In this document: positions 1 through 64,000 of the stretch, piece by piece
Layout: every line of letters starts with the position of its first letter
How positions within the stretch are numbered: position 1 is the stretch's first letter
NCBI GenBank assembly: GCA_964017235.1
Contig: OZ024935.1
Location: forward strand, 86,271,052 to 86,335,051
Source: Sabellastarte sp. h YS-2021
Taxonomy: Eukaryota > Annelida > Polychaeta > Sabellida > Sabellidae
Direction: 5' to 3'
Length of the DNA stretch: 64,000 bases
Notes under the pieces: model-generated
The model's database searches: none
Told to the model about the DNA's origin: nothing
The model's input: the letters and a program-made list of their open reading frames with translations, nothing else
Position numbers and translations under genes: made by a program

Positions 1-119
1 GGCCTAATATTTGAAAAGCAAGAGGAGTGCTATGGCCAATAATTGGCCAAAACTAAAAGACCCTATAACTCGTTTTTTGTCTCGGAGCCTTTGGAGCTTT
101 GACATTTTGTGATTCTTTT

Positions 120-300
120 GATGTGATCAGATTTGACCTTGACCTTCAAGACCACACAAGTGTAACCAAACTTAAAACTCCTTCTTATGTATCCTTCAGG
201 TATAGGATGTGATGCCAAAATCTGGAAAAATAGTAGGATCAGAAACTTTTTAAGTGGTACAATTTGACCTTTAACCTTTCTATTAAAGTCATATGAGGGT
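120..300 (+). repeat. Dispersed TGACCTT-type repeat, degenerate copy
   Basis: ATTTGACCTTGACCTTCAAG at 131-150 and a second TTTGACCTTTAACCTTTC near 266 match the core of a repeat seen best at 42139-42169. The family core is an imperfect palindrome with TGACCT on the left and AGGTCA on the right. Whether this is a decayed transposon or a satellite monomer cannot be told from this copy. Confidence 0.45.
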
Positions 301-974
301 AGCCATACTTAAAGAGCTTGTAGCACCCTCAACACAACTTAACACAACCAGTTGAAAAACCACATAAACAGAGCACCTACATACAACATTTTGAAAACTG
401 CCATGTTATAAGGGATATATTTCACTTTTTATGCAGCTCCCTCCCCACAGCTTTCAAACATAAACAGCCATGTTAGCAGAATGCTGTGACGTATGAGAAT
501 GGATTAATTTCTCATGGCCACTGTATATCCTAGTAATATTGCACTAAAAACTGTACAGTAAAATTTTTGTCTGGTGCACACAAATTGTTTTAATTTACAT
601 AAATAGTTATTCTACTTGAGTAAATGGCCAATAATTACTCAACGATAGTATTTCATGCACCATCTACAGGAAAAAATACAAATACAAGTACACAATAAAA
701 GTTTTGTTTATAGTTTGTGTTTCTTGAAAAAAATAGTGGCAATGGACATGAAATATTCCAGGAGTAACTTGATATTAATTGATTAAATAATACTTACATT
801 AAAGTATGTATATAGCTTTTCATTTGACATTCCACTCAGACATAGTCAATACTAACATGTTTCAATATTTGATTATGTTTATATTTTGTAAACAATTGTT
901 ATTAAATGCTGTAATTACAAGAATATCAACTTCTATGAATTTCATCATGCACACATTTGTATATCACATGAAAA

Positions 975-1200
975 TGTCATGACAGAACTTCAATTCTTAT
1001 GGCAGAATTTGAAATTCTTTTGACAGAATTTCCAATCTTTGTATTGCAGTGGTTAAGAAGAATATCAAGTTCGGTCAGCAGAATTTAGACAGAATTCATA
1101 ATTCTGTTGATAAAACTTAACTTTACATTATTCAAAAACATTTTGTCCACATGCATTATGAATAAGATTAATTCAGAATTGAAATTATGACAGAATAATC
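975..1200. repeat. Recurrent GACAGAATTT motif
   Basis: Variants of GACAGAATTT or CAGAATTT appear about six times in about 220 bp (near 980, 1001, 1021, 1077, 1089 and 1191) at irregular spacing. This looks like a decayed low-order tandem array. No function is evident. Confidence 0.3.
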
Positions 1201-2429
1201 CTCAGCAAAATCAAATTGGAGGTCCAGATTTTAGTTTACTTTAAAGAATTATAATTATCCCATCTTTTTTGTTTATCTAATACTACTTTTCTTTTTGTCA
1301 AGTCAATTATGGTAGTTCAGCTAAAACTTACCTAGCCATGGTTTGAATTTTGATGTCAGAATTTCTCATGTTTCTGGTATAATATACACAAGTTTTATGA
1401 GCAAATAGAGTTTTTAAAACTTTACATGAAAAACCAGCAAAACCAAACTTTGAAGTGATGTTTCATAAAAAACTAAGAGATATGTAAATTGCAAGGATTA
1501 TTTATAAGAGTATATTTTGTTTATTTATTTTTTTTTATTATAAATAGCAATGGTGCCATCTAAGTAATTATTATTATGCTAAACATTAAGAAAAGAAATT
1601 ATATTGAGTAAAACAATACAATTTTAAAAATTGCCATATACAAACCCAGGTTTCAAATCATTAGCCCTAATGACTTTGTATATGGATAGAATCCAAATAA
1701 TCTTGTTAACTTTGAAATGAATTTATATTACATTCAGTATTTTGTAATCTAAATATTATTGACATAAGAACCATTGATATTATTTATATTCATATCTTCA
1801 TTTTCAGTAATACTGTCATCATCAGAGAGAAAGGGTTCAGATTTACAAAAGCACAATACCTCCTTTATGATTACTACTGTTATCATCACTAAAATTTGAT
1901 TTATTTTCACTAGTACCAACTTCTGAATCTGTGCATGATTAATGTATACAATTTTCAACACCAGGAGACATAATTAGATTTTAAACATGAGGAAATAAGT
2001 ACAGGAATACTGTAGTCTTTATAGTGTGTTTTTATGCAAGTGGAAATCTCTGCCATTGTGTGACCTAGTACACACAAGTTTTGGACTGCTGGCCTTGAGT
2101 GTTTTTCTTTCAAGAGGGAGGGAAATTTGAGTGATAAAAGTTAAAATAGTGGCATAAACATTGGTGTGGTGCAACTGGGAGAAGTGTAAATGTCTTTGTG
2201 TGGTTATGTACTTTATATACAACTAAAAAAAATGGTATGTTAAATTTGGTGCTACAGGCTCTTTAAAAGTGTTTATAACTAACTTCTGGTTGGTTTAAGT
2301 TAGACCAAAATATAATACGTCATTAAGATTACTGTGTTCAGGTTCAAGCTTTGATGCCTCTTTCAAAGACAGACCAAGGTATCGTAATTTAAATTGCTGA
2401 TAACATACTTATTATATATGTACTACAGT

Positions 2430-2560
2430 TTTGGGATATCTAACTGACTAGCAGGAAATCATGGGCTGTCGGTAGTTTGGTATGGTATGATTTGACGTTA
2501 GATCCTTCCTTCAAGGTGAAACGAGGGGAGCCTAATTAAAAGTTCAAATTTTTGGGAAAG
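2430..2560 (+). repeat. Dispersed TGACCTT-type repeat copy
   Basis: The sequence ATCATGGGCTGT followed by ATTTGACGTTAGATCC and TTCAAGGTGAAAC aligns with the copy at 42060-42175, which reads CCATGGGCTG, then TTTGACCTTGAG, then GAAGGTCAAAC. Order and spacing are the same, so the two are copies of one family. Confidence 0.5.
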
Positions 2561-3514
2561 TACTTGTTAACTAGGTACTTTATCTTTCCAGTAAATACAT
2601 ATGCACAAATTTATCCATAGACAGATTCTAGTTATTGCAAATCAAAATGTTAAATTCCATAATTATAACTATGGTAGAATTCAGATAGGGGTAAGACTAA
2701 AGTATATGTCTACGGATTAGTTATATTAATAAATATTGACATTTTACTCTGCACTTTACTAAGAATGCAGCAGTCTTAATTGATTTGGCTACCCTCTGTA
2801 CCAAGAACCGGAAATATTTGATGTATGGTTAAATTGGTTACATAACACTTTCAGGACCATGAACAGTCCACTCCACTGTGTGAAGCTATGGATGTAGATG
2901 GCAGGAGTGCATACTGGTTATCCAACTTTCTGAACTTAAGACTTTCAGTCATCCAAACATTGGTGCAGGAAATATTAAATAGGTTCCTATGTATGTAAAA
3001 GATCCGAACGACAGCTGTTGGCAGCCAGTGTGTCACTATAACACCCCTGAAAAACCATAAACTCCAGCAAGATCAGGATTGAGACATGGCTTCAGTATTT
3101 CAGGTGAAATTATTAAAAACCCACACAGACATGATAACCAGTTATAAAGACCGGAATCGCGCCGTCTACACAAAACAGTGCAGTGCGCATATCTTGCGTA
3201 CATTTATCTGAGGAAATAAAAGGGCAATCGCCAATAATAGAGAACCAAACGATACAGGCCAAATATAGTACGACAAATTTGTGTGTAGAAAAACATATTT
3301 ACAATAATATTTATGGATTAATAAAAGATACCGGTCTTTATAATAGAAATAAGCTCTGCGCTCGTCCATTATCCGCCGGAAGTACCGTCCTTTTGTAGAG
3401 GTCATAAAGTACGAGCCTGAGGACTTTATTTCTACAGGAATGCCAGCCTGCCAACTGCTGGGATAGGGAGGTTAATCAAAATTGCTGGGAAGATATCATT
3501 TATATATCATTTAC

Positions 3515-4131
3515 CTGATGACTTTTGACAACTTCACGATCGTTAAAGATGCAGGACTATCTGGGGACACCAGAGCTCCATTGGCAGCACAGAAGTAGTG
3601 GTTGTAAATTGTCCTGGTCACAATTTCATAAGGATCAACTATATTCTGAACTGAATCCTTTTGAATTTCCTTTGACAGGATGTCTTGAGTATGGGTCATC
3701 AATTGATTAAAGAACAAACTGTTTCTCATCTTAGCAACTTTATCCAAAGTGAATCTCTTCAACCGCTGATGGTGGTCACTGGCATCCTGTGCAAACAGAT
3801 CTTTTGGGATGCCATCTTTCTCTGCACGAGCCAACATATTGTACCTCACTGATACGTTTCTGGCCTCGAAGTTGCCTGTGTCACAGATCTCTTGAAATAT
3901 GGTGTTATCATTGACCACAAGGATGGTCTTGTTAAGCACCTGGATCATGTACACTGATCCACATTTGGCTCCCCAAAATTCAAACTTCTGCTGAGGTTTC
4001 TTTCCAATGAAGAACATATGTCCGAAAATTGGCAGGCGGAATGATGGCATAGGAAAGTCTAACTTGGGTTTCATCAGGTAATCCAGTAAAAATATGGCTA
4101 CTATCACCGCAGCTATTATTAACAGATACAT
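3515..4131 (-). CDS. Cytochrome P450 paralogue 1, first exon (N-terminal 205 codons; gene incomplete in window)
   Basis: Encodes the N-terminal part of a microsomal-type P450. The protein has a hydrophobic anchor at about residues 3-20, a basic patch KPK, a proline-rich hinge (FPMPSFRLPIFGHM, about 26-39) and a C-helix segment HQRLKRFTL where CYP2-type enzymes read WxxxRRFSL, so the usual Trp is His and the first Arg is Lys. I chose the ATG at 4131 because the paralogues start at the same point; a TTG further upstream is in frame but not conserved. The exon ends CATCAG|GTAAAT, a good donor, leaving 2 nt of an Arg codon exactly as in the paralogues. By eye it is about 84% identical to the exon at 12386-13002. 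The matching second exon must lie left of position 1, so this is either a gene cut by the window edge or an orphan exon. Confidence 0.88.
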
Positions 4132-4277
4132 GATTAATTCTCTTGACTTATAGTTTATCAAATATTCAAGGAACTGTTTTCACAAATGTTCAAACACAGA
4201 GTCTGAAACTGAACACTGTGTCTGTGTCTATCCAAATATCTCCTACGAACAAGTTATGGCTGTATTCGGAGCGCAGT

Positions 4278-4284
4278 TATATAC
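4278..4284 (-). promoter_or_regulatory. Putative TATA box of P450 paralogue 1
   Basis: Reads TATATAA on the minus strand, about 147 bp before the ATG at 4131. Spacing is similar to TATA-like boxes before the two paralogues. It does not share the GATTGACATATG block seen there. Sequence-only call. Confidence 0.45.
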
Positions 4285-4299
4285 ACAGTGCTCGTTCAC

Positions 4300-6948
4300 C
4301 ATGTCTTAAGAAACCTTGTACATACACTGTACACTTACTGTCATGTGTGTTCTCAAGTTATGTGTTCTCTATAAGGTAAGATATCATTTTCTTCACTAGC
4401 ATCAGTGTTGTGTCTGGAACAAAAAGTCGTAAATGTGCTTACTTAATGCAAATAAGCTTGACGTTCTGTCTAATTTATATAGTCACTGATACAAGAACAA
4501 GTTGAAAATAGACTGTGCACTCAAACTGTAAAAGTAAGCATGAAAAGATTTTCCCGAGGCCGTCAGTGTAAAATTCCCAATGAAATCAGCATCCCAATAC
4601 AAAGATGCGAACAGTAGTTTGGCAAGGGCATTTCAAAACGGAGAGATGTGTATCTCCACAATATGTTGCCACATATCATTGTATGATGTATATTTTCAGA
4701 TTGCACTTGTAGGGCTGTTCCACTGTTTTGCTCATAAACCTAGTTTTCAATCGCAAATGTTCATGATTCAAAGGTGGGTATACAATATTTTCCCTATAGG
4801 TTCCCGATATGTTTTTGATTGACAATACTTTTGGGTGTAGAATGATTGTGAGTAGTTAGTGAAGAAGTTGTGATTACTTTCTGATCTAATTGGTTCCCGA
4901 TTCACCCCCGAATGCTTTCCAATACACTGGAATGGTCTACAAACTCAAAGATTGACTTGGGATCCAAATGATTGTGATAAGATTCTGACAAGAATCAGGG
5001 AGAGTTTACGAAATATTCAAACAATTTGAAATTATTGGGAAGCGAGATGATCACATCCTGATTAACTACTGAATGCACCCAATTTGGAGGTTGCTAGTTT
5101 GGTTGAAAAACTGGCAGTTCAATGGGTTTACAAATGGCTTGTGAGCATTCTGAATATAAAAAATCAACATCCCAAACAGCAAATATTTATTGTGAGACAA
5201 TCAGGAGGACGATCGATACCATTGAACAGCCATAAAACCAATGCTTTCTAGCGAACTAATCAAATTAAGTTATTACCTGGTGTGTTTTTTGACAAAACCA
5301 ACAAAATTCCATTCACTTTTTTGGGCCCGAATTTTAAGTAGACTTGAAGCAAAACATCTGATTTTCATATTGTTACAGCATGTCTTTTTCTAAACTGCTT
5401 ACTTCAATTATCAATATAGGGAAAGTAATGCCCCTGTTCCACCACAGGATTAAGCCCCAATTGGTCCCGCGATCCTTAATCCATGAGAGTTGGTGAGAAA
5501 TACATGAATAATGGGTGGAGCAATGGAATCGGGATCCAGTTCTGTGATGGTCATGATTGTGGTATGACTCAAACAGACTGTCCAGGACTCTGAATCCGAT
5601 CCCAAAAAATCACCGTAATCCTGTTTTGGAACAGGAACATTAACTCTGTGGCCTCTAAAATGTATTAGGTGTATATTTGGATTTGAACTGTACTCCTCTT
5701 TATGCCCCTGTTCCACCACACGACTAATGCACCTGATTAAGCTATTTTGGGAATCGGTTTCTTAAAAATGTACATTACTAGACAGTCTGCTGAGGATCTG
5801 TTGAGGTCGGAAAAAAAATGAAACATGTTTGACATTTCTAATGACTGTAACCGATCCTCTTTTGCCCCTACCCACAAATATTTCTGTCTTAGACTCCCTG
5901 AGACCTCCTCAGACCCAAAATTACACAATCTTATGCTGTCTGAGACTTCCTGGGACTATATAAGTGGGACAATTCATGACATATGACCCATTCACTGATT
6001 ATCAGTGCCCATGTTAGCCTGTAGTCTCCATTTTGTGGTCTCTTGTACAAAGGTTTTTTGTGTCCTTGGGAATGATTTTGGTGGTCTCTGGTCACAACAA
6101 AGGAGTGGTCACTATTCGGGGTATCTTTTATATCTAAATTTTCTTGGGCGGGGGAAAATAAAAGCAGTCTCAACTAGCAAGTGATCTCTATTTGAACTTG
6201 GTCACATGTACACTTTTGACTGTATTCTTATAGATTTAGGGGTAGCTGGTTTGCCAGTTAGCACATTAGCAAATATAAGGTAAGCTTTCTACCACTCGCA
6301 CAACCTGTCATAGCCATAAAACAAATGAGGTTGTTAAATTTGTAATTCTTACTGGAAGTTATAAGTTATTAAATGATCGATGAGCTTTTTCGGCACCTGT
6401 CTTTGCAGCTTTTGTGCAAATAATATGAATACTGTTACATACCACTTTGCATCCCTTTTTCATCTGAGGCCATATTGTAACAGATCCACACATCACCTTA
6501 CAGTGGATTTAATTATGTTACCATTGCTTAAATTTCATGCACACCAGACAATTTATAAGGCAACATAGCACAACTAATGCAAATTGTGTTTGTCTCTTTC
6601 CCACTGATAATAGACACAAAGCACAATACTAAAACAATGACCTTATAACTAATTAGGTATCACTCACAACAAATGGTGAACTAAGCAGATAGTGATTGGA
6701 ATGCAAAATACAATATATTGTTAATGTATAGATCTATACAAAATGTTAGCACTGAAGGCGAAAATTAAATGACATAATCATAAAATGGACTGTTTCATAA
6801 TCTACTTTTGTATTTACAATAGCTTTCACTACCTGTTCTACATGCACAAATTATGAAAAAAAAGTGTAGAGTTTTGCACACAGTATTAATTAAAAATACC
6901 AATCAAAAGCATAACAAGCAAAAATATGCAAGAACAAAATTGAAAAAT
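4300..6948. other. Intergenic region between P450 paralogues 1 and 2, old repeat debris
   Basis: Runs from the 5' side of paralogue 1 to the stop codon of paralogue 2. No gene is supportable. A 19-bp direct repeat lies at 5428-5446 and 5702-5720, and GATCC- and GATTAA-rich sequence around it suggests a decayed transposon. No clear AATAAA-type signal follows the paralogue 2 stop within a few hundred bases. Confidence 0.5.
5428..5720 (+). repeat. 19-bp direct repeat pair flanking 255 bp
   Basis: ATGCCCCTGTTCCACCACA occurs identically at 5428-5446 and 5702-5720 (274-bp period). Both copies are followed by a degenerate GATTAA or ACTAAT. It could be the remains of a tandem duplication or the ends of a non-autonomous element. 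No terminal inverted repeat was seen. Confidence 0.5.
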
Positions 6949-7795
6949 CTATTTCCTTGGGATGAATTTCATGGCACATCTGGCAGGGATTGCAGCCAGT
7001 GCTATACCCTCCCAGCTCCTTGAATCATACGGGATATCAATGCCTCCAACAGCACTCATATCAAAGGCATCCACCAAAGATGTGATCAGGGAAAACAAGA
7101 CATCCTTCACTATAGGTACACCAAGACACTGCTTCTTGTATTCTCCATATGCCTTGAAGTTTCTGCGAACAGAACTAGACTCAGGAAGAAGGTTGCCATT
7201 ACTCTCCAGAAATCTCTCTGGTTTAAAAACCCAGGGATCATTCCATACCGAAGCATCATGGTGGCCAGCATACACATTGACAATTACATTGGTTTCTTTT
7301 GGAACAACTTTTCCAATGATGGTTGTATCTTTTGTTGCACGTCGGATAAACATGGGTACCGAACCCATATACCTCAAGGATTCCATCAGAACTGCTTCAA
7401 TATAAGGAGACTGGCAATCTACAGCTGGAACAAATGGTTGGGATAGCTTTTGGGAGGTTATTTCCACTCTGATCTTCTCTTGAACATCCGGGTGAGCTGC
7501 TAAAAGCATAATGATGCCATAGAAAGATGTTACTGCAGGTTCTGCAGCACCAATGAGGTTGTTCACCAGCAAGGAAGTCAGCACATCTTCTGGTTCATTT
7601 GGTCTATCTGGATCAGTGAGATATCCACAGGCAACACCATTATTAGGGCCATTCTCTTCAACCTCCTTTTCAAGAGCATGGAAGACTTCAGTCATGATAG
7701 AGTTGACATCTTTCAGACCTGTGTATGCACTATTACCAAAGTGTTTCAGCCACGGGAAGGTTTCCAGACTCTTTCCAGCACTTGACATACAAACC
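6949..7795 (-). CDS. Cytochrome P450 paralogue 2, second exon (catalytic half, C-terminus)
   Basis: Encodes residues 207-487 of a 487-residue P450 when joined to the exon at 12386-13002. The acceptor reads TTTGAATTCACACAG|G and restores the split Arg codon. Motifs in the joined protein: I-helix GAAEPAVTS (288-296), K-helix ExxR as ESLR (344-347), PERF (398-401) and heme loop YGEYKKQCLG with the proximal Cys at 429. The I-helix lacks the usual acid-Thr pair (AGxETT becomes AAEPAV). The heme loop has Tyr for the central Gly and Lys for the Arg that usually contacts a propionate. The length is normal for the family and there are no frameshifts, so the gene looks intact. Monooxygenase, isomerase or peroxide-rearranging activity are all possible; the changes favour the last two. 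It looks CYP2-clan-like, but the family cannot be fixed without a tree. Confidence 0.93.
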
Positions 7796-8722
7796 CTGTG
7801 TGAATTCAAAAAAATATTATTATGATTAAAGCTTGTCAAACTTAAGATAATTGCAGATTTTATATGACTTCTAAGGATTTTTATGACTGAATCGGTGAAG
7901 ATAAATAATTGCCATAATGAGTGAAGATCTTACTAAGCACAGAGGTTGAGAAGTTAGTTAATGACTTTGATCTTATTGGTGTAGTTGAGAGTTTGGATCC
8001 AGTTTGTGACAACATGTGGGATGCATTTACTTCCTGTGGTCATTTGACCTTAGTTGTTGGAAGGGTAAAAAGTCCATCCTTAGTAACTTTCAGTATACTG
8101 TATAGGTCATATCATCGCAGGAAGTTTAAGGGTAGGATGGAAGCACTGCATAGTAGTCGTTCAAGATTCTACCATGAAAAACATCAAGCATAAACAAACA
8201 ACTAACACCTTTCCAATTTAAAAGTGGATTGGGAATCAAATCAGGGATCTGACAGGTGGGATAAAGTCACTGAGGAGACAATATAGTGAACGTATGATGT
8301 CAATATATACTCTTATTCTAGCACAAATATTTTGATTTGTGGTTATGAGTACACTGCATGGATCATACCAAGAAAAAGGGTTTATGGACTAGAATACAAT
8401 GTATACTTTGTTTTGTTTTTGCACTGCAACACCCATCACTCTAACAAGTAACTTCTGCATGCTTGAGATGTTTAGACCAAAAGTACAATGCATTAATTAT
8501 GTTACTTAATGTTAAATGTATGTCTACCATAACCCTTGTTTGTAAATCATAGTAATGCTGTTCCTGATGTTATTCGCGCACCCCCCTATTGCCTTTTTCA
8601 CAAAAAAGCTTAAACCCCACCTCTATATACCAGACTTAAGTCTCAAAATTTCTGTGGTATTCTTATTAGTGCTTGACCCTTTCTCTGTCCTTGCATATTG
8701 AAATTGGCTCACTATTTTTGTG

Positions 8723-8796
8723 CGGTTGTACCTTAGACTCCACTCAATACAGGGGAGATTAAGCACCATAAAAGTCAAATTAGAATAGTCAAATTT
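8723..8796 (+). repeat. L2-type LINE 3' tail, solo copy
   Basis: GTTGTACCTTAGACTCC..GGGGAGATTAAGCACCATAAAAGTCAAATTAGAAT matches the 3' end of the L2-like element at 46425-46490 (GCGCCTTAGAGTCTGTC..GAGATTAAGCGCTATAAAAGTGCTATTAGAAT). No coding part is attached, so it is either a severely 5'-truncated LINE copy or a SINE sharing that tail. Confidence 0.6.
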
Positions 8797-9649
8797 CTGA
8801 TATTTAGGGTTTGTCACTGAAAACTGTTGGAAACGTGAAAAACACTTTTGTTTGACCAGATTTAGACCAGAAGGTTAATATGGACAATTGTAAACACCCC
8901 ATGTAATTGAAAGAGAAATGTAGGTGAGTGAAATGTGTTCACTAAGAAGTGAAACAGTCATGGTTTATTTCTGCAATCCCCACAGACAGTTATCTTGTGC
9001 ATGTGCATAAATGAAAAAAGGTGAAGCCATATGGCCAGTGCTTATTTCCTATTTCTTTTGCATACATCAACTCTATGTATTACTGCTCTCCCAAATAAAA
9101 TGCTTGTCACAAGTTTACCTGCATACCCAGTGTTTGGTGGCCATTTGTATTCACCAGTGAAGTGGGACACACATGTAAAGTATCATGTTTAAGAACTCTT
9201 TCACGAAGACAAGGACACATTTATGTACACCTTGTTAATGGTAAAATGGTTAATGGTAACCCTTGTGTAAAACTTGCAGGTATATTTGTAACCGCAGGAG
9301 GTAATTCAAATGCTAGTAAAACATCAATATTATATCCAGAGATTTAAAATGTAACTACTCTGATGTGCTTGCATCACAGTGTGCATTTACAAAGTATCTA
9401 CAAAGTTATGTGACCTCTTGTAACAGTGTTGAGGACAATATAGTATGTGGAAATATATGTGACCTAATGTATATAAGAGACAGAAATTTGACAAGATTTT
9501 GTTCCAATGAAATAAATGAAATGTTAGAGTACTTATGCACTTCTTAACCTCTTGTATATATTTAAACTATTGTAACTGTATATATATATTCAAAGTATAC
9601 CTTTGTGTATGAATAAATAAATAAAATATAAATAAATTGGAGCCAAAAG

Positions 9650-10178
9650 CCCCGCTCACACTACAAGGCGGTATTGCCCATGTTTATAGTCATTTAATTG
9701 AACATTCCATCCGTGTAATTACTGATACACTTCTGTCTGTGAACTTTAGAAACTCTAGCTTTCCCTGTTTTATCTGTCAATTCACAGGGAGGTTTTGAAA
9801 AGTTCAATATTTCAGCCTCCAGGATTTTCAGGGTTTTTGGATGCTTTTAAACGGCAATAGGGGGCCACGGTGGCAGAGTGGTAACACTCTTGCCTCCCAC
9901 CTCTGAGGCCGGGGTTCGATCCCTGTCATGGCCTGAAGTGGGAAAGCTGGTAGTTGCTTGCCGTTGGCCAGCAGTTTACATTACAGAACCCTAGCGAACT
10001 CTATGTACTGGTTTCCTCAGCCCTTCCAACTACCCATTGCGATATGACCTGTACAGTGTTGAAAGCGACGTAAAACCCCCCAAAAATAAATAAAAACTCT
10101 GTATGCTTCTGTAATTTTCTCTACTCCAAAAACCCCAAATAAACAAAACGGCAATACCGCCTTGTAGTTTGATTGGGA
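9650..10178. mobile_element. MITE with inverted ends, interrupted by a SINE
   Basis: The ends form an inverted repeat: left CACTACAAGGCGGTATTGCC, right GGCAATACCGCCTTGTAGTT then TGATTGGGA. A related element without the SINE lies at 19286-19520, with the same TIR type (CCCAATCAAACTACAGG) and shared interior such as CCAAAAACCCTGAAAA. After removing the SINE the element is about 240 bp, matching the 235 bp of the other copy. There is no transposase, so it is non-autonomous. Confidence 0.75.
9860..10145 (+). mobile_element. tRNA-derived SINE, family 1, inside the MITE
   Basis: The head carries a pol III A-box (TGGCAGAGTGG) and B-box (GGGTTCGATCCC). The body ends GCGACGTAAAACCCC and an A-rich AATAAATAAA tail. 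An 11-bp target duplication AAACGGCAATA flanks it (9849-9859 and 10146-10156). The 3' part is longer than in sister copies, with about 50 extra bases ending in another AACCCCAAATAAAC. It is likely transcribed by pol III when active and moved by a LINE. Confidence 0.85.
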
Positions 10179-10460
10179 TATTATACACCATAAGACCTTA
10201 GAGACCACGTGTTATGCGCACAAACATTCTGATTGAACATGCCACACACCAAATATGGTTTAAAAAGATGGCATCACACTGTGATTCTCTCAATTTATCA
10301 AAGACATAACAGCTAAATGACATATGTAAACACGGCTATCATGGCAGTGACATATCCCAAATGCATTAACTTTTCCCTCCTGACCAACCATGACAATATA
10401 GTCCCTATTCTATATATTGTTATTGTACAACTATCATTCCAATTATAAAGGTCAAGCAGA

Positions 10461-10615
10461 GGTCCTCAGTGACCTAGTGGTTAACAAGTTTGGCATTTAA
10501 CAATAGGCTGTCACCTCTGTGGGTTCGAGTCCCACAAGTGGCAATACCGAGGACCTGTCCCAATATGACCCTGATTGTTGAACGGGATGTAAAACCCCAA
10601 CTTTGACCTTTGATC
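10461..10615 (+). mobile_element. tRNA-derived SINE, family 2
   Basis: A-box-like GACCTAGTGGTTAACAAG, B-box GGGTTCGAGTCCC, then a tail GGGATGTAAAACCCCAACTTTGA. Partial copies of the same family occur at 11150-11275 and 31197-31236 and on the minus strand at 63325-63480. The head resembles a tRNA, but there is no matching 3' acceptor strand, so it is not a free-standing tRNA gene. Confidence 0.75.
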
Positions 10616-11149
10616 AATTCAATAAAGGAATGATGGTAATCGTACTGCTTGGTCAATTAAAAAAAGTCTTTGTTTAAAACATTTTGTGAGCGAACCTATC
10701 CAAATGCTTATTGATTTCATGGTCAACATTTATATTTCCCTAGGGTTATTTGTAATTTTAAATTACACCCGAGAATGTTGTTCATTATCAGCGCTGATAT
10801 CTTCAATCAAATTACACCTAAGAGTTTTTGTTAAAAGCGTCCAATATCTTTCACGAATGGACACTTGTTCTGCTCTGTGATTATGATCATATTTAGGAGC
10901 TCTTTTCGAGACATTTCCAAAGAAACTCCTGTGCTTTTATTTCAACGAATATGATCCTGCAAACTCAAAAATAAATGTCAGAAATTTAGAAATGAAAAGT
11001 AATGGTGTTAAAGCTTCAAAAATTACAAATTAAGGAAGGGGTACAATTTAAAAAAAAAGGAAACTTACTGTAAAAGTCTGACAGAACAAGGAGGAATGAA
11101 ACATAAAATATAATGTCTATTAATGCAGTCCAAACTGCATATAGTGTGA

Positions 11150-11275
11150 TTTGGGCATTATCACAGGTGTCACCTCCGTGTGGTGTTGATCCACACTGAT
11201 GGCCTTACTGACAGCCTGTCTTCATAGGGAACCTAGCTGTTGGACAGAGCGTGAAAAAAACCCTAAACTTTGATT
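11150..11275 (+). mobile_element. SINE family 2, 5'-truncated and diverged
   Basis: TTTGGGCATTATCACAGGTG..CACCTCCGTGTGG..GATCCACACTGATGGC follows the same order as positions 10489-10540 of the better copy. It ends GTGAAAAAAACCCTAAACTTTGA, like the family tail. Confidence 0.55.
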
Positions 11276-12385
11276 TAAAAGAAAATTTCCATAGATATCA
11301 ATAGCTGCCATCTTATCCATTGCTGTCTTTTTGAATATAGAAGATTAGTAATGGCTAATTGATGGGGTCTACAATTTTTGCCGTGAGTAAGAATAATATT
11401 AACCCTGCAGTCATGCAAAGTAAAATGCTAAGTTACTGCCAATGTCCCCTGCTTAATTTCAGTGCAGTTTGTAGGTGTTAATATATGTGTGAAAAATAAG
11501 TAGATATCACGAAGATTTTGAATATGAAAGGGCAAAAGGTCCAGGAAGAATAATTAGCAGATTTATTTTGTGTATTTTAAGTTAGACAATATCTTCAAAA
11601 GGTAGAATTCTTTTTTTTAATTTTCTTTGCCATGTGGGTGATGTTGGACTTAGATATGTATAGTGGATGTATATAGTCCTGAAGGCGTGCCCTATTTTAA
11701 GGTGATTTTTTAAGGTGAGTCTCATGTGTAAAAAAAATTACTTAAATTTTCTGTGTTTACCCACAAGTAAACGGAAAATGGCTTGACAAATTTGATCTAT
11801 ATTTTGTAAGTACAAGTTACTGATCTTGCAGAAGTTTTTCTACATTAAGGTGACCTGAAATTCCCAGTAATGACATTATTATATTTAATTTTCTTTCACA
11901 GTTTTTTGGTCGATATCTTATATTATGTGCAATAGATTTTAAGCATATCAAGATCTGAGTATAACTAATCTTAACTAGGCTTTAATTTTAATGTCATCAT
12001 CCTAACAGCCTCGGACATTCAAATTAAAAAAATATCCACTTTCTCAGGCTTATTAGCTTACTGATTTCTAATTTAGAATCTACCCCAGTTTAGATTACTT
12101 TCTGCCTTTCCTCAACATTCTATCATAAACTGCCATGTATAATATGTGTTGAACCTGATATTTAACCCCAGTATACATCATAGCTGAAAAAAACCAGTCG
12201 TTTTTAAATGAAAATTCTCAAATGGGTGGACGTATCATGAGAGAATATCAATATTCTCCAAGTTGACATCACCTGGATTGGAAGGTAAGATCATAAGAGT
12301 AAGAGCCAAATAATCATTTGCCAAGCTAGATAACCTGTAGACTAATGAGGGTCCTCCACCATACTAAAATGGCTATGTGATTTAC

Positions 12386-13002
12386 CTGATGATCTTTGAT
12401 GCCTTCACCACCTTTGCAGAAGCAGGACTATCCGGGGACACCAGAGCTCCATTGGCAGCACAAAAATAGTGGTTGTATATTGCTCGGGTCACAATTTCAT
12501 ATGGATCAACTACATTCTGGACTGAATCTTTCTGGATTTCCTTTTCTAAGATGTCTTGAGTATGTGCCATCAATTTATCAAAGAACAAACTCTTTCTCAT
12601 CCGGGAGACCATAGCCAAGGTGAATTTCTTTAACTGCTGATGGTGGTCATTGGCATCCTGTGAAAACATGTCCTTTGGAATGCCATCTTTATCTGCACAA
12701 GCCAATATATTGTACCTCACCGATACGTTTCTGGCCTCAAAGTTGCCTGTGTCACAGATCTCTTGGAACATGGTGTTATCATTGACCACCAAAATGGTCT
12801 TGTTAAGCACCTGGATCATGTACACTGATCCACATTTGGCTCCCCAAGATTCAAACTTCTGCTGAGGTTTGTTTCCAATGAAAAACATATGTCCAAAAAT
12901 TGGCAGCCGGAATGAAGGCATTGGAAAGTCCAACTTAGGTTTTATCAGATAATCTAATAAAAATATGGCTATTATTATCCCAGCTATAATTAACATACAC
13001 AT
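12386..13002 (-). CDS. Cytochrome P450 paralogue 2, first exon
   Basis: First 205 codons plus 2 nt of a 487-residue P450 completed by the exon at 6949-7795. It starts MCMLIIAGIIIAIFLLDYL (a signal-anchor placing the enzyme in the ER membrane with its body in the cytosol), then KPK, a proline-rich hinge (27-39) and a C-helix HQQLKKFTL (121-129) in which the usual Trp is His and Arg125 is Lys. The donor is CAG|GTAAAT. The ATG sits about 110 bp below a TATA-like box. By eye it is about 86% identical to the exon at 49387-50003. The reading frame is uninterrupted. Confidence 0.93.
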
Positions 13003-13111
13003 GATGTATTGTTTTTATTGCTTTTTGCTGACCAAATTTTATTAAAATCTTGCAAAATACACAGTGATAGTATGCACCATATGTCAATCCAATGAAATCC
13101 TGTGTCTGAGT

Positions 13112-13119
13112 CTATATAG
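13112..13119 (-). promoter_or_regulatory. Putative TATA box of P450 paralogue 2
   Basis: CTATATAG lies about 110 bp upstream of the ATG at 13002. Between it and the ATG are blocks shared with paralogue 3: GATTGACATATG, TGTGTATTT and TTGGTCAGC, in the same order. This supports a conserved core promoter or 5' UTR. Confidence 0.55.
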
Positions 13120-13539
13120 TGTCTGGTCTCAATGACTGTTTATACACGTCTGTGTGATATCTTGTCATTAAGACTGTCCCCTCTGCACTGTGTGTAGAAT
13201 TCTACTGAAATTGTGCTGACTATCTGTCAGCTGATGTCCTGTTCCATTTTTGCAAAAGGAAAACTCTCGGTCTGAGAAACTGTAATATCTACAGCCCAAT
13301 GTAGACCTTTGCATCATATAACTTAACACTTTTACTTGGAAACTGATTGACTTAAATATAATAATAGATATTATGCATATATTTCAATTATCTACATAAG
13401 TATAGTTGTATATATACTAGCATGGTGAAACACAGATCTAGACACTTTTTCGGAATTTCTTGCAAATTCTGTGAGGGTTTCTATTTAGGGAAAACATTTA
13501 TGCATGAAGCTAGTCCTGTACCTCCAAAGTACTGGTGTC

Positions 13540-13585
13540 GGGGGGGTGGGGGGTGGGGGGTGGGGGGGTGGGTGGTATGTGGGGA
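13540..13585 (+). repeat. G-rich run, G-quadruplex capable
   Basis: Six G-tracts of three to eight residues separated by single T or short spacers occur within 46 bp. The composition stands out against the AT-rich surroundings. It may simply be a mutated poly-G microsatellite. Confidence 0.7.
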
Positions 13586-13900
13586 TAAGATGGGAACCTC
13601 GGAAAAAAGACCTCAGTTTTAACACAAAGTGTACAAGACTGTAAACACTCAGCTCAAAAAGTTTTCTCCCAAAATATAAATATAAGTGAATTGTATGGGC
13701 AACTAATTCTTGGTATTCTATTGCTCGTTTCCATGATCAGTTTCCTGTTATTTTGACTTGGGGCCATTCAGATTCAATCTAACCCCCGATTGATTCATTC
13801 TAAGTAGACAAGGTCTATTTTGAATTCTGATTTTAAAGAAAAAGCATAGTAATAAGTTTTGCTGCATTTTTAGTTGTTTTATATACACAAATACGGGAGC

Positions 13901-14012
13901 TGGACAAATCGGCCCTTTGACAATTTCGGCCCTCGGCAAATTGTCCCCCCCAAAAAGTCAGCCTTGAACAAATCGGCCCCCTAAAAAATCGGCCCTGGAC
14001 AAATCAGCCCCC
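13901..14012 (+). repeat. Short tandem array, GGACAAATCGGCCC unit
   Basis: About seven imperfect units of GGACAAATCGGCCC type (13-18 bp each) run head to tail, with C-rich variants such as AAATTGTCCCCCCC. No coding frame survives across it. The origin is unknown. Confidence 0.65.
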
Positions 14013-14030
14013 AATTGAAAACTTCAATAG

Positions 14031-14130
14031 AACTTATTTATAGACCTGCAGAGAGCATTTGACTGGGTTGATCAAGATATAATTTCAGGATTATTAAATG
14101 GAAAATATAAGGGGTCCTTTTCAACAGAAA
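14031..14130 (+). pseudogene. Non-LTR reverse transcriptase fragment (motif A)
   Basis: Frame starting near 14034 reads LFIDLQRAFDWVDQDIISG, which fits RT motif A (D-x-x-x-A-F-D-x-V). No other RT motif follows before the frame breaks, so this is a short relic of a LINE. Confidence 0.5.
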
Positions 14131-14629
14131 TGACTTAATTGAAATGGTATCACATTTATTTTTTTTTCAATATTTTCCCTCTTCAGATTGTTTTGGCTGA
14201 AATGAGTGTTACTTATTTGTGTTGCTTATTGTTACATAAGTGACACTGCAACGTGTGTTACCTAATGCTAATAGGCAATTTACAGCTTATATGTAGGTCC
14301 ATTGGAAATTTGGAAATTTCTTTTTCTTATAATTACATCATGTTACTTTGAACTTCAAAGCTGAATGATAATCGGAGAATAAAAGAAACCCTTTTATAGA
14401 GGAAATGTATCATGCAATTGTAATCAGCCTCTTATTAAAATAATGGGTGGATAAATATGCATGACAATGTTATCACAAAAGTGTCAATTGTTTATGTGTT
14501 GACTAACTAAGTGTAATTAACACATATCAAAGATGCCAAGACATCAATCCCTTGTAACCTATGTGCAATAAAACTTGATTATATTAGAATTATTAAAAGT
14601 GCAATTGTATTGTCTTTACAGCCTCTGTG

Positions 14630-15680
14630 TGATTTACGGATCATAATTTTCATCAGTGAACATGTCCGTACCGTCTGTAATGTCATTGTGGCATCCGCCA
14701 CGGATGGGAAGTGTCCATGCTGATGCCACTGAAAAATCAAACTGCTTGATTTTTCCGTAAAAGGATGTCAGGTGTAATTAATATACGTAAATGATCCCTA
14801 TCTAATCCGTAAGTTGTCCCAAATGTCCTTAAAGCACCCATAGATCTCCTTGTGGCATCTGGGACATCCTTGACTCAGCCGTGCCAATAAAGGCTCGGAA
14901 AATTTCTACAGATATTCCCAGAGGGTGTTTGGAGAAGGTCACAGATATGTAATTTGTCTGCGGATATGCAAGGATATTTACAGATTGATCCATGGACAAT
15001 AGCGATGGGGTTTATGGATGACAAGGATACCTCAAGGACAATAAAGACGGGATTTACAGATGGAATTGTAGTTTCCCATGACATAGCTGAAATGATGAGT
15101 AACTGCCTCCCCATTTCTAACAGTAAGAGTTGAAGTTGTGCAAGATTTCTTGTGTGTCTGTCTATATTGGCATCTATATTGTATCTGGCTAGTGAGCTGA
15201 ACCTTAACCCCTTTTATAGCCATTGGCTTCCAGATATTCAGTGGTCAATACCTCCCATGGAGACACGTGTAATGTTATGTTAATAAAATTTCCTTATCGA
15301 TAAGCTGACATCCGCAAGAAGAATGAAGATCTGTAAACCCAACCTGTGATTGTCCACAAGGTCTTTAAACCCATCCAGGGTGTCCTTGAGATGTTCTGAT
15401 GCATTCCTATGTTGTCCTGGTGTGGCCTGGGATTTTTCCGCTGCTCTGCGGGTGGTCATGGATGTGTACCCGGTGGTCATCCGCAAGCAACGAAACACAT
15501 CCCTAACGTCCTTGTGGCATCCTTGTTAACTGTAGAGTGATCCGTGACGCGTCCATAAATCACTCACTTTTCTCACCTTCCCCCCAAAACCCCACAATCC
15601 GCAACAGATCCTTGGCAGTTTCCATATATGGAACCGTGGTGTATAGCCGTGGGTGATCCGTGTAAGTGTAGCTGGCCCCT
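14630..15680. repeat. Cryptically repetitive block rich in TCCGT and GGCATCC
   Basis: Across about 1 kb the words TCCGT, GATCCGTG, GGCATCC and CCTTGTGGCATC recur irregularly. The outer edges carry an inverted ACGGATCA (TTTACGGATCAT at the left, TGATCCGTGTAA at the right), so it may be a decayed DNA transposon with subterminal repeats. It has no protein-coding signal. Confidence 0.4.
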
Positions 15681-16862
15681 TAGAGGAAAGTGACAGCTTC
15701 AGACAGGGCCAAGATTAGCACTGAGAAAACTAGAAGGACTGCTGATAACAAAAGTTATAAACGAATCAACAAAACGTAAGCATTTAAACCATCTTCTTCT
15801 GTTACAACCACTAATCCTAGCCCTGTCTAACATGGCACAGTCAATGACACAATACTGGCATATTTGGCTAGAATGAGTCAACAAAAGGTCACCATTGGGT
15901 CAACATGGCACCCAAATTGAAATTTAAGTGGATCAGAAAGTCAGAATTACATTACTGCATTTAAGGTAGCTATAAAAAGCTTTATGTCTAGGAGATTTAA
16001 AATCTTTTCAAGATAGGGTGTCCTTTAGTGAAGAATGAAGATGACAATTTATTATCCAGCCCAAACCATTTATTTATTTATTTACCTATTTGTTTACCCA
16101 ATTATTTATTTACTCATTTATTTATTTACCCATTTATTTATTTATTCTTTTTGGGGAAGGGGGGGGGGGGGGTATTCCCTGGCGCCACATTCAATTCATA
16201 CTTACCATTACAAGCTAATTTTACGTTCTTACTCTTCCAACTCTAAATGGATATTTATAGCATTTAGTTGCCCCTTTATCAACAGCATCTAAAAAGGTAA
16301 CCAATATTAGTATCCAGGGATGAAAATAGGGCCAAGCTTAAGCAACACGGAGAACACCAGGCACATATTCAAACTAAGGTGGGGGTCTGTCTTGGTGCAG
16401 AGGTAACATTTGAGCTTCTTTCTGAAGGAGGATATAGTTGAGGGTACAGGAATCTCCCACCAGGAAGAGCATTCAAAAAAACCCTTTTTAAAAATTGTTT
16501 TCAAAGGTCAAATTTATATTTCCAATCATTTCAACTGTTAAGGTTATACAAAACCCAGACTGAATACCAGATGTTCTGGTTCCCCAGACTAGGGCTGCTG
16601 TGCCAGTTTGTATCGCCTCAGGGAATTGTGATGTATCTGTAAATTCCTAATTGTAAGGTGTAATTTAAGCCCTGTTCAAACATACTAGATTAAGTCAATT
16701 CACTTGCAACTTTAGTATCTTGGTCTCGGAAAGAAAGAACACACAAAATGCTCACATTTTATTGAATTCCCTTATCCGGTGTACCATTCACGTAATATTG
16801 CTTTTTGTGTGTGTTCAAGGTTCCATGAAGCATCATTGAGGGCTGTTGTATACTAGTTTGTG
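15681..16862. other. No gene; low-complexity tract
   Basis: Contains an ATTT-rich stretch (16064-16150) running into a poly-G run (16153-16172). The minus strand around 16307-16504 has a weak LINE C-terminus flavour (SSFRKKLKCYLC), which I do not count as a gene. Confidence 0.5.
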
Positions 16863-17078
16863 GTAACACTCTCGCCTCCCACCTCTGAGGCCTGGGTTCT
16901 ATTCCCGGCATGGCCTCAAGTGGGAAAGCTGATAGTTGTTTGCTGTTGGTGGGCAGTTTACAGTACAGAACCCTAAGGAACTGTATGTACTGGTTTCCTT
17001 TGCCCTTCCAACTACCAGTCGCGATATGACCTGTACAGTGTTGAAAGCGATGTAAAACCCCAAATAAATAAATAAATG
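16863..17078 (+). mobile_element. SINE family 1, lacks the first bases of the head
   Basis: Starts GTAACACTCTCGCC rather than at the family 5' end. It keeps the B-box region (altered to GGGTTCTATTCCC) and ends GCGATGTAAAACCCC with an AATAAATAAA tail. The perfect 12-bp target duplication TACTAGTTTGTG lies at 16851-16862 and 17079-17090, showing insertion in this truncated form. Confidence 0.85.
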
Positions 17079-17090
17079 TACTAGTTTGTG

Positions 17091-19119
17091 AAGATTTATT
17101 CATTGTGCATCTACACTTGGTTCATGTAGCACAATCCTCATATTGACACAGAAATGTAACACGGAATTTACAACCATGGCAATCAGGATTAGTGGGATTG
17201 CAGCTTACCTGTATGAGGCAGATACATAGTGACTTGGATGGCCACTTAAAATGACAGAGTCCTATCCCAGTAGTAGGCTAAAGAACACCATGAATATTAG
17301 CAGATGGCCCTTCCCGAGACTTTGTCTTTGATTTACATCAGTCACTAGACCTGCGGCTGTACTTAGCATTCGGGACGGGTTAAATAGCACTTTAAGTCCT
17401 TTAGTAAAGGAACTATTGCACTGAGCATTAATATGCAATATAATAAAAATGGTGACATTACAGAGATAGACCTTCCTCTTGTTCACTGTGTCAGGTATCA
17501 TTTACATCAATATTCAGTAAAATGTTAAACAGTACACGCGATTTAATGAACGCAATCCGGGTCTATAATGTCCTAGTATACATATGCTATAATTGAGGAC
17601 ATTATGGAGTAATACTGCATAATCGTCTCTCTCAAAGTGCTGTGTAAAAGGGTCGACTGGTTTGATATTTTCTGTCACATATATCTATATCTTTCCTTTG
17701 TTTAATTCATTTTTATCAAAATGAATTCACAATTTATTACACAATACAAGCACAATAAACCACGTGTAGTCCAATGTTGGCCACTATACTTTGACAACAT
17801 CAACCCCCAATTATTGATAACTAACTTCAATATTTCTGTGAATGGTAATGTACAGATGTACCAAGTATATTATTTGCTTTTATTATCTTAGAACATGACT
17901 TCTGATTTCACTAGGCAGGATCAAAATAGCAGTTTTATGGTCCTTCCAACAACCTATATCATATCCAGACATCTCTTGGGGGCACAAATAAAGACATAAA
18001 ATTTTGTAAATATATCCCAAGCTTATGATTCAGTTTGATTAAGTTACAATGTTCTCATATAGCATATTTAACTTAACAAAGTCTAATAAACTGATTGAAT
18101 CCTCAATGTTATTCCATCACCATTCTTTTAATATTTCAAACGGTGACTTCTGTTGTTTGATAATAAAGGATCATCTTAAACAGAATATAGGCCTTTACAA
18201 AATATTAATGCACCCCTGCCACAAGAGTACGCCAGGAAAAGAAGAGGTTTAGATTCCTGTTAATTTGATGATATATCAGTATAGGTTGAAATTCAGGGGA
18301 TGCTGACAGTGGTTAAAGCAGTAATTCAGAGTTTGGGTTGTAGGTTTACTTTTGAAGTGTCAAAGTTTCTTCCGTGTCTTTTTTGCCTCCTTCACAAAGA
18401 AACTTGCATCCTCGATCTATCTTTAAGCCTATGATCCATAGCTTCTTTATTATTCCTTCGTCTCAGTGGAGCTGCCATGTTTTGTTGTCCTCGGACTTTT
18501 GAAAATGGAATTTGTATTTGCAAGTTGCGACCTTCTTTGTCTACGTTTTAGCAGATATTAAATTCTATAAAAGTTGGCTCAAATGAGAATTAATTTTCTA
18601 CTCCTTAAAGATTTTTTGTTGCATGATAACATGGAAGTATGAGTAAAAGGGTTGCTCACTGGCCCCGTATCAGGCTGGTAAAAGCTAGTGTTTGTTGTAT
18701 TAAAAACTAGCTCTAAGTTAAAAGACAGTAGTATTTATAGATGTCCATATACAAGTTATTGGTTCTGTCCAATTTATCTGAGAAAGAAAAACTAACGTTT
18801 TATTTTCACCATTAGACTGATCTATAAACTGATATGTATAAAAACTGGTACTTCCTGGCGTCATAACTTGGCACATAACTGAAGTTTACACCAAACAAAA
18901 TATAGATTTCTAATCGACGGTGTTCTCTTTAATCTTTTGGGTGCTACAAATTTTCTTTATGAGAGACACCTTTTGTCTTATCGTCTTATCGTCCTACGAC
19001 TAATCTACCCCTAAATGTAGTCACGTGATGACGTCACCAGAGGCAATGTCTTAAGAGTAAATTTGTCAAGAATGAATGTAAAACACTTTAAACGCCATGA
19101 ATCTTTTACAACATAGATC
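17091..19119. other. Intergenic, nothing recognised
   Basis: Between SINE and L2 tail. Short open frames lack any motif. A 10-bp perfect stem (ATAATGTCCT and AGGACATTAT) near 17569-17605 is the only structure I noticed. Confidence 0.45.
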
Positions 19120-19185
19120 TAATCTAATGTGGACTTTTATAGCGCTTAATCTCCATCACTGATGGACTCAAAGGCGCAACTGAAC
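19120..19185 (-). repeat. L2-type LINE 3' tail, solo copy
   Basis: On the minus strand: GCGCCTTTGAGTCCATC..GATGGAGATTAAGCGCTATAAAAGTCC, matching the 3' end of the element at 44869-46490. No coding part is attached. Confidence 0.6.
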
Positions 19186-19285
19186 ATAAAGCAAGGTGGT
19201 GGTTAACATTAATCCGAGGACATAGATACATGGCATTTCTATTGTATTAAACGAGTTTATGAAAATATTAGGATACACTTTTATT

Positions 19286-19520
19286 ACCCCAATCAAACTA
19301 CAGGGGGTATTGCCTACGCTTAAAAACATCCAAAAACCCTGAAAATGGTGGAAGTGGAAATATTAACATTTCAAAACCTTCGTGTTTATTGCCACGTGAA
19401 GCAGGGAAAACTGTATTTCCTCAAGTTCACAGACTGAAGTGTGTCAGTAATTACAGGAATCAGGCGGTTACATAAAACACCTATAACTATAGACAATAAC
19501 TCCTGTACTGTGACTGGGGT
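19286..19520. mobile_element. MITE, uninterrupted copy
   Basis: The left end ACCCCAATCAAACTACAGG mirrors the right end CCTGTACTGTGACTGGGGT. The interior matches the element at 9650-10178. No coding capacity. The flanks carry TATTA-like sequence on both sides, so the exact target duplication is uncertain. Confidence 0.7.
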
Positions 19521-20756
19521 ATTATATTTTTGGACCACTAAGCTTCACCTTTTTAAAATATTTATTTTCTTTATAGACAGATAATGTACAGACATGGAGA
19601 ATTAAACAAAATGTCCAGAATCAACTGAATGACTGAACAATTTGACAGCCTTTGGTTGGTAACACCAAATTTGGTAATAAATATTCAAACCCACCCCGTC
19701 ATATCTGACTATGCTTAAATTTTGCCGTTTTTTATATATATATTTCATAGTTACTCCTGAAAGTGTGTTTCTAACATTTTGAATGCTTTTTTGTTATCTA
19801 TTTTTTCCAGTAACAATACCAGCTCAAATGAAAGTTTGTTTTACCTGTTTTGTAACCAGTATTCTTGGTAACTAAACCAGCAAAGGTGAAAAAAACCCCA
19901 TTGTTTTATGTTTCTTTTTTTGCTGTACAATAGTTCGCCTGTAGTGTTTATGTTTTGTTCTGTGTGTGTGTACCTAAGTGTTCAAAGGAAGCAAAATACA
20001 TAAGAAATAATCTTCCTTTCCCAGTTACCTGACTTGAAGTACATGTTCACAACTAACAAATAATCTTTTATTTAGGTGGAAAAGTCTAGTTCTGAACCAT
20101 TGTAAACAATCTTCAAAAAATTAATACAATTTACCACCAGAGACAAATGAAAACCAGCCGTCCTTCACCATAATTACAAATTAAAGATAATATGGATTAT
20201 ATACTGAGCTTGCACATGGCATCTACAAATGAAGTAAATTTTTATTGTTACTCTACACTATTACCAAATACGACACTACAACCCACACAGCATGTACATT
20301 TATTGTAAGTAAATGTACCAAGTAAGAGATAATGCTATTCACTTCTATTTGAAATGTCAGAGGTAATTCTACTTGTAAAAAGAATAAAAACATTAAGGGA
20401 TATGATGACATGATGAAAAACATTACAAGTAGCCAGTATTGTGAGAACAGACAGGAATCAAAATATTTTCATTTTACTATGAATCAAGTTGAAGTGGAAC
20501 TGAAGCCAGTATGTTGGTTGTTGTAAACAAGTACATAGAAAATAAAATGTCAAACATCTGTACAAACAAGGAAAAGTATGTTAAAATGAATATAAGCTGA
20601 TTGGGTATAATGTTAGGTTTGTTTATAGAAATACACATTTTAATAGTTTTACAAGTATCACCAGTTTGCAGTTGGTTTGTCAAAATATTGGGCCCATTTT
20701 GAGGCATTTACGCATACTGTCACAGCTGTAGAGCATGGGGCTCATAAAGTGTGCAT
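19521..20756. other. Intergenic, nothing recognised
   Basis: AT-rich sequence downstream of P450 paralogue 3. Open frames are short and motif-free. Confidence 0.45.
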
Positions 20757-20762
20757 TTTATT
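20757..20762 (-). promoter_or_regulatory. Possible polyadenylation signal of P450 paralogue 3
   Basis: AATAAA on the minus strand, about 218 bp after the stop codon at 20980. It is plausible by position only; in AT-rich DNA such hexamers are common. Confidence 0.3.
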
Positions 20763-20979
20763 AAATAATTGTAACTGATTAAGTGATTGCTTGACCCAAA
20801 TACAATTATCCCTAGACCATTCATTATGTTACACCATTACCAAATAAGCCACTATTAGCATTTGCGCATAACAAAATTAAAAAGAAAGAATATTACACAT
20901 TAAACATATCTTGTCCATACAGCATTAAGTAAATGATAAATGACATTTTACTGAAACATTCAAGAACAAAAGCGGAAAA

Positions 20980-21823
20980 TTACTTCCTCGGGATGAATTT
21001 CATGGCACATCTGGCAGGGATTGCAGCCAATCCTACACCCTCCCAGCTCCTTGAATCATATGGGATATCTATGCCCGCAGCAGCACTCATATCAAAGGCA
21101 TCAACTAAAGATGTGATCAGCGAACACAAGACATCCTTCACTACAGGTACACCAATGCATTGCTTCTTGGATGCTCCAAATGCCTTAAAGTTTCTGCGGA
21201 CAGGACTGGACTCTGGAAGAAGGTTGCCATCACTCTCTAGAAATCGCTCTGGTCTGAAAACCCAGGGATCTTTCCACACTGAAGCATCATGGTGACCAGC
21301 TTTTAGGTTAACAACTACATTGGTTTCTTTTGGAACTCCTTTTCCAGTGATTGTTGCATCTTTTGTTGCACGGCGGATGAACATGGGTACAGGTCCCATA
21401 TATCTTAGGGATTCCATTAGAACTGCTTCAATATAAGGAGACTGGCAATCTTCGGCTGGAACAAATGGCTTAGATAGCTTCCGGGAGGATATTTCAGCTC
21501 TGATTTTCTCCTGCACTTCTGGGTGACCCGCTAATATCATGATGATGCCATAGAAAGATGTTACTGCAGGTTCTGCAGCACCAATAAGGTTGTTAACCAT
21601 CAAAAAGGCTGTGTCTTCTGGCTCCTTCAGTCTGTCTGGATCAGTGAGGTATCCAGAGGTAATGCCATTATTAGGGCCATTCTCCTCAACCTCCTTTTTC
21701 AGATCATGGTAGACTTCAGCCATGAGAGTGTTGACTTCTCGCAGACCTGTGTAGGTGCTGTTGCCAAAGTGCTTCAACCATGGAAAGCTTTCCAGACTCT
21801 TGCCAGCACTGGACATACAAACT
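20980..21823 (-). CDS. Cytochrome P450 paralogue 3, second exon (catalytic half, C-terminus)
   Basis: Encodes residues 207-486 of a 486-residue P450 when joined to 49387-50003. The acceptor is strong: a pyrimidine tract then TTTCTACAG|A, restoring the split Arg codon. Motifs in the joined protein: I-helix GAAEPAVTS (287-295), K-helix ESLR (343-346), PERF (397-400) and heme loop FGASKKQCIG with Cys428. The acid-alcohol pair of the I-helix is absent, the central heme-loop Gly is Ser, and the Arg before the Cys is Lys. It is one codon shorter than paralogue 2, just before the I-helix. There are no stops or frameshifts. It could be a non-monooxygenase P450; the substrate is unknown. The pairing with an exon 27.6 kb away rests on exon order and matching phase. 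Confidence 0.92.
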
Positions 21824-22103
21824 CTGTAGAAATAAAAAAGAATGCCATTATGATTAAAGCTAACCCAAATTTAGTGAGGTATTTGTCTTTCACTTCTGTG
21901 GTTGAGGGTTTGAATCCAGCTAATAGTAATGTGTGTTATGTTTTGTTATGTGTTACTCAGTGCCTTTGTTGACATGAACATAGGTGTTGTGGAGGGGTCA
22001 TTAATCCCAACTTTTGTGACTATTTGGCTACTGAAAAAGACTATTATTTATCTTGTATCACGCCAAAAACTTTGGTGTGCAGCGGCAATAGTTAGAGGAG
22101 ATA

Positions 22104-24102
22104 AGTGATGCTGAATGAAAAGTTGTATATGCTCAACTTAGAAAACTACCAGAAAAAATAACTGAATCACATCTTCACAGCACAAAAGGACAACAAGGTT
22201 ATCTTTTTGTTACAACACTTTCAATCCCTCATTGCTGCAGATAGAGGCAAATATGGTGGGGCAAATATGTTTGAAAAATTGTTTGAAGAAACAAGAAAAA
22301 ATATTTAGTCTAAAATATTCAAATTACCAGTGAAAAACTTTTCACTAAATGTTAACACTTATTAAATGTAAGAATAAGTAAAAATATGAATTTAGTATAA
22401 GTTGTGTATAATAAAAAACTATAGGATGTCAGGAAACTACTTTTTTGCATGAAATACTCAGTGAAGATTAGTGTCTTATTCATTGAATACTAAGAATAAC
22501 AATGATAGAAACATTTATGCAGCACAAAATTGATGAAGTTCCTCTAATGTGCTTTTTATCAAACAAGGCACAGTCCAAAACTAAGCATATTTCACAAGTG
22601 AGTAAGTACCTGTCAGTCAGGGATGGTGGGTATGCCAGTCTGAACGGGCATGTCTTGAGTTGCCTCCAGAAATTTGCAGCTCTTTGCTTGTTATATTCCA
22701 TGAATGTGACTCGTAAGAATGTCAGAATGAGATTCTGACCTGTGTCTCACTGGTATGACCTGGCTAGGTTAATGGAACAACTCTTATTCAATATATTTAT
22801 ACTCCTATACCCATTACTCATAGTTTCTGTCTTTGTCACCATCCTGTTGTTTTTTCCTAGCATATTTACAGATCTTGATATGAAATGTGTTATTTCACCT
22901 TTTTGAAACATACACAACAGTATTTGGATCTTCTGCTCTTATAACATTGCAAAATTATATACAGCTATGAATGAAAAGTTGTATATGCTCAACTTACAAA
23001 ACTACCGGAAAATATAACCGAATCACATCTTCACATCACCAAAGGAAAACAATATTATCTTTTTGTCACAATACTTTCAATCCTTCATTGCTGCAGACAG
23101 AGGGAAAGCATTTACAATTGTATTGGACAATTTTTGAGGTATTCAAAAGTAACACTTTTTCATGACCATGAACAAACTGAGACAAGTATGGCTGAAAGCA
23201 ACTCTGAGGCAAAATACATCTGTAGATATATGAAATGACCTTTTCTGGGGATATTTCTGGGATTAACAAAAACATAATCTTTGGGATTCATAGATATGGT
23301 GGGGGAAATATCAAGAAAAAATATCAAGAAACAAGAAAAAAAATATTTAGTTTGAAATATTCAGATTACCAGTGCAGGAAACTACTTTTTTTGCATGAAA
23401 TACTCAGTGAAGATTAGTGTCTCATTCATTAAATACTAATAATAACAATGATAGAAACATTTATGTAGCACAAATTGATAAAGTTCCTCTAATGTGCTTT
23501 TATCTAACAAGGCACAGTCCAAAACTAAGCATATTTCACAAGTGAGCAAGTACCTGCCAGTCAGGGATGGTGGGTATACCAGTCTGAACGGGCATGTCTT
23601 GAGTTGCCTCCAGAAATGTGTAGCTCTTTGCTTGTTATATTCCATGAATGTGACTCGTAAGAGTGTAAGAATGACCTGGTTGTGTTAATGGACCAACTCT
23701 TATTCAATATGTTTATACATGGTTGCGCCTTAGGGTCTGTCACATGATGGAGATTAGGCCCTATGAAAGTCCTCGTTAGACTTGATTAGATAATAATGTT
23801 TCAAGGTGTACAACACTTGATATGGTTGACAATTTGTATTTATGTGCTGGTGTGGGTTTTCTTGAAAATGTATGACACCAGAAGCGAGAACATGTACAGT
23901 ATAATTCAGTAATACAATTAAACAACATTACTGTAACTCCTGCATGCATTACCCATATAATCTCTCTTTGTCAACATCCTGTTTTTTTCGAGCATATTCA
24001 CAGAGCTTGTTGTGAAATGTGTTATTTCAACTTTTTAAGCATACATGACAGAATTGGGATCTTTCTCCTCACGTTACATTGCTAAATTATAAACAGCTAT
24101 TG
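22104..24102 (+). repeat. Tandem duplication of an ~860-bp unit
   Basis: Unit 1 is about 22104-22965 and unit 2 about 22966-24102. Both begin TGAATGAAAAGTTGTATATG and share long blocks such as GGCACAGTCCAAAACTAAGC and TGAACGGGCATGTCTTGAGT. Both end near ACAGCTAT. Unit 2 is longer because of a ~220-bp insertion (23717-23935) and shorter in its first third. No coding content is shared. Confidence 0.8.
23717..23935 (+). mobile_element. Insertion in duplicated unit 2, starting with an L2-type tail
   Basis: Present in unit 2, absent from the same point of unit 1. It starts ATGGTTGCGCCTTAGGGTCTG..GGAGATTAGGCCCTATGAAAGTCC, like the L2 3' tail, then about 150 bp of unknown sequence. Because unit 1 shows the empty site, the insertion is younger than the duplication. 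Confidence 0.55.
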
Positions 24103-24347
24103 TTATTTTCCCTGGGGGTTTAATGAATTTAATTGTCGAATAGTACTGAAATAAGATAGTATAAGAGGATTTAGATATTCTAGTTAGAAGCGTTATAAAA
24201 AACAACAGTTTCAAATCTGCACTTTTACTAAAAGTAATGCCCATTCTGTAGTTTACTTATGTGTTTGCATTTTACCAATGGCATACAACTAGTATGCACT
24301 GGTTTCCTTCGCCACCACATGTTTAGCTATAACTTATATAATGTTAT

Positions 24348-24586
24348 TTTTTATTTATTTATTTATTTGGGGTTTTACGTCGCTTTCAACACTGTACAGG
24401 TCATATCATGACGGGTAGTTGGAAGGGCAGAGGAACCAGTACATACAGTTCGTCAGGTTCTATACTGTAAACTGCCGACCAACGGCAAGCAACTACCAGC
24501 TTTCCCACTTGAGGCCGTGCCGGGAACTGAACCCCGGCCTCAGATGTGGGAGGCGAGAGTGTTACCACTCTGCCATCGTGGCCCCT
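24348..24586 (-). mobile_element. SINE family 1, near complete
   Basis: On the minus strand it starts GGGGCCACGATGGCAGAGTGG, has a B-box-like GGGTTCAGTTCCC and ends GCGACGTAAAACCCCAAAT with an AAATAAATAAAT tail. I could not settle the target duplication. Confidence 0.85.
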
Positions 24587-24929
24587 CAACTGATACAATG
24601 TGTTGAAAGTCAATCTCAAATAAATCAAATATATCAAAAGGAATTTTCCTTTCATTTGTTTGTTCTGTTCCTTCTAACGTAAAAGTATAATTGTTTTGCA
24701 CATATTTATTGATTTTGTGTTACGAAAAAAGTTGCACAAAATTGATACTTATTTATACATACATTTTTGTGTGTGTGTTTACACAAAAGTACTGGAGTGT
24801 ATCTTAATTCTAATATTTCCAGTTATTGTGTTACCATTAGTTTACTGAACAATTTGTGTAAACATGTTTTGCACCTTTTTGCTTACTTTTACTGTATATA
24901 TCTGATCATTTGAAAAACAGCCAAAGTGT

Positions 24930-25610
24930 TAAATATTTTTATTCTAAATGTAAGGGGTGTAGGCAAGAAAACTAATACCTAAATTGTTTTTGAGAGGCTG
25001 TCTTAAAAGTGAGGGTATCTACTCCTTTCAAGAAACATATTCTAATTTTGCTTCTGGAAAAAGAGTTTGGTAAAATAGGTGGAGGGGTACAGCAGCATTT
25101 TCACATTGTAAAAGTAACTGTCTTGGCGTAGTAAGATATTTTTACAATTTGTCCAGATAGGTATTGGAAATGTAATTAATGACAACGAAGGTAGATTCCT
25201 CTAGTTGGATTGTTTGATATTGATGATAGTAGGCATACATTAATAAATTTCGATTCCTCAACAGTAGACAGAAAATCTTATCTGGCTGATTTTGGAAACT
25301 TTGCATAGGGCACGGTCACGCCAGTTGCCTGCCAAGGCAGTTGGTCACTACCTTAAGTTTAACCCTACTTGTATGACCGTAGCCTCACTTGAACTGTTGA
25401 CCTCTGGTCATCCAATAACAAAACAGCAATAACAACCCCTTATTTGGCTTCATTGTAAAGTAAGGGTCATATTTGAATTGGTAGCCATTGTGGTAGCATG
25501 AAAAATTCAGTTAGCGCAAAAAGTTTTAATGGTTTTAGTGATAACGTGTTTTAGTTTATTCATTTTAACAAAGCATTTGATACAATATGCCTTCCTCTAA
25601 AAATAATTAC
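24930..25610 (+). pseudogene. Degenerate L1-like LINE pieces (endonuclease start, RT motif A)
   Basis: Near 24935 a frame reads ILNVRGVGKKTNT, like the endonuclease opening of L1/Tx1-type ORF2. Near 25545 FSLFILTKHLIQY is reminiscent of the RT motif A region in a broken frame. Many stops lie between. Weak, but in the right order and strand. Confidence 0.35.
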
Positions 25611-25789
25611 CCAATGCTAGGAAGCGTGTGACGGCTTCAGCAAGGGCTAGGACTTCTGTGAAGGGGTCATTGCATCTGAGCTTGAAGGATCATACCTGCA
25701 GAAAGCTAAAAAAACTGCAAGTACTGCTGATGTTGTGAAATAGAGGAAGCCAGCTAGTAACTCTGATAATGAAACCATTTTGTCCATGT

Positions 25790-28010
25790 TACAAGTCATT
25801 AAAGATGAATAAGGCACTGCCAGGAAGAATGGATAAAGTCGAACAACAGGCTGTTCGAGATTCAACTACCATTAACCCTAGGTCACACACATTCGAACAC
25901 AGGGGGATATCATTGCCATCTTCACCTCAGCAGCCTACTCAGTCGGCTGATTCGGCTAATCAGGTTAGGGACCAGCTGGGAATACAGGACTTCAACTCTC
26001 AGGCAGCTGCAGCCTCAGCCACTCACCATGGTCAGGGACAGCTCCCTAGGCATCAGCCACTCAACCAGGGCTTGGATCCCATCACACATACTCGTGACAA
26101 CTTGGGACAACTATTAGACCGTTGTGACATTATCATTCCAAGCATTCAAATGCTGAGAGGAAATCCAGGCATCTCTGAGGCTGTTAACAACCTATTGGCT
26201 AAGAAGGCTACTCCAAAATCCAAATTCAGATTATCACCCTCTTTGCACAAATCATTGGAGAAACTGTTGCATATGGGATCACTGTACTGTACAAAGATTA
26301 TAGACAAAACTTCAAACAAATTTTGGGTAGATATTCTATATAACTGGAAAAGATTATTACATAATCTGAAGGGCTCTGCACAGTCATGTTTCACTTGTCC
26401 GCTGTGGTACAATCCAAATATCTCTAAAGAAACCCTGTTCCTGCCACAATGTTACAGTAGGGAAGGCAACATGCTTACTTTAGAGGAAGCGAGAAAGAAC
26501 TATCCTGTTAACCTTCATTTCCTTGATTATTATAGGCTGCAGTCAGGTATAGAAAAATTTAAAAAAACACAGGGTGCCAATAGTCATTTTTTTTTACCAG
26601 AAAAACCAATATGGCTTGCAACTCCATCATTAATACATAAGTCTAAAAGAGGTTGTAAAGACTTCTATGATGTGTTAAGACAAAAAAAGGTAGTCTATTA
26701 CATAAAAATAGGAACAGCTACTTCAAATCAATTTAGAACCCAAAGAATGGCAATATATACATTTAATATGCTTTAAAACTATTCTAGATAACCATATAAT
26801 CTGGTTACAATATAGAATCATTCATAGTATATTGGGAACGAAAGTCTTGTTGCATAAGATGAAAAAATCCGAAAGTAATCACTGTTGCCTATGCAACAAT
26901 ATGCCGGAAACGCTAATCCATATTTTCACGGAATGTCCATATTCTACTGAAATATGGGTTTTACTTAGGAACTGGATCCAAAAGGAAGCAGGTTCAATTT
27001 AAAATATAGATAAAAACACTACTGCTCGGACTCAAAGATCACGGTTCAGTCCCTTTTTCTTTAAATGCCATTGTTCTCATAACAAAGAAGTATTTGTTTC
27101 AATGTCTAAAAGACAGTTGTAAACCTAGTTTTAAAGTGCTACAACTTAACATTAAGCGTGTCTTTGATGAACAATCTTACCTTCATGTCATAACCGACTC
27201 CACAGATCAGTTTAAAAAGAATTGGATGCTTGTTTCAAACCTAATCCAGACTATTTAAAAGTAACCCAATAACATTGTGAAGTTTACTAAACATGAATAT
27301 AACAGCAGAAATAAAAGTTATCTGGTAACCATGTTCCAATAAAAAGCACCAAACACTGTAGCCTAATTGTATTGTAATCTATGTAGTGTAATGTTTAATG
27401 TAATGTATGTATTGTACTGTACTGTATTGTAATGTATATAGTGTAATGTTTAATGTAATACAAATACATTAAAAAAAACCCCCAAAACAACCTATTGGCG
27501 TCCTATGAAGGCAACTTTGACTCTGAGCTAGCCAGAGGTAAACAAAATGTTAAAAAGATACAACACTACACTCATGATTCTATAGTTGCACCTCCACATC
27601 TTAGGTGACCCAATGGAGGTTTTCATTCTTCCAGTGGCAAGAAAAAAAGAGTACTATATGATGAGTTATCTCTACCCCAGTAGGTTGCTGGCCAGCGTTC
27701 AAACATATATAGCATTTCCGATCTTATTCTCGCTAAACAGGCTCTCTCACAAGTGATCTTTGCAATGTGGGATACCACCTCTTTGCCCTGGCCGGCAGTC
27801 AGGACAGCAGGGGCTTCCTCCATGCATGAGATGAAGGAAGGGAACCTCTCTTGGGCAGATTCGACACGATGGGCTATCTACAGGCTGAGTTCATCCCAGA
27901 TAGCCCTTGCTCACACACAAGTCTCTACCCAACCACCATCAAGTAGGAGGCAACTACTCACTTTTTTGTACACACTGCATAAAGCAAGGGAAAAGTCTTC
28001 CTCATTCTGA
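25790..28010 (+). pseudogene. gag-like ORF of a tyrosine-recombinase retrotransposon, split by a LINE
   Basis: The first part (25790-26199) codes a Gln- and Pro-rich segment followed by DRCDIIIPSIQMLRGN and EAVNNLLA. The second part (27486-28010) resumes NNLLASYEGNFDSELARG and later WPAVRTAGASSMHEMKEGN and AIYRLSSSQIALAHTQV. That last stretch lines up with the gag-like protein at 37199-38278 (WPSAKGAHAVLLCRMEEGK, then RIRRAHAQKV). So this is probably the gag of a second, plus-strand DIRS-order element. A stop and small shifts are present around 27680. Identification rests on by-eye similarity. Confidence 0.5.
26200..27485 (+). mobile_element. 5'-truncated L1-like LINE nested in the gag-like ORF
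   Basis: Codes the C-terminal part of an L1/Tx1-type ORF2: NKFWVDILYNWKRLL and CPLWYNPNISKETLFLPQ match the intact element at 52577-56389 (NKFWVDVFDA, TPLWYNKEITPEKLFLPE). A Cys-His knuckle CCLCNNMPETLIHIFTEC follows near 26880-26935. Stops break the frame after about 26775. The 14-bp duplication AACAACCTATTGGC flanks it (26186-26199, 27486-27499). The 3' end is T/G/A-rich with a ~55-bp duplication at 27375-27465 and an A-run. Confidence 0.8.
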
Positions 28011-29300
28011 ATCCAAGTGCAACACGAAACAGAGACAGGGGGTAGGTAGCCACAGGCTAATAACTAGGAATCAGCTGAGCTACTTGAACATGGTGTGACC
28101 TCACAGGTCATCGATGGGGAGGGGGGGGGGGGTTCCAAAGGACACAGTAGTGATAAAATTTGTAGTACTTGTGACAATGTTTCTGATGGAAATGTAGTTT
28201 TGAATGATACTCTTGTTAATACAGTTAAAGTGACGTCATTCAATGAGTCGGACAGTGTATATTTGTCTGGTTTAACCTCTGACCTCTATAGTACTCTATG
28301 GGAGGCTTGGTGTCAATATGTTAACCAAGGTGATGGTGCAAATCATAATTTTTGTGCTGATGTGTGTATATCCAATACTGGCAATTTATGTAGCATATCT
28401 TGATGTACTGTGCATAAATTAAATAGTGTTGACCCCCATGGGACCATGCATTCGGATGTTCACCACACTGATGATTCTGTAGTCCACACCTCACAATTTG
28501 TTCAACAATTAATTTGTCACCTCCCGACATTATTCAACATAGGATTTTATAATGTAACTAGTAATTCTGATACTTTGTATTCTTCTATACATGGCTACCC
28601 TTATGGCAGCCCTGGTGGTACTCGACGGTATTTCTCATCATGATGGTAAAATGCAAGTTTTTAGTGTGTTGTTCTTCCTGATGCCTCCCTGTGCGTCTAG
28701 GGAACTTTAGTTCTGTACATACAGTCAGTAACTATAATCAATCATTATACACCCCAAAACATGTTGGGAGGCGTGTAGAGCATTTGATAATTATAGGCGA
28801 GACCAGTTTATTCAGTATTCTTATGGCCTAACTTATGAATCTTATATGGATTATTTAATTGTTTCACTCATAGACTCTCAAGACAATGACTTTAACAACA
28901 TAGACGATGCATGGGACTTGAATTCTATTGAATATGACATTATTGACACAAAAGCTGCAAGTGTCGTGTCTATTTCTGACACCAGGCATTCAGGTATTAT
29001 CAGTTCACCTTTGTGTCAAGATATTAACTATCCTGACAAGGTCAAGGGTTATATTGCCGTCGAATGTACTCAAATGTGATTCTGTTGAACAATATTTGGA
29101 CATGGCTCGAATTGTTAGGCAGTCAGGTCTTCATTACTATAAACAAACTAGGCTCCCCTTAATCTCAGGTTTACGGATAGAAGCTTGCACAATATCTCCA
29201 GTTTGGTTTTCCCCTTTCTATAACCTGTTCCAAGGTTCTTTGTAACCAGAATATTAAAAATCATCACTCAGCACCCCTAACCCAAAACCTCATATCCCCC
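28011..29300 (+). pseudogene. Probable pol-side remnant of the plus-strand tyrosine-recombinase retrotransposon
   Basis: Follows the gag-like ORF on the same strand. Broken frames include YLSGLTSDLYSTLWEAWCQY and, near 29060-29200, SVEQYLDMARIVRQSG then RLPLISGLRI, which reads like the region between gag and RT in such elements. No RT catalytic motif is visible, and beyond 29300 the frames dissolve. A G-run (28116-28132) interrupts it. Confidence 0.3.
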
Positions 29301-29789
29301 AAGGTCATCTCTTCCTACTTGTCCTCCATTCATTCAAAAGCCTCCATTTATAATTGGGACACTTCTCCCTTGTCACATCCAGGCATCCACCGGTTTATTC
29401 ACTGCATAAACATAAATTCCAAATTCTACCCTACCCCATTGGGGTATTTTTGACATTTAAACCTTATATCACCTGTCCTTGTCATGTGATATCCCTTCTG
29501 ATCCCCTTCTCTTCAGGGTTATCTTCCTTACTGCAAAAAAAGGCTGTCAAAACATGGGCACTAGTTAAGATAAATATCTCAATCTTTAACTCGTGATTTA
29601 TCGTTCATTTATAAGTGAATTTTATGCAGCAAAAACAAGCAGAAACATGGTAAAAAGACTTTTCTGATGATATATAATACAAAATTTTAGGTTACATAGT
29701 TTCCGAGATATTACTAGAAAACTGGAAGTTATTGACGCTTATTGTGCATGGTACGGAGGCGCTGCTGTAAATAAAATATATATCCTGTT

Positions 29790-30120
29790 TTGTATATCCC
29801 CTACATGGGTCAAATACGGCTTTCGGTGGATAATAAAATAGGTGCAGATATTAAATCATCTATGTTGTGTCAGTCACCACCTTCCAACAATGGCCATATT
29901 TCTGAATATTCACAGCTTTTGAACATTGTCGATATTTGGATACGGAATCCCAACAAGAAAAGATATACAAGGATATACCTTAATGGACTGGTTGAATCTG
30001 TAAATGATAACCTTTTTTTCTGCTAGAATATATAATATGATTGTTTAGAAATTACCTCCAGCATAAAATCAGACCATAGTCTACTCAAAATTACAATTAT
30101 TCAAAAATTGAAGCATTAAG
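29790..30120 (+). pseudogene. L1-like endonuclease C-terminal fragment
   Basis: Frame reads LLNIVDIWIRNPNKKRYT then, after stops, EITSSIKSDHSLLKITI. The intact element at 52577-56389 has TLTDTYRYFFPDRKRFTW and KPGYRSDHSLVV at the same spacing. The SDH motif is the active-site end of the endonuclease domain. The copy is broken by two stops. Confidence 0.55.
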
Positions 30121-30660
30121 TAAAACCAAAGTACATCTTTTCATCCCTGTTGTGTATAGAATGCCTGTTTATAAAACAAAGTGTAAAATGTCTGTTTTCA
30201 TCACAGAATGCCGTCACATTTCTGAGGGTGTGGGGATCATGGTACGGGAAACACTTGTTGGTAAGTAAGATGCAACTTCCTTAAAGGCCAAAATCAAATG
30301 CAAAAATCAATTAATAATTGCTCATATGGATCTCAACACCCTGCCTAAAAAAGGAGGCCAAATATTTTACCAAAAGCATTATGAAACCCAAAAACAGTCA
30401 TTGACCACAGGCCCCTGCCAGGAGGTGGTTTGAAAAAAATTCAGGATTTCTTATCTGGATTATGATCATTATTAGTCCCAAAATGTGTTCACTTCTTCAT
30501 TCGACCAGATAAAACGCATATAAAAAGATTTAGAGCAATCACAAACAAGTAAACAAAGGACAACCAAACAAACACATATCAAAACATAACCTCCTGTTCT
30601 TGATGTTAGATTTCCATAATTTCTACTTCTGCTGGTCCACCAAGGCCTTCAGTCACTTAC

Positions 30661-31170
30661 ATCTATGAGTTAATTCCTGGTATCTATGAGTTATTATCTT
30701 TTATCTATGAGTTATTAACTTGTATCTGTATGTTATGAACTTGTATCTATGAGTTAATAACTTGTATATTTGTATTTTAATTATATACTCGATGCATTAT
30801 CTCCTTATATTACAGGACTCAAAGCGCTGTTTATCATGACTGCACAAGTGCAGCCCAAGTTCTGAAGTTACTGGCATTCCCCAAACTGAAAGACAGAGGC
30901 TTAGGGATTACCATTTATCAATGTCCCTGAGGTTCTGCCACTCGGGATAGAATCCACTGACACAGGACTGCCCTTTTAAGTGGTCATCTGAGTCAGTCTG
31001 TTTATGCCTGTACCTGGGTTTGAACCCAAGTCCTCTGTGTTCCTAGGTGAATGTATTACAACTAGGCCACAATGACATATATGTATGAGTTATTATAACC
31101 TTGTATCTATGAGTTATTATCTTGAACCTATGGATTCATTAGTAACTTGTATTTGTCATTTAGTAACTTG
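30661..31170 (+). repeat. Minisatellite (ATCTATGAGTTATTAACTTGT unit) split by a SINE
   Basis: About five units of roughly 21 bp lie at 30661-30765, and about three to four more degenerate units at 31080-31170. The two halves are separated by a tRNA-derived SINE in the opposite orientation. Confidence 0.75.
30845..31077 (-). mobile_element. tRNA-derived SINE, family 3, inside the minisatellite
   Basis: On the minus strand: A-box-like TGGCCTAGTTGTAATACATT, then B-box GGGTTCAAACCC (31016-31027), then an unrelated body. It differs from families 1 and 2 in the body. No clear target duplication, because both flanks are minisatellite. Confidence 0.55.
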
Positions 31171-31196
31171 CATCTATTGAAAAAAAAACAGCCATG

Positions 31197-31236
31197 GGTC
31201 CCAGTGGCCTAATGATGAATAAGTTTGGCATTTTTA
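31197..31236 (+). repeat. SINE family 2 head fragment
   Basis: CAGTGGCCTAATGATGAATAAGTTTGGCAT follows the head of the copy at 10461, here without B-box or tail. Confidence 0.4.
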
Positions 31237-31259
31237 TCACTTCACTCTTAAATCTAAGG

Positions 31260-32235
31260 TCAAGGGGGTTTCAGAGGGAAATAATAATAAGCACAAGTAA
31301 AGATGGTTGATAAAAATTAACACTGTGGTATAAAAATATGTGAATAAACCTACTGAGAGTTATGATTTGCATACATTTACACAGCTGTTTGTATAAGTAC
31401 TTGGATTGCCTACCTTTTAAATAACGGCTTAACTTATGCTCCAGTTGCTACCATTTTACAAGATCTAATTTTTATATTGTGTAGTTTAATCGGGTGACAC
31501 TGTTTAGGGTTAACATCAGAATCAGTGTTTGTTAGTTTAAAAATATTGCCAATCCAAAAGGTCCAACTTAATCTTTGATATTTAAAACTTATTGATGCTA
31601 ATATGGATCTTAAACTAATGCTAGGATCACACTTGTTCGGTCTATGATCCCTGACGCATTTCTGACACAGTTAATGGGCAGATCATGGAAACTTTGATTG
31701 CTTTTATTCTAAAGCCACCAAATGCATCATGAATATACTTGCACGGTGTACATTACCAAGACTACAGCAGTATCAAGGCCCGGTTTTACATGGTCTCTTT
31801 AAGACACAGGTCACCTTAAAATTAAGGAGACCTTTACAAATATCGTGTGATTTTAGCAGGCGTTGTTTTCATTAATAACTTGTTATGAGCAAGGAGGGTC
31901 TAAATAGTGAGTGCAATAACGAAAGAGCTTGCAGTGCAGACCCATCTCCAAGCATACATTTAATAGACATCTCCAAATTAGTAAACAAGAATTACCTTCC
32001 CAAAACAAGTTCAAAGGTAAAAATGACATTCTTAAAACTAACGGTGTGAGGTTTTCCACTTCAGTAATCTTTAGTATAAGCGAAGACCTTTGGTGAGGAG
32101 AGTTAAAGGAGAATTTGCCAAACTGTGTTTTGCGAAATCCACCTTTGTGTAAGGAAGTCCTTTACAAAGGAGGCTTAGTTAAATTGTGCCACTGTCACAA
32201 ATACCTAAGTTCCACTTTTGAAAGTTTGCTTCTTG
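31260..32235. other. Intronic, nothing recognised
   Basis: AT-rich, no coding motif, no clear repeat beyond single short words. Confidence 0.4.
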
Positions 32236-32239
32236 ATCA

Positions 32240-33235
32240 ATACCATTAAGAAGTTGAAACTTGGTAAGTCTAGTGGCCATGATGGTTTAAGTGCTGAGCA
32301 CTTTAAGTTTGGTGACCATAGCACCTCCTAACCCAGGTGCCTACTTGTTAATTTTATAGTATTTGTTTTTACTTGTCCATATTGTTCACGTCTATTATAA
32401 GTCATGTTTACATACCAAGTGAATTTATGAAGACTGCATTGCTACCAATCATTAAAAGTAAAACTGGTGATATGCATGATGTTAACAATTATCGTCCTAT
32501 TGCCCTTGTTACTTCATGTTCGAAGCTTTTTGAGTTGATTCTGTTTGAATTTACTGACATGTATCTTCAGACAGCTGATAATCAGTTTGGCTTTAAAAAC
32601 AAACATGCCACTTATATGTGCATTTTTACAATTAAAAATGTTATTGACTACCATGGGAGACAGAATAGTCCTGTCTATACTTGCTTCTTGAATGCTTCTG
32701 AATCACTGGACACTATTTTCTAAATTAATTGACTGTAAGGTACCATTGTTACTTGTACGTGTAATTGTATACTGGTACAGAGCTCAGCTGTTTTACATCA
32801 GGTGGTGTCCACATATGTCAGACAGTTTCAAAATCTCTAATGGTAAGAGACAAGATGGGATTTTATCCCCTAAGCTGTTTGCTGTATATCTAGAGAGGCT
32901 ATCTGTAGCACTAAACAAATCAGGCATTGGCTGCAATGTTGGTACTTGTGTAAATCATTTGTTTTATGCTGATGACCTTTGCCTCTTGGCACCTACAGCC
33001 ATGGCCCTACAACAAATCGTAAGCGTTTGTTATAACTATGGTGCTGAACCTGACATTGTGGTCAATGCAAAGAAATCTTATTATGCAGTTTTTAAACCAA
33101 AAAGGTACAAACGAAATTGTCCTACTGTGTCTCTTGCTGGGACAGTTATACCAAATCTAATGAACAAACTAGGAGCCCATATGCTCATGGTAATACTCTG
33201 CTTAGAAAGGTTGGTCTCTGCTCAAATTAGGTAAA
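32240..33235 (+). pseudogene. Non-LTR reverse transcriptase fragment, Jockey-like
   Basis: Opens with KKLKLGKSSGHDGLSAEHFK, then PIALVTSCSKLFELILFEF, a frame break near 32720, YWYRAQLFYIRW and RQDGILSPKLFAVYLERL. The catalytic box is FYADDLCLLAPTAMALQQ, followed by AEPDIVVNAKKSYYAVF. Order and spacing fit RT fingers, palm and thumb start. Endonuclease and 3' end are missing. The family assignment (Jockey superfamily) is from the look of the NHLFYADDLCLL region and is tentative. Confidence 0.7.
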
Positions 33236-33858
33236 GCAATTATTCCAATCCTATTGTGTTAACATTGCCTCCAGTTAGGTCAACACATGAATAAAACCCC
33301 AGTGTGGGGAATACTATTTTTATTCATTAACAGTTACTACTCTATCATTTATTTACAATTATACATATCTACTAAGATTACATTGATATTGACATCTAGC
33401 CATTGACCCTATATATACATTTTTTACACATGTCATGTCAATGGCTGTTAAAATCTAGCAGGTATGATTAATTATTATTACAGTAACCTAGCTAGGCACC
33501 AGGTTGAGGTGACCCTAAGCCGAGTTTGAGTTGCAATTCTTTGAATCCAAAAGTTATGAATAAGTTAGGGTGGCCTTAGCTCCAGGCTTGGCAAGAGTTA
33601 AGGTCAACCTAAAGTTTAGGTATGAATACTATAATTTGAGGTACTAACAGAGGTACTGAAGTTTAGGGTGACCTCAAAGTTGAGAGTTTACATATAACCT
33701 GTGAGTTTAAGTTAAGATTTAGGTTTAAGCTTGATGTTTTGAATTTGGTCACAGGTAAATTACTTATGTCTAGAATTTGGTTAGTAATTTGAATTTAATT
33801 TTTGAATATAAATAAAAGGGGAGAAGTAGAGGTTTGAGTTGAAAGCCCCAAGCCCCAA

Positions 33859-34850
33859 CTAGTGAGTAGGGTAAAGGTAGAGATGCTTTTGAAAGTTTTT
33901 GGCCACCTCATGAGAGGAATTATGATCAAGGGTGATGTATCTCCAGACGCATTCCGACGTCCAGGTGCCATGGCTCTGGATATGTTGAAGTGGAACATTC
34001 GAATTAAAGGCGAAAGAGGCACCTGAACGCCGGAATGCGTGGAATGTGAGATTGGAATTTTGGAGATTCACTTTTGACAATAGATTTTTAAAATGTCGCC
34101 TGACCTGGTTGTCTGTGAGGGGAAACCACTTAGTGGAAGTCTTATATTGAAACAGGGGTGTGTTATTGGATCCAGGGGTGATTTTAAGTAATTTTTTTAT
34201 GGCCCTAACTGGACAAATGGGGTTAGAACCCAGATCAGGAATTTTAAGAATTTTGACAGATTTCCTGTCCTGTATGGTTTTACTCCATTTAACTATTATC
34301 TGAAGGCCTGGGTTTGCAAATAAGATGTCACCTCTGGCTAGGTGATAGAGGGGAGAAAAAGTTTTTATTGAATGAGGGACCAAGTTAGATAATCTTAGAA
34401 ATGAGAAAAATGCCAGAGTATAAATAGCTTTAAACACTTGTCCCATGTAGCTAGAGTCACAGGCTCTAACCAATAGTTGAAGGGAATCAATGTCAATCAC
34501 ACTTTTAAGTGAGGGTTTGAAAGATGAGCGAAGTGTGACAGCTCGTTGAAAATATTTGATTCTGGGGTCTTGAAAAATGAGGGTGGGGATTCCATACAAT
34601 GACAAGTTTGCTTTAATAGCTGCCAAATGGTTTGCTAGGGTGGGGCTTGACAAGCCATTGGAAGCTAAAAATTGAAGGTAGGCTACTATTGCCATAGGTT
34701 GGAGTGAAAAAAAGTGAGACTTGCATAAATACTGTGAAGGCTATGAATAGCCTAAACATACTTTGGTAACTGCTTGTGGTACCAGGTCTAAATGCCAATT
34801 TGGTCTTCTTGGCTGCTTCTTTGGCCAAGGGAGCCAATCTAGGTGGCAAG
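33859..34850 (-). pseudogene. Tyrosine recombinase of the DIRS-order element
   Basis: The ATG at 34695 opens a 278-residue frame. The catalytic set is visible: Arg101 (FLRLSNL), Lys136 or 139, His219-x-x-Arg222 (HAFRRSG), His242 (SHGTW) and Tyr253 (VWRYI). The N-terminal core-binding domain (AFRPGTTSSYQSMFRLFI) is in another frame at about 34715-34850. A run of seven T on the coding strand near 34715 is the likely break. The recombinase replaces an integrase: known members insert a circular DNA copy without a target duplication. Confidence 0.8.
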
Positions 34851-34854
34851 CCTG

Positions 34855-35160
34855 TCAAATACACCAATCGAGATGTAAGTGAGTTTGTTGGATCTCCACC
34901 CATTGGTGTTGGGGAAGTAGCCTATTTAGGTTTACCTGGGGATCTCCCATGAGAGACCAACGTGAGAGCAAGTCAGCAATATGGTTATCCTTACCTGCTA
35001 TGTGGTTAACCTGAAGATTGATGTCCCAGGTAGCCACCTGGAGTTGCATGTTTCTGGCAATTGCAGCTAAGGTCAAGTCCCTGGTTTTTCCTGAGTTAAG
35101 TGCATGTACTACAGCCTCATTATCACATGCAATACATACTTTAGATTTAGCCCAAGTACT
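34855..35160 (-). pseudogene. RNase H C-terminal part of the DIRS-order element
   Basis: Frame after a break near 35160: KVCIACDNEAVVHALNSG, then RDLTLAAIARNMQL and VNHIAGKDNHIADLLSRW. The CDN and NHIAD segments are typical of the RNase H end of DIRS and Ty3-type pol. It is out of frame with the RT-bearing part, so this copy cannot make a full pol without a frameshift. Confidence 0.7.
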
Positions 35161-36383
35161 GTTCCAACCCTGAGAGCCACCAGAATGTTGAGCATTTCAA
35201 GGTGGACGATATTCAGGTCCATGTAGCCCAAAGGTATTGGGAGAGCATAAACTTGGTTGCCACATCTGGCCCCAAGACCCTGTAAGCATGCATCCAGCTC
35301 AATGTGGAAGGCAATAGGCCTATGGTCAAAAATGGTTATGCCATTGAAGGTGGTGAGGAACTTTGCAAACCAGTTTATGTCTTTCTGAGCTTCAGCTGGC
35401 AGTTGTACTTGATCCTTGTCATGCATACTGCGCAAAACGTCCAGGAGACGATTGAGGAAGAACCTCGACGAACGCACGCATTTGCTAACATACAGTAAAC
35501 TACCAAGCAGGGATTGTAACTCACGCTTTGTACAGCGAGTCCTGCCACACCATGAGGTGCATTTGTTTTGTATTTCATGCAATTTGTCATCTGGGATGGA
35601 CAATGTGAAGTTCTCAGTATTCACCAGTATTCCCAGATAGTTGACGCAAGTGGCTGGCTTGACCAGCTTGTTATATGAAATTTCAAAGCCTAGGTGGTTA
35701 AGCAGGGCACTTAGAGCATCAAATGAGGCGTCAACACGACTTGGAAGTTCAATTCCAAGGATATCATCAATATAATTTATGACGTCAAAGTCGCGTTGAC
35801 GCATCATGTGACGCACAGCGTCGCTTAAACGTTGAAACAGAGCGCTCCCGTGCCTGAATCCGAAGGGCAGGCAGGTGTCCAGAAACCAGGCATTATGACG
35901 CAAGCCCAACAGATCATACTCCAAAGGATCCAATTTTACATGCCTGAAGGCGCGTTTGATGTCTATCTTATAGATTTTGCAACCCTTACCCAACAGCCTG
36001 ACACGTTTCACTACATGATCAATTGTGGGCAGTTTGAGCAGGAAGGGGGTGTTAAGATACACATTTTGGGCACTACCAGCATTTACAAACCTACCCTGGG
36101 GAAAACTGAGGTCCACTATGACCCTTCTGTTTTTTGAGTGGGGCTTTTCACGGGTCATAAAGGGGGAGGTATGTAAATTAGGCAATGGTGGGGTATCAAA
36201 AGGTCCTAGTATGGCGTCATAAATTCTTTCCTCCTCCAGATAGGCCCTTACATCCTGAGGGAAATCTTTGGCCGAGTTGTGATTTTCCAGGTGACTTTCC
36301 AGGGGTGTTTTTCTATCAAAATCCAGGGGGAACCCAAACCTGACTAAGAGAGGAAGTTGGGTATCCCAATAGCCCTTTAACAA
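35109..36383 (-). CDS. Reverse transcriptase with RNase H start, DIRS-order element
   Basis: About 424 residues. Contains TREKPHSKNRRVIVDLSFP, motif A KIDIKRAFRHVKLDP (Asp141), PFGFRHGSALFQRL and the catalytic NYIDDILG (204-207). Then come a thumb NYLGILVNTENFTL and the RNase H opening FHIELDACLQGLGA. The first in-frame ATG is not obvious: the frame is open from just after the stop of the preceding ORF at 36385, so expression may need frameshifting or readthrough. Copies RNA into DNA in the cytoplasm or nucleus as part of element mobilisation. Confidence 0.8.
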   Translation of the reverse strand: MLKGYWDTQLPLLVRFGFPLDFDRKTPLESHLENHNSAKDFPQDVRAYLEEERIYDAILGPFDTPPLPNLHTSPFMTREKPHSKNRRVIVDLSFPQGRFVNAGSAQNVYLNTPFLLKLPTIDHVVKRVRLLGKGCKIYKIDIKRAFRHVKLDPLEYDLLGLRHNAWFLDTCLPFGFRHGSALFQRLSDAVRHMMRQRDFDVINYIDDILGIELPSRVDASFDALSALLNHLGFEISYNKLVKPATCVNYLGILVNTENFTLSIPDDKLHEIQNKCTSWCGRTRCTKRELQSLLGSLLYVSKCVRSSRFFLNRLLDVLRSMHDKDQVQLPAEAQKDINWFAKFLTTFNGITIFDHRPIAFHIELDACLQGLGARCGNQVYALPIPLGYMDLNIVHLEMLNILVALRVGTVLGLNLKYVLHVIMRL

Positions 36384-36384
36384 T

Positions 36385-37251
36385 TCATCCCAAGCATCTG
36401 GATTGAGTTGAGATTTGATGTTCCCCAGAGGCCTTGATTATTTGGTGAAGGGTCAAGGGATCTGCCTTGGATACTGATTGGACTACTGCAGTCGGCATCT
36501 GTAAGTCACCCATTGGTATAAATCCTACCTTGAGGGAGTTTTGTTTATCCCACAACTGGAGGGTAGGGCATGAGGCCATAACTTGGTTGTAATCGACTTT
36601 TTGATTTTTTTTGAGTTCATATTTAGTAGTACTACTGGTACCTGACTCACTGTGAAGAACATCCCCCTGTCTATTAGGGGATTGAACCGTCACACAGGAT
36701 TTTTGGTTAAGTTCGTGTTTAGCGTCATTTTCTGACGCATGTTTGAGAATACTGTGAGAGTCAGCCATTTGGTTGCCTTTTTGTGTCACATTTTCAAGAT
36801 CATTTCCAAAATTTGGAGGCAATTTTTCAGTCTCATACTTTTTCGACACAACGGCGTCGTTTTTGTGAAACACAGTATATCTGTTATAGCATGTCACTGG
36901 GTCTGTACTACAGTACTTACTTGGGTTTCTGCTGTTGCTACCGACTCCCTTGACGTCATTGTTACTATTTGCCTGACTTTTTACCTTACCTTTGCCAGGA
37001 TCCACCAGAAGAGTGTGAACCTTAGTAAGATTCATACCTTGGTTCGAACCCAGATGTTTTTTGGCAATAAAAGTTTCAGTGCCTCTTTGAAGCACTTGTG
37101 CATATGTGAAACCTTTATATCTTTGATAATCTGATTTCCAATTCACACTTTCCCCATTGCCCCATGCATTACTACTCACTACACGTGTTCTGACATGGTT
37201 ACCACTGGCAATGGTGATGTTCGGTCGAGTCGAAATTTTGGATTTTTGCAC
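36385..37251 (-). CDS. Second ORF (gag C-terminal or linker) of the DIRS-order element
   Basis: An open frame of 288 residues, rich in Ser, Asn and Lys (RYKGFTYAQVLQRG, VSKADPLTLHQIIKASG), overlapping the gag-like ORF by 53 bp in a different frame and ending just before the RT frame. No catalytic motif. It is probably the N-terminal part of pol or a second structural protein. Confidence 0.55.
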   Translation of the reverse strand: MQKSKISTRPNITIASGNHVRTRVVSSNAWGNGESVNWKSDYQRYKGFTYAQVLQRGTETFIAKKHLGSNQGMNLTKVHTLLVDPGKGKVKSQANSNNDVKGVGSNSRNPSKYCSTDPVTCYNRYTVFHKNDAVVSKKYETEKLPPNFGNDLENVTQKGNQMADSHSILKHASENDAKHELNQKSCVTVQSPNRQGDVLHSESGTSSTTKYELKKNQKVDYNQVMASCPTLQLWDKQNSLKVGFIPMGDLQMPTAVVQSVSKADPLTLHQIIKASGEHQISTQSRCLG

Positions 37252-38278
37252 TGCAGTTATGCAGTGCCTGATTCGTTTTTTGAATCCGTATTAACACGTT
37301 TTGAATTTCTACATTCTTTGACAGGGTGGGGAAACCGTTTTCCCAGTGTATTGCAAAAGCTACATATATGCCTGTAAAATTGTCCCCCAGTGTGGTGGTC
37401 AGTCTTATGGGGACATTTCTGTGACTGAAAAAATTTACAGGGGACACCCTGGGATTCAGTATTGACCTTTTTGGGGCTACATTGATCACTTTTTGGGCAT
37501 GTGCCCTCCTAATCCTGTCAATCTTTTCTGTCATACTCCAGTTAACTTTGCCCTCCTCCATCCGACACAGGAGGACTGCATGGGCACCTTTGGCCGAAGG
37601 CCACCCAAAATCCTGGGCATCGTCCATCAACTCGGACATATAGTCCAACATTTGATTTTTGGTGTTTACATTTTTCTCATCCTTAATAATTGCACAAAAT
37701 CCCGAGACCCACTGGAAGGTACTTAAACTGTCATAAGTGACTCTACTCTTGGAGGTACCTGCGAGAATGTGATTTTGGGGCCAAGGTATTTTATTTTTTA
37801 CTGTTACTTGTTCGTTACCTCCACGTTGGGATTTGAACATACCTCTTTCATTGAGAGAAGCGAGTTCTTGGAGTCGCCTGTCCACAGCATCTTGGATGCC
37901 CTTGGAACTTTTGAGAAAAGCAGGGGTAGGGGTTACTGCCTCCTCATCCACGTCACCGTCAACCAGTGAGGGTCTGTGTGAACTCAGACTTCTGGGAGAG
38001 TTGACGCCGTCAAACGGTGACGCAGCCCCTTGTTGCAGTTGTTCCTCTGTTTTTTGTATACGCTGCTCAATTGCAGACAACCTGGAACTGACACTGGTTA
38101 ATGCAGATATAATATCATGATTTACACTGTCAGTGGTGTTTGTATCAGTATTGATGTTCGAATTCATACTATTCGAACTACTACTTTCAACATTTATATC
38201 ATCTTTGAACTGGCATTTCACACCTACTGGTCTTTTGTGTTGGCCACCACAGCCAGAACAATGAAAGTTCTTGGGCAT
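37199..38278 (-). CDS. gag-like protein of the DIRS-order element
   Basis: The ATG at 38278 begins MPKNFHCSGCGGQHKRPVG, giving a Cys-x2-Cys-x3-His-x7-Cys zinc-binding candidate at residues 7-22. Then a coiled-coil-like stretch LTSVSSRLSAIEQRIQKTE (about 60-85) and a conserved gag core: WVSGFCAIIKDEKN, MLDYMSELMDDAQDFGWPSA, MEEGKVNWSM and RAHAQKV. This core matches the plus-strand remnant at 27750-27950. The role is likely nucleocapsid or RNA binding; 359 residues, uninterrupted. Confidence 0.65.
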   Translation of the reverse strand: MPKNFHCSGCGGQHKRPVGVKCQFKDDINVESSSSNSMNSNINTDTNTTDSVNHDIISALTSVSSRLSAIEQRIQKTEEQLQQGAASPFDGVNSPRSLSSHRPSLVDGDVDEEAVTPTPAFLKSSKGIQDAVDRRLQELASLNERGMFKSQRGGNEQVTVKNKIPWPQNHILAGTSKSRVTYDSLSTFQWVSGFCAIIKDEKNVNTKNQMLDYMSELMDDAQDFGWPSAKGAHAVLLCRMEEGKVNWSMTEKIDRIRRAHAQKVINVAPKRSILNPRVSPVNFFSHRNVPIRLTTTLGDNFTGIYVAFAIHWENGFPTLSKNVEIQNVLIRIQKTNQALHNCSAKIQNFDSTEHHHCQW

Positions 38279-39099
38279 TGCTATGTTATTGACTTGATAT
38301 CATGCACAGGATTTAAAATAAAACTATTTACACTATGTTTGTACACATGAAGGTAGAGTTAGCGGGACAGATTAAAACGTTTAGTTAAAATAATAAAATT
38401 ACTATTCAAAGTAATAAAAGTAACCCGCCAACTCGCCTTAAGTTACAGGTCCTACCCGTGCATACAAGCAAACGTATTCCAGGCACCAACACAGACCAGC
38501 AAAGCGACCACAGACTGTAACCAGCAAAGTACCAGATAAAATTACTAAAGTTAAAATACAAGGTTTAAAAATATTTTTTAACTTCAGTAAAATGGCGACT
38601 GCCTTGTTTGACTTTCACTGCAAAAGTGATGCCAAACTGGTTTTTAGCGGGAAAGAACTGACCCTAGGTCAGAGGTCACCCAATGAAATTGAATTACAGA
38701 GAAACAAGAATCACTGTTTTAAAAATAACTGAGGCAATGAGTTGCGTATAACTAAAGTGATACCCTATCATTTTTACTGCTGATCATTTGGACCAGTTAT
38801 AACAAAACAACTTACAATACAGTTGTAAGTTGCATATCATAATATTGCACGCTGGTTACTGGGGTATGACTACAGAGACAGTGCTAGTCATATGCTTGTC
38901 ACTAATAACTTGGACTCTGTAAAAGTTGTTTTGAGAAAAAAAAAATATGTACAATTTAGAAATGCATGTCGAAACATCCAACAACTCTATATGTGATAAA
39001 TTTTATCTGAACAGCTGTGGTACTATATATAAGTGCTGGTAAGCAGCTATATATACATTTTGTTAAAATGTATTATGTAGTTTTTAACGAGTATATGAA
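38279..39099. other. Possible 5' UTR of the DIRS-order element and flank
   Basis: Upstream, on the minus strand, of the gag-like ORF. No ORF or repeat is recognised. The terminal repeat of the element should start somewhere here. Confidence 0.35.
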
Positions 39100-39232
39100 C
39101 ATTTAATGGTCATATTTATGGTCTTTTTCTATGGCTACGTTTTTAGTTTCAGTGGACAAAATTTAAAACGTGTAACTTTTTAATATGGGCCATGACCCTG
39201 AAATAAAATCTATCTATCTATCAATCTATCTT
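39100..39232 (+). repeat. LINE 3' UTR tail with TCTA microsatellite
   Basis: ATGGGCCATGACCCTGAAATAAAATC followed by CTATCTATCTATCAATCTAT. A sentence-like 3' tail with a short tandem end is typical of CR1/L2-group LINEs. No coding part is attached. Confidence 0.45.
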
Positions 39233-39419
39233 TGCAAGTAAGCATTTTTGCCCTCAGATGTCACACACAATTTTTTCAATCATAAGTCACGACCTATCTT
39301 CAGGAATCTACAGGTTGTCTTTAGGCTGTTATGGTCTGTTCACGTAGTTCTGTTGGTCATTGGAGTTTGTTTTTCAAACTTAGGTTTATGACCTTGTCCT
39401 TATGGCCCAGAAAAGACAC

Positions 39420-40300
39420 CTGGTATCTTGGAAGTGCATGTTAAAGCATCTCTTACATCCCATTGTACGTGTAAGTACATCCTGATTACAGAGAAAAATC
39501 GGCTGATTTGCAAGGTACACTTAAAGCCTCTCTTACATCCCGTCGTACGTGTATAGACACGTAAGTGTGCTGCAAATATTGTTGAAAAATATGACTGTAG
39601 CCTGGTAGTGGGGTAGCAGAGATTTACACGTGATAACAAGGTGAATTCTCCCAACAAGAGTGTCATTAGTTAAATATTAATGAACCCACTGCGTGCACGC
39701 ACAGAAAATGTGCATGTCAATTTCGATTGCAGGGTCTGTGCGACCTTGAGATTCTGTTATAAAATCGCAAGTGTGCCTTGAGGGTCCCTTGCAAATCAGC
39801 CGATTTTTCTCTGTAACCAGGACGTATGTGCACGTACGATGGGATGTAAGAGAGGCTTTAGCTACACATGCAATTTTATAATGGAATATCAAGGTCACAG
39901 AGACCCTGCAATGGAAATTAGCATGTACATTATTCTCTACGTGCATGCAGTAGGCCAACAAACGCATCCATGTCTCAAGGATGATATGCAAGAGACTTGG
40001 GCACGTGCATTCTCCTTGCTAGTGCTGTAGGTTCTCCCATTCACTTGCAGGGTTTGCACGTGCTGTATAATACACTCACATGTACCTTGCATGTATATAA
40101 ATCAAATGTGCGGCCTGTAGGTAGTAACAGTCTGCTCTTGGATAATCATGTAGTGACACTCTTGTTGAGACAAATCACCGTATTTGCACGTGCAAATCTC
40201 TACTACCCCACTACCAGGCCACATTCATATTTTCCAGTAATGTTTGTAGCACACTTACATGTGTATACACGTACGATGGGGTGTAAGAGAAGCTTAACAA
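39420..40300. repeat. Nest of inverted repeats (foldback-type), ~0.9 kb
   Basis: Outer arms are 39521-39670 and 40149-40294, inverted, sharing GCCTGGTAGTGGGGTAG and CAACAAGAGTGTCA. Inner arms are about 39678-39782 and 39868-39965, inverted, sharing TGCAGGGTCT and TTATAAAAT. A third pairing is TACAGAGAAAAATCGGCTGA (39486) with its reverse complement ending at 39816. TTACATCCC next to CGTACGTG recurs four times, twice on each strand. The segment is capable of long hairpins; no coding. Confidence 0.8.
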
Positions 40301-41049
40301 ACAGACTGCCCTTTATAGCCATCCCCCCGGGGGTGTAGAGTTTAATATCAGAGGACGTGGCAAGTTTTTCAAACATTTTAGAAAATTGGACAATGCAAAC
40401 CGAACATGCAGATACTACCAAAACACAACACTTCAAGCCACAAAACCAAAACAAGTTAAATAGTTTTTGCTCATACGTAATTCTTGAAACCCACCATAAC
40501 TTGAAACAAATTGGCTAAAAAGTCGTACTTGTGCTTCTGTGGTGTGTAATAATGTGTATTTGTATTGATTAAAATTGTTGATATGAAATGGGAAGCCAGA
40601 GTAGTTTTTTTTGTGGATGGAGTATGACATGACTTATTCTGTCCCTTCTAATTGGTTGGCATTTGGTGCTATAACTTATCTCCAAGAACTGTAGCAATCG
40701 TGTGCGGGTCGTAAGATTTTTGAAATAAGACAAATTCCATTTTTTGTAAGTTTTCCGCCCTTGTTTCAAAAGAATTGGTCACAACAGTCTCACAAGTTGT
40801 AAATCAGGGGGAGTTCGTAAGAAAAGTCTTTCAAGTGGAATTGGGGTACTGGGTATAGGAAAAGCCGAGACATGGGACCCAACAGCTATCAACAGTTTTC
40901 ATATCCCAGTTCATTTTTCTCACAGATCTAGAGGCAAGTAAAGCACCCACTAAACACATCTTTTCCACAACTAGTTTAGTCAAATTTCGAAATGCCTGTA
41001 TCTCACTTATTATTGGTTCTAAATGTTTTGGATGTGAAAACAACCCATA

Positions 41050-41275
41050 GGGTATCTAATCTCATCTAATTTACTGCTTTGAGGCACAGTATGTTTACCA
41101 CAATGGGGAGTTCAGTGCACTAGAGTAACAACAGGGTTAGTTAAGGGGCTGTCTAGACCAGTCATCCAGGGTCGTGAGTGTGCACGTTGGTATAAACATT
41201 AAGTTGGGAAGCTTTGTCTGAAGAGGTGAGTCTTCAGATATTTTCTGAAGGATGCAACTGAGGGACTGTTTCATT
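41050..41275 (+). repeat. Dispersed repeat family E copy
   Basis: TCTAATTTACTGCTTTG..GGGGAGTTCAGTGCACTAG..TCCAGGGTCGTGAG..GAAGAGGTGAGTCTTCAGAT..GATGCAACTGAGGGACT parallels 63785-64000 in the same order. A partial minus copy is at 61552-61630. Confidence 0.65.
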
Positions 41276-41289
41276 GGGATCCTTTGGGT

Positions 41290-42430
41290 GGGATGGGAAT
41301 CCTTTGTTGTGTATACGTTTGACCTCTGACCCCTCCTTCATGGTGCTTGGCCCCATGGGCTAGAGAGTGTAACTCTGTAGAGAGAGAGGCAAATGTTAGG
41401 CGCTCTATGTTTATTGACTCCACTCAATGACAAAAGTCGCAAGTCCAGGTTCTGCTCCAAGGTCCAAGTTAAGTTCCACTTAATTGAGAATTTAGACGTC
41501 TCAATAAACAGAAGGCCAAAGTAAAGTTATCAGTGAGAGTGTGCTCTGAGCTTCTGTGGAACACCCGTTTTTTTATTGGCTGCTTAGATTTTTAATAGTA
41601 TTTTGACAAAATTGTAGACTCTGCCTGAGATTAACAGAAGTAACACAGCTCCATTGTGGAATCTATTTTTAGAACAGCCGCATTTCTTAGAAAAGTGTGA
41701 TACTACATACCAAGGGAGCACAGAATTTGTAACCTTGTGAATTGTAAAAAAAAGTGATATTACATGCTAAGAGGGTGTGGGGGACACCCAGATATTAATT
41801 TCAAATTGTTAAATTATATTTATTTTAAATTAATTTCAGGAATTAAATTTTGTTAACTAATTCAAATAATTCGGATGGATGACTTGTGGGCTTTTACATT
41901 TACTTGTTTTTTTTCCTTGTTGTTGTTCAATTTTGAGGTAGTTATACAATGGAAAGAAAAGTTTGAGGAAGATGAGGTCGGTTGTCCTAGATAAAGTGTG
42001 ATATTACAATGGTCAAACGTGGGACACAAATCCTACAAGCGTTTGTAACTTGCTTCTTCTTGCTCTTAAGGTTTAGAATGGGTAACCAATGTATAGCTGT
42101 AGGAAACCATGGGCTGGGATTCTTTTCATGTGGTCGCATTTGACCTTGAGCCTCTCCTTGAAGGTCAAACGAGGAAAGCAAACATTTAAAGTGCTAATAT
42201 CAGTGCTTATTATTGGTCTGAAAGGTTTAGAATGTAAAGGCAACTTACAGAAAATCGTAGGATGGGAGCCTTTTTTTGGTGTAATATATCGTTCAAACAA
42301 ATGTTTATACCTTTTATTTTTCCTACAGGTGTGAGATATGTAATTAACGAAATAAAATCATGTGCTAACAATCTTTTAATATTGTTGCATTTGTCCTTAG
42401 ACCTCCCTGCAAGGTAAAATGAATGTAGCC
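41290..42430 (+). repeat. Cluster of TGACCTT..AAGGTCA repeats
   Basis: The clearest core lies at 42139-42169: TTTGACCT, 15 bp, AGGTCAAA. Weaker copies lie at 41318-41345 and 42387-42420, each preceded by a TTTAGAATG or GGGATTC or GGGAATCC-type block. The spacing of about 250 bp between the last two suggests a decayed tandem array. Short open frames across it are not credible genes. Confidence 0.55.
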
Positions 42431-43890
42431 AAATATACAAATAGACATTTGTTCTTTGATGCAATAACTTTAGTTTTACATTGTGATGCCACTATTCACA
42501 AAGTTGCAATATAACAGAATATATCACACCATAGTTACAACGAGGCTATTGTAGCAGTCTCACATCCCCATGGAAAAGGAAGACCATGATACTGTTCAAC
42601 ATACAAGTTAACAAGTAGAGACTATTTCATGCTTGAACTGGCCATCTTTATAGAATACAAAGTGGTACAGATATAGGATATCTTTGTGACAAAGATCAAG
42701 GAATAGTAACATGGTTTAACTAGAGTCACCCTAATTTTAAATTACTTTACCCATAATCCTGTAAGTACTAAGATAGGCTTCCAGGGATAAGAATTTATAA
42801 AGATTTTACAGAGTTATGCATTCGGAATCAGAAAATTTCTTAAAAAATCCAAAGAGTAAAAAAATTAAAGTTGCTTTATGACATGAAGTGTTAAAATCTA
42901 GGGAAAGAAAAAGAGGTTATAAAACATTAATTAATACAATGGCAAAATGGAAAACCAGTTGATTCTGAATGGAGAAGTGCATTTATATTGCCAAAAATAC
43001 TACTAGTTAAAATATGGTTAAAGAAATGCAAAATAAATATTCAATTCAAACTGTAAACAATTTTTTGGAGTGTTATGACAAAACATTTTGTCAAAATTTC
43101 GAAAATACTGGTGTAAAAGTATAACAGAGTGTCAAATAAGTCTAACAAATATAACACTTGGTTTTGAATCAGAACAAGGCCAAAAGGGGTTTTGGTCCCC
43201 TAGCGCGAGCGCAAGCCATCAGAAACATGAGTAGTGCACTAAAGCAGTAACCCATCTCAGTTCAAACATAGCCCATCACTGTTTAACTTCTGTAAAAGAC
43301 AGTTACTGTGGCTGTGCCGAAATTCATGAAAGTCAGGAGACAAAAAAGTGATCTCTAGAAGTACAAGCTCTACTGAGGCTCGCGCTTAAAAATGCAACTC
43401 GGAACAGAGAAGAGAAGTTTATGTTATTATTCTCAAAGTAAAACTTAAAAAAATGCACCACATAAATCATATTTATATGCACTGGTTGTGAACATGTTTT
43501 GTGTTTCAAGAGATAAGTAAAAACTACAAACGATCAACCTGTCCTTTGATACATTGAAAAGTGGCTTAACCAGAATGATTTTAGAGGGAATTTTTTTCAT
43601 GCTAAATTTAATAGGCAGTTCAAACAAAACTACGTCCTGTGACTTGTTAACGTGTTAATCAAGTGTCTGTTGTTACCACGACATTCCTTCTGTGTATTTT
43701 GTAGAAATTAAGTGCCTACTATACAACTCAAGTGCATGAAAAACAATTTTGGACATTTCCTCAAATTCATTATTGTTAATTTGGGTGTCTTATATGTAGG
43801 TTATGTATGTTAAGTTTGTAAATGTCTTTGTAGCTTAGGTATTGACATAACATGAAAATCAATTATAGATGATGGAAAAATTAGGGTTAT
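42431..43890. other. Intronic, nothing recognised
   Basis: AT-rich. No coding motif or clear repeat found. Confidence 0.4.
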
Positions 43891-43902
43891 TAGGTCGTGC
43901 TA

Positions 43903-44067
43903 TTTATTTATTTGGGGTTTTACGTCGCTTTCAACACTGTATAGGTCATATCACGATGGGTAGTTGGAAGGGCAGAGGAAACCAGTACATACAGTTCATT
44001 AGGGTTCTGTACTGTAAACTGCCGACCAATGGCAAGCAACTACCAGCTTTCCCACTTGAGGCCGTGC
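43903..44067 (-). mobile_element. SINE family 1, 5'-truncated
   Basis: On the minus strand it starts CACGGCCTCAAGTGGGAAAG, so the tRNA-like head with A- and B-boxes is missing. It ends GCGACGTAAAACCCCAAATA. Target duplication TAGGTCGTGCTAT (43891-43903) and TAGGTCATGCTAT (44068-44080), 12 of 13 matching. Confidence 0.8.
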
Positions 44068-44868
44068 TAGGTCATGCTATGTATGTGACACTTTTGTAAG
44101 GAGTCGCCACTCTTGCCTACCCTCATTTCCCACCTATGTCGCCCTGATGACATAGTTGCCAGCCAAACCAAGTAAAACATACTTAAAATGACCTTATATG
44201 TCTTAAGTCAGAGATAAGACACAGTCAGAGACTGGAGATTTGGCCTAAAGACCAATTTCATATGCATGTGATGAAATCTGCTTCTCTTTGGCTATACACT
44301 CATAAAATTTGTTAGAAAAGTGGCCCAAAGTCAGAAGCTTTGAATCCCAAATCTGGCTGATGACAGTTTAAACCAAGTATTTGTAGATATTGTAAATTAG
44401 TTCTACTTAACACCATTGAAAGTGAAGATAGGTACTTAAGTTAAGAAGAAATAAGGCTTGAGACTAGTCACCTTGAAAAATATAAAAACATTTTTGTTGA
44501 ATGTAATAAAGTAGTTGAATATTAGTTGAAGTTTGGTCAAATGTTATAAGTTGGATGCTTGTGTCAGGATATTAGTGTTGATATTTAACATTTACATCCA
44601 AATTCTGTCCTAAAGGTATTGTGTTTTCATGTAGCATTCAGTTATTCTGTCTGTGTCATTGTCAGCAAAAAATGGCATTTGTTCACAAAAATTAACCAAT
44701 AATTAGCATAAAAGATTCTACAGACTGCGTATGACGATAAGCCCTTAAGATACAGGGTAACAGCCATTTTGTAAATATTATTTTACCATGTTCAAAATAA
44801 ATAAGTAAGTAATAAATTTTTGAACAAAAACTACTCCCCAAACTAAAGATTTTGTTACATATGTAGGC

Positions 44869-46490
44869 ACAGTGCCAATGCATGATTGCTCATTGTCGGA
44901 AGGTGTTGTACCAGATGTGTTTAAGAAGGCTATTGTAACCCCATTGATTAAAAAGTCATCAGTACCACCCAATGACGTAAAAAACTACAGGCCTGTTTCA
45001 GGGCTGGGCTTCATATTGAAACTTGTTGAATGTGTTGTTGCTTCTCAATTGAATGACCATGTCAGTTTGAGCGGACTAGAGAATGCCAGGCAGTCTGCCT
45101 ATAAACTAGGTCACTCAACTGAATCTGCATTGCTTTCAATTAAGAATGATGTTCATCTGGCTTTTGCTAAAGGTGAGACTACTGCTGTCATTCTCTTGGA
45201 TCAATCAACGGCATTTGATATTATTGATCATAATATGCTTCTTGATTCTCTTAGCTCCTGGTTTGGTGTCAGCGGGGTTGTCCTTGATTGGTTGAAGTCT
45301 TATCTCTCAGACCATGTTCAGTGCATTATGATTGGGTCAATTTTATCTGATGCCAAAAAGTTATTGTATGGTGTGCCTCAAGGCTCTGTCCTGGGGCCAA
45401 TCCCTTTTTCACTCGATACTACTCCGCTGAGTAAAGTCATACAGAATCATCTTGGTATTAGTTTCCAGTTCTACGTTGATGACACACAATTGTATGTGCA
45501 TCTCACACATAAAAATGTTGCCTCGGCCCTTGATAAGCTGTCACGCTGCCTAGAAGACGTTAAGAGATGGCTCTCTACAAATAAGCTTAAGCTAAATCCT
45601 GATAAGACCAAATTCATTATGTTTGGCTCTAAGTCTCAGTGTGAAAAACTCAATCACTCCTTCCCAGTCAACAGACTCGGTAATCTTATATCACCAGTAG
45701 ATACAGTTAGGAACCTTGGTGTCTGGTTTGATTCAGATTTCTCATTCTCTTGCCATGTTATGAAGGTCTACAAGGCTTGTTTTGCTCATGTCCGGGTTCT
45801 TAATCGACCCGGAGGACATCTGACACATGAAGCTGCCCTTATGGCTGCCAATGCTCTGGTCGGAAGTCGTCTTGATTACTGTAACTCTCTGTTCAGAGGT
45901 CTCTCAGCTGTGGATCTGCACAAACTTCAATGTGTTCAGAACAGTTTTGCCAGAATTGTGGCCAGTACCACCAAGTATTCACACATCACTCCAGTTAGAA
46001 AAGCACTACATTGGTTGCCGATTAAGTACTGTTATATCTTTAAGACTGCCGTGCTTGTTTATAAGTTCCTACACAGTGATAACTCCAAATAATTTCAACC
46101 CTTTCTGATACCCAGACATAGTGCACTCGTCGAAGTCAATCTGATTGCATGTTTCTTGAGGTTCCCCACTTTGCTTCAGTTTTGAAGTCTCGAAAGCATT
46201 TTGGACTCAGTTTTGCGTATGATGCACCTATGATTTGGAACGACCTTCCTGACGAGGTCCACTCTGCAAACTCACTTGCCTCCTTCGGGTCAAAGCTGAA
46301 GTCATACGTTTTTGGAAAAGCATATCCATCCTACATTTCCAATCTCCTCCTGCTTTCTCCATGGTGCTGACCCCTGCAATGTCTCTGGTTTATGAATATC
46401 GAACAATGTTTTTGTGTGATGCGCCTTAGAGTCTGTCTTTTGACAGAGATTAAGCGCTATAAAAGTGCTATTAGAATTAGAATTAGAATG
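44869..46490 (+). mobile_element. L2-like LINE, 5'-truncated, with RT and 3' end
   Basis: A 406-residue open frame (44872-46092) holds RT: VTPLIKKSSVPPNDVKNYRP, motif A LLDQSTAFDIIDH (Asp110), GVPQGSVLGP, catalytic YVDDTQLY (201-204; Val in place of the commoner Ala) and TNKLKLNPDKTKFIMFG. After a stop at 46092 and a small shift, the C-terminus continues at 46149-46370 (APMIWNDLPDEV, SLASFGSKLKSYVF). The 3' UTR ends GATTAAGCGCTATAAAAGTG with ATTAGA repeats, a typical L2 ending. The endonuclease is absent. The long frame suggests a fairly young but dead copy. Confidence 0.85.
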
Positions 46491-47249
46491 ATTTAATCTG
46501 AAGAAAGTGATGCATGTAAGGTCATTGAGTTATTGATTTGTCTTTATTCTACAGAACTAGTCAAGTTAAAGTCCACAGTGCATGAAAAAAAGTTTCTTTA
46601 AAACTTTGTATGTGTATGCCAGAGAGTAAGACAATCCCAGTAAAGAAAACCAGACATCAATCAGAGCATCCCCCACTGAGATACAGCCTCTCAAAGTGTC
46701 ATATAAAATAACATCCCTGAAAACATGTGCGGAGGTGTTGTGATGAAATAAAAGGTGCACAACTGCACATTTGCCATGGTTTCTATTATAAATGTATTGG
46801 GAAGGATTGGATGTAATTGAATATGTAGCTGATTAAATTGCAATTGGAAGTGACTTTTTTCTGAAGTTTAACTTTAACTGAACAAGGATACTTTTGTTTC
46901 AAAAGTTTTTATAATTTTATATGATAATTAGCATTTATTATTTAATATGAAAGCTCTCAATCAGACTCCATCTAAAACTGTCAATGATAGAGAGAGAGTG
47001 TGTGAGAGTGAAGATTCTGTACAGATAACATTTTAAATATGAGAGCTGGCTAAGAGCTGGCTGGGTTACAGTCATACATTTATTAATGTGCATCAATCAT
47101 TGTTAGCAAAGTGGTTTTTTTTTCTTTTGGCTTGATTTGTTAAACTTTCAATGAATTTTTTTAGTATAGTCTTTAACTTAGTTATTTCTTGCATACAATT
47201 CCACCAAAGTACATTAAAATGTTTTATAATCAACAAAGTACACTACTCT
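46491..47249. other. Intronic, nothing recognised
   Basis: AT-rich with a short GAGAGTGTGTGAGAG tract near 46990. No gene seen. Confidence 0.4.
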
Positions 47250-47680
47250 TCTCTATGACAAACAAGAATTTCATCATAATTCATTCTTTCCTGTTAGAAT
47301 AAAATTATGGAATACATTAGATGATTCTTTTTAAAGGTGTTCATACATTATCTAGTACTGGTGACAGATATTGGAACTTGATACACTCAAAAATGCGAAT
47401 AAACTGTAGTCCTCGTAAAGAACATCTTGCACATAATTTATATGTTATAAGAAAATTCAACTTGTGACTGTGGCCTTTCAGTAGAAAACAATTCTCATTT
47501 TCTTTTAGAATGCAGGCTACATACTCAACATAGGAAGTCAATGCTTAGTAAGTTACAAGTTTTACCGACGATAACCACTGATTTTCTTTTATATGGAGAT
47601 TATAACCTGACTTTTGAACAAAAAAAGGTCATTTTTGAAGCAGTACAAGAATATTTAAAGGAATCAGGGCGGTTTTCATA
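47250..47680 (+). pseudogene. Non-LTR LINE C-terminal fragment
   Basis: Frames read SFFPVRIKLWNTLDDS, then YWNLIHSKMRINCSPRKEHL, then CDCGLSVENNSHFLLEC, with shifts between. The last has the Cys-x-Cys..His..Cys knuckle usual at the end of LINE reverse transcriptases, followed by about 50 residues to a stop. No RT palm is present. Confidence 0.6.
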
Positions 47681-49386
47681 GTTTTATATTAGTCACATGT
47701 CCACAAGTTCATCATCATTATCATCTATTCATATTCTTTTGTAAATAGTTCTTCCTGCGAGAAGGCTTATTATCATCTTTGTTGACTTTGCCTGATTGCT
47801 TCAACAAAATATTGTTTATGAAAAAAAAATTTCATACTTTAAAAGTACTAACTTTCAGGTGCAAATTTACATGACCATTGCAATCTGATCCCTACTGACC
47901 CTACAGCTATTAAAAGTATATATCAGTTCAGATCTCCAGTGTATTAAACTCTACATCCTGGTACTGAACCAGTGTGCTTAAACATTTGGTCATTTCAGCC
48001 TGCTTACTTTCAATATTGGCAGCAGTGTAGCCCAATATAAAAGAGCCTAATACACTGAGTCTTTTACAGTGTGTTTTGACCAGCTGGTTTTATAAATTGT
48101 CACTGTCAGTTCGTAATGTTCAACTAGAACTAATGAATTGATCGGTTCATAATAACTAATACAATGTAATATTGACTATTGAACCTTGGAGCTAACTCTT
48201 TCTGTTCTGATAAAAAGGAGTTTGGATAATCAAGGGTGCCTTAAAAAGATCTGGGTGAAAAGCTTGCTTATCAGTTTATTTAAAAACTGACACACTCTCA
48301 GAAGCTGCATTATTACACTAAAAGCTACACACTTATTCACTATTTTGAACACAAGTTACAGTCAAATTGTAGTGTTAGTTATTGTAAAAAAGACCATTAT
48401 TTGTGTGTGACCACACAATATTCCAAGTTCATTTGATAGAAGAGTCTTTGGACTACGTGTAGGAAAAACAATTTTTTTTTTGACTGAAGCTGACCCTTCC
48501 CAAGCCAGTTTATAAAACACTAATTTCACTTCATTTTACACTATTTTGTACTGTGAACACAGAAATCAGAGTACCAAATCACCTTGTGTGACGTGGCACA
48601 GTTTCAGAGAGGGATCTGTTTTGTTTTTCCAACTGTCAGATTTAACTGGCTTTTAATGTGCTTTCTAGTGGGAGTATGAAGATGGGACTTGGCAGGTGTG
48701 TTGTTACACATATAATCTGTACATGCACTTTGGTCTTTAACACTGATGTCTGTTACACTCTGCTGAGTGATCTATTTATAGATTTGGGGAACCCCCCAAA
48801 TGTTGCAGCTTGAAAAGTCTCTATCTTCTTTAATAAATGGCAGCTAAATTTCATTTTATGCTTGTTATGTCAGAATATTTTTCAAAATGTAGATTAGTTT
48901 TAGAAATATGCACTTTTTTTGCGGGGGGGAGGGGGGGTTGCATTCTTTTTCCAGAAATTGTATATTCTGAAAGAGTATAAACATATGCCTGACAGTGCAC
49001 CCACATCAGCTGATAATTGTTTCATACTTTTTCCGGAACACATCAAATACATGAAGCTAGCACTATAGGGATGAATAGAAAGAAAAAATAAAAATAACCT
49101 CAATTAAATCTTACATTATTTGTAATTTGACTTGGATTTTTTTTGAGAAATAAGTAAACATGATTGAAAATTTAAAAGTATAGAGGAAAAAACTCTGAAA
49201 GAAGAATATATCATAAACATTTTTGATCATTTTTAGTTAGAGAATATCTTGAAGAATGAACATTCTTTAATTTCACTGTCCTGAAGGACCACAAAATAAG
49301 CAGTGAGATGATCTTTCCTAAGCTTCTAATAACCAGTATACCACTGAAGGTCCTCCAACTTGCTAAGATGACTATAAGTTATTTAC
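47681..49386. other. Intronic, nothing recognised except a G-run
   Basis: The G-rich run at 48922-48938 (two G7 tracts split by an A) is the only standout. No coding signal. Confidence 0.4.
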
Positions 49387-50003
49387 CTGATGAGTTTTGC
49401 TGTCTTAACCATCTTTGCAGATGCAGGACTATCTGGGGACACCAGAGCTCCATTGGCAGTGCAAAAATAGTGGTTGTAAATTGTCCTGGTCACAATTTCA
49501 TATGGATCAACTACATTCAGAACTGAATCATTCTGAATCTCCTTTTCCAAGATATCTTGAGTATGTGTCATCAGTTCATTAAAGAATGAACTGTTTCTCA
49601 TCCGGGCGGCTATGGCCAAGGTGAATCTCTTCAACTGTTGATGCTGGTCATTAGCATCCTGTGCAAACATGTCCTTTGGAATGCCATCTTTCTCTGCACA
49701 GGCCAATATGTTGAACCTCACGGATATGTTCCTTGCCTCAAAGTTGCCAGTATCACAGATCTCTTGGAATATGATATTATCATTGACCACCAGAATGGTC
49801 TTGTTAAGCACCTGGATCATGTACACTGATCCACATTTGGCACCCCAAGATTCAAACTTCTGCTGAGGTTTGTTTCCAATAAAGAACATATGTCCAAAAA
49901 TTGGCAGCCGAAATGAAGGCATAGGAAAATCCAACTTGGGCTTCATCAAGTAATCCAACAGAAAGATTGCTACTATAACCCCAGCTACTATTAACATACA
50001 CAT
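49387..50003 (-). CDS. Cytochrome P450 paralogue 3, first exon
   Basis: First 205 codons plus 2 nt of a 486-residue P450 completed by 20980-21823. N-terminal anchor LIVAGVIVAIFLLDYL, KPK stop-transfer patch, hinge FPMPSFRLPIFGHM and C-helix DQHQQLKRFTL with the same Trp-to-His and Arg-to-Lys changes as its paralogues. Donor ATCAG|GTAAAT. The ATG at 50003 is chosen because a paralogue has MCM in the same place and a TATA-like box lies about 120 bp upstream. It is the 5'-most gene of the cluster; a foldback-like element begins 468 bp upstream. Confidence 0.92.
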
Positions 50004-50088
50004 GATGAATTCTGTTTATTGTGTTCCGCTGACCAATATGTTGATAAATCTTCTGAAATACACAGTCTCAACATGCATATAATGTACA

Positions 50089-50131
50089 CATATGTCAATC
50101 TGGTGATCCCCGGTACATGAACCTATATATG
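50089..50131 (-). promoter_or_regulatory. TATA-like box and shared block upstream of P450 paralogue 3
   Basis: CATATATAGG lies at 50124-50131 and GATTGACATATG at 50089-50100, with TGTGTATTT and TTGGTCAGC nearer the ATG. The last three blocks occur in the same order before paralogue 2 (the first at about 13078-13089). Their retention while surrounding bases diverge suggests a core promoter and 5' UTR under constraint or recent duplication. Confidence 0.5.
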
Positions 50132-50470
50132 GCTGAATTGAGAACACTTTTACGTACACAGTATCTGTCCTACCACTAGCCTTTCATTGTATTTGTGTAA
50201 TATGTTTTATTAACACTGAGTCCTCGTTTTGTCCCCACTAAGAATGTTACTGAAATCTAACAAATCAGTTTGAATTCTCGGTTCATGTGTGTATATATAT
50301 TCATTCATACCGGAACAAGTTGTAGAGACACTAAAGTCATAAAGTTTTCACAGAACTGTGTTGTGTGACAAAATTAGTCATAAATATAAATGGCTCAATA
50401 AAATCAATTCAAGAGAGAATACTTTAAATGGGGTTTCTGTTACTAAGAGATTGGAAGTTGCTGTAAAAAC

Positions 50471-51215
50471 GTAGAAGCGTGAATCAGTTTATGGGTCTAA
50501 TTTTGGTGAATTTTTGACTTTGAATCTGAATAACACAAAGAATATTTCATACATTTTCAATGTTAATACCTCAAATAATAGGTGTGTTATCCTTTTATTA
50601 CTGTGCCAAATATTAATACCCCAATATTTATACAAATATTAAAAATATTGCTTTTTCTGTCTCTAATTGACCAAAACCCTTGAATCAGTTTTTGGGTCTA
50701 TTTTGAAAAAATGTAAACACTGAATGAATACTTCAACTATATGAAGTGTACCATATATTGGCATATTATATGTGGTCAGTATCAAAGAATGAGCCTGTTT
50801 TTCCAATTTCAAATGTGAAGTAGTGTGTCTGCATGTTTATATTTCTAGAATGTGAAGTGTTTTTTGGTGGAAGTAATAATCAGTTTATGGGTCTAATTTT
50901 GTTGAATTTTTGACTTTGAACATGGATAACACAAAGGGTATTTCATATATTTTCAAAGTTAATACCTCAAATAATAGGTGTGTTATCCCTTTATTACTGT
51001 GCCAAATATTAATCCCCTAATATTTGTGCAAACATTAAAAATATTTCTTTTTCTGTCTCTGATTGACCAAAACCCTTGAATCAGTTTTTGGGTCTATTTT
51101 GAAAAAAAAATGTCACACTTGACTGAACCCCCAGCTGTTTCAAGTTCACTATATATAGACTGTAACACAAGGACACTGACCAAATTTTGAGCCTATTTTG
51201 GCCAAGTATTTTGTG
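50471..51215 (+). repeat. Left inverted arm, four ~200-bp tandem units
   Basis: GGGTCTA-bearing landmarks at about 50482, 50686, 50880 and 51079. Units alternate between a TTTATGGGTCTAATTTTG type and a TTTTTGGGTCTATTTTGAAAA type, so the higher-order period is about 400 bp. Confidence 0.8.
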
Positions 51216-51580
51216 TTGTAGTGTGTCTTCAAGTACTTCAGTTGTAAAAACTTTTGTGTGTTTGATGTATAATTACAAATGTAAACACATATTTATGTTT
51301 GGGGTGTTTTATTACAACATTTTCATTTTTTTGATCATCACTCTTAAAAAAATTTAACAGTCTGGGGAAATAGCATTGGACAACACATAAAGAACTTGCA
51401 TTGTAAGCTATACTAAGGTGCAAGACAAATAACAACTAAAATGTATGCAAAGTATCCAAACAAGGCAATATCAAATCATTAATTGGTAAACTAAAAGTTG
51501 TGAAGCTTAAAAATTTATTAATTGAAGTATTGCTGTCAATGGAAATAACAGAATTAGGTAGAATGACCTATAACCAGACC

Positions 51581-51814
51581 GGGGCCACGGTGGGAGAGTG
51601 GTAACACTCTCGCCTCCCACCTCTGCGGCCGGGGTTCGATCCCCATCATGGCCGTAAGTGGGAAAGCTGGTAGTTGCTTGCCATTGGTCAGCAGTTTACA
51701 GTACAGAACCCTAGCGAACTATATGTACTGGTTTCCTCTGCCCTTCCAACTACCCGTCGTGATATGACCTGTACAGTGTTGAAAGCGACGTAAAACCCCA
51801 AATAAACAAATAAA
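51581..51814 (+). mobile_element. SINE family 1, full length
   Basis: Starts GGGGCCACGGTGGGAGAGTGG, B-box GGGTTCGATCCCC and ends GCGACGTAAAACCCCAAATA. The perfect 13-bp target duplication CTATAACCAGACC lies at 51568-51580 and 51815-51827. The best copy in the window for defining the family. Confidence 0.9.
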
Positions 51815-52051
51815 CTATAACCAGACCACTTGAAGAGTGCATAACTCTGCCAATGCATGTACTAATAAGTAAATAGATAAATCCAAGATATTTTTGTGTA
51901 TCCAGATGATTATCCAGATCACTCTAAAAGTTTAACGGAATCTAAGTTGGACACATCTTCTGATTTCTTTTCAGGAAGATCCAACTAGTAGTATTTACAA
52001 TATCCTGCTAACAACAAGCAGACAAAGAGACAAGCAGACAGTTATAAAAAT

Positions 52052-52277
52052 ATTTATTCATTTGGGTTTTTACGTCACTTTCAACACTGTACAGGCCATA
52101 TCACGAGGGGTAGCTGGAATTGAAGAGGAAACCTGTACATACAGTTGGTCAAGCTTCTGTACTGTAAACTGCTGGCCAAGGGCAAGCCACTTTCCCACGT
52201 GAGGTCAGGCCAGGATTCGAACTCTGATTTTAGAGGTGGGACACAAGTGTGTTACCACTGTGCCTCCATGGCCCCCT
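52052..52277 (-). mobile_element. SINE family 1, older copy
   Basis: On the minus strand it starts GGGGCCATGGAGGCACAGTGG, with a diverged B-box GAGTTCGAATCC and tail AGTGACGTAAAAACCCAAAT. Target duplication GTTATAAAAAT at 52041-52051 and 52278-52288. Confidence 0.85.
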
Positions 52278-52337
52278 GTTATAAAAATGATACCTCCTTG
52301 GTGGAGTTAATAATCAGTTGCAGCAATCTATATATCA

Positions 52338-52384
52338 TTGTAATGAGAGAAATATGTTTGAAATATTTTTGTAGAAAACATTTT
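52338..52384 (+). repeat. 47-bp target-site duplication, left copy
   Basis: Identical to 57682-57728 over all 47 bp (TTGTAATGAGAGAAATATGT at the start). The last four T overlap the poly(T) run that starts at 52381, so the true duplication is 43-47 bp. Confidence 0.92.
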
Positions 52385-52576
52385 TTTTTTTTTTTTTTTT
52401 TTTTTTTATTGTCAGCATTCTGTCATTCATACATTTACATACATGTATATAGCATATATATATATATATATATATTATATTGCTTAACAGTTACACAATA
52501 GTGAAATCATATTTTATCAAACCATTTACATAGGAGAGCGGTGTGAGTGGACTTTATTATAAATATATTTTTACCT

Positions 52577-55500
52577 CTATTCAGAGTCTATCATGTGTGA
52601 CCATATCTCCCATCTTTTGGTAAAGGATTCTTCTTTGTTATTTAGCCTGGCTAATAATTTTTTTTCAATGTAGTGTTTTTTCAGTTTCGATTTCAGTGCT
52701 TTTAGGTTTAAAGGAGCATTATTTTGACTACATTTAAATACATATACTTTTGTTAGTAATATTATCATATTTAAAGGTTCGTTATTTTGGTCATGAATGA
52801 GATAGCCAAATAGTATTGTGAGCTTAGGAAAATGTACTATTTTCTTTGTCTTCTGGTAAATGTGCATTTCTAAACTTTTCCAGATTTCCTGTGTTTTTAT
52901 ACATTCGGTAAACATGTGGATCAGGGTTTCAGCTTGACTTTGACAAAAGCTGCACATGAATTGATCTGAGAGGCCAATTTTGTTTCGGTAAACTTTTGTA
53001 CCAAGGATCCGGTATATTAGTTTGATTTGAAACCAGATTAGTTCATTATCATGCAGATTAAAAGTGTGATTAAATATGTTCTTCCAAATACTCTTGTCAA
53101 TTATAATGTTTAGATCTCTGTTCCATTTTTCTTTTATAATATGTTTGTTTTCCCTGTGATCATTTACAAATTTATAGAGGATACTGGCACCTTTTTGGGG
53201 GTGAAAGAGTATTCTGACATGATTGAGAATATACGGTCTGGCCACAAAAAGATTCTTATGACCAGTTCTTTGCAAAAATTTGGATGTACAGGATTTCACT
53301 CGAAGATGATTTAAAAAATTAGTGTCTGTAATTCTATAAGTTGATTGTAGGTTTGACAGTGATCTAACTTTGCCATTATCATCTAAGACTTCTAAAACAC
53401 TGTGGATTCCTTTTTGATACCACTCGGGCAGAAAAAGCTTTTCAGGAGTGATTTCCTTATTGTACCACAGTGGAGTTGTCAAGATATTGTAATCATGTGA
53501 CACTTTTTGGTGTTGTATAATCTCATAGGTGGCATCAAATACATCTACCCAAAACCTATTTTTCAATTTATTTTTTAAACTGTAGACGTAGTTTGGACCA
53601 AGGGATAATATTCTATTCATCTTATTGTTGGTTAAAATATTAAGAAGATCGATCCAAGGGCTGTCGCTCGTGTTGAAATATCGTCTAATCCAGGTCATCT
53701 TCATTGCCCTTATGAAAAGTGTGAGATCCGGCATATTCAGACCTCCCTGCTTTTTGTCTAATGTTATCACCTGTCTACTTATTTTGTCAGGTTTATTTGA
53801 CCATATGAATTTGAAGAACATCCCTTCCATCTGTTTTATCCAGGATTTATCTGGTGTTGGCAGGCTTTGAAACAAGTGGTTAAGCTTAGGTAATAAGAAT
53901 GTTTTAACAACAGTTATCTTGCCCATTGGTGTGAGATATCTACTTTCCCAACTTTGGATTGTATTTTTAATTTCTTTTAATTTGCTTTGAAAGTTAAGAT
54001 CCAACATATTGTTGAGGTCAGTTGAAAATGTCAATCCCAGTAGGTCAAATTGTGAGCTTTCCCATTGTAGTCCTTTCAAAAGTTTTTGGGCACAGTTTAT
54101 TTTTTTCCCAATCCAAATTACTTTAGTTTTATCCTTATTTACTTTTAAGCCCGACATAGATCCGAAGATTTCTAATACATTAAGAGCATTTTCTAATGAT
54201 GAAATAGTTCCATCTAGAAACAAGGTGGTATCATCTGCATATTGGGTTATTTTGAATTCCATGCCATTTATTGATATTCCACCTATTCTAGGGTTCTGAG
54301 ATATTAAAACAGATAAAATTTGAGCGGCAATGATAAAAAGATATGGAGAAATTGGGTCACCTTGTCTACAACCACGATCAATATGTATGGGATCTGAGAG
54401 AAACCCACATTGCAAAACTGAAGCTGAAATATCATTATTAAATAATTTGATCCATTTTATAAAATTAGGCTTAAAGCCAAGAAACTTCAAAGTCTGGTAT
54501 ATGAATGTCCATGATATTGAATCAAAAGCTTTCTGGAAGTCAATTGATACAAGAAGTCCAGGTATGTCTTTTTCTTCTGTAAATTGCATAAGATCATATA
54601 CCAGTCGAGTACTTTCTCCAATGTAGCGACCATCAACAAAGCCAGATTGTGTACGATCAATTAAAAAGTCAAGATGTGGTTTCAAACGGTTTGCAATTGA
54701 GGCTGATGCTATTTTGTAAATTACTGATAGCATAGAGAGTGGTCTCCAGTTTTTAATAAATTCTCTGTTTTTACCCTTTTTCGGAAGGCAAATTATAATA
54801 CACTGTTTGAGGGAAGTAGACAATATACCTTTTTGAAATGAACATATCAACGCACGTTGGATCCATATTTTCAGATATCCCCAAAACATTTTGAAAAATT
54901 CGGCGGGGAATCCATCAATTCCTGGGCATTTATTATTTTTCATTCTATATAAACTATTGCCTAATTCTTCAATTGTTAGTTCTCCCTCTAAAGTGCTAGC
55001 CTGTTGATCATTTAGTTTGTTAATTTTACACTTTTTAAGATGGGTGTACAGATCTATATCATCAATATCGTGATCCTTAGATTGAAATAATTTACCATAA
55101 TAACTTTTTAAGTGCTGCAGAATTTTTTTTTGATCAGTACAAATTGTGTTATCATCTAAGGTAATCTTTTTTACAGTTTTGTCAATGTAAAGTTTGCGTT
55201 CAAGAGAGGCAAAGTACTGTGTTGGTTTTTCCCCCTGCCCTAGCCATTCAACCCTAGATCGTATCTTGGTTCCTTCCATCCTCTCTTCTCTAATGTTTTG
55301 CAATTGTCGTTTTTTGTTTTCTAGTAAATTTAGATCAACTGTGATATTATTTTCAATTTTTTCAATTTCATCAATTAGTCGTTTTTCTTCTACATCCTGT
55401 TTTTTCCGTTTACATGAGGCAAATTTGATTGTTTCTCCCCTAATTCGTAGTAGCAACATTTCCAAAAAAGTATCATCCCCAATAGTCAAGTGCAGATTAT

Positions 55501-56389
55501 CATCTAGAATATATTCAAGTTTGTCCATATTATATACAGGTACTGCATATTTTAACTTTTCACTTTGTACCATTGCCTTAACCATGGTTAGATAATCCTC
55601 ATCCTTCAGAAGGTTTGTATTGAGTTTCCAAGTGCCAGGGCCACGTTCAAAACTATTTAAGATGACACTCATGACAACAAGAGAATGATCTGACCTATAT
55701 CCCGGTTTAATATCGATACTCTGAATTATGTCAGTCGTAGAAGCTGATGTTAAAAAAAGGTCTAACCTTGCTTGTTTAAGGGGCTTCTTTTTCCTCCAGG
55801 TGAATCTCTTGCGATCTGGGAAAAAATATCGGTAGGTATCAGTTAGTGTGCACTCATCGATGATATCTAGTAATTTTTGCCTTGCTTTTGGATTATTCAC
55901 ACCGACATAATTGAAAGTATCTATGGCTGGATTTAATGAAATATTAACGTCACCACACCAGATAAGATGGTCAAACTGTCTATTGTAAAGTACTTGTTTG
56001 ATAGTCTCATAAAATCCAGGACTATCCGAGTTTGGGCCATATATGTTGAGTAACAGAACATGAGTGTTATTTATCTTAATATCTAGTATTAACATGTTTC
56101 CTTGGTCATCAGAGTCTGACCAACAAACCTCATATTCAAAGCTATTCTTAATTAAGATCATAACACCCCTGGAATTTGACCTTGTCCCATTTATGAACAC
56201 TTCACCTGGCCAGATATTTTTCACAGATGTTAAGTCAATTAGCCTAAGATGGGTATCTTGTAGGCAAATAATATCATATTTTATATCCTTTAAGTAATTC
56301 AATATATCATACCGTTTAGCTTTTCCACTGATACCTTGACAGTTAAATGTGGCTATTTTGATTATTTCTGCTGTTAATTGCTTAACCAT
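52577..56389 (-). CDS. L1/Tx1-like ORF2: endonuclease, reverse transcriptase, zinc knuckle
   Basis: 1270 residues without a break. The N-terminal apurinic-type endonuclease has ATFNCQGI (Asn16), CLQDTHL (45; Asp where Glu is usual), NIYGPNSD, WCGDVNISLN (Asp147, Asn149) and YRSDHSLV (234-235). RT: NWRPLSMLSVIYKI, motif A LLVSIDFQKAFDSISW (Asp617), RGCRQGDPISPYLF and catalytic QYADDTTLFL (717-720). Near the C-terminus a Cys-x2-Cys..His..Cys knuckle CSFCQSQAETLIHMFTEC (1146-1163). Nicks target DNA and copies the element RNA at the nick in the nucleus. The ATG at 56389 gives a start just before the endonuclease, the usual layout. Likely functional by sequence, except for the Glu-to-Asp change, whose effect is unknown. 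Confidence 0.95.
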   Translation of the reverse strand: MVKQLTAEIIKIATFNCQGISGKAKRYDILNYLKDIKYDIICLQDTHLRLIDLTSVKNIWPGEVFINGTRSNSRGVMILIKNSFEYEVCWSDSDDQGNMLILDIKINNTHVLLLNIYGPNSDSPGFYETIKQVLYNRQFDHLIWCGDVNISLNPAIDTFNYVGVNNPKARQKLLDIIDECTLTDTYRYFFPDRKRFTWRKKKPLKQARLDLFLTSASTTDIIQSIDIKPGYRSDHSLVVMSVILNSFERGPGTWKLNTNLLKDEDYLTMVKAMVQSEKLKYAVPVYNMDKLEYILDDNLHLTIGDDTFLEMLLLRIRGETIKFASCKRKKQDVEEKRLIDEIEKIENNITVDLNLLENKKRQLQNIREERMEGTKIRSRVEWLGQGEKPTQYFASLERKLYIDKTVKKITLDDNTICTDQKKILQHLKSYYGKLFQSKDHDIDDIDLYTHLKKCKINKLNDQQASTLEGELTIEELGNSLYRMKNNKCPGIDGFPAEFFKMFWGYLKIWIQRALICSFQKGILSTSLKQCIIICLPKKGKNREFIKNWRPLSMLSVIYKIASASIANRLKPHLDFLIDRTQSGFVDGRYIGESTRLVYDLMQFTEEKDIPGLLVSIDFQKAFDSISWTFIYQTLKFLGFKPNFIKWIKLFNNDISASVLQCGFLSDPIHIDRGCRQGDPISPYLFIIAAQILSVLISQNPRIGGISINGMEFKITQYADDTTLFLDGTISSLENALNVLEIFGSMSGLKVNKDKTKVIWIGKKINCAQKLLKGLQWESSQFDLLGLTFSTDLNNMLDLNFQSKLKEIKNTIQSWESRYLTPMGKITVVKTFLLPKLNHLFQSLPTPDKSWIKQMEGMFFKFIWSNKPDKISRQVITLDKKQGGLNMPDLTLFIRAMKMTWIRRYFNTSDSPWIDLLNILTNNKMNRILSLGPNYVYSLKNKLKNRFWVDVFDATYEIIQHQKVSHDYNILTTPLWYNKEITPEKLFLPEWYQKGIHSVLEVLDDNGKVRSLSNLQSTYRITDTNFLNHLRVKSCTSKFLQRTGHKNLFVARPYILNHVRILFHPQKGASILYKFVNDHRENKHIIKEKWNRDLNIIIDKSIWKNIFNHTFNLHDNELIWFQIKLIYRILGTKVYRNKIGLSDQFMCSFCQSQAETLIHMFTECIKTQEIWKSLEMHIYQKTKKIVHFPKLTILFGYLIHDQNNEPLNMIILLTKVYVFKCSQNNAPLNLKALKSKLKKHYIEKKLLARLNNKEESFTKRWEIWSHMIDSE

Positions 56390-57041
56390 TTTGTATATTG
56401 GTGTCCAATTTCAGTTTTAAGAGTTGAGTGTTTTTGTAACAATGACAAATATGGTTCACACAATATCTAAGCTTTATAACTTGAATTAGTAAGCACATCA
56501 TAAACACATAACTGTAAATCTGATTTTTTTCACATTGCTCTCCTTGTACGATGTATTTACTGCTGTATAATTTTACTATTTCCACTATTGATGTATACAT
56601 ATTTAAACATCCCATGAACATCATAATGCTGAGAAAATAAACACAACAATAACAATTTCTTACAACTACAGCATATATACAGAAGAATAATATGTACATT
56701 TTTGGGAATAAAGAGGAGGGGTATATTTTGTGATATAAATTTAGATATAGATTGTAAAAAGAAGAACTGAGTGGTTTAAAGGTTCAGTTTTAGGAAAAAA
56801 AAAATTGAGAAATAAAAATTTAGGGTGTGGGGTGTGCTTTGGTGGGAGAAGGTAAATATTCTATTACTGAGTGAGTTTATTTTGATTTTACAACTTGCAA
56901 GAAGCATTATGTTATATGACGAATGTTTAACTATTTGTTATAAATAAACTTCAATAGGTTATAAACAGAATCTCAGCTTTGTCTATAGCCTAAAATGGAC
57001 TTGAAGACCTCAACACAGTTCTATTTTTCAGCTTGTAGTTC

Positions 57042-57181
57042 TTTGGCCCAGAATTGTGACTTCCCAAATTATGTCACATTTTAAAACCTTGGGATTCAAT
57101 ATTAAATAGACTTTGACCCAGAATTGTGCCTTCCAAAATTGTATCACATTTTAACACCTTGGCGTTCAATATTGAATAAAG
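57042..57181. repeat. Two tandem ~70-bp units in the L1-like 5' region
   Basis: Units at 57042-57111 and 57112-57181 share TTTGRCCCAGAATTGTG and ATTCAATATTRAATA. In L1-type elements 5' tandem monomers often act as promoters; whether this pair does is unknown. Confidence 0.75.
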
Positions 57182-57681
57182 TGACTGTTTTTGTGTCTTC
57201 AAAAGGGCATTTGGAAACACAGAGATCAAGTTTAAAACTGCCACTAAAATACCGCATTAACATAAGAAAACTTGGGGGTCATCTCAAAAACCTACAACTT
57301 AGATAATAGGACAATCTATCATTCTGTACTGAATATTTTATGCACTGTGTCCAAACAAGGACAGTCACTGAAAATTACATTTATATTTTTCTGCAGTATC
57401 AAACTAAGAGTCACTTTTCAATTTAATTTTAAGAAAGTACATGTACCGTTATAAGAAAAGTAGTCTGCTTAATGTACTGAAAATTAACATACTACCAACA
57501 GAAAAAAGAAAATAACACAGTACAATAAATATAGTATGATCAATGTATTGAAAAAATTCACATAACGGATGAGAAAATAATACATGTAAAAAGAAACTTG
57601 CAAACAATCAACATTAAACAAAATCAATATCAATATCTAGCCAACAGTTCGTATAATTTCTTAGTTCAACAGTATATATAT

Positions 57682-57728
57682 TTGTAATGAGAGAAATATG
57701 TTTGAAATATTTTTGTAGAAAACATTTT
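57682..57728 (+). repeat. 47-bp target-site duplication, right copy
   Basis: Exact partner of 52338-52384; marks the 5' border of the L1-like element. Confidence 0.92.
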
Positions 57729-57736
57729 GACAGTCA

Positions 57737-57760
57737 AGGTCAAAGGTCAGATTAAGGTCA
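57737..57760 (+). promoter_or_regulatory. Three AGGTCA half-sites, first two as DR1
   Basis: AGGTCA-A-AGGTCA at 57737-57749, then another AGGTCA at 57755-57760. Direct repeats with 1-bp spacing bind RXR- and HNF4-type nuclear receptors in animals. It lies in the spacer of the foldback-like element, 7.7 kb upstream of the nearest P450 start, so a role is speculative. Confidence 0.3.
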
Positions 57761-57929
57761 CAGTGTGACATTTCACATCTATACCCCTATCAAGTATCAA
57801 CATCCTTGGTAACATCTAACAGATTCTGAGATACAGGCCAGACAAGATATTTGCCCCTGCCCACCTGCCTACCCATCCGTTCACCTGTCAGCACAGCTAG
57901 ATGCCATGGGTGAAAATAATACCTGCATT

Positions 57930-58650
57930 TGGACAATTTGAAATCAGAATTTGGTCAGTCATAAGTGACCACAGGTAACAGTACATATATTGTAAATCTC
58001 TGAAGTGATAAGTCAAGTGTAACATTTTTTCCAAAATAGACCCATACACTGATCACAGGGTTTTCAGCTATAAGATACAAAGACAACTATGAGTTCAATA
58101 TTTCTACAAATATTTAGAAAATGATATCTGGTACAATGATAAAGGGATAACATCTGAGCTATCACCATGAAAACAAATGAAAATACTGGATGTGTTATTA
58201 AGGTTTGAACCAAAAGATACCAAAATTAGACCCATTAACTGATCATTACTTACACCAAAAACACTGCATATTCTAGAAATATAAACATGCAGACACTACT
58301 TCACATTTGAAATTGGTTAAACAGGCTCATTATTTGATTACTGACCACATATAACAATGCCATATATGGTACACTTCATATAGTTAAAGTATTTATTCAG
58401 TGTTTAACTTTTTTTCAAAATAGACCCAAAGACTGATTCAAGGGTTTTGGTCAATTAGGGACAGAAAAAGTAATATTTTTAATATTTACATAAATATTAG
58501 GGGATTAATATTGGGCACAGTAATAAAGGGATAACACACCTATTATTTGAGGTATTAACATTGAACATATATGAAATACTCTTTGTGTTATTCAGGTTCA
58601 AAGTAAAAAATTCACCAAAATTAGACCCATAAACTGATTCACGCTTCTAC
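57930..58650 (-). repeat. Right inverted arm, four ~200-bp tandem units
   Basis: TAGACCC landmarks near 58040, 58225, 58422 and 58625, in inverted orientation to the left arm. The outermost 45 bp are identical to the left arm; inner parts are diverged. Confidence 0.8.
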
Positions 58651-59779
58651 TTCAAATGAAATGTACTAGTATTTTCACATTCAGTTTCACAAGCAGCAAT
58701 TACCGTGTAGCTGTACGTTTACCTAGTTTCCCATTTTTTTCTCCTTGATTCAACTCCATTGCATGGTTACATGTGGAGTTCACTTGATATGCTCGATATT
58801 ACCTTAACAGATGAAGAGGATATGAAATCCAAATTTGACCTTTTGAAGCTATGCAGTTTTCATCTCCACCGTCTTATATCATTTAAAGGATAGACCTTCT
58901 ATAAGGTCCTTCCTTAGTGCACTATGATTCTGTGAGAGCATTTCCCTCTAGAAGGAAGAACTTCCAGTGAGACTGTAAGATCCAAACTGTTATGAAATGC
59001 AGTCATTCATTGTCTGAAAAAAAAACACTTGTGAGCAAGTGTATTTAAAGGAAGAAGTTACTTAATGGGGCCTAATGGTAGTCAGTGGTACAGAGTCACA
59101 TTTCATACATGGGGGCATGTTTGTCAGTTGGCATATTTGTGCTTTACAGGAATCATTGGTCCAATTCACTAGTTATTTTAGTGTCTTAGCCTGTTTGTAT
59201 AGTAACCTCTGGTTAATATCTTCGCAATGCCTTCAGACATATTTTAGTTTTAATGCTGTTAGTTTCTTTATTTGGAGCTAGATCCAAAGTTGCAAAACTT
59301 CAAACAGTTCTAATGACATACACTTATCTATGCATTTTTGAAATGACCGCAATTTTCTGAGGTTATTGTGATAACGTATTTACATTTATTTGTTGGTTGG
59401 TATGTAGATTTGTATGCTTTAGTGGAATAATAAACTGTTAAAGTTACTAATGTACATAACATTTATCTTAATATGATTTCTGCACATGTGGACTATTTTT
59501 GCATTGTAATTGCTCTCACCGACTCAGAGATTCAAAGTCATCTAGGGAGTGTTTAGTTTGGGAAATACACAATGGAAGCCATTTAAAGTTTCAATGCAAC
59601 CATGAAGTATAAATATCCATAAGCTTGATATTGGATACTTTTATTCATCTGACCATTGGCCCCTGCTTTAAGGTGAAACAGTGTTACAATTCCAAAACAG
59701 TTCTGATATCTCTTCCAATATTTGTTCCAGAGGTTTAGAAGGTGCAGACATGAAAATCATGGACTGCCTAGCCTTTTGC

Positions 59780-59840
59780 CTAGTTAGATTTGACATGTTT
59801 CACCTTTTTGTCTAGTTAGATTTGACATGTTTCACCTCTT
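59780..59840 (+). repeat. 32-bp tandem duplication
   Basis: CTAGTTAGATTTGACATGTT followed by TCACCT occurs twice head to tail with one or two differences near the end. Confidence 0.85.
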
Positions 59841-61309
59841 CAGGGTCATATAGGATGGAGTTACCATCAAGGTCTGATATTTCTCATATTATTGATACAA
59901 AGAGTTCGGAATTTGAAATAACAAATGCTCATCCATTTGTATACCTATCTTCTGGTTGGTAAAAAGCTGTGAATTGGGTTTGTAGCTCCTGATTCGGGGT
60001 TGAAGGGTGGCGGGGGCGCAACTAAAAATAATGCAATATGTGGGTTTGCAACTGAAAAGATAGCTTTCTGAGCAACTTTTGTGATTTTATCCCCATAACT
60101 TTAGGTCTAGATATGCTTTTCTTATTATTAAAAGATGAGTTTACGACCAAGTTAAGATTAAAATTGGCTACATATTCAAAAAGTGTGAAATTATTAAGGA
60201 GACATACTACTGGCTCCTGAACATTACCAAACTTCAGCAGATAATTAATATTTTAGTTTTCGAACATTCCAAAGTAAAAGATTGACTCCAACAACAGCTT
60301 TTTTTCAGGATTTCAAGCCGATTAGAGGGATGAATTGGTATAGTCCAACAGGGCTGTAAAAACATTCTTGTCTGTGCTTGACATGTCTGTAGGAGTAAAT
60401 CGGATCCCATACCAAACAATTCCTGGTAGCTATAGTTTTCTGGTGAAAAATAGACACTTAACAGTAGAATGTTTACACGGATAACACAATGACATTTGGT
60501 GGTTTTCTTTTCCCTGTATTTGGGATTAGAAAGGTATCTCTCTGGGCGTACTTGGATGGAGTGATCTGAATGATGAAAAATGGTGCCAAGTGATTTTTTT
60601 ACATTCAGATGGCATTTTAGTATAATGACAATCATTTACAAAGTGATTGTACAACACTGTATGACCACTTTCTAAGTGATCAAACCGATCACTGGTCACA
60701 TTTTTAATGATTTAAATATGTTCTGTACAAATGCATTATGACTGTAAAGATTTTCTTTGGAAATTTGTGTCACAGACACCTATTATAACACATATCATAA
60801 TGAGTTACAACTGCACAATCATAATTAAAACACTTTATAATGTGTTGATTTAATTTCATTCCCTTGAAATGAAAGTTTAAATGTTTTTTTTTCAGAATTC
60901 ACAGAAGAGGAAATCTGACCTTTCTAATAATTCATCAGAAAATTCTACAAAAAGTATTTACCACAATAGGTACTAATGGAATAACCTTTTCATTTAGTAT
61001 ATGTAGGGTTAAAGGTAAGTGATATTCTTATGACATCAAATTGAAATCAACTAAGTGAGTTCTTTTCAAGAAGGGTGAAAATTATAAGATAACTTTTGTG
61101 ACATTAAACTCAAATAAGGCAAGTCAATTCGTTTGCAGTTGGGGTTAAAACTCTAGAATTTTTCAGTGTCATCAATAGCAAATTAAGCAAGCCAATTCCT
61201 CAGCGCAGTTAGAAATTCTAGGAAATCTCTTATAAAATTAAACACAAATTAAACAATGTTTCATTAGTTCACTAGTTTCCTCCACATGTTCACTGTGTTC
61301 CAGGCATTT

Positions 61310-61545
61310 GTTAAAAATGACACAAAACATTTATAAATTAGCTGAAGAAATGAAGGTTATGCTGGAAATATTTTTCAAACACTCATCATTAAATGTTTGA
61401 TGAAGAGTACACATAAAATGTTTAAACAACATTTATTGACAATGTTTCGTAAGTGTTTGCTCTGAAAATGTTTTACAAACGTGTTTGTAAACTGGTTTTC
61501 ATACCCATCATTTTAAAATGTTTTTGAAATGTTTTATGTTAAACG
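61310..61545. repeat. AAATGTTT-rich stretch
   Basis: AAATGTTT or AAACATTT words occur about ten times in 235 bp on both strands. It suggests a decayed palindromic MITE; the ends cannot be set. Confidence 0.4.
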
Positions 61546-61551
61546 ATTTCT

Positions 61552-61630
61552 GTTAACCAGCGCACTGAGTTCCCCTTTGTGGGGAGGACATTGCGCCTGC
61601 AAAGCAGTAGATTAGATAGATTAGATTAGT
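61552..61630 (-). repeat. Dispersed repeat family E, fragment
   Basis: On the minus strand: TCTACTGCTTTGCAGGCGCA..CCCCACAAAGGGGAACTCAG, matching the start of the copies at 41050 and 63785. Confidence 0.6.
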
Positions 61631-62637
61631 TATAACATCTAAGTTGCCCTTGTCATCCACCAAATTTTGTTAAATGAAATATAGTGATATGGAGAATTTT
61701 ATAAGATTTCTTTCTTTGAATTCAAAACAGCATGCTCTGCCACGTAGCGAAAATTTGTATCTGAAAGATGTTTCTGGTTTAAACAGAAAATAAATCTCTT
61801 TTTGAAATAACACAGTTAATGTACCTTGAGATGTATAGAAGATAATGCAGTTAGCATACAATACAGAATCCTTTTCAATATTATTCCTACAAAGGAATAA
61901 TTGTGTTGAGTTAAAATAATTAATAACACTGTGTCACGTTTGTGAGTAAACAGAGCAGACAATTTGTCAGCTGGCTTCTGAATGTGACACCACAGAGTCA
62001 TTTTGTAATCAAATTGAACAATGGATAAACAAGGCCGAAAAGTCCTTTGATCTACAGGTGCGAGCTGTAAAGCTATCAGTAGGGCACTGACATCAGAACT
62101 TGGAAACGATCAGAAACACCAACAGTGCATACTAGAAAGGTAGATTCCTTACTGGAAGCGCAAATTCCATGAAAGGCTGGAACTAACCAGAGAAAGGGAA
62201 AACAATAATAAAATAAATGATCTCTGGAAGCACACGCCAAGGTAGAGCTGATGCTTAAAAACAATATTGTCATAACCATCACATTACCAAATACAATGAA
62301 AATGTAAGGCCTCTGTGGCATGGATGGACCTTTTTTCCATTGAACTTCATATTAATTTTTTTATAAAAAATAGTTTTAAAATTTATCAGGAACAGAGAAG
62401 TCAATACCAAATCACTTCTAAAATGAATATGTTTGTTAAGAGATGAAATCCATGGAAAAATATCTTCAAGCTTGAAAAATGGTACATGTAACAGATTTAA
62501 AAACATATGAATAAAGATTGTGTATATCTCCTCGATGTAAAGCTAATTAGAATAAGATTAATGTAATGATATGCAACAATAATCGATGTTGTATGGAAAA
62601 AAAAAATATATATATATATATATATATGTCAAAATTG

Positions 62638-63090
62638 TTAGTCACTTGTTAAATTTTGGGCTGGTCTGAGTGCAAAGGTCAACAAATTATATACCCGCAG
62701 GTTCAGGCATGTTAATTGTCTTCCAGAGTACCTCCTATGGTTATGACTCTGTTGATAAGTACTGAAGTGTCCAGAGACCAGTGTGACTCCAGTTGGTTTG
62801 GGCTTTAGAACTGAAAGTTTGTTTTCATACATCCTTTTCCTGAATTATCTGCCAGTTTTACCAGTGTATATCATGTTACATATGATGCAGGTGATGACAT
62901 ACCTCATTTCATTCCTTGGATGTCCATATTCATACGTCATACTACTGGTCATACTGACCAAGTTAGAATCAATACCTGATTCTATTAATTTCAAACCACT
63001 ATACCACCAGATACTAATCCACACCAAATCTGTACCGGCCCAATGCACCTCTATTTTGACTGTGAAACCCAGGACTGTACCAACTCTCAT
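62638..63090 (-). pseudogene. Penelope-like element remnant, GIY-YIG endonuclease
   Basis: A minus-strand frame broken by a single in-frame TAA (about 62843) reads RYVITCIICNMIYTGKTGR, then FRKRMYENK, then GVTLVSGHF and SHNHRR. This is the pattern of Penelope-type GIY-YIG nucleases: Y-x-I-x-C-x2-C, Y-x-G-x-T-x-R, a downstream Arg, then G-x-HF. The upstream part reads like a hairpin-free linker; no RT is visible. GIY-YIG domains of this class nick target DNA for reverse transcription. Confidence 0.65.
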
Positions 63091-63324
63091 AAAGTACTTT
63101 AAGGATATTCTCTACCAATGATTTTCAAGATTAGCCTCTGATGAGACCATAATATAAAGGTGGAACAGAAAACCGCAGAGGTTAGTGCTAAATGATTTGT
63201 GCAAAATATATTTCTGTGTGTACTATTTTTGGATCCGCTTGCTATTGACACAAGATTGCATTTTCTTAGTTTTTATCAAAAGCTACACTCATTTAATGTT
63301 TTCCTTAATGGTCATGTTTGAGGT

Positions 63325-63480
63325 CAGAAGTCAAAGTTATGGTTTTACATCCCATTCTAAAGTCAGGGTCACATAAACACAAGTCCTAAGTATTTCCACT
63401 TAAGGAAGTCATACCCACACTGAGTGGACATCATGTGATTAGATGCCACACTTGCTGGCCACTAGGCTACTGAGGTCTTC
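63325..63480 (-). mobile_element. SINE family 2, diverged copy
   Basis: On the minus strand: GAAGACCTCAGTAGCCTAGTGG..AAGTGTGGCATCTAATCAC..GGGATGTAAAACCATAACTTTGA. Head and tail agree with the copy at 10461; the B-box region is degraded. Confidence 0.55.
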
Positions 63481-63570
63481 GATGGTCATGTTTGATCCCA
63501 TCAAGATATTTTGCTTTTCATTATGATAGACATGACCTTAAATAAAGATCCTAAGTTTGGCTTCATAACT

Positions 63571-63612
63571 TAATATGGATACGTTCTTTTTAATATGGAT
63601 ACGTTCTTTTTA
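63571..63612 (+). repeat. 20-bp perfect tandem duplication
   Basis: TAATATGGATACGTTCTTTT occurs twice in a row; very likely a recent slippage event. Confidence 0.85.
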
Positions 63613-63784
63613 AGCAGCTGAATTCATTATCAGTATGGCTCAGACCACCTTAAGATTGGAGAGATTCCTCACCCCTACGTGTCCAAGTAAACTCAAGTTA
63701 ATTCCAATGTACGTGAAAAGTAGAAATATATCAGGAAGCAGCATAGACAGTGAAGAAACCAGTTGCTTAAACATTTATTAATCG

Positions 63785-64000
63785 AATCGAATCTACTGTT
63801 TTGCAAGTGGAATATCTTCCCCACAAAGGGAACTCAGTGTGCTAATTAAACAAAACCATTATCATAGGGAGAGCCAAGGGGCGTTCAAGGTCAGTAATCC
63901 AGGATTGTGGGTGTAACCAGGAGGGAAGAAAACTAAGTTGAGAAACTAGAGCTGAAGAGGTGGGTTTTGAGATGCTTCCTAAAGATGCAACAGAGGGACT
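63785..64000 (+). repeat. Dispersed repeat family E copy (runs off the window)
   Basis: TCTACTGTTTTGCAAGTGG..CCCCACAAAGGGAACTCAGT..GAAGAGGTGGGTTTTGAGAT..GATGCAACAGAGGGACT parallels 41050-41275. The run continues past the window edge. Possibly a LINE 3' UTR. Confidence 0.65.

Follow-up and report, generated by a model that had tools for sequence, protein, structure and literature searches.

CYP2-clan cytochrome P450 paralogues of an annelid with altered C-helix, I-helix and heme-loop motifs

The window, which is the whole 64-kb stretch of DNA analysed, holds three tandem P450 paralogues (genes A, B and C), all on the minus strand, with gene A lying only in part within it. Exon 1 of gene B (12386..13002) contains the start codon (ATG at 13002), the membrane anchor and the C-helix and ends in a phase 2 donor (AG/GTAA), and exon 2 (6949..7795) follows the acceptor ACAG/G at 7795 and remains open to a stop at 6949. 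Exon 2 of gene C (20980..21823, stop codon included) has the acceptor ACAG/A at 21823. The first exons of gene C (49387..50003) and gene A (3515..4131) were each located by a tblastn match plus a donor. Both lie outside the span 6949..21823 that the earlier note gave for the paralogues, which took in the two second exons and the whole of gene B. No second exon of gene A was found by tblastn within the 64-kb window. Joining the exons across GT-AG introns of phase 2 gave proteins of 487 (gene B) and 486 (gene C) residues, and the N-terminus is hydrophobic in all three copies (mean hydropathy of 2.6 for residues 1-19).

The two gene C exons, which are separated by an intron of 27563 bases with transposon remains inside, were paired because their phases match and their dS values versus gene B are equal (0.497 and 0.496). 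That intron, together with the absence of gene A exon 2 from the window, would fit decaying pseudogenes or mis-joined exons. However, the five exons contain no stops or frameshifts, the splice sites are canonical and of a single phase, and the dN/dS values are 0.146 (486 codons) and 0.193 and 0.138 (205 codons). Given also the equal dS of both exons, decay or mis-joining seems highly improbable. As no exon is interrupted and dN/dS is 0.14-0.19, the paralogues behave as selected genes. Natural selection still keeps these P450 copies intact.

The proteins matched the Pfam p450 model (PF00067) with E values of 1.4e-52 and 1.7e-48 for the two complete genes and with 179.5, 166 and 43.7 bits (the last for gene A exon 1 only) versus a gathering cut-off of 22.8. 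These scores, with the heme Cys and the ExxR motif, make them P450s. PERF, ExxR and the heme Cys are all present in genes B and C, so heme binding may persist, as previously proposed. The other motif letters reported for the two complete genes, GAAEPAVTS in the I-helix and YGEYKKQCLG and FGASKKQCIG in the heme loops, were also confirmed. Hence, the original observation largely holds for its letters and for the intactness of the genes, and its span and its reading of the I-helix required correction.

The I-helix core GAAEPAVTS lies at 7525..7551 in gene B (Glu 291, Pro 292) and at 21556..21582 in gene C (Glu 290, Pro 291), and gap-placement scoring with seven references indicated that it is one residue short. 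In five of the seven references, the best placement aligned Glu with the acid and Pro with the Thr, with CYP1A2 doing so by one point only. CYP1B1 favored Pro and Ala at the acid and Thr places, CYP51 gave a gap, and phmmer chose another register against CYP1A2 and CYP1B1. The Thr is lost under every register tried. Thus, the claim that the acid-alcohol pair has been removed is safe for the alcohol half, whereas the acid may be kept as Glu in genes B and C, the register most comparisons prefer. Thr or Ser is missing at I-helix position 5 in 8 of 114 tabulated animal P450s. A 20-residue block around the core is identical in genes B and C, with three codons that differ silently.

The C-helix reads HQQLK in genes B (12628..12642) and C (49629..49643) and HQRLK in gene A (3757..3771), that is, HQ(Q/R)LK across all three first exons. 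Scored without gaps versus both CYP2C19 and CYP74A, all three copies did best in the register that aligns His with the usual Trp and Lys with the usual Arg (peptide scores of 12-15 and 14-19, respectively), and MAFFT gave the same placement for genes B and C. In contrast, CYP1A2, CYP17A2, CYP1B1 and CYP3A4 mostly preferred a different register, and two profiles agreed on His and Lys for gene C but were three residues off, at low confidence, for gene B. The register that we adopted, and with it the previously reported exchange of Trp for His and Arg for Lys in the three first exons, rests on CYP2C19 and CYP74A. Whatever the register, the C-helix has no Trp nearby, the sole Trp of the first exons being Trp 53.

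The heme loops, YGEYKKQCLG in gene B (7120..7149) and FGASKKQCIG in gene C (21151..21180), differ at 5 of 20 residues. None of the 114 animal P450s tabulated in PMC4229089 and PMC8110760, a sample biased towards motif-complete genes, carries Lys where the heme loop normally has Arg (109 Arg, 3 His, 1 Phe and 1 gap), and C-4 is Gly in 113 of them and a gap in the other, which counts against monooxygenase function. PERF and Cys are 27 residues apart. Two CYP74 chains have a spacing of 28-29 residues, and the spacing is 22-25 for three references from the CYP2 clan; the extra residues belong to the meander, the Cys loop itself being of normal length.

By sequence and by tree, genes B and C belong to the CYP2 clan. 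Their best solved relatives include CYP1A2, CYP17A2, CYP1B1 and CYP2R1 (among the best 60 of 411 and the best 60 of 345 matches), and CYP1A2 and CYP17A2 matched over nearly the full length at 23-25% identity and 97-115 bits. A motif-masked tree grouped both genes with all four CYP2-clan references (support 98/99) and rejected placement with CYP74 (p-AU 0.021) or with CYP7/8 (p-AU 0.0023). In a first, unmasked tree CYP2-clan support was 82/82 and neither CYP74 (p-AU 0.164) nor the CYP7 clan (p-AU 0.098) was rejected. The second tree combined a more careful alignment, removal of a long CYP152 row and masking of three motifs, so the change responsible cannot be singled out. The comparison sets were the allene oxide synthases 2rch and 3dam for CYP74, and CYP7A1, CYP8A1 and CYP8B1 for the CYP7 clan. 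Kinship with CYP74 or with CYP8, raised by the earlier note, was therefore not borne out against these references. The placement among NADPH-dependent hydroxylases of demonstrated activity that had been named as grounds for refutation holds at clan level only.

Kinship as the source of the unusual motifs was not supported for CYP74 (structure matches, alignment and masked-tree p-AU of 0.021) or for the CYP8/CYP7 clan (structure matches and masked-tree p-AU of 0.0023). The paralogues resemble CYP1A2, CYP17A2, CYP1B1 and CYP2C19 in near-full-length sequence match, tree position and hydrophobic N-terminus. They differ in that the I-helix Thr is lost with a one-residue deletion and the C-helix Trp and Arg and heme-loop Gly and Arg are replaced. 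Hence WxxxR, AGx(D/E)T and FxxGxRxCxG, which are usual rather than defining for the clan, are absent. With gene C alone as the query, eight NCBIfam families matched, each far below its cut-off (best 71.1 bits versus 525), among them a CYP152 fatty-acid peroxygenase model (27.6 versus 600) and a P450-derived non-enzyme activator model (44.6 versus 343). Searches of viral contigs (one locus, a 17-residue match), genome contigs (four bacterial loci, 28-31%) and phages (two mycobacteriophage records, 26%) were judged uninformative. The portions available to us of the literature on mollusc and annelid P450s contained no description of this motif set, which is not proof that the family is unnamed.

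CYP74 enzymes take no electrons, and the epoxyalcohol synthases of lancelet and cnidarians belong to the CYP74 clan. Some heme-contact letters of our genes are indeed CYP74 letters, as had been suggested: both CYP74 chains have HxxxK in the C-helix and KQC in the heme loop (HEKLK and NKQC in 2rch, HAQLK and NKQC in 3dam), and in 3dam, one of the two, C-4 is likewise not Gly. This combined C-helix and heme-loop change, recalling electron-free CYP74, also counts against a monooxygenase. As the tree places the genes in the CYP2 clan and rejects CYP74, the shared letters are probably convergent. Full-length similarity is small (33.5 bits for gene C versus 3dam, with no match for gene B or for 2rch), and unlike CYP74 the paralogues have neither the groove Asn nor an insertion beside the heme Cys. 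The part of PMC8124189 available describes a catalytic Asn in the I-helix groove of the CYP74 clan and a PPV domain. GAAEPAVTS contains no Asn, the nearest being the two just upstream in VNNLI, and after ExxR gene C has GPVP and gene B GSVP, compared with PPVP in 3dam and PPVT in 2rch. The ERR triad (ExxR plus PERF) is present but common to P450s at large.

Loss of motifs cannot tell an isomerase from a monooxygenase, because the hydroxylases CYP7A1 and CYP8B1 also lack most of them. As aligned, both lack the Trp and Arg of the C-helix, the acid and the Thr of the I-helix and the Arg of the heme loop, like their clan-mate prostacyclin synthase, although PDB entries name CYP7A1 a monooxygenase and CYP8B1 a hydroxylase. 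C-4 is still Gly in all three, and its retention in CYP7A1 and CYP8B1 is a further point against monooxygenase function of our genes. CYP107A1 has Ala for Thr and, according to the section of PMC10741444 available, a proton supplied by the substrate. Thus, the earlier interpretation finds support in its letters, the kept ExxR, PERF and Cys and the CYP74-like contacts, but its step from motif loss to hydroperoxide rearrangement is weak.

We favor, at a probability of about 0.45, the reading that genes B and C encode membrane P450 monooxygenases that depend on P450 reductase and have a substitute for the textbook Thr relay. Pointing to it are the Pfam match, the CYP2-clan relatives and tree, the low dN/dS, the hydrophobic N-terminus and the I-helix block shared by genes B and C, and also the existence of hydroxylases without these motifs (CYP7A1, CYP8B1, CYP107A1 and, in the CYP2 clan, CYP307A1, the last two from partly available sources). 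P450 reductase would feed electrons to the membrane-bound paralogues, the proton source would be the Glu of the I-helix, ordered water or a substrate group, and Lys and His would partner the heme propionates in place of Arg and Trp. The enzymes would act on a single narrow endogenous substrate and not on many xenobiotics. Such enzymes would be a clean natural test of O2 activation without the Thr, C-helix Arg and heme-loop Arg together. We consider a monooxygenase whose proton delivery is altered slightly likelier than use of peroxides or hydroperoxides.

The latter reading, which we hold as tentative, is that CYP2-clan P450s converged on reductase-free splitting of H2O2 or lipid hydroperoxides, as peroxygenases or CYP74-like isomerases, with Glu-Pro replacing the acid-alcohol pair and Glu as general acid. 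Consistent with it are the letters shared with 2rch and 3dam, the higher C-helix scores versus CYP74A than versus CYP2C19, and the parallel with the CYP152 peroxygenases, which like genes B and C have Pro for the I-helix Thr (preferred register) and a changed heme loop. In the accessible text of PMC5818669, CYP152 has Arg-Pro instead of the pair and an altered loop where other P450s bind redox partners, and the CYP152 sequence 1izo carries RP at that place. Moreover, Glu engineered for Thr is described, in the part of PMC9112060 available, as giving H2O2-dependent activity in CYP102A1 and tenfold higher epoxidation in CYP119. Yet the paralogues have Glu, not Arg, before the Pro, whereas the natural CYP152 members named in that part of PMC5818669 carry Arg-Pro, and they differ further in their spliced genes, hydrophobic N-terminus and CYP2-clan sequence. 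The groove Asn is missing, the masked tree rejects CYP74 kinship, the acid register of the Glu is not certain, and CYP7A1 and CYP8B1 share most losses without being such enzymes. The full scenario, in which a CYP2-clan lineage independently remade its heme pocket towards CYP74 (His/Lys, KQC) and its own carboxylate at Glu-Pro splits these peroxides without reductase, is unlikely. Reductase-free enzymes of this kind would, if confirmed, mark an origin of peroxide chemistry within the principal clan for drug and steroid metabolism in animals, and be a natural Glu-Pro counterpart of what protein engineers approached by mutation. That C-helix, I-helix and heme loop have all changed together and that the heme loops of genes B and C diverge could also suggest P450-fold proteins that bind heme or a ligand without catalysis; this is improbable given the retained Cys, ExxR and PERF, the low dN/dS and the identical I-helix block. 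In any case, motif reading alone cannot identify a P450 as an isomerase: CYP7A1, CYP8B1 and prostacyclin synthase share most losses, not chemistry.

Two other families recall these genes by description or motif tables only. Arthropod CYP307 (Spook) is of the same clan, and the portion of PMC3740924 available describes WxxxR and AGxxT as poorly conserved in CYP307A1, to which a role in ecdysteroid synthesis is ascribed, but its other three motifs, heme loop included, as better conserved; a search of two genomes, an annelid's and a mollusc's, yielded no Halloween orthologues, according to part of PMC2276477. Cnidarian CYP20A1 has a degenerate I-helix (PMC8110760), and the Capitella protein is tabulated with AGFHTT (PMC4229089). 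The part of PMC8669017 available, on CYP20A1, held nothing on motifs. CYP20A1 differs from our genes in keeping the heme-loop Arg in all three tabulated sequences (PMC4229089, PMC8110760).

Searching the window with the exons (tblastn) gave a two-exon P450 gene present in three copies on the minus strand, the first exon matching three times and the second exon twice. Gene B (13002-12386 joined to 7795-6949) encodes 487 residues with an intron of 4590 bases, gene C (50003-49387 joined to 21823-20980) encodes 486 residues with an intron of 27563 bases, and gene A was matched within the window as a first exon only (4131-3515). Hence, the span 6949-21823 assigned to these paralogues in the earlier note holds gene B but splits gene C in two and leaves out gene A. 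Splice donors read AG/GTAA in all three first exons and the acceptors of both second exons end in ACAG, all in phase 2.

The Pfam p450 model matched both joined proteins (E-values of 1.4e-52 and 1.7e-48) and the gene A first exon (2.1e-11), and no exon of genes A, B or C contained an internal stop. By the Nei-Gojobori method dN/dS was 0.146 for B-C (486 codons), and over 205 codons A-B gave 0.193 and A-C gave 0.138. The B-C dS values of exon 1 (0.497) and exon 2 (0.496) are nearly equal, which supports pairing of the far-apart gene C exons. A 20-residue I-helix block is identical in the B and C proteins despite three silently differing codons and thus selection appears to retain the altered I-helix; the heme loop is less constrained (B and C differ at 5 of 20 residues). 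We put the probability that these are selected CYP2-clan genes at about 0.9.

The motif letters reported earlier were correct upon re-reading of the sequence. The I-helix stretch flanked by the conserved GA and TS has five residues (AEPAV), whereas that of the references has six. When six gap placements were scored with BLOSUM62 against seven references, five (CYP2C19, CYP17A2, CYP1A2 by a margin of one point, CYP3A4 and sugiol synthase) put Glu at the acid place and Pro at the Thr place, CYP1B1 favored Pro/Ala and CYP51 favored a gap. MAFFT (11 sequences) and a CYP2-clan profile also placed Glu at the acid, but the profile with CYP3A4 and CYP51 added and phmmer alignments to CYP1A2 and CYP1B1 did not. 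As Thr is absent but the Glu register varies between methods, the proposed removal of the acid-alcohol pair can be kept for Thr, the loss of which we read as firm, but loss of the acid is not firm. In the heme loop, counting back from the heme Cys, Lys replaces Arg at C-2, Ser or Tyr replaces Gly at C-4 and, in gene B, Tyr replaces Phe at C-7. The C-helix reads H-Q-(Q/R)-L-K in all three copies, and in the best ungapped register aligns with W-K-E-I-R of CYP2C19 (scores 12-15, runner-up at most 2) and H-E-K-L-K of CYP74A (14-19, runner-up at most 6). Different registers mostly scored best against CYP1A2, CYP1B1, CYP17A2 and CYP3A4, and two profiles put His/Lys of gene C at the Trp/Arg places with gene B shifted three residues. 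No Trp lies in the vicinity in whichever register is taken.

Among 114 animal P450s counted from the tables of two papers (PMC4229089, Capitella; PMC8110760, cnidarians), C-2 was Arg in 109, His in three, Phe in one, a gap in one and Lys in none, C-4 was Gly in 113 (one gap) and eight had neither Thr nor Ser at I-helix position 5; real variation exceeds these counts, since the cnidarian authors as a rule excluded motif-less genes as fragments and the Capitella table covers a subset of P450s. Departures in the I-helix only are given for thirteen Capitella P450s in the text and twelve in the list of PMC4229089, where CYP39B1 has ASLANA, and cnidarian CYP20 also departs there (PMC8110760).

Both proteins had CYP1A2 (E-values of 2.5e-28 for C and 1.5e-27 for B), CYP17A2, CYP1B1, CYP2R1 and the plant sugiol and ferruginol synthases among their best solved relatives; no chain named CYP74, CYP5 or CYP8 was among the best 60 of 411 and best 60 of 345 matches. 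The blastp bits for genes B and C, respectively, were 107 and 115 (CYP1A2), 105 and 97 (CYP17A2), 64 and 73 (CYP2C19), 66 and 64 (CYP3A4), 46 (E 3e-4) and 36 (CYP8B1), 37 and 36 (CYP7A1), and 32 and 37 (CYP8A1). CYP74A2 matched gene C (33.5 bits) but not gene B, and CYP74A matched neither. In the phylogenetic check that the earlier note had proposed, a tree with 12 references grouped B and C with four CYP2-clan rows (support 82/82), and grouping with CYP74 (p-AU 0.164) or the CYP7 clan (0.098) was not rejected. A second tree (11 references, more careful alignment, CYP152 removed, three motifs masked) gave CYP2-clan placement at 98/99 and rejected both CYP74 (p-AU 0.021) and the CYP7 clan (0.0023). 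Given few references, none of them animal CYP74-clan sequences, and a long window branch (about 1.9 changes per column), the placement is good, though not final.

With this placement, the letters common to CYP74 are best read as convergence. In the C-helix the two CYP74 chains compared read HEKLK (2rch) and HAQLK (3dam), versus HQ(Q/R)LK in genes A-C, and their heme loops contain NKQC, of which B and C share KQC; C-4 is Glu in the CYP74 chain 3dam and Gly in 2rch, and non-Gly in B and C. Of the CYP74 features listed in PMC8124189 (groove Asn, insertion, PPV domain and ERR triad), the groove Asn is absent from B and C, only part of the PPV domain is seen (GPVP in C, GSVP in B), and B and C have the ERR triad, as P450s generally do. 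As to the insertion, PERF-to-Cys spans 27 residues here, compared with 28-29 for the two CYP74 chains and 22-25 for three references of the CYP2 clan, but the extra residues fall in the meander.

Peroxide chemistry, of which the hydroperoxide rearrangement suggested earlier would be one form, is favored by the CYP74-like heme contacts, but CYP7A1 and CYP8B1, named monooxygenase and hydroxylase in the PDB, have similar losses. By alignment the C-helix features, the I-helix acid and Thr, and the heme-loop Arg are missing from both of these and from their clan-mate prostacyclin synthase, with C-4 Gly retained in all three. Prior expectation strongly favors a monooxygenase for CYP2-clan P450s. Weighing this against the rare joint motif change, we tentatively prefer a monooxygenase in which proton delivery would be altered; a peroxide or hydroperoxide enzyme is a possible but slightly less favored reading, a non-catalytic heme protein is unlikely and decay very improbable. 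Besides the heme contacts, use of peroxide would fit the replacement of Thr by Pro as in CYP152, where Arg-Pro and a changed heme loop accompany H2O2 use (PMC5818669), and an engineered Glu at the Thr place drives H2O2 reactions (PMC9112060). However, CYP107A1 is active with Ala for Thr, the proton probably coming from the substrate (PMC10741444), and the CYP2-clan member CYP307A1, which acts in ecdysteroid synthesis, is described as having WxxxR and AGxxT motifs that are not well conserved (PMC3740924). Together with CYP7A1 and CYP8B1, these examples make motifs alone weak ground for calling an isomerase.

About 2.6 kb upstream of gene C is an uninterrupted LINE-like ORF (52577-56410, minus strand; 1277 residues) with endonuclease and reverse transcriptase domains. 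The gene C intron holds a DIRS-like retroelement (33859-38299, minus strand) in which an ORF for reverse transcriptase (35109-36437) precedes one for a tyrosine recombinase (Phage_integrase; 33859-34740); two adjoining ORFs (36385-38299) had no Pfam match. Two more reverse-transcriptase ORFs are in the intron (44824-46092 and 32692-33234, plus strand). A SINE-like unit, with a head that looks tRNA-like by eye and no tRNA found by ARAGORN, occurs in six copies (78-92% identity to copy 9860-10100), on the plus strand at 9860-10100, 51581-51814 and 16860-17076 and on the minus strand at 24354-24585, 43901-44066 and 52051-52276. Near exon 2 the gene C intron also contains a tandem near-duplicate (22130-22760 and 22986-23674) that aligns in three pieces of 81-95% identity.
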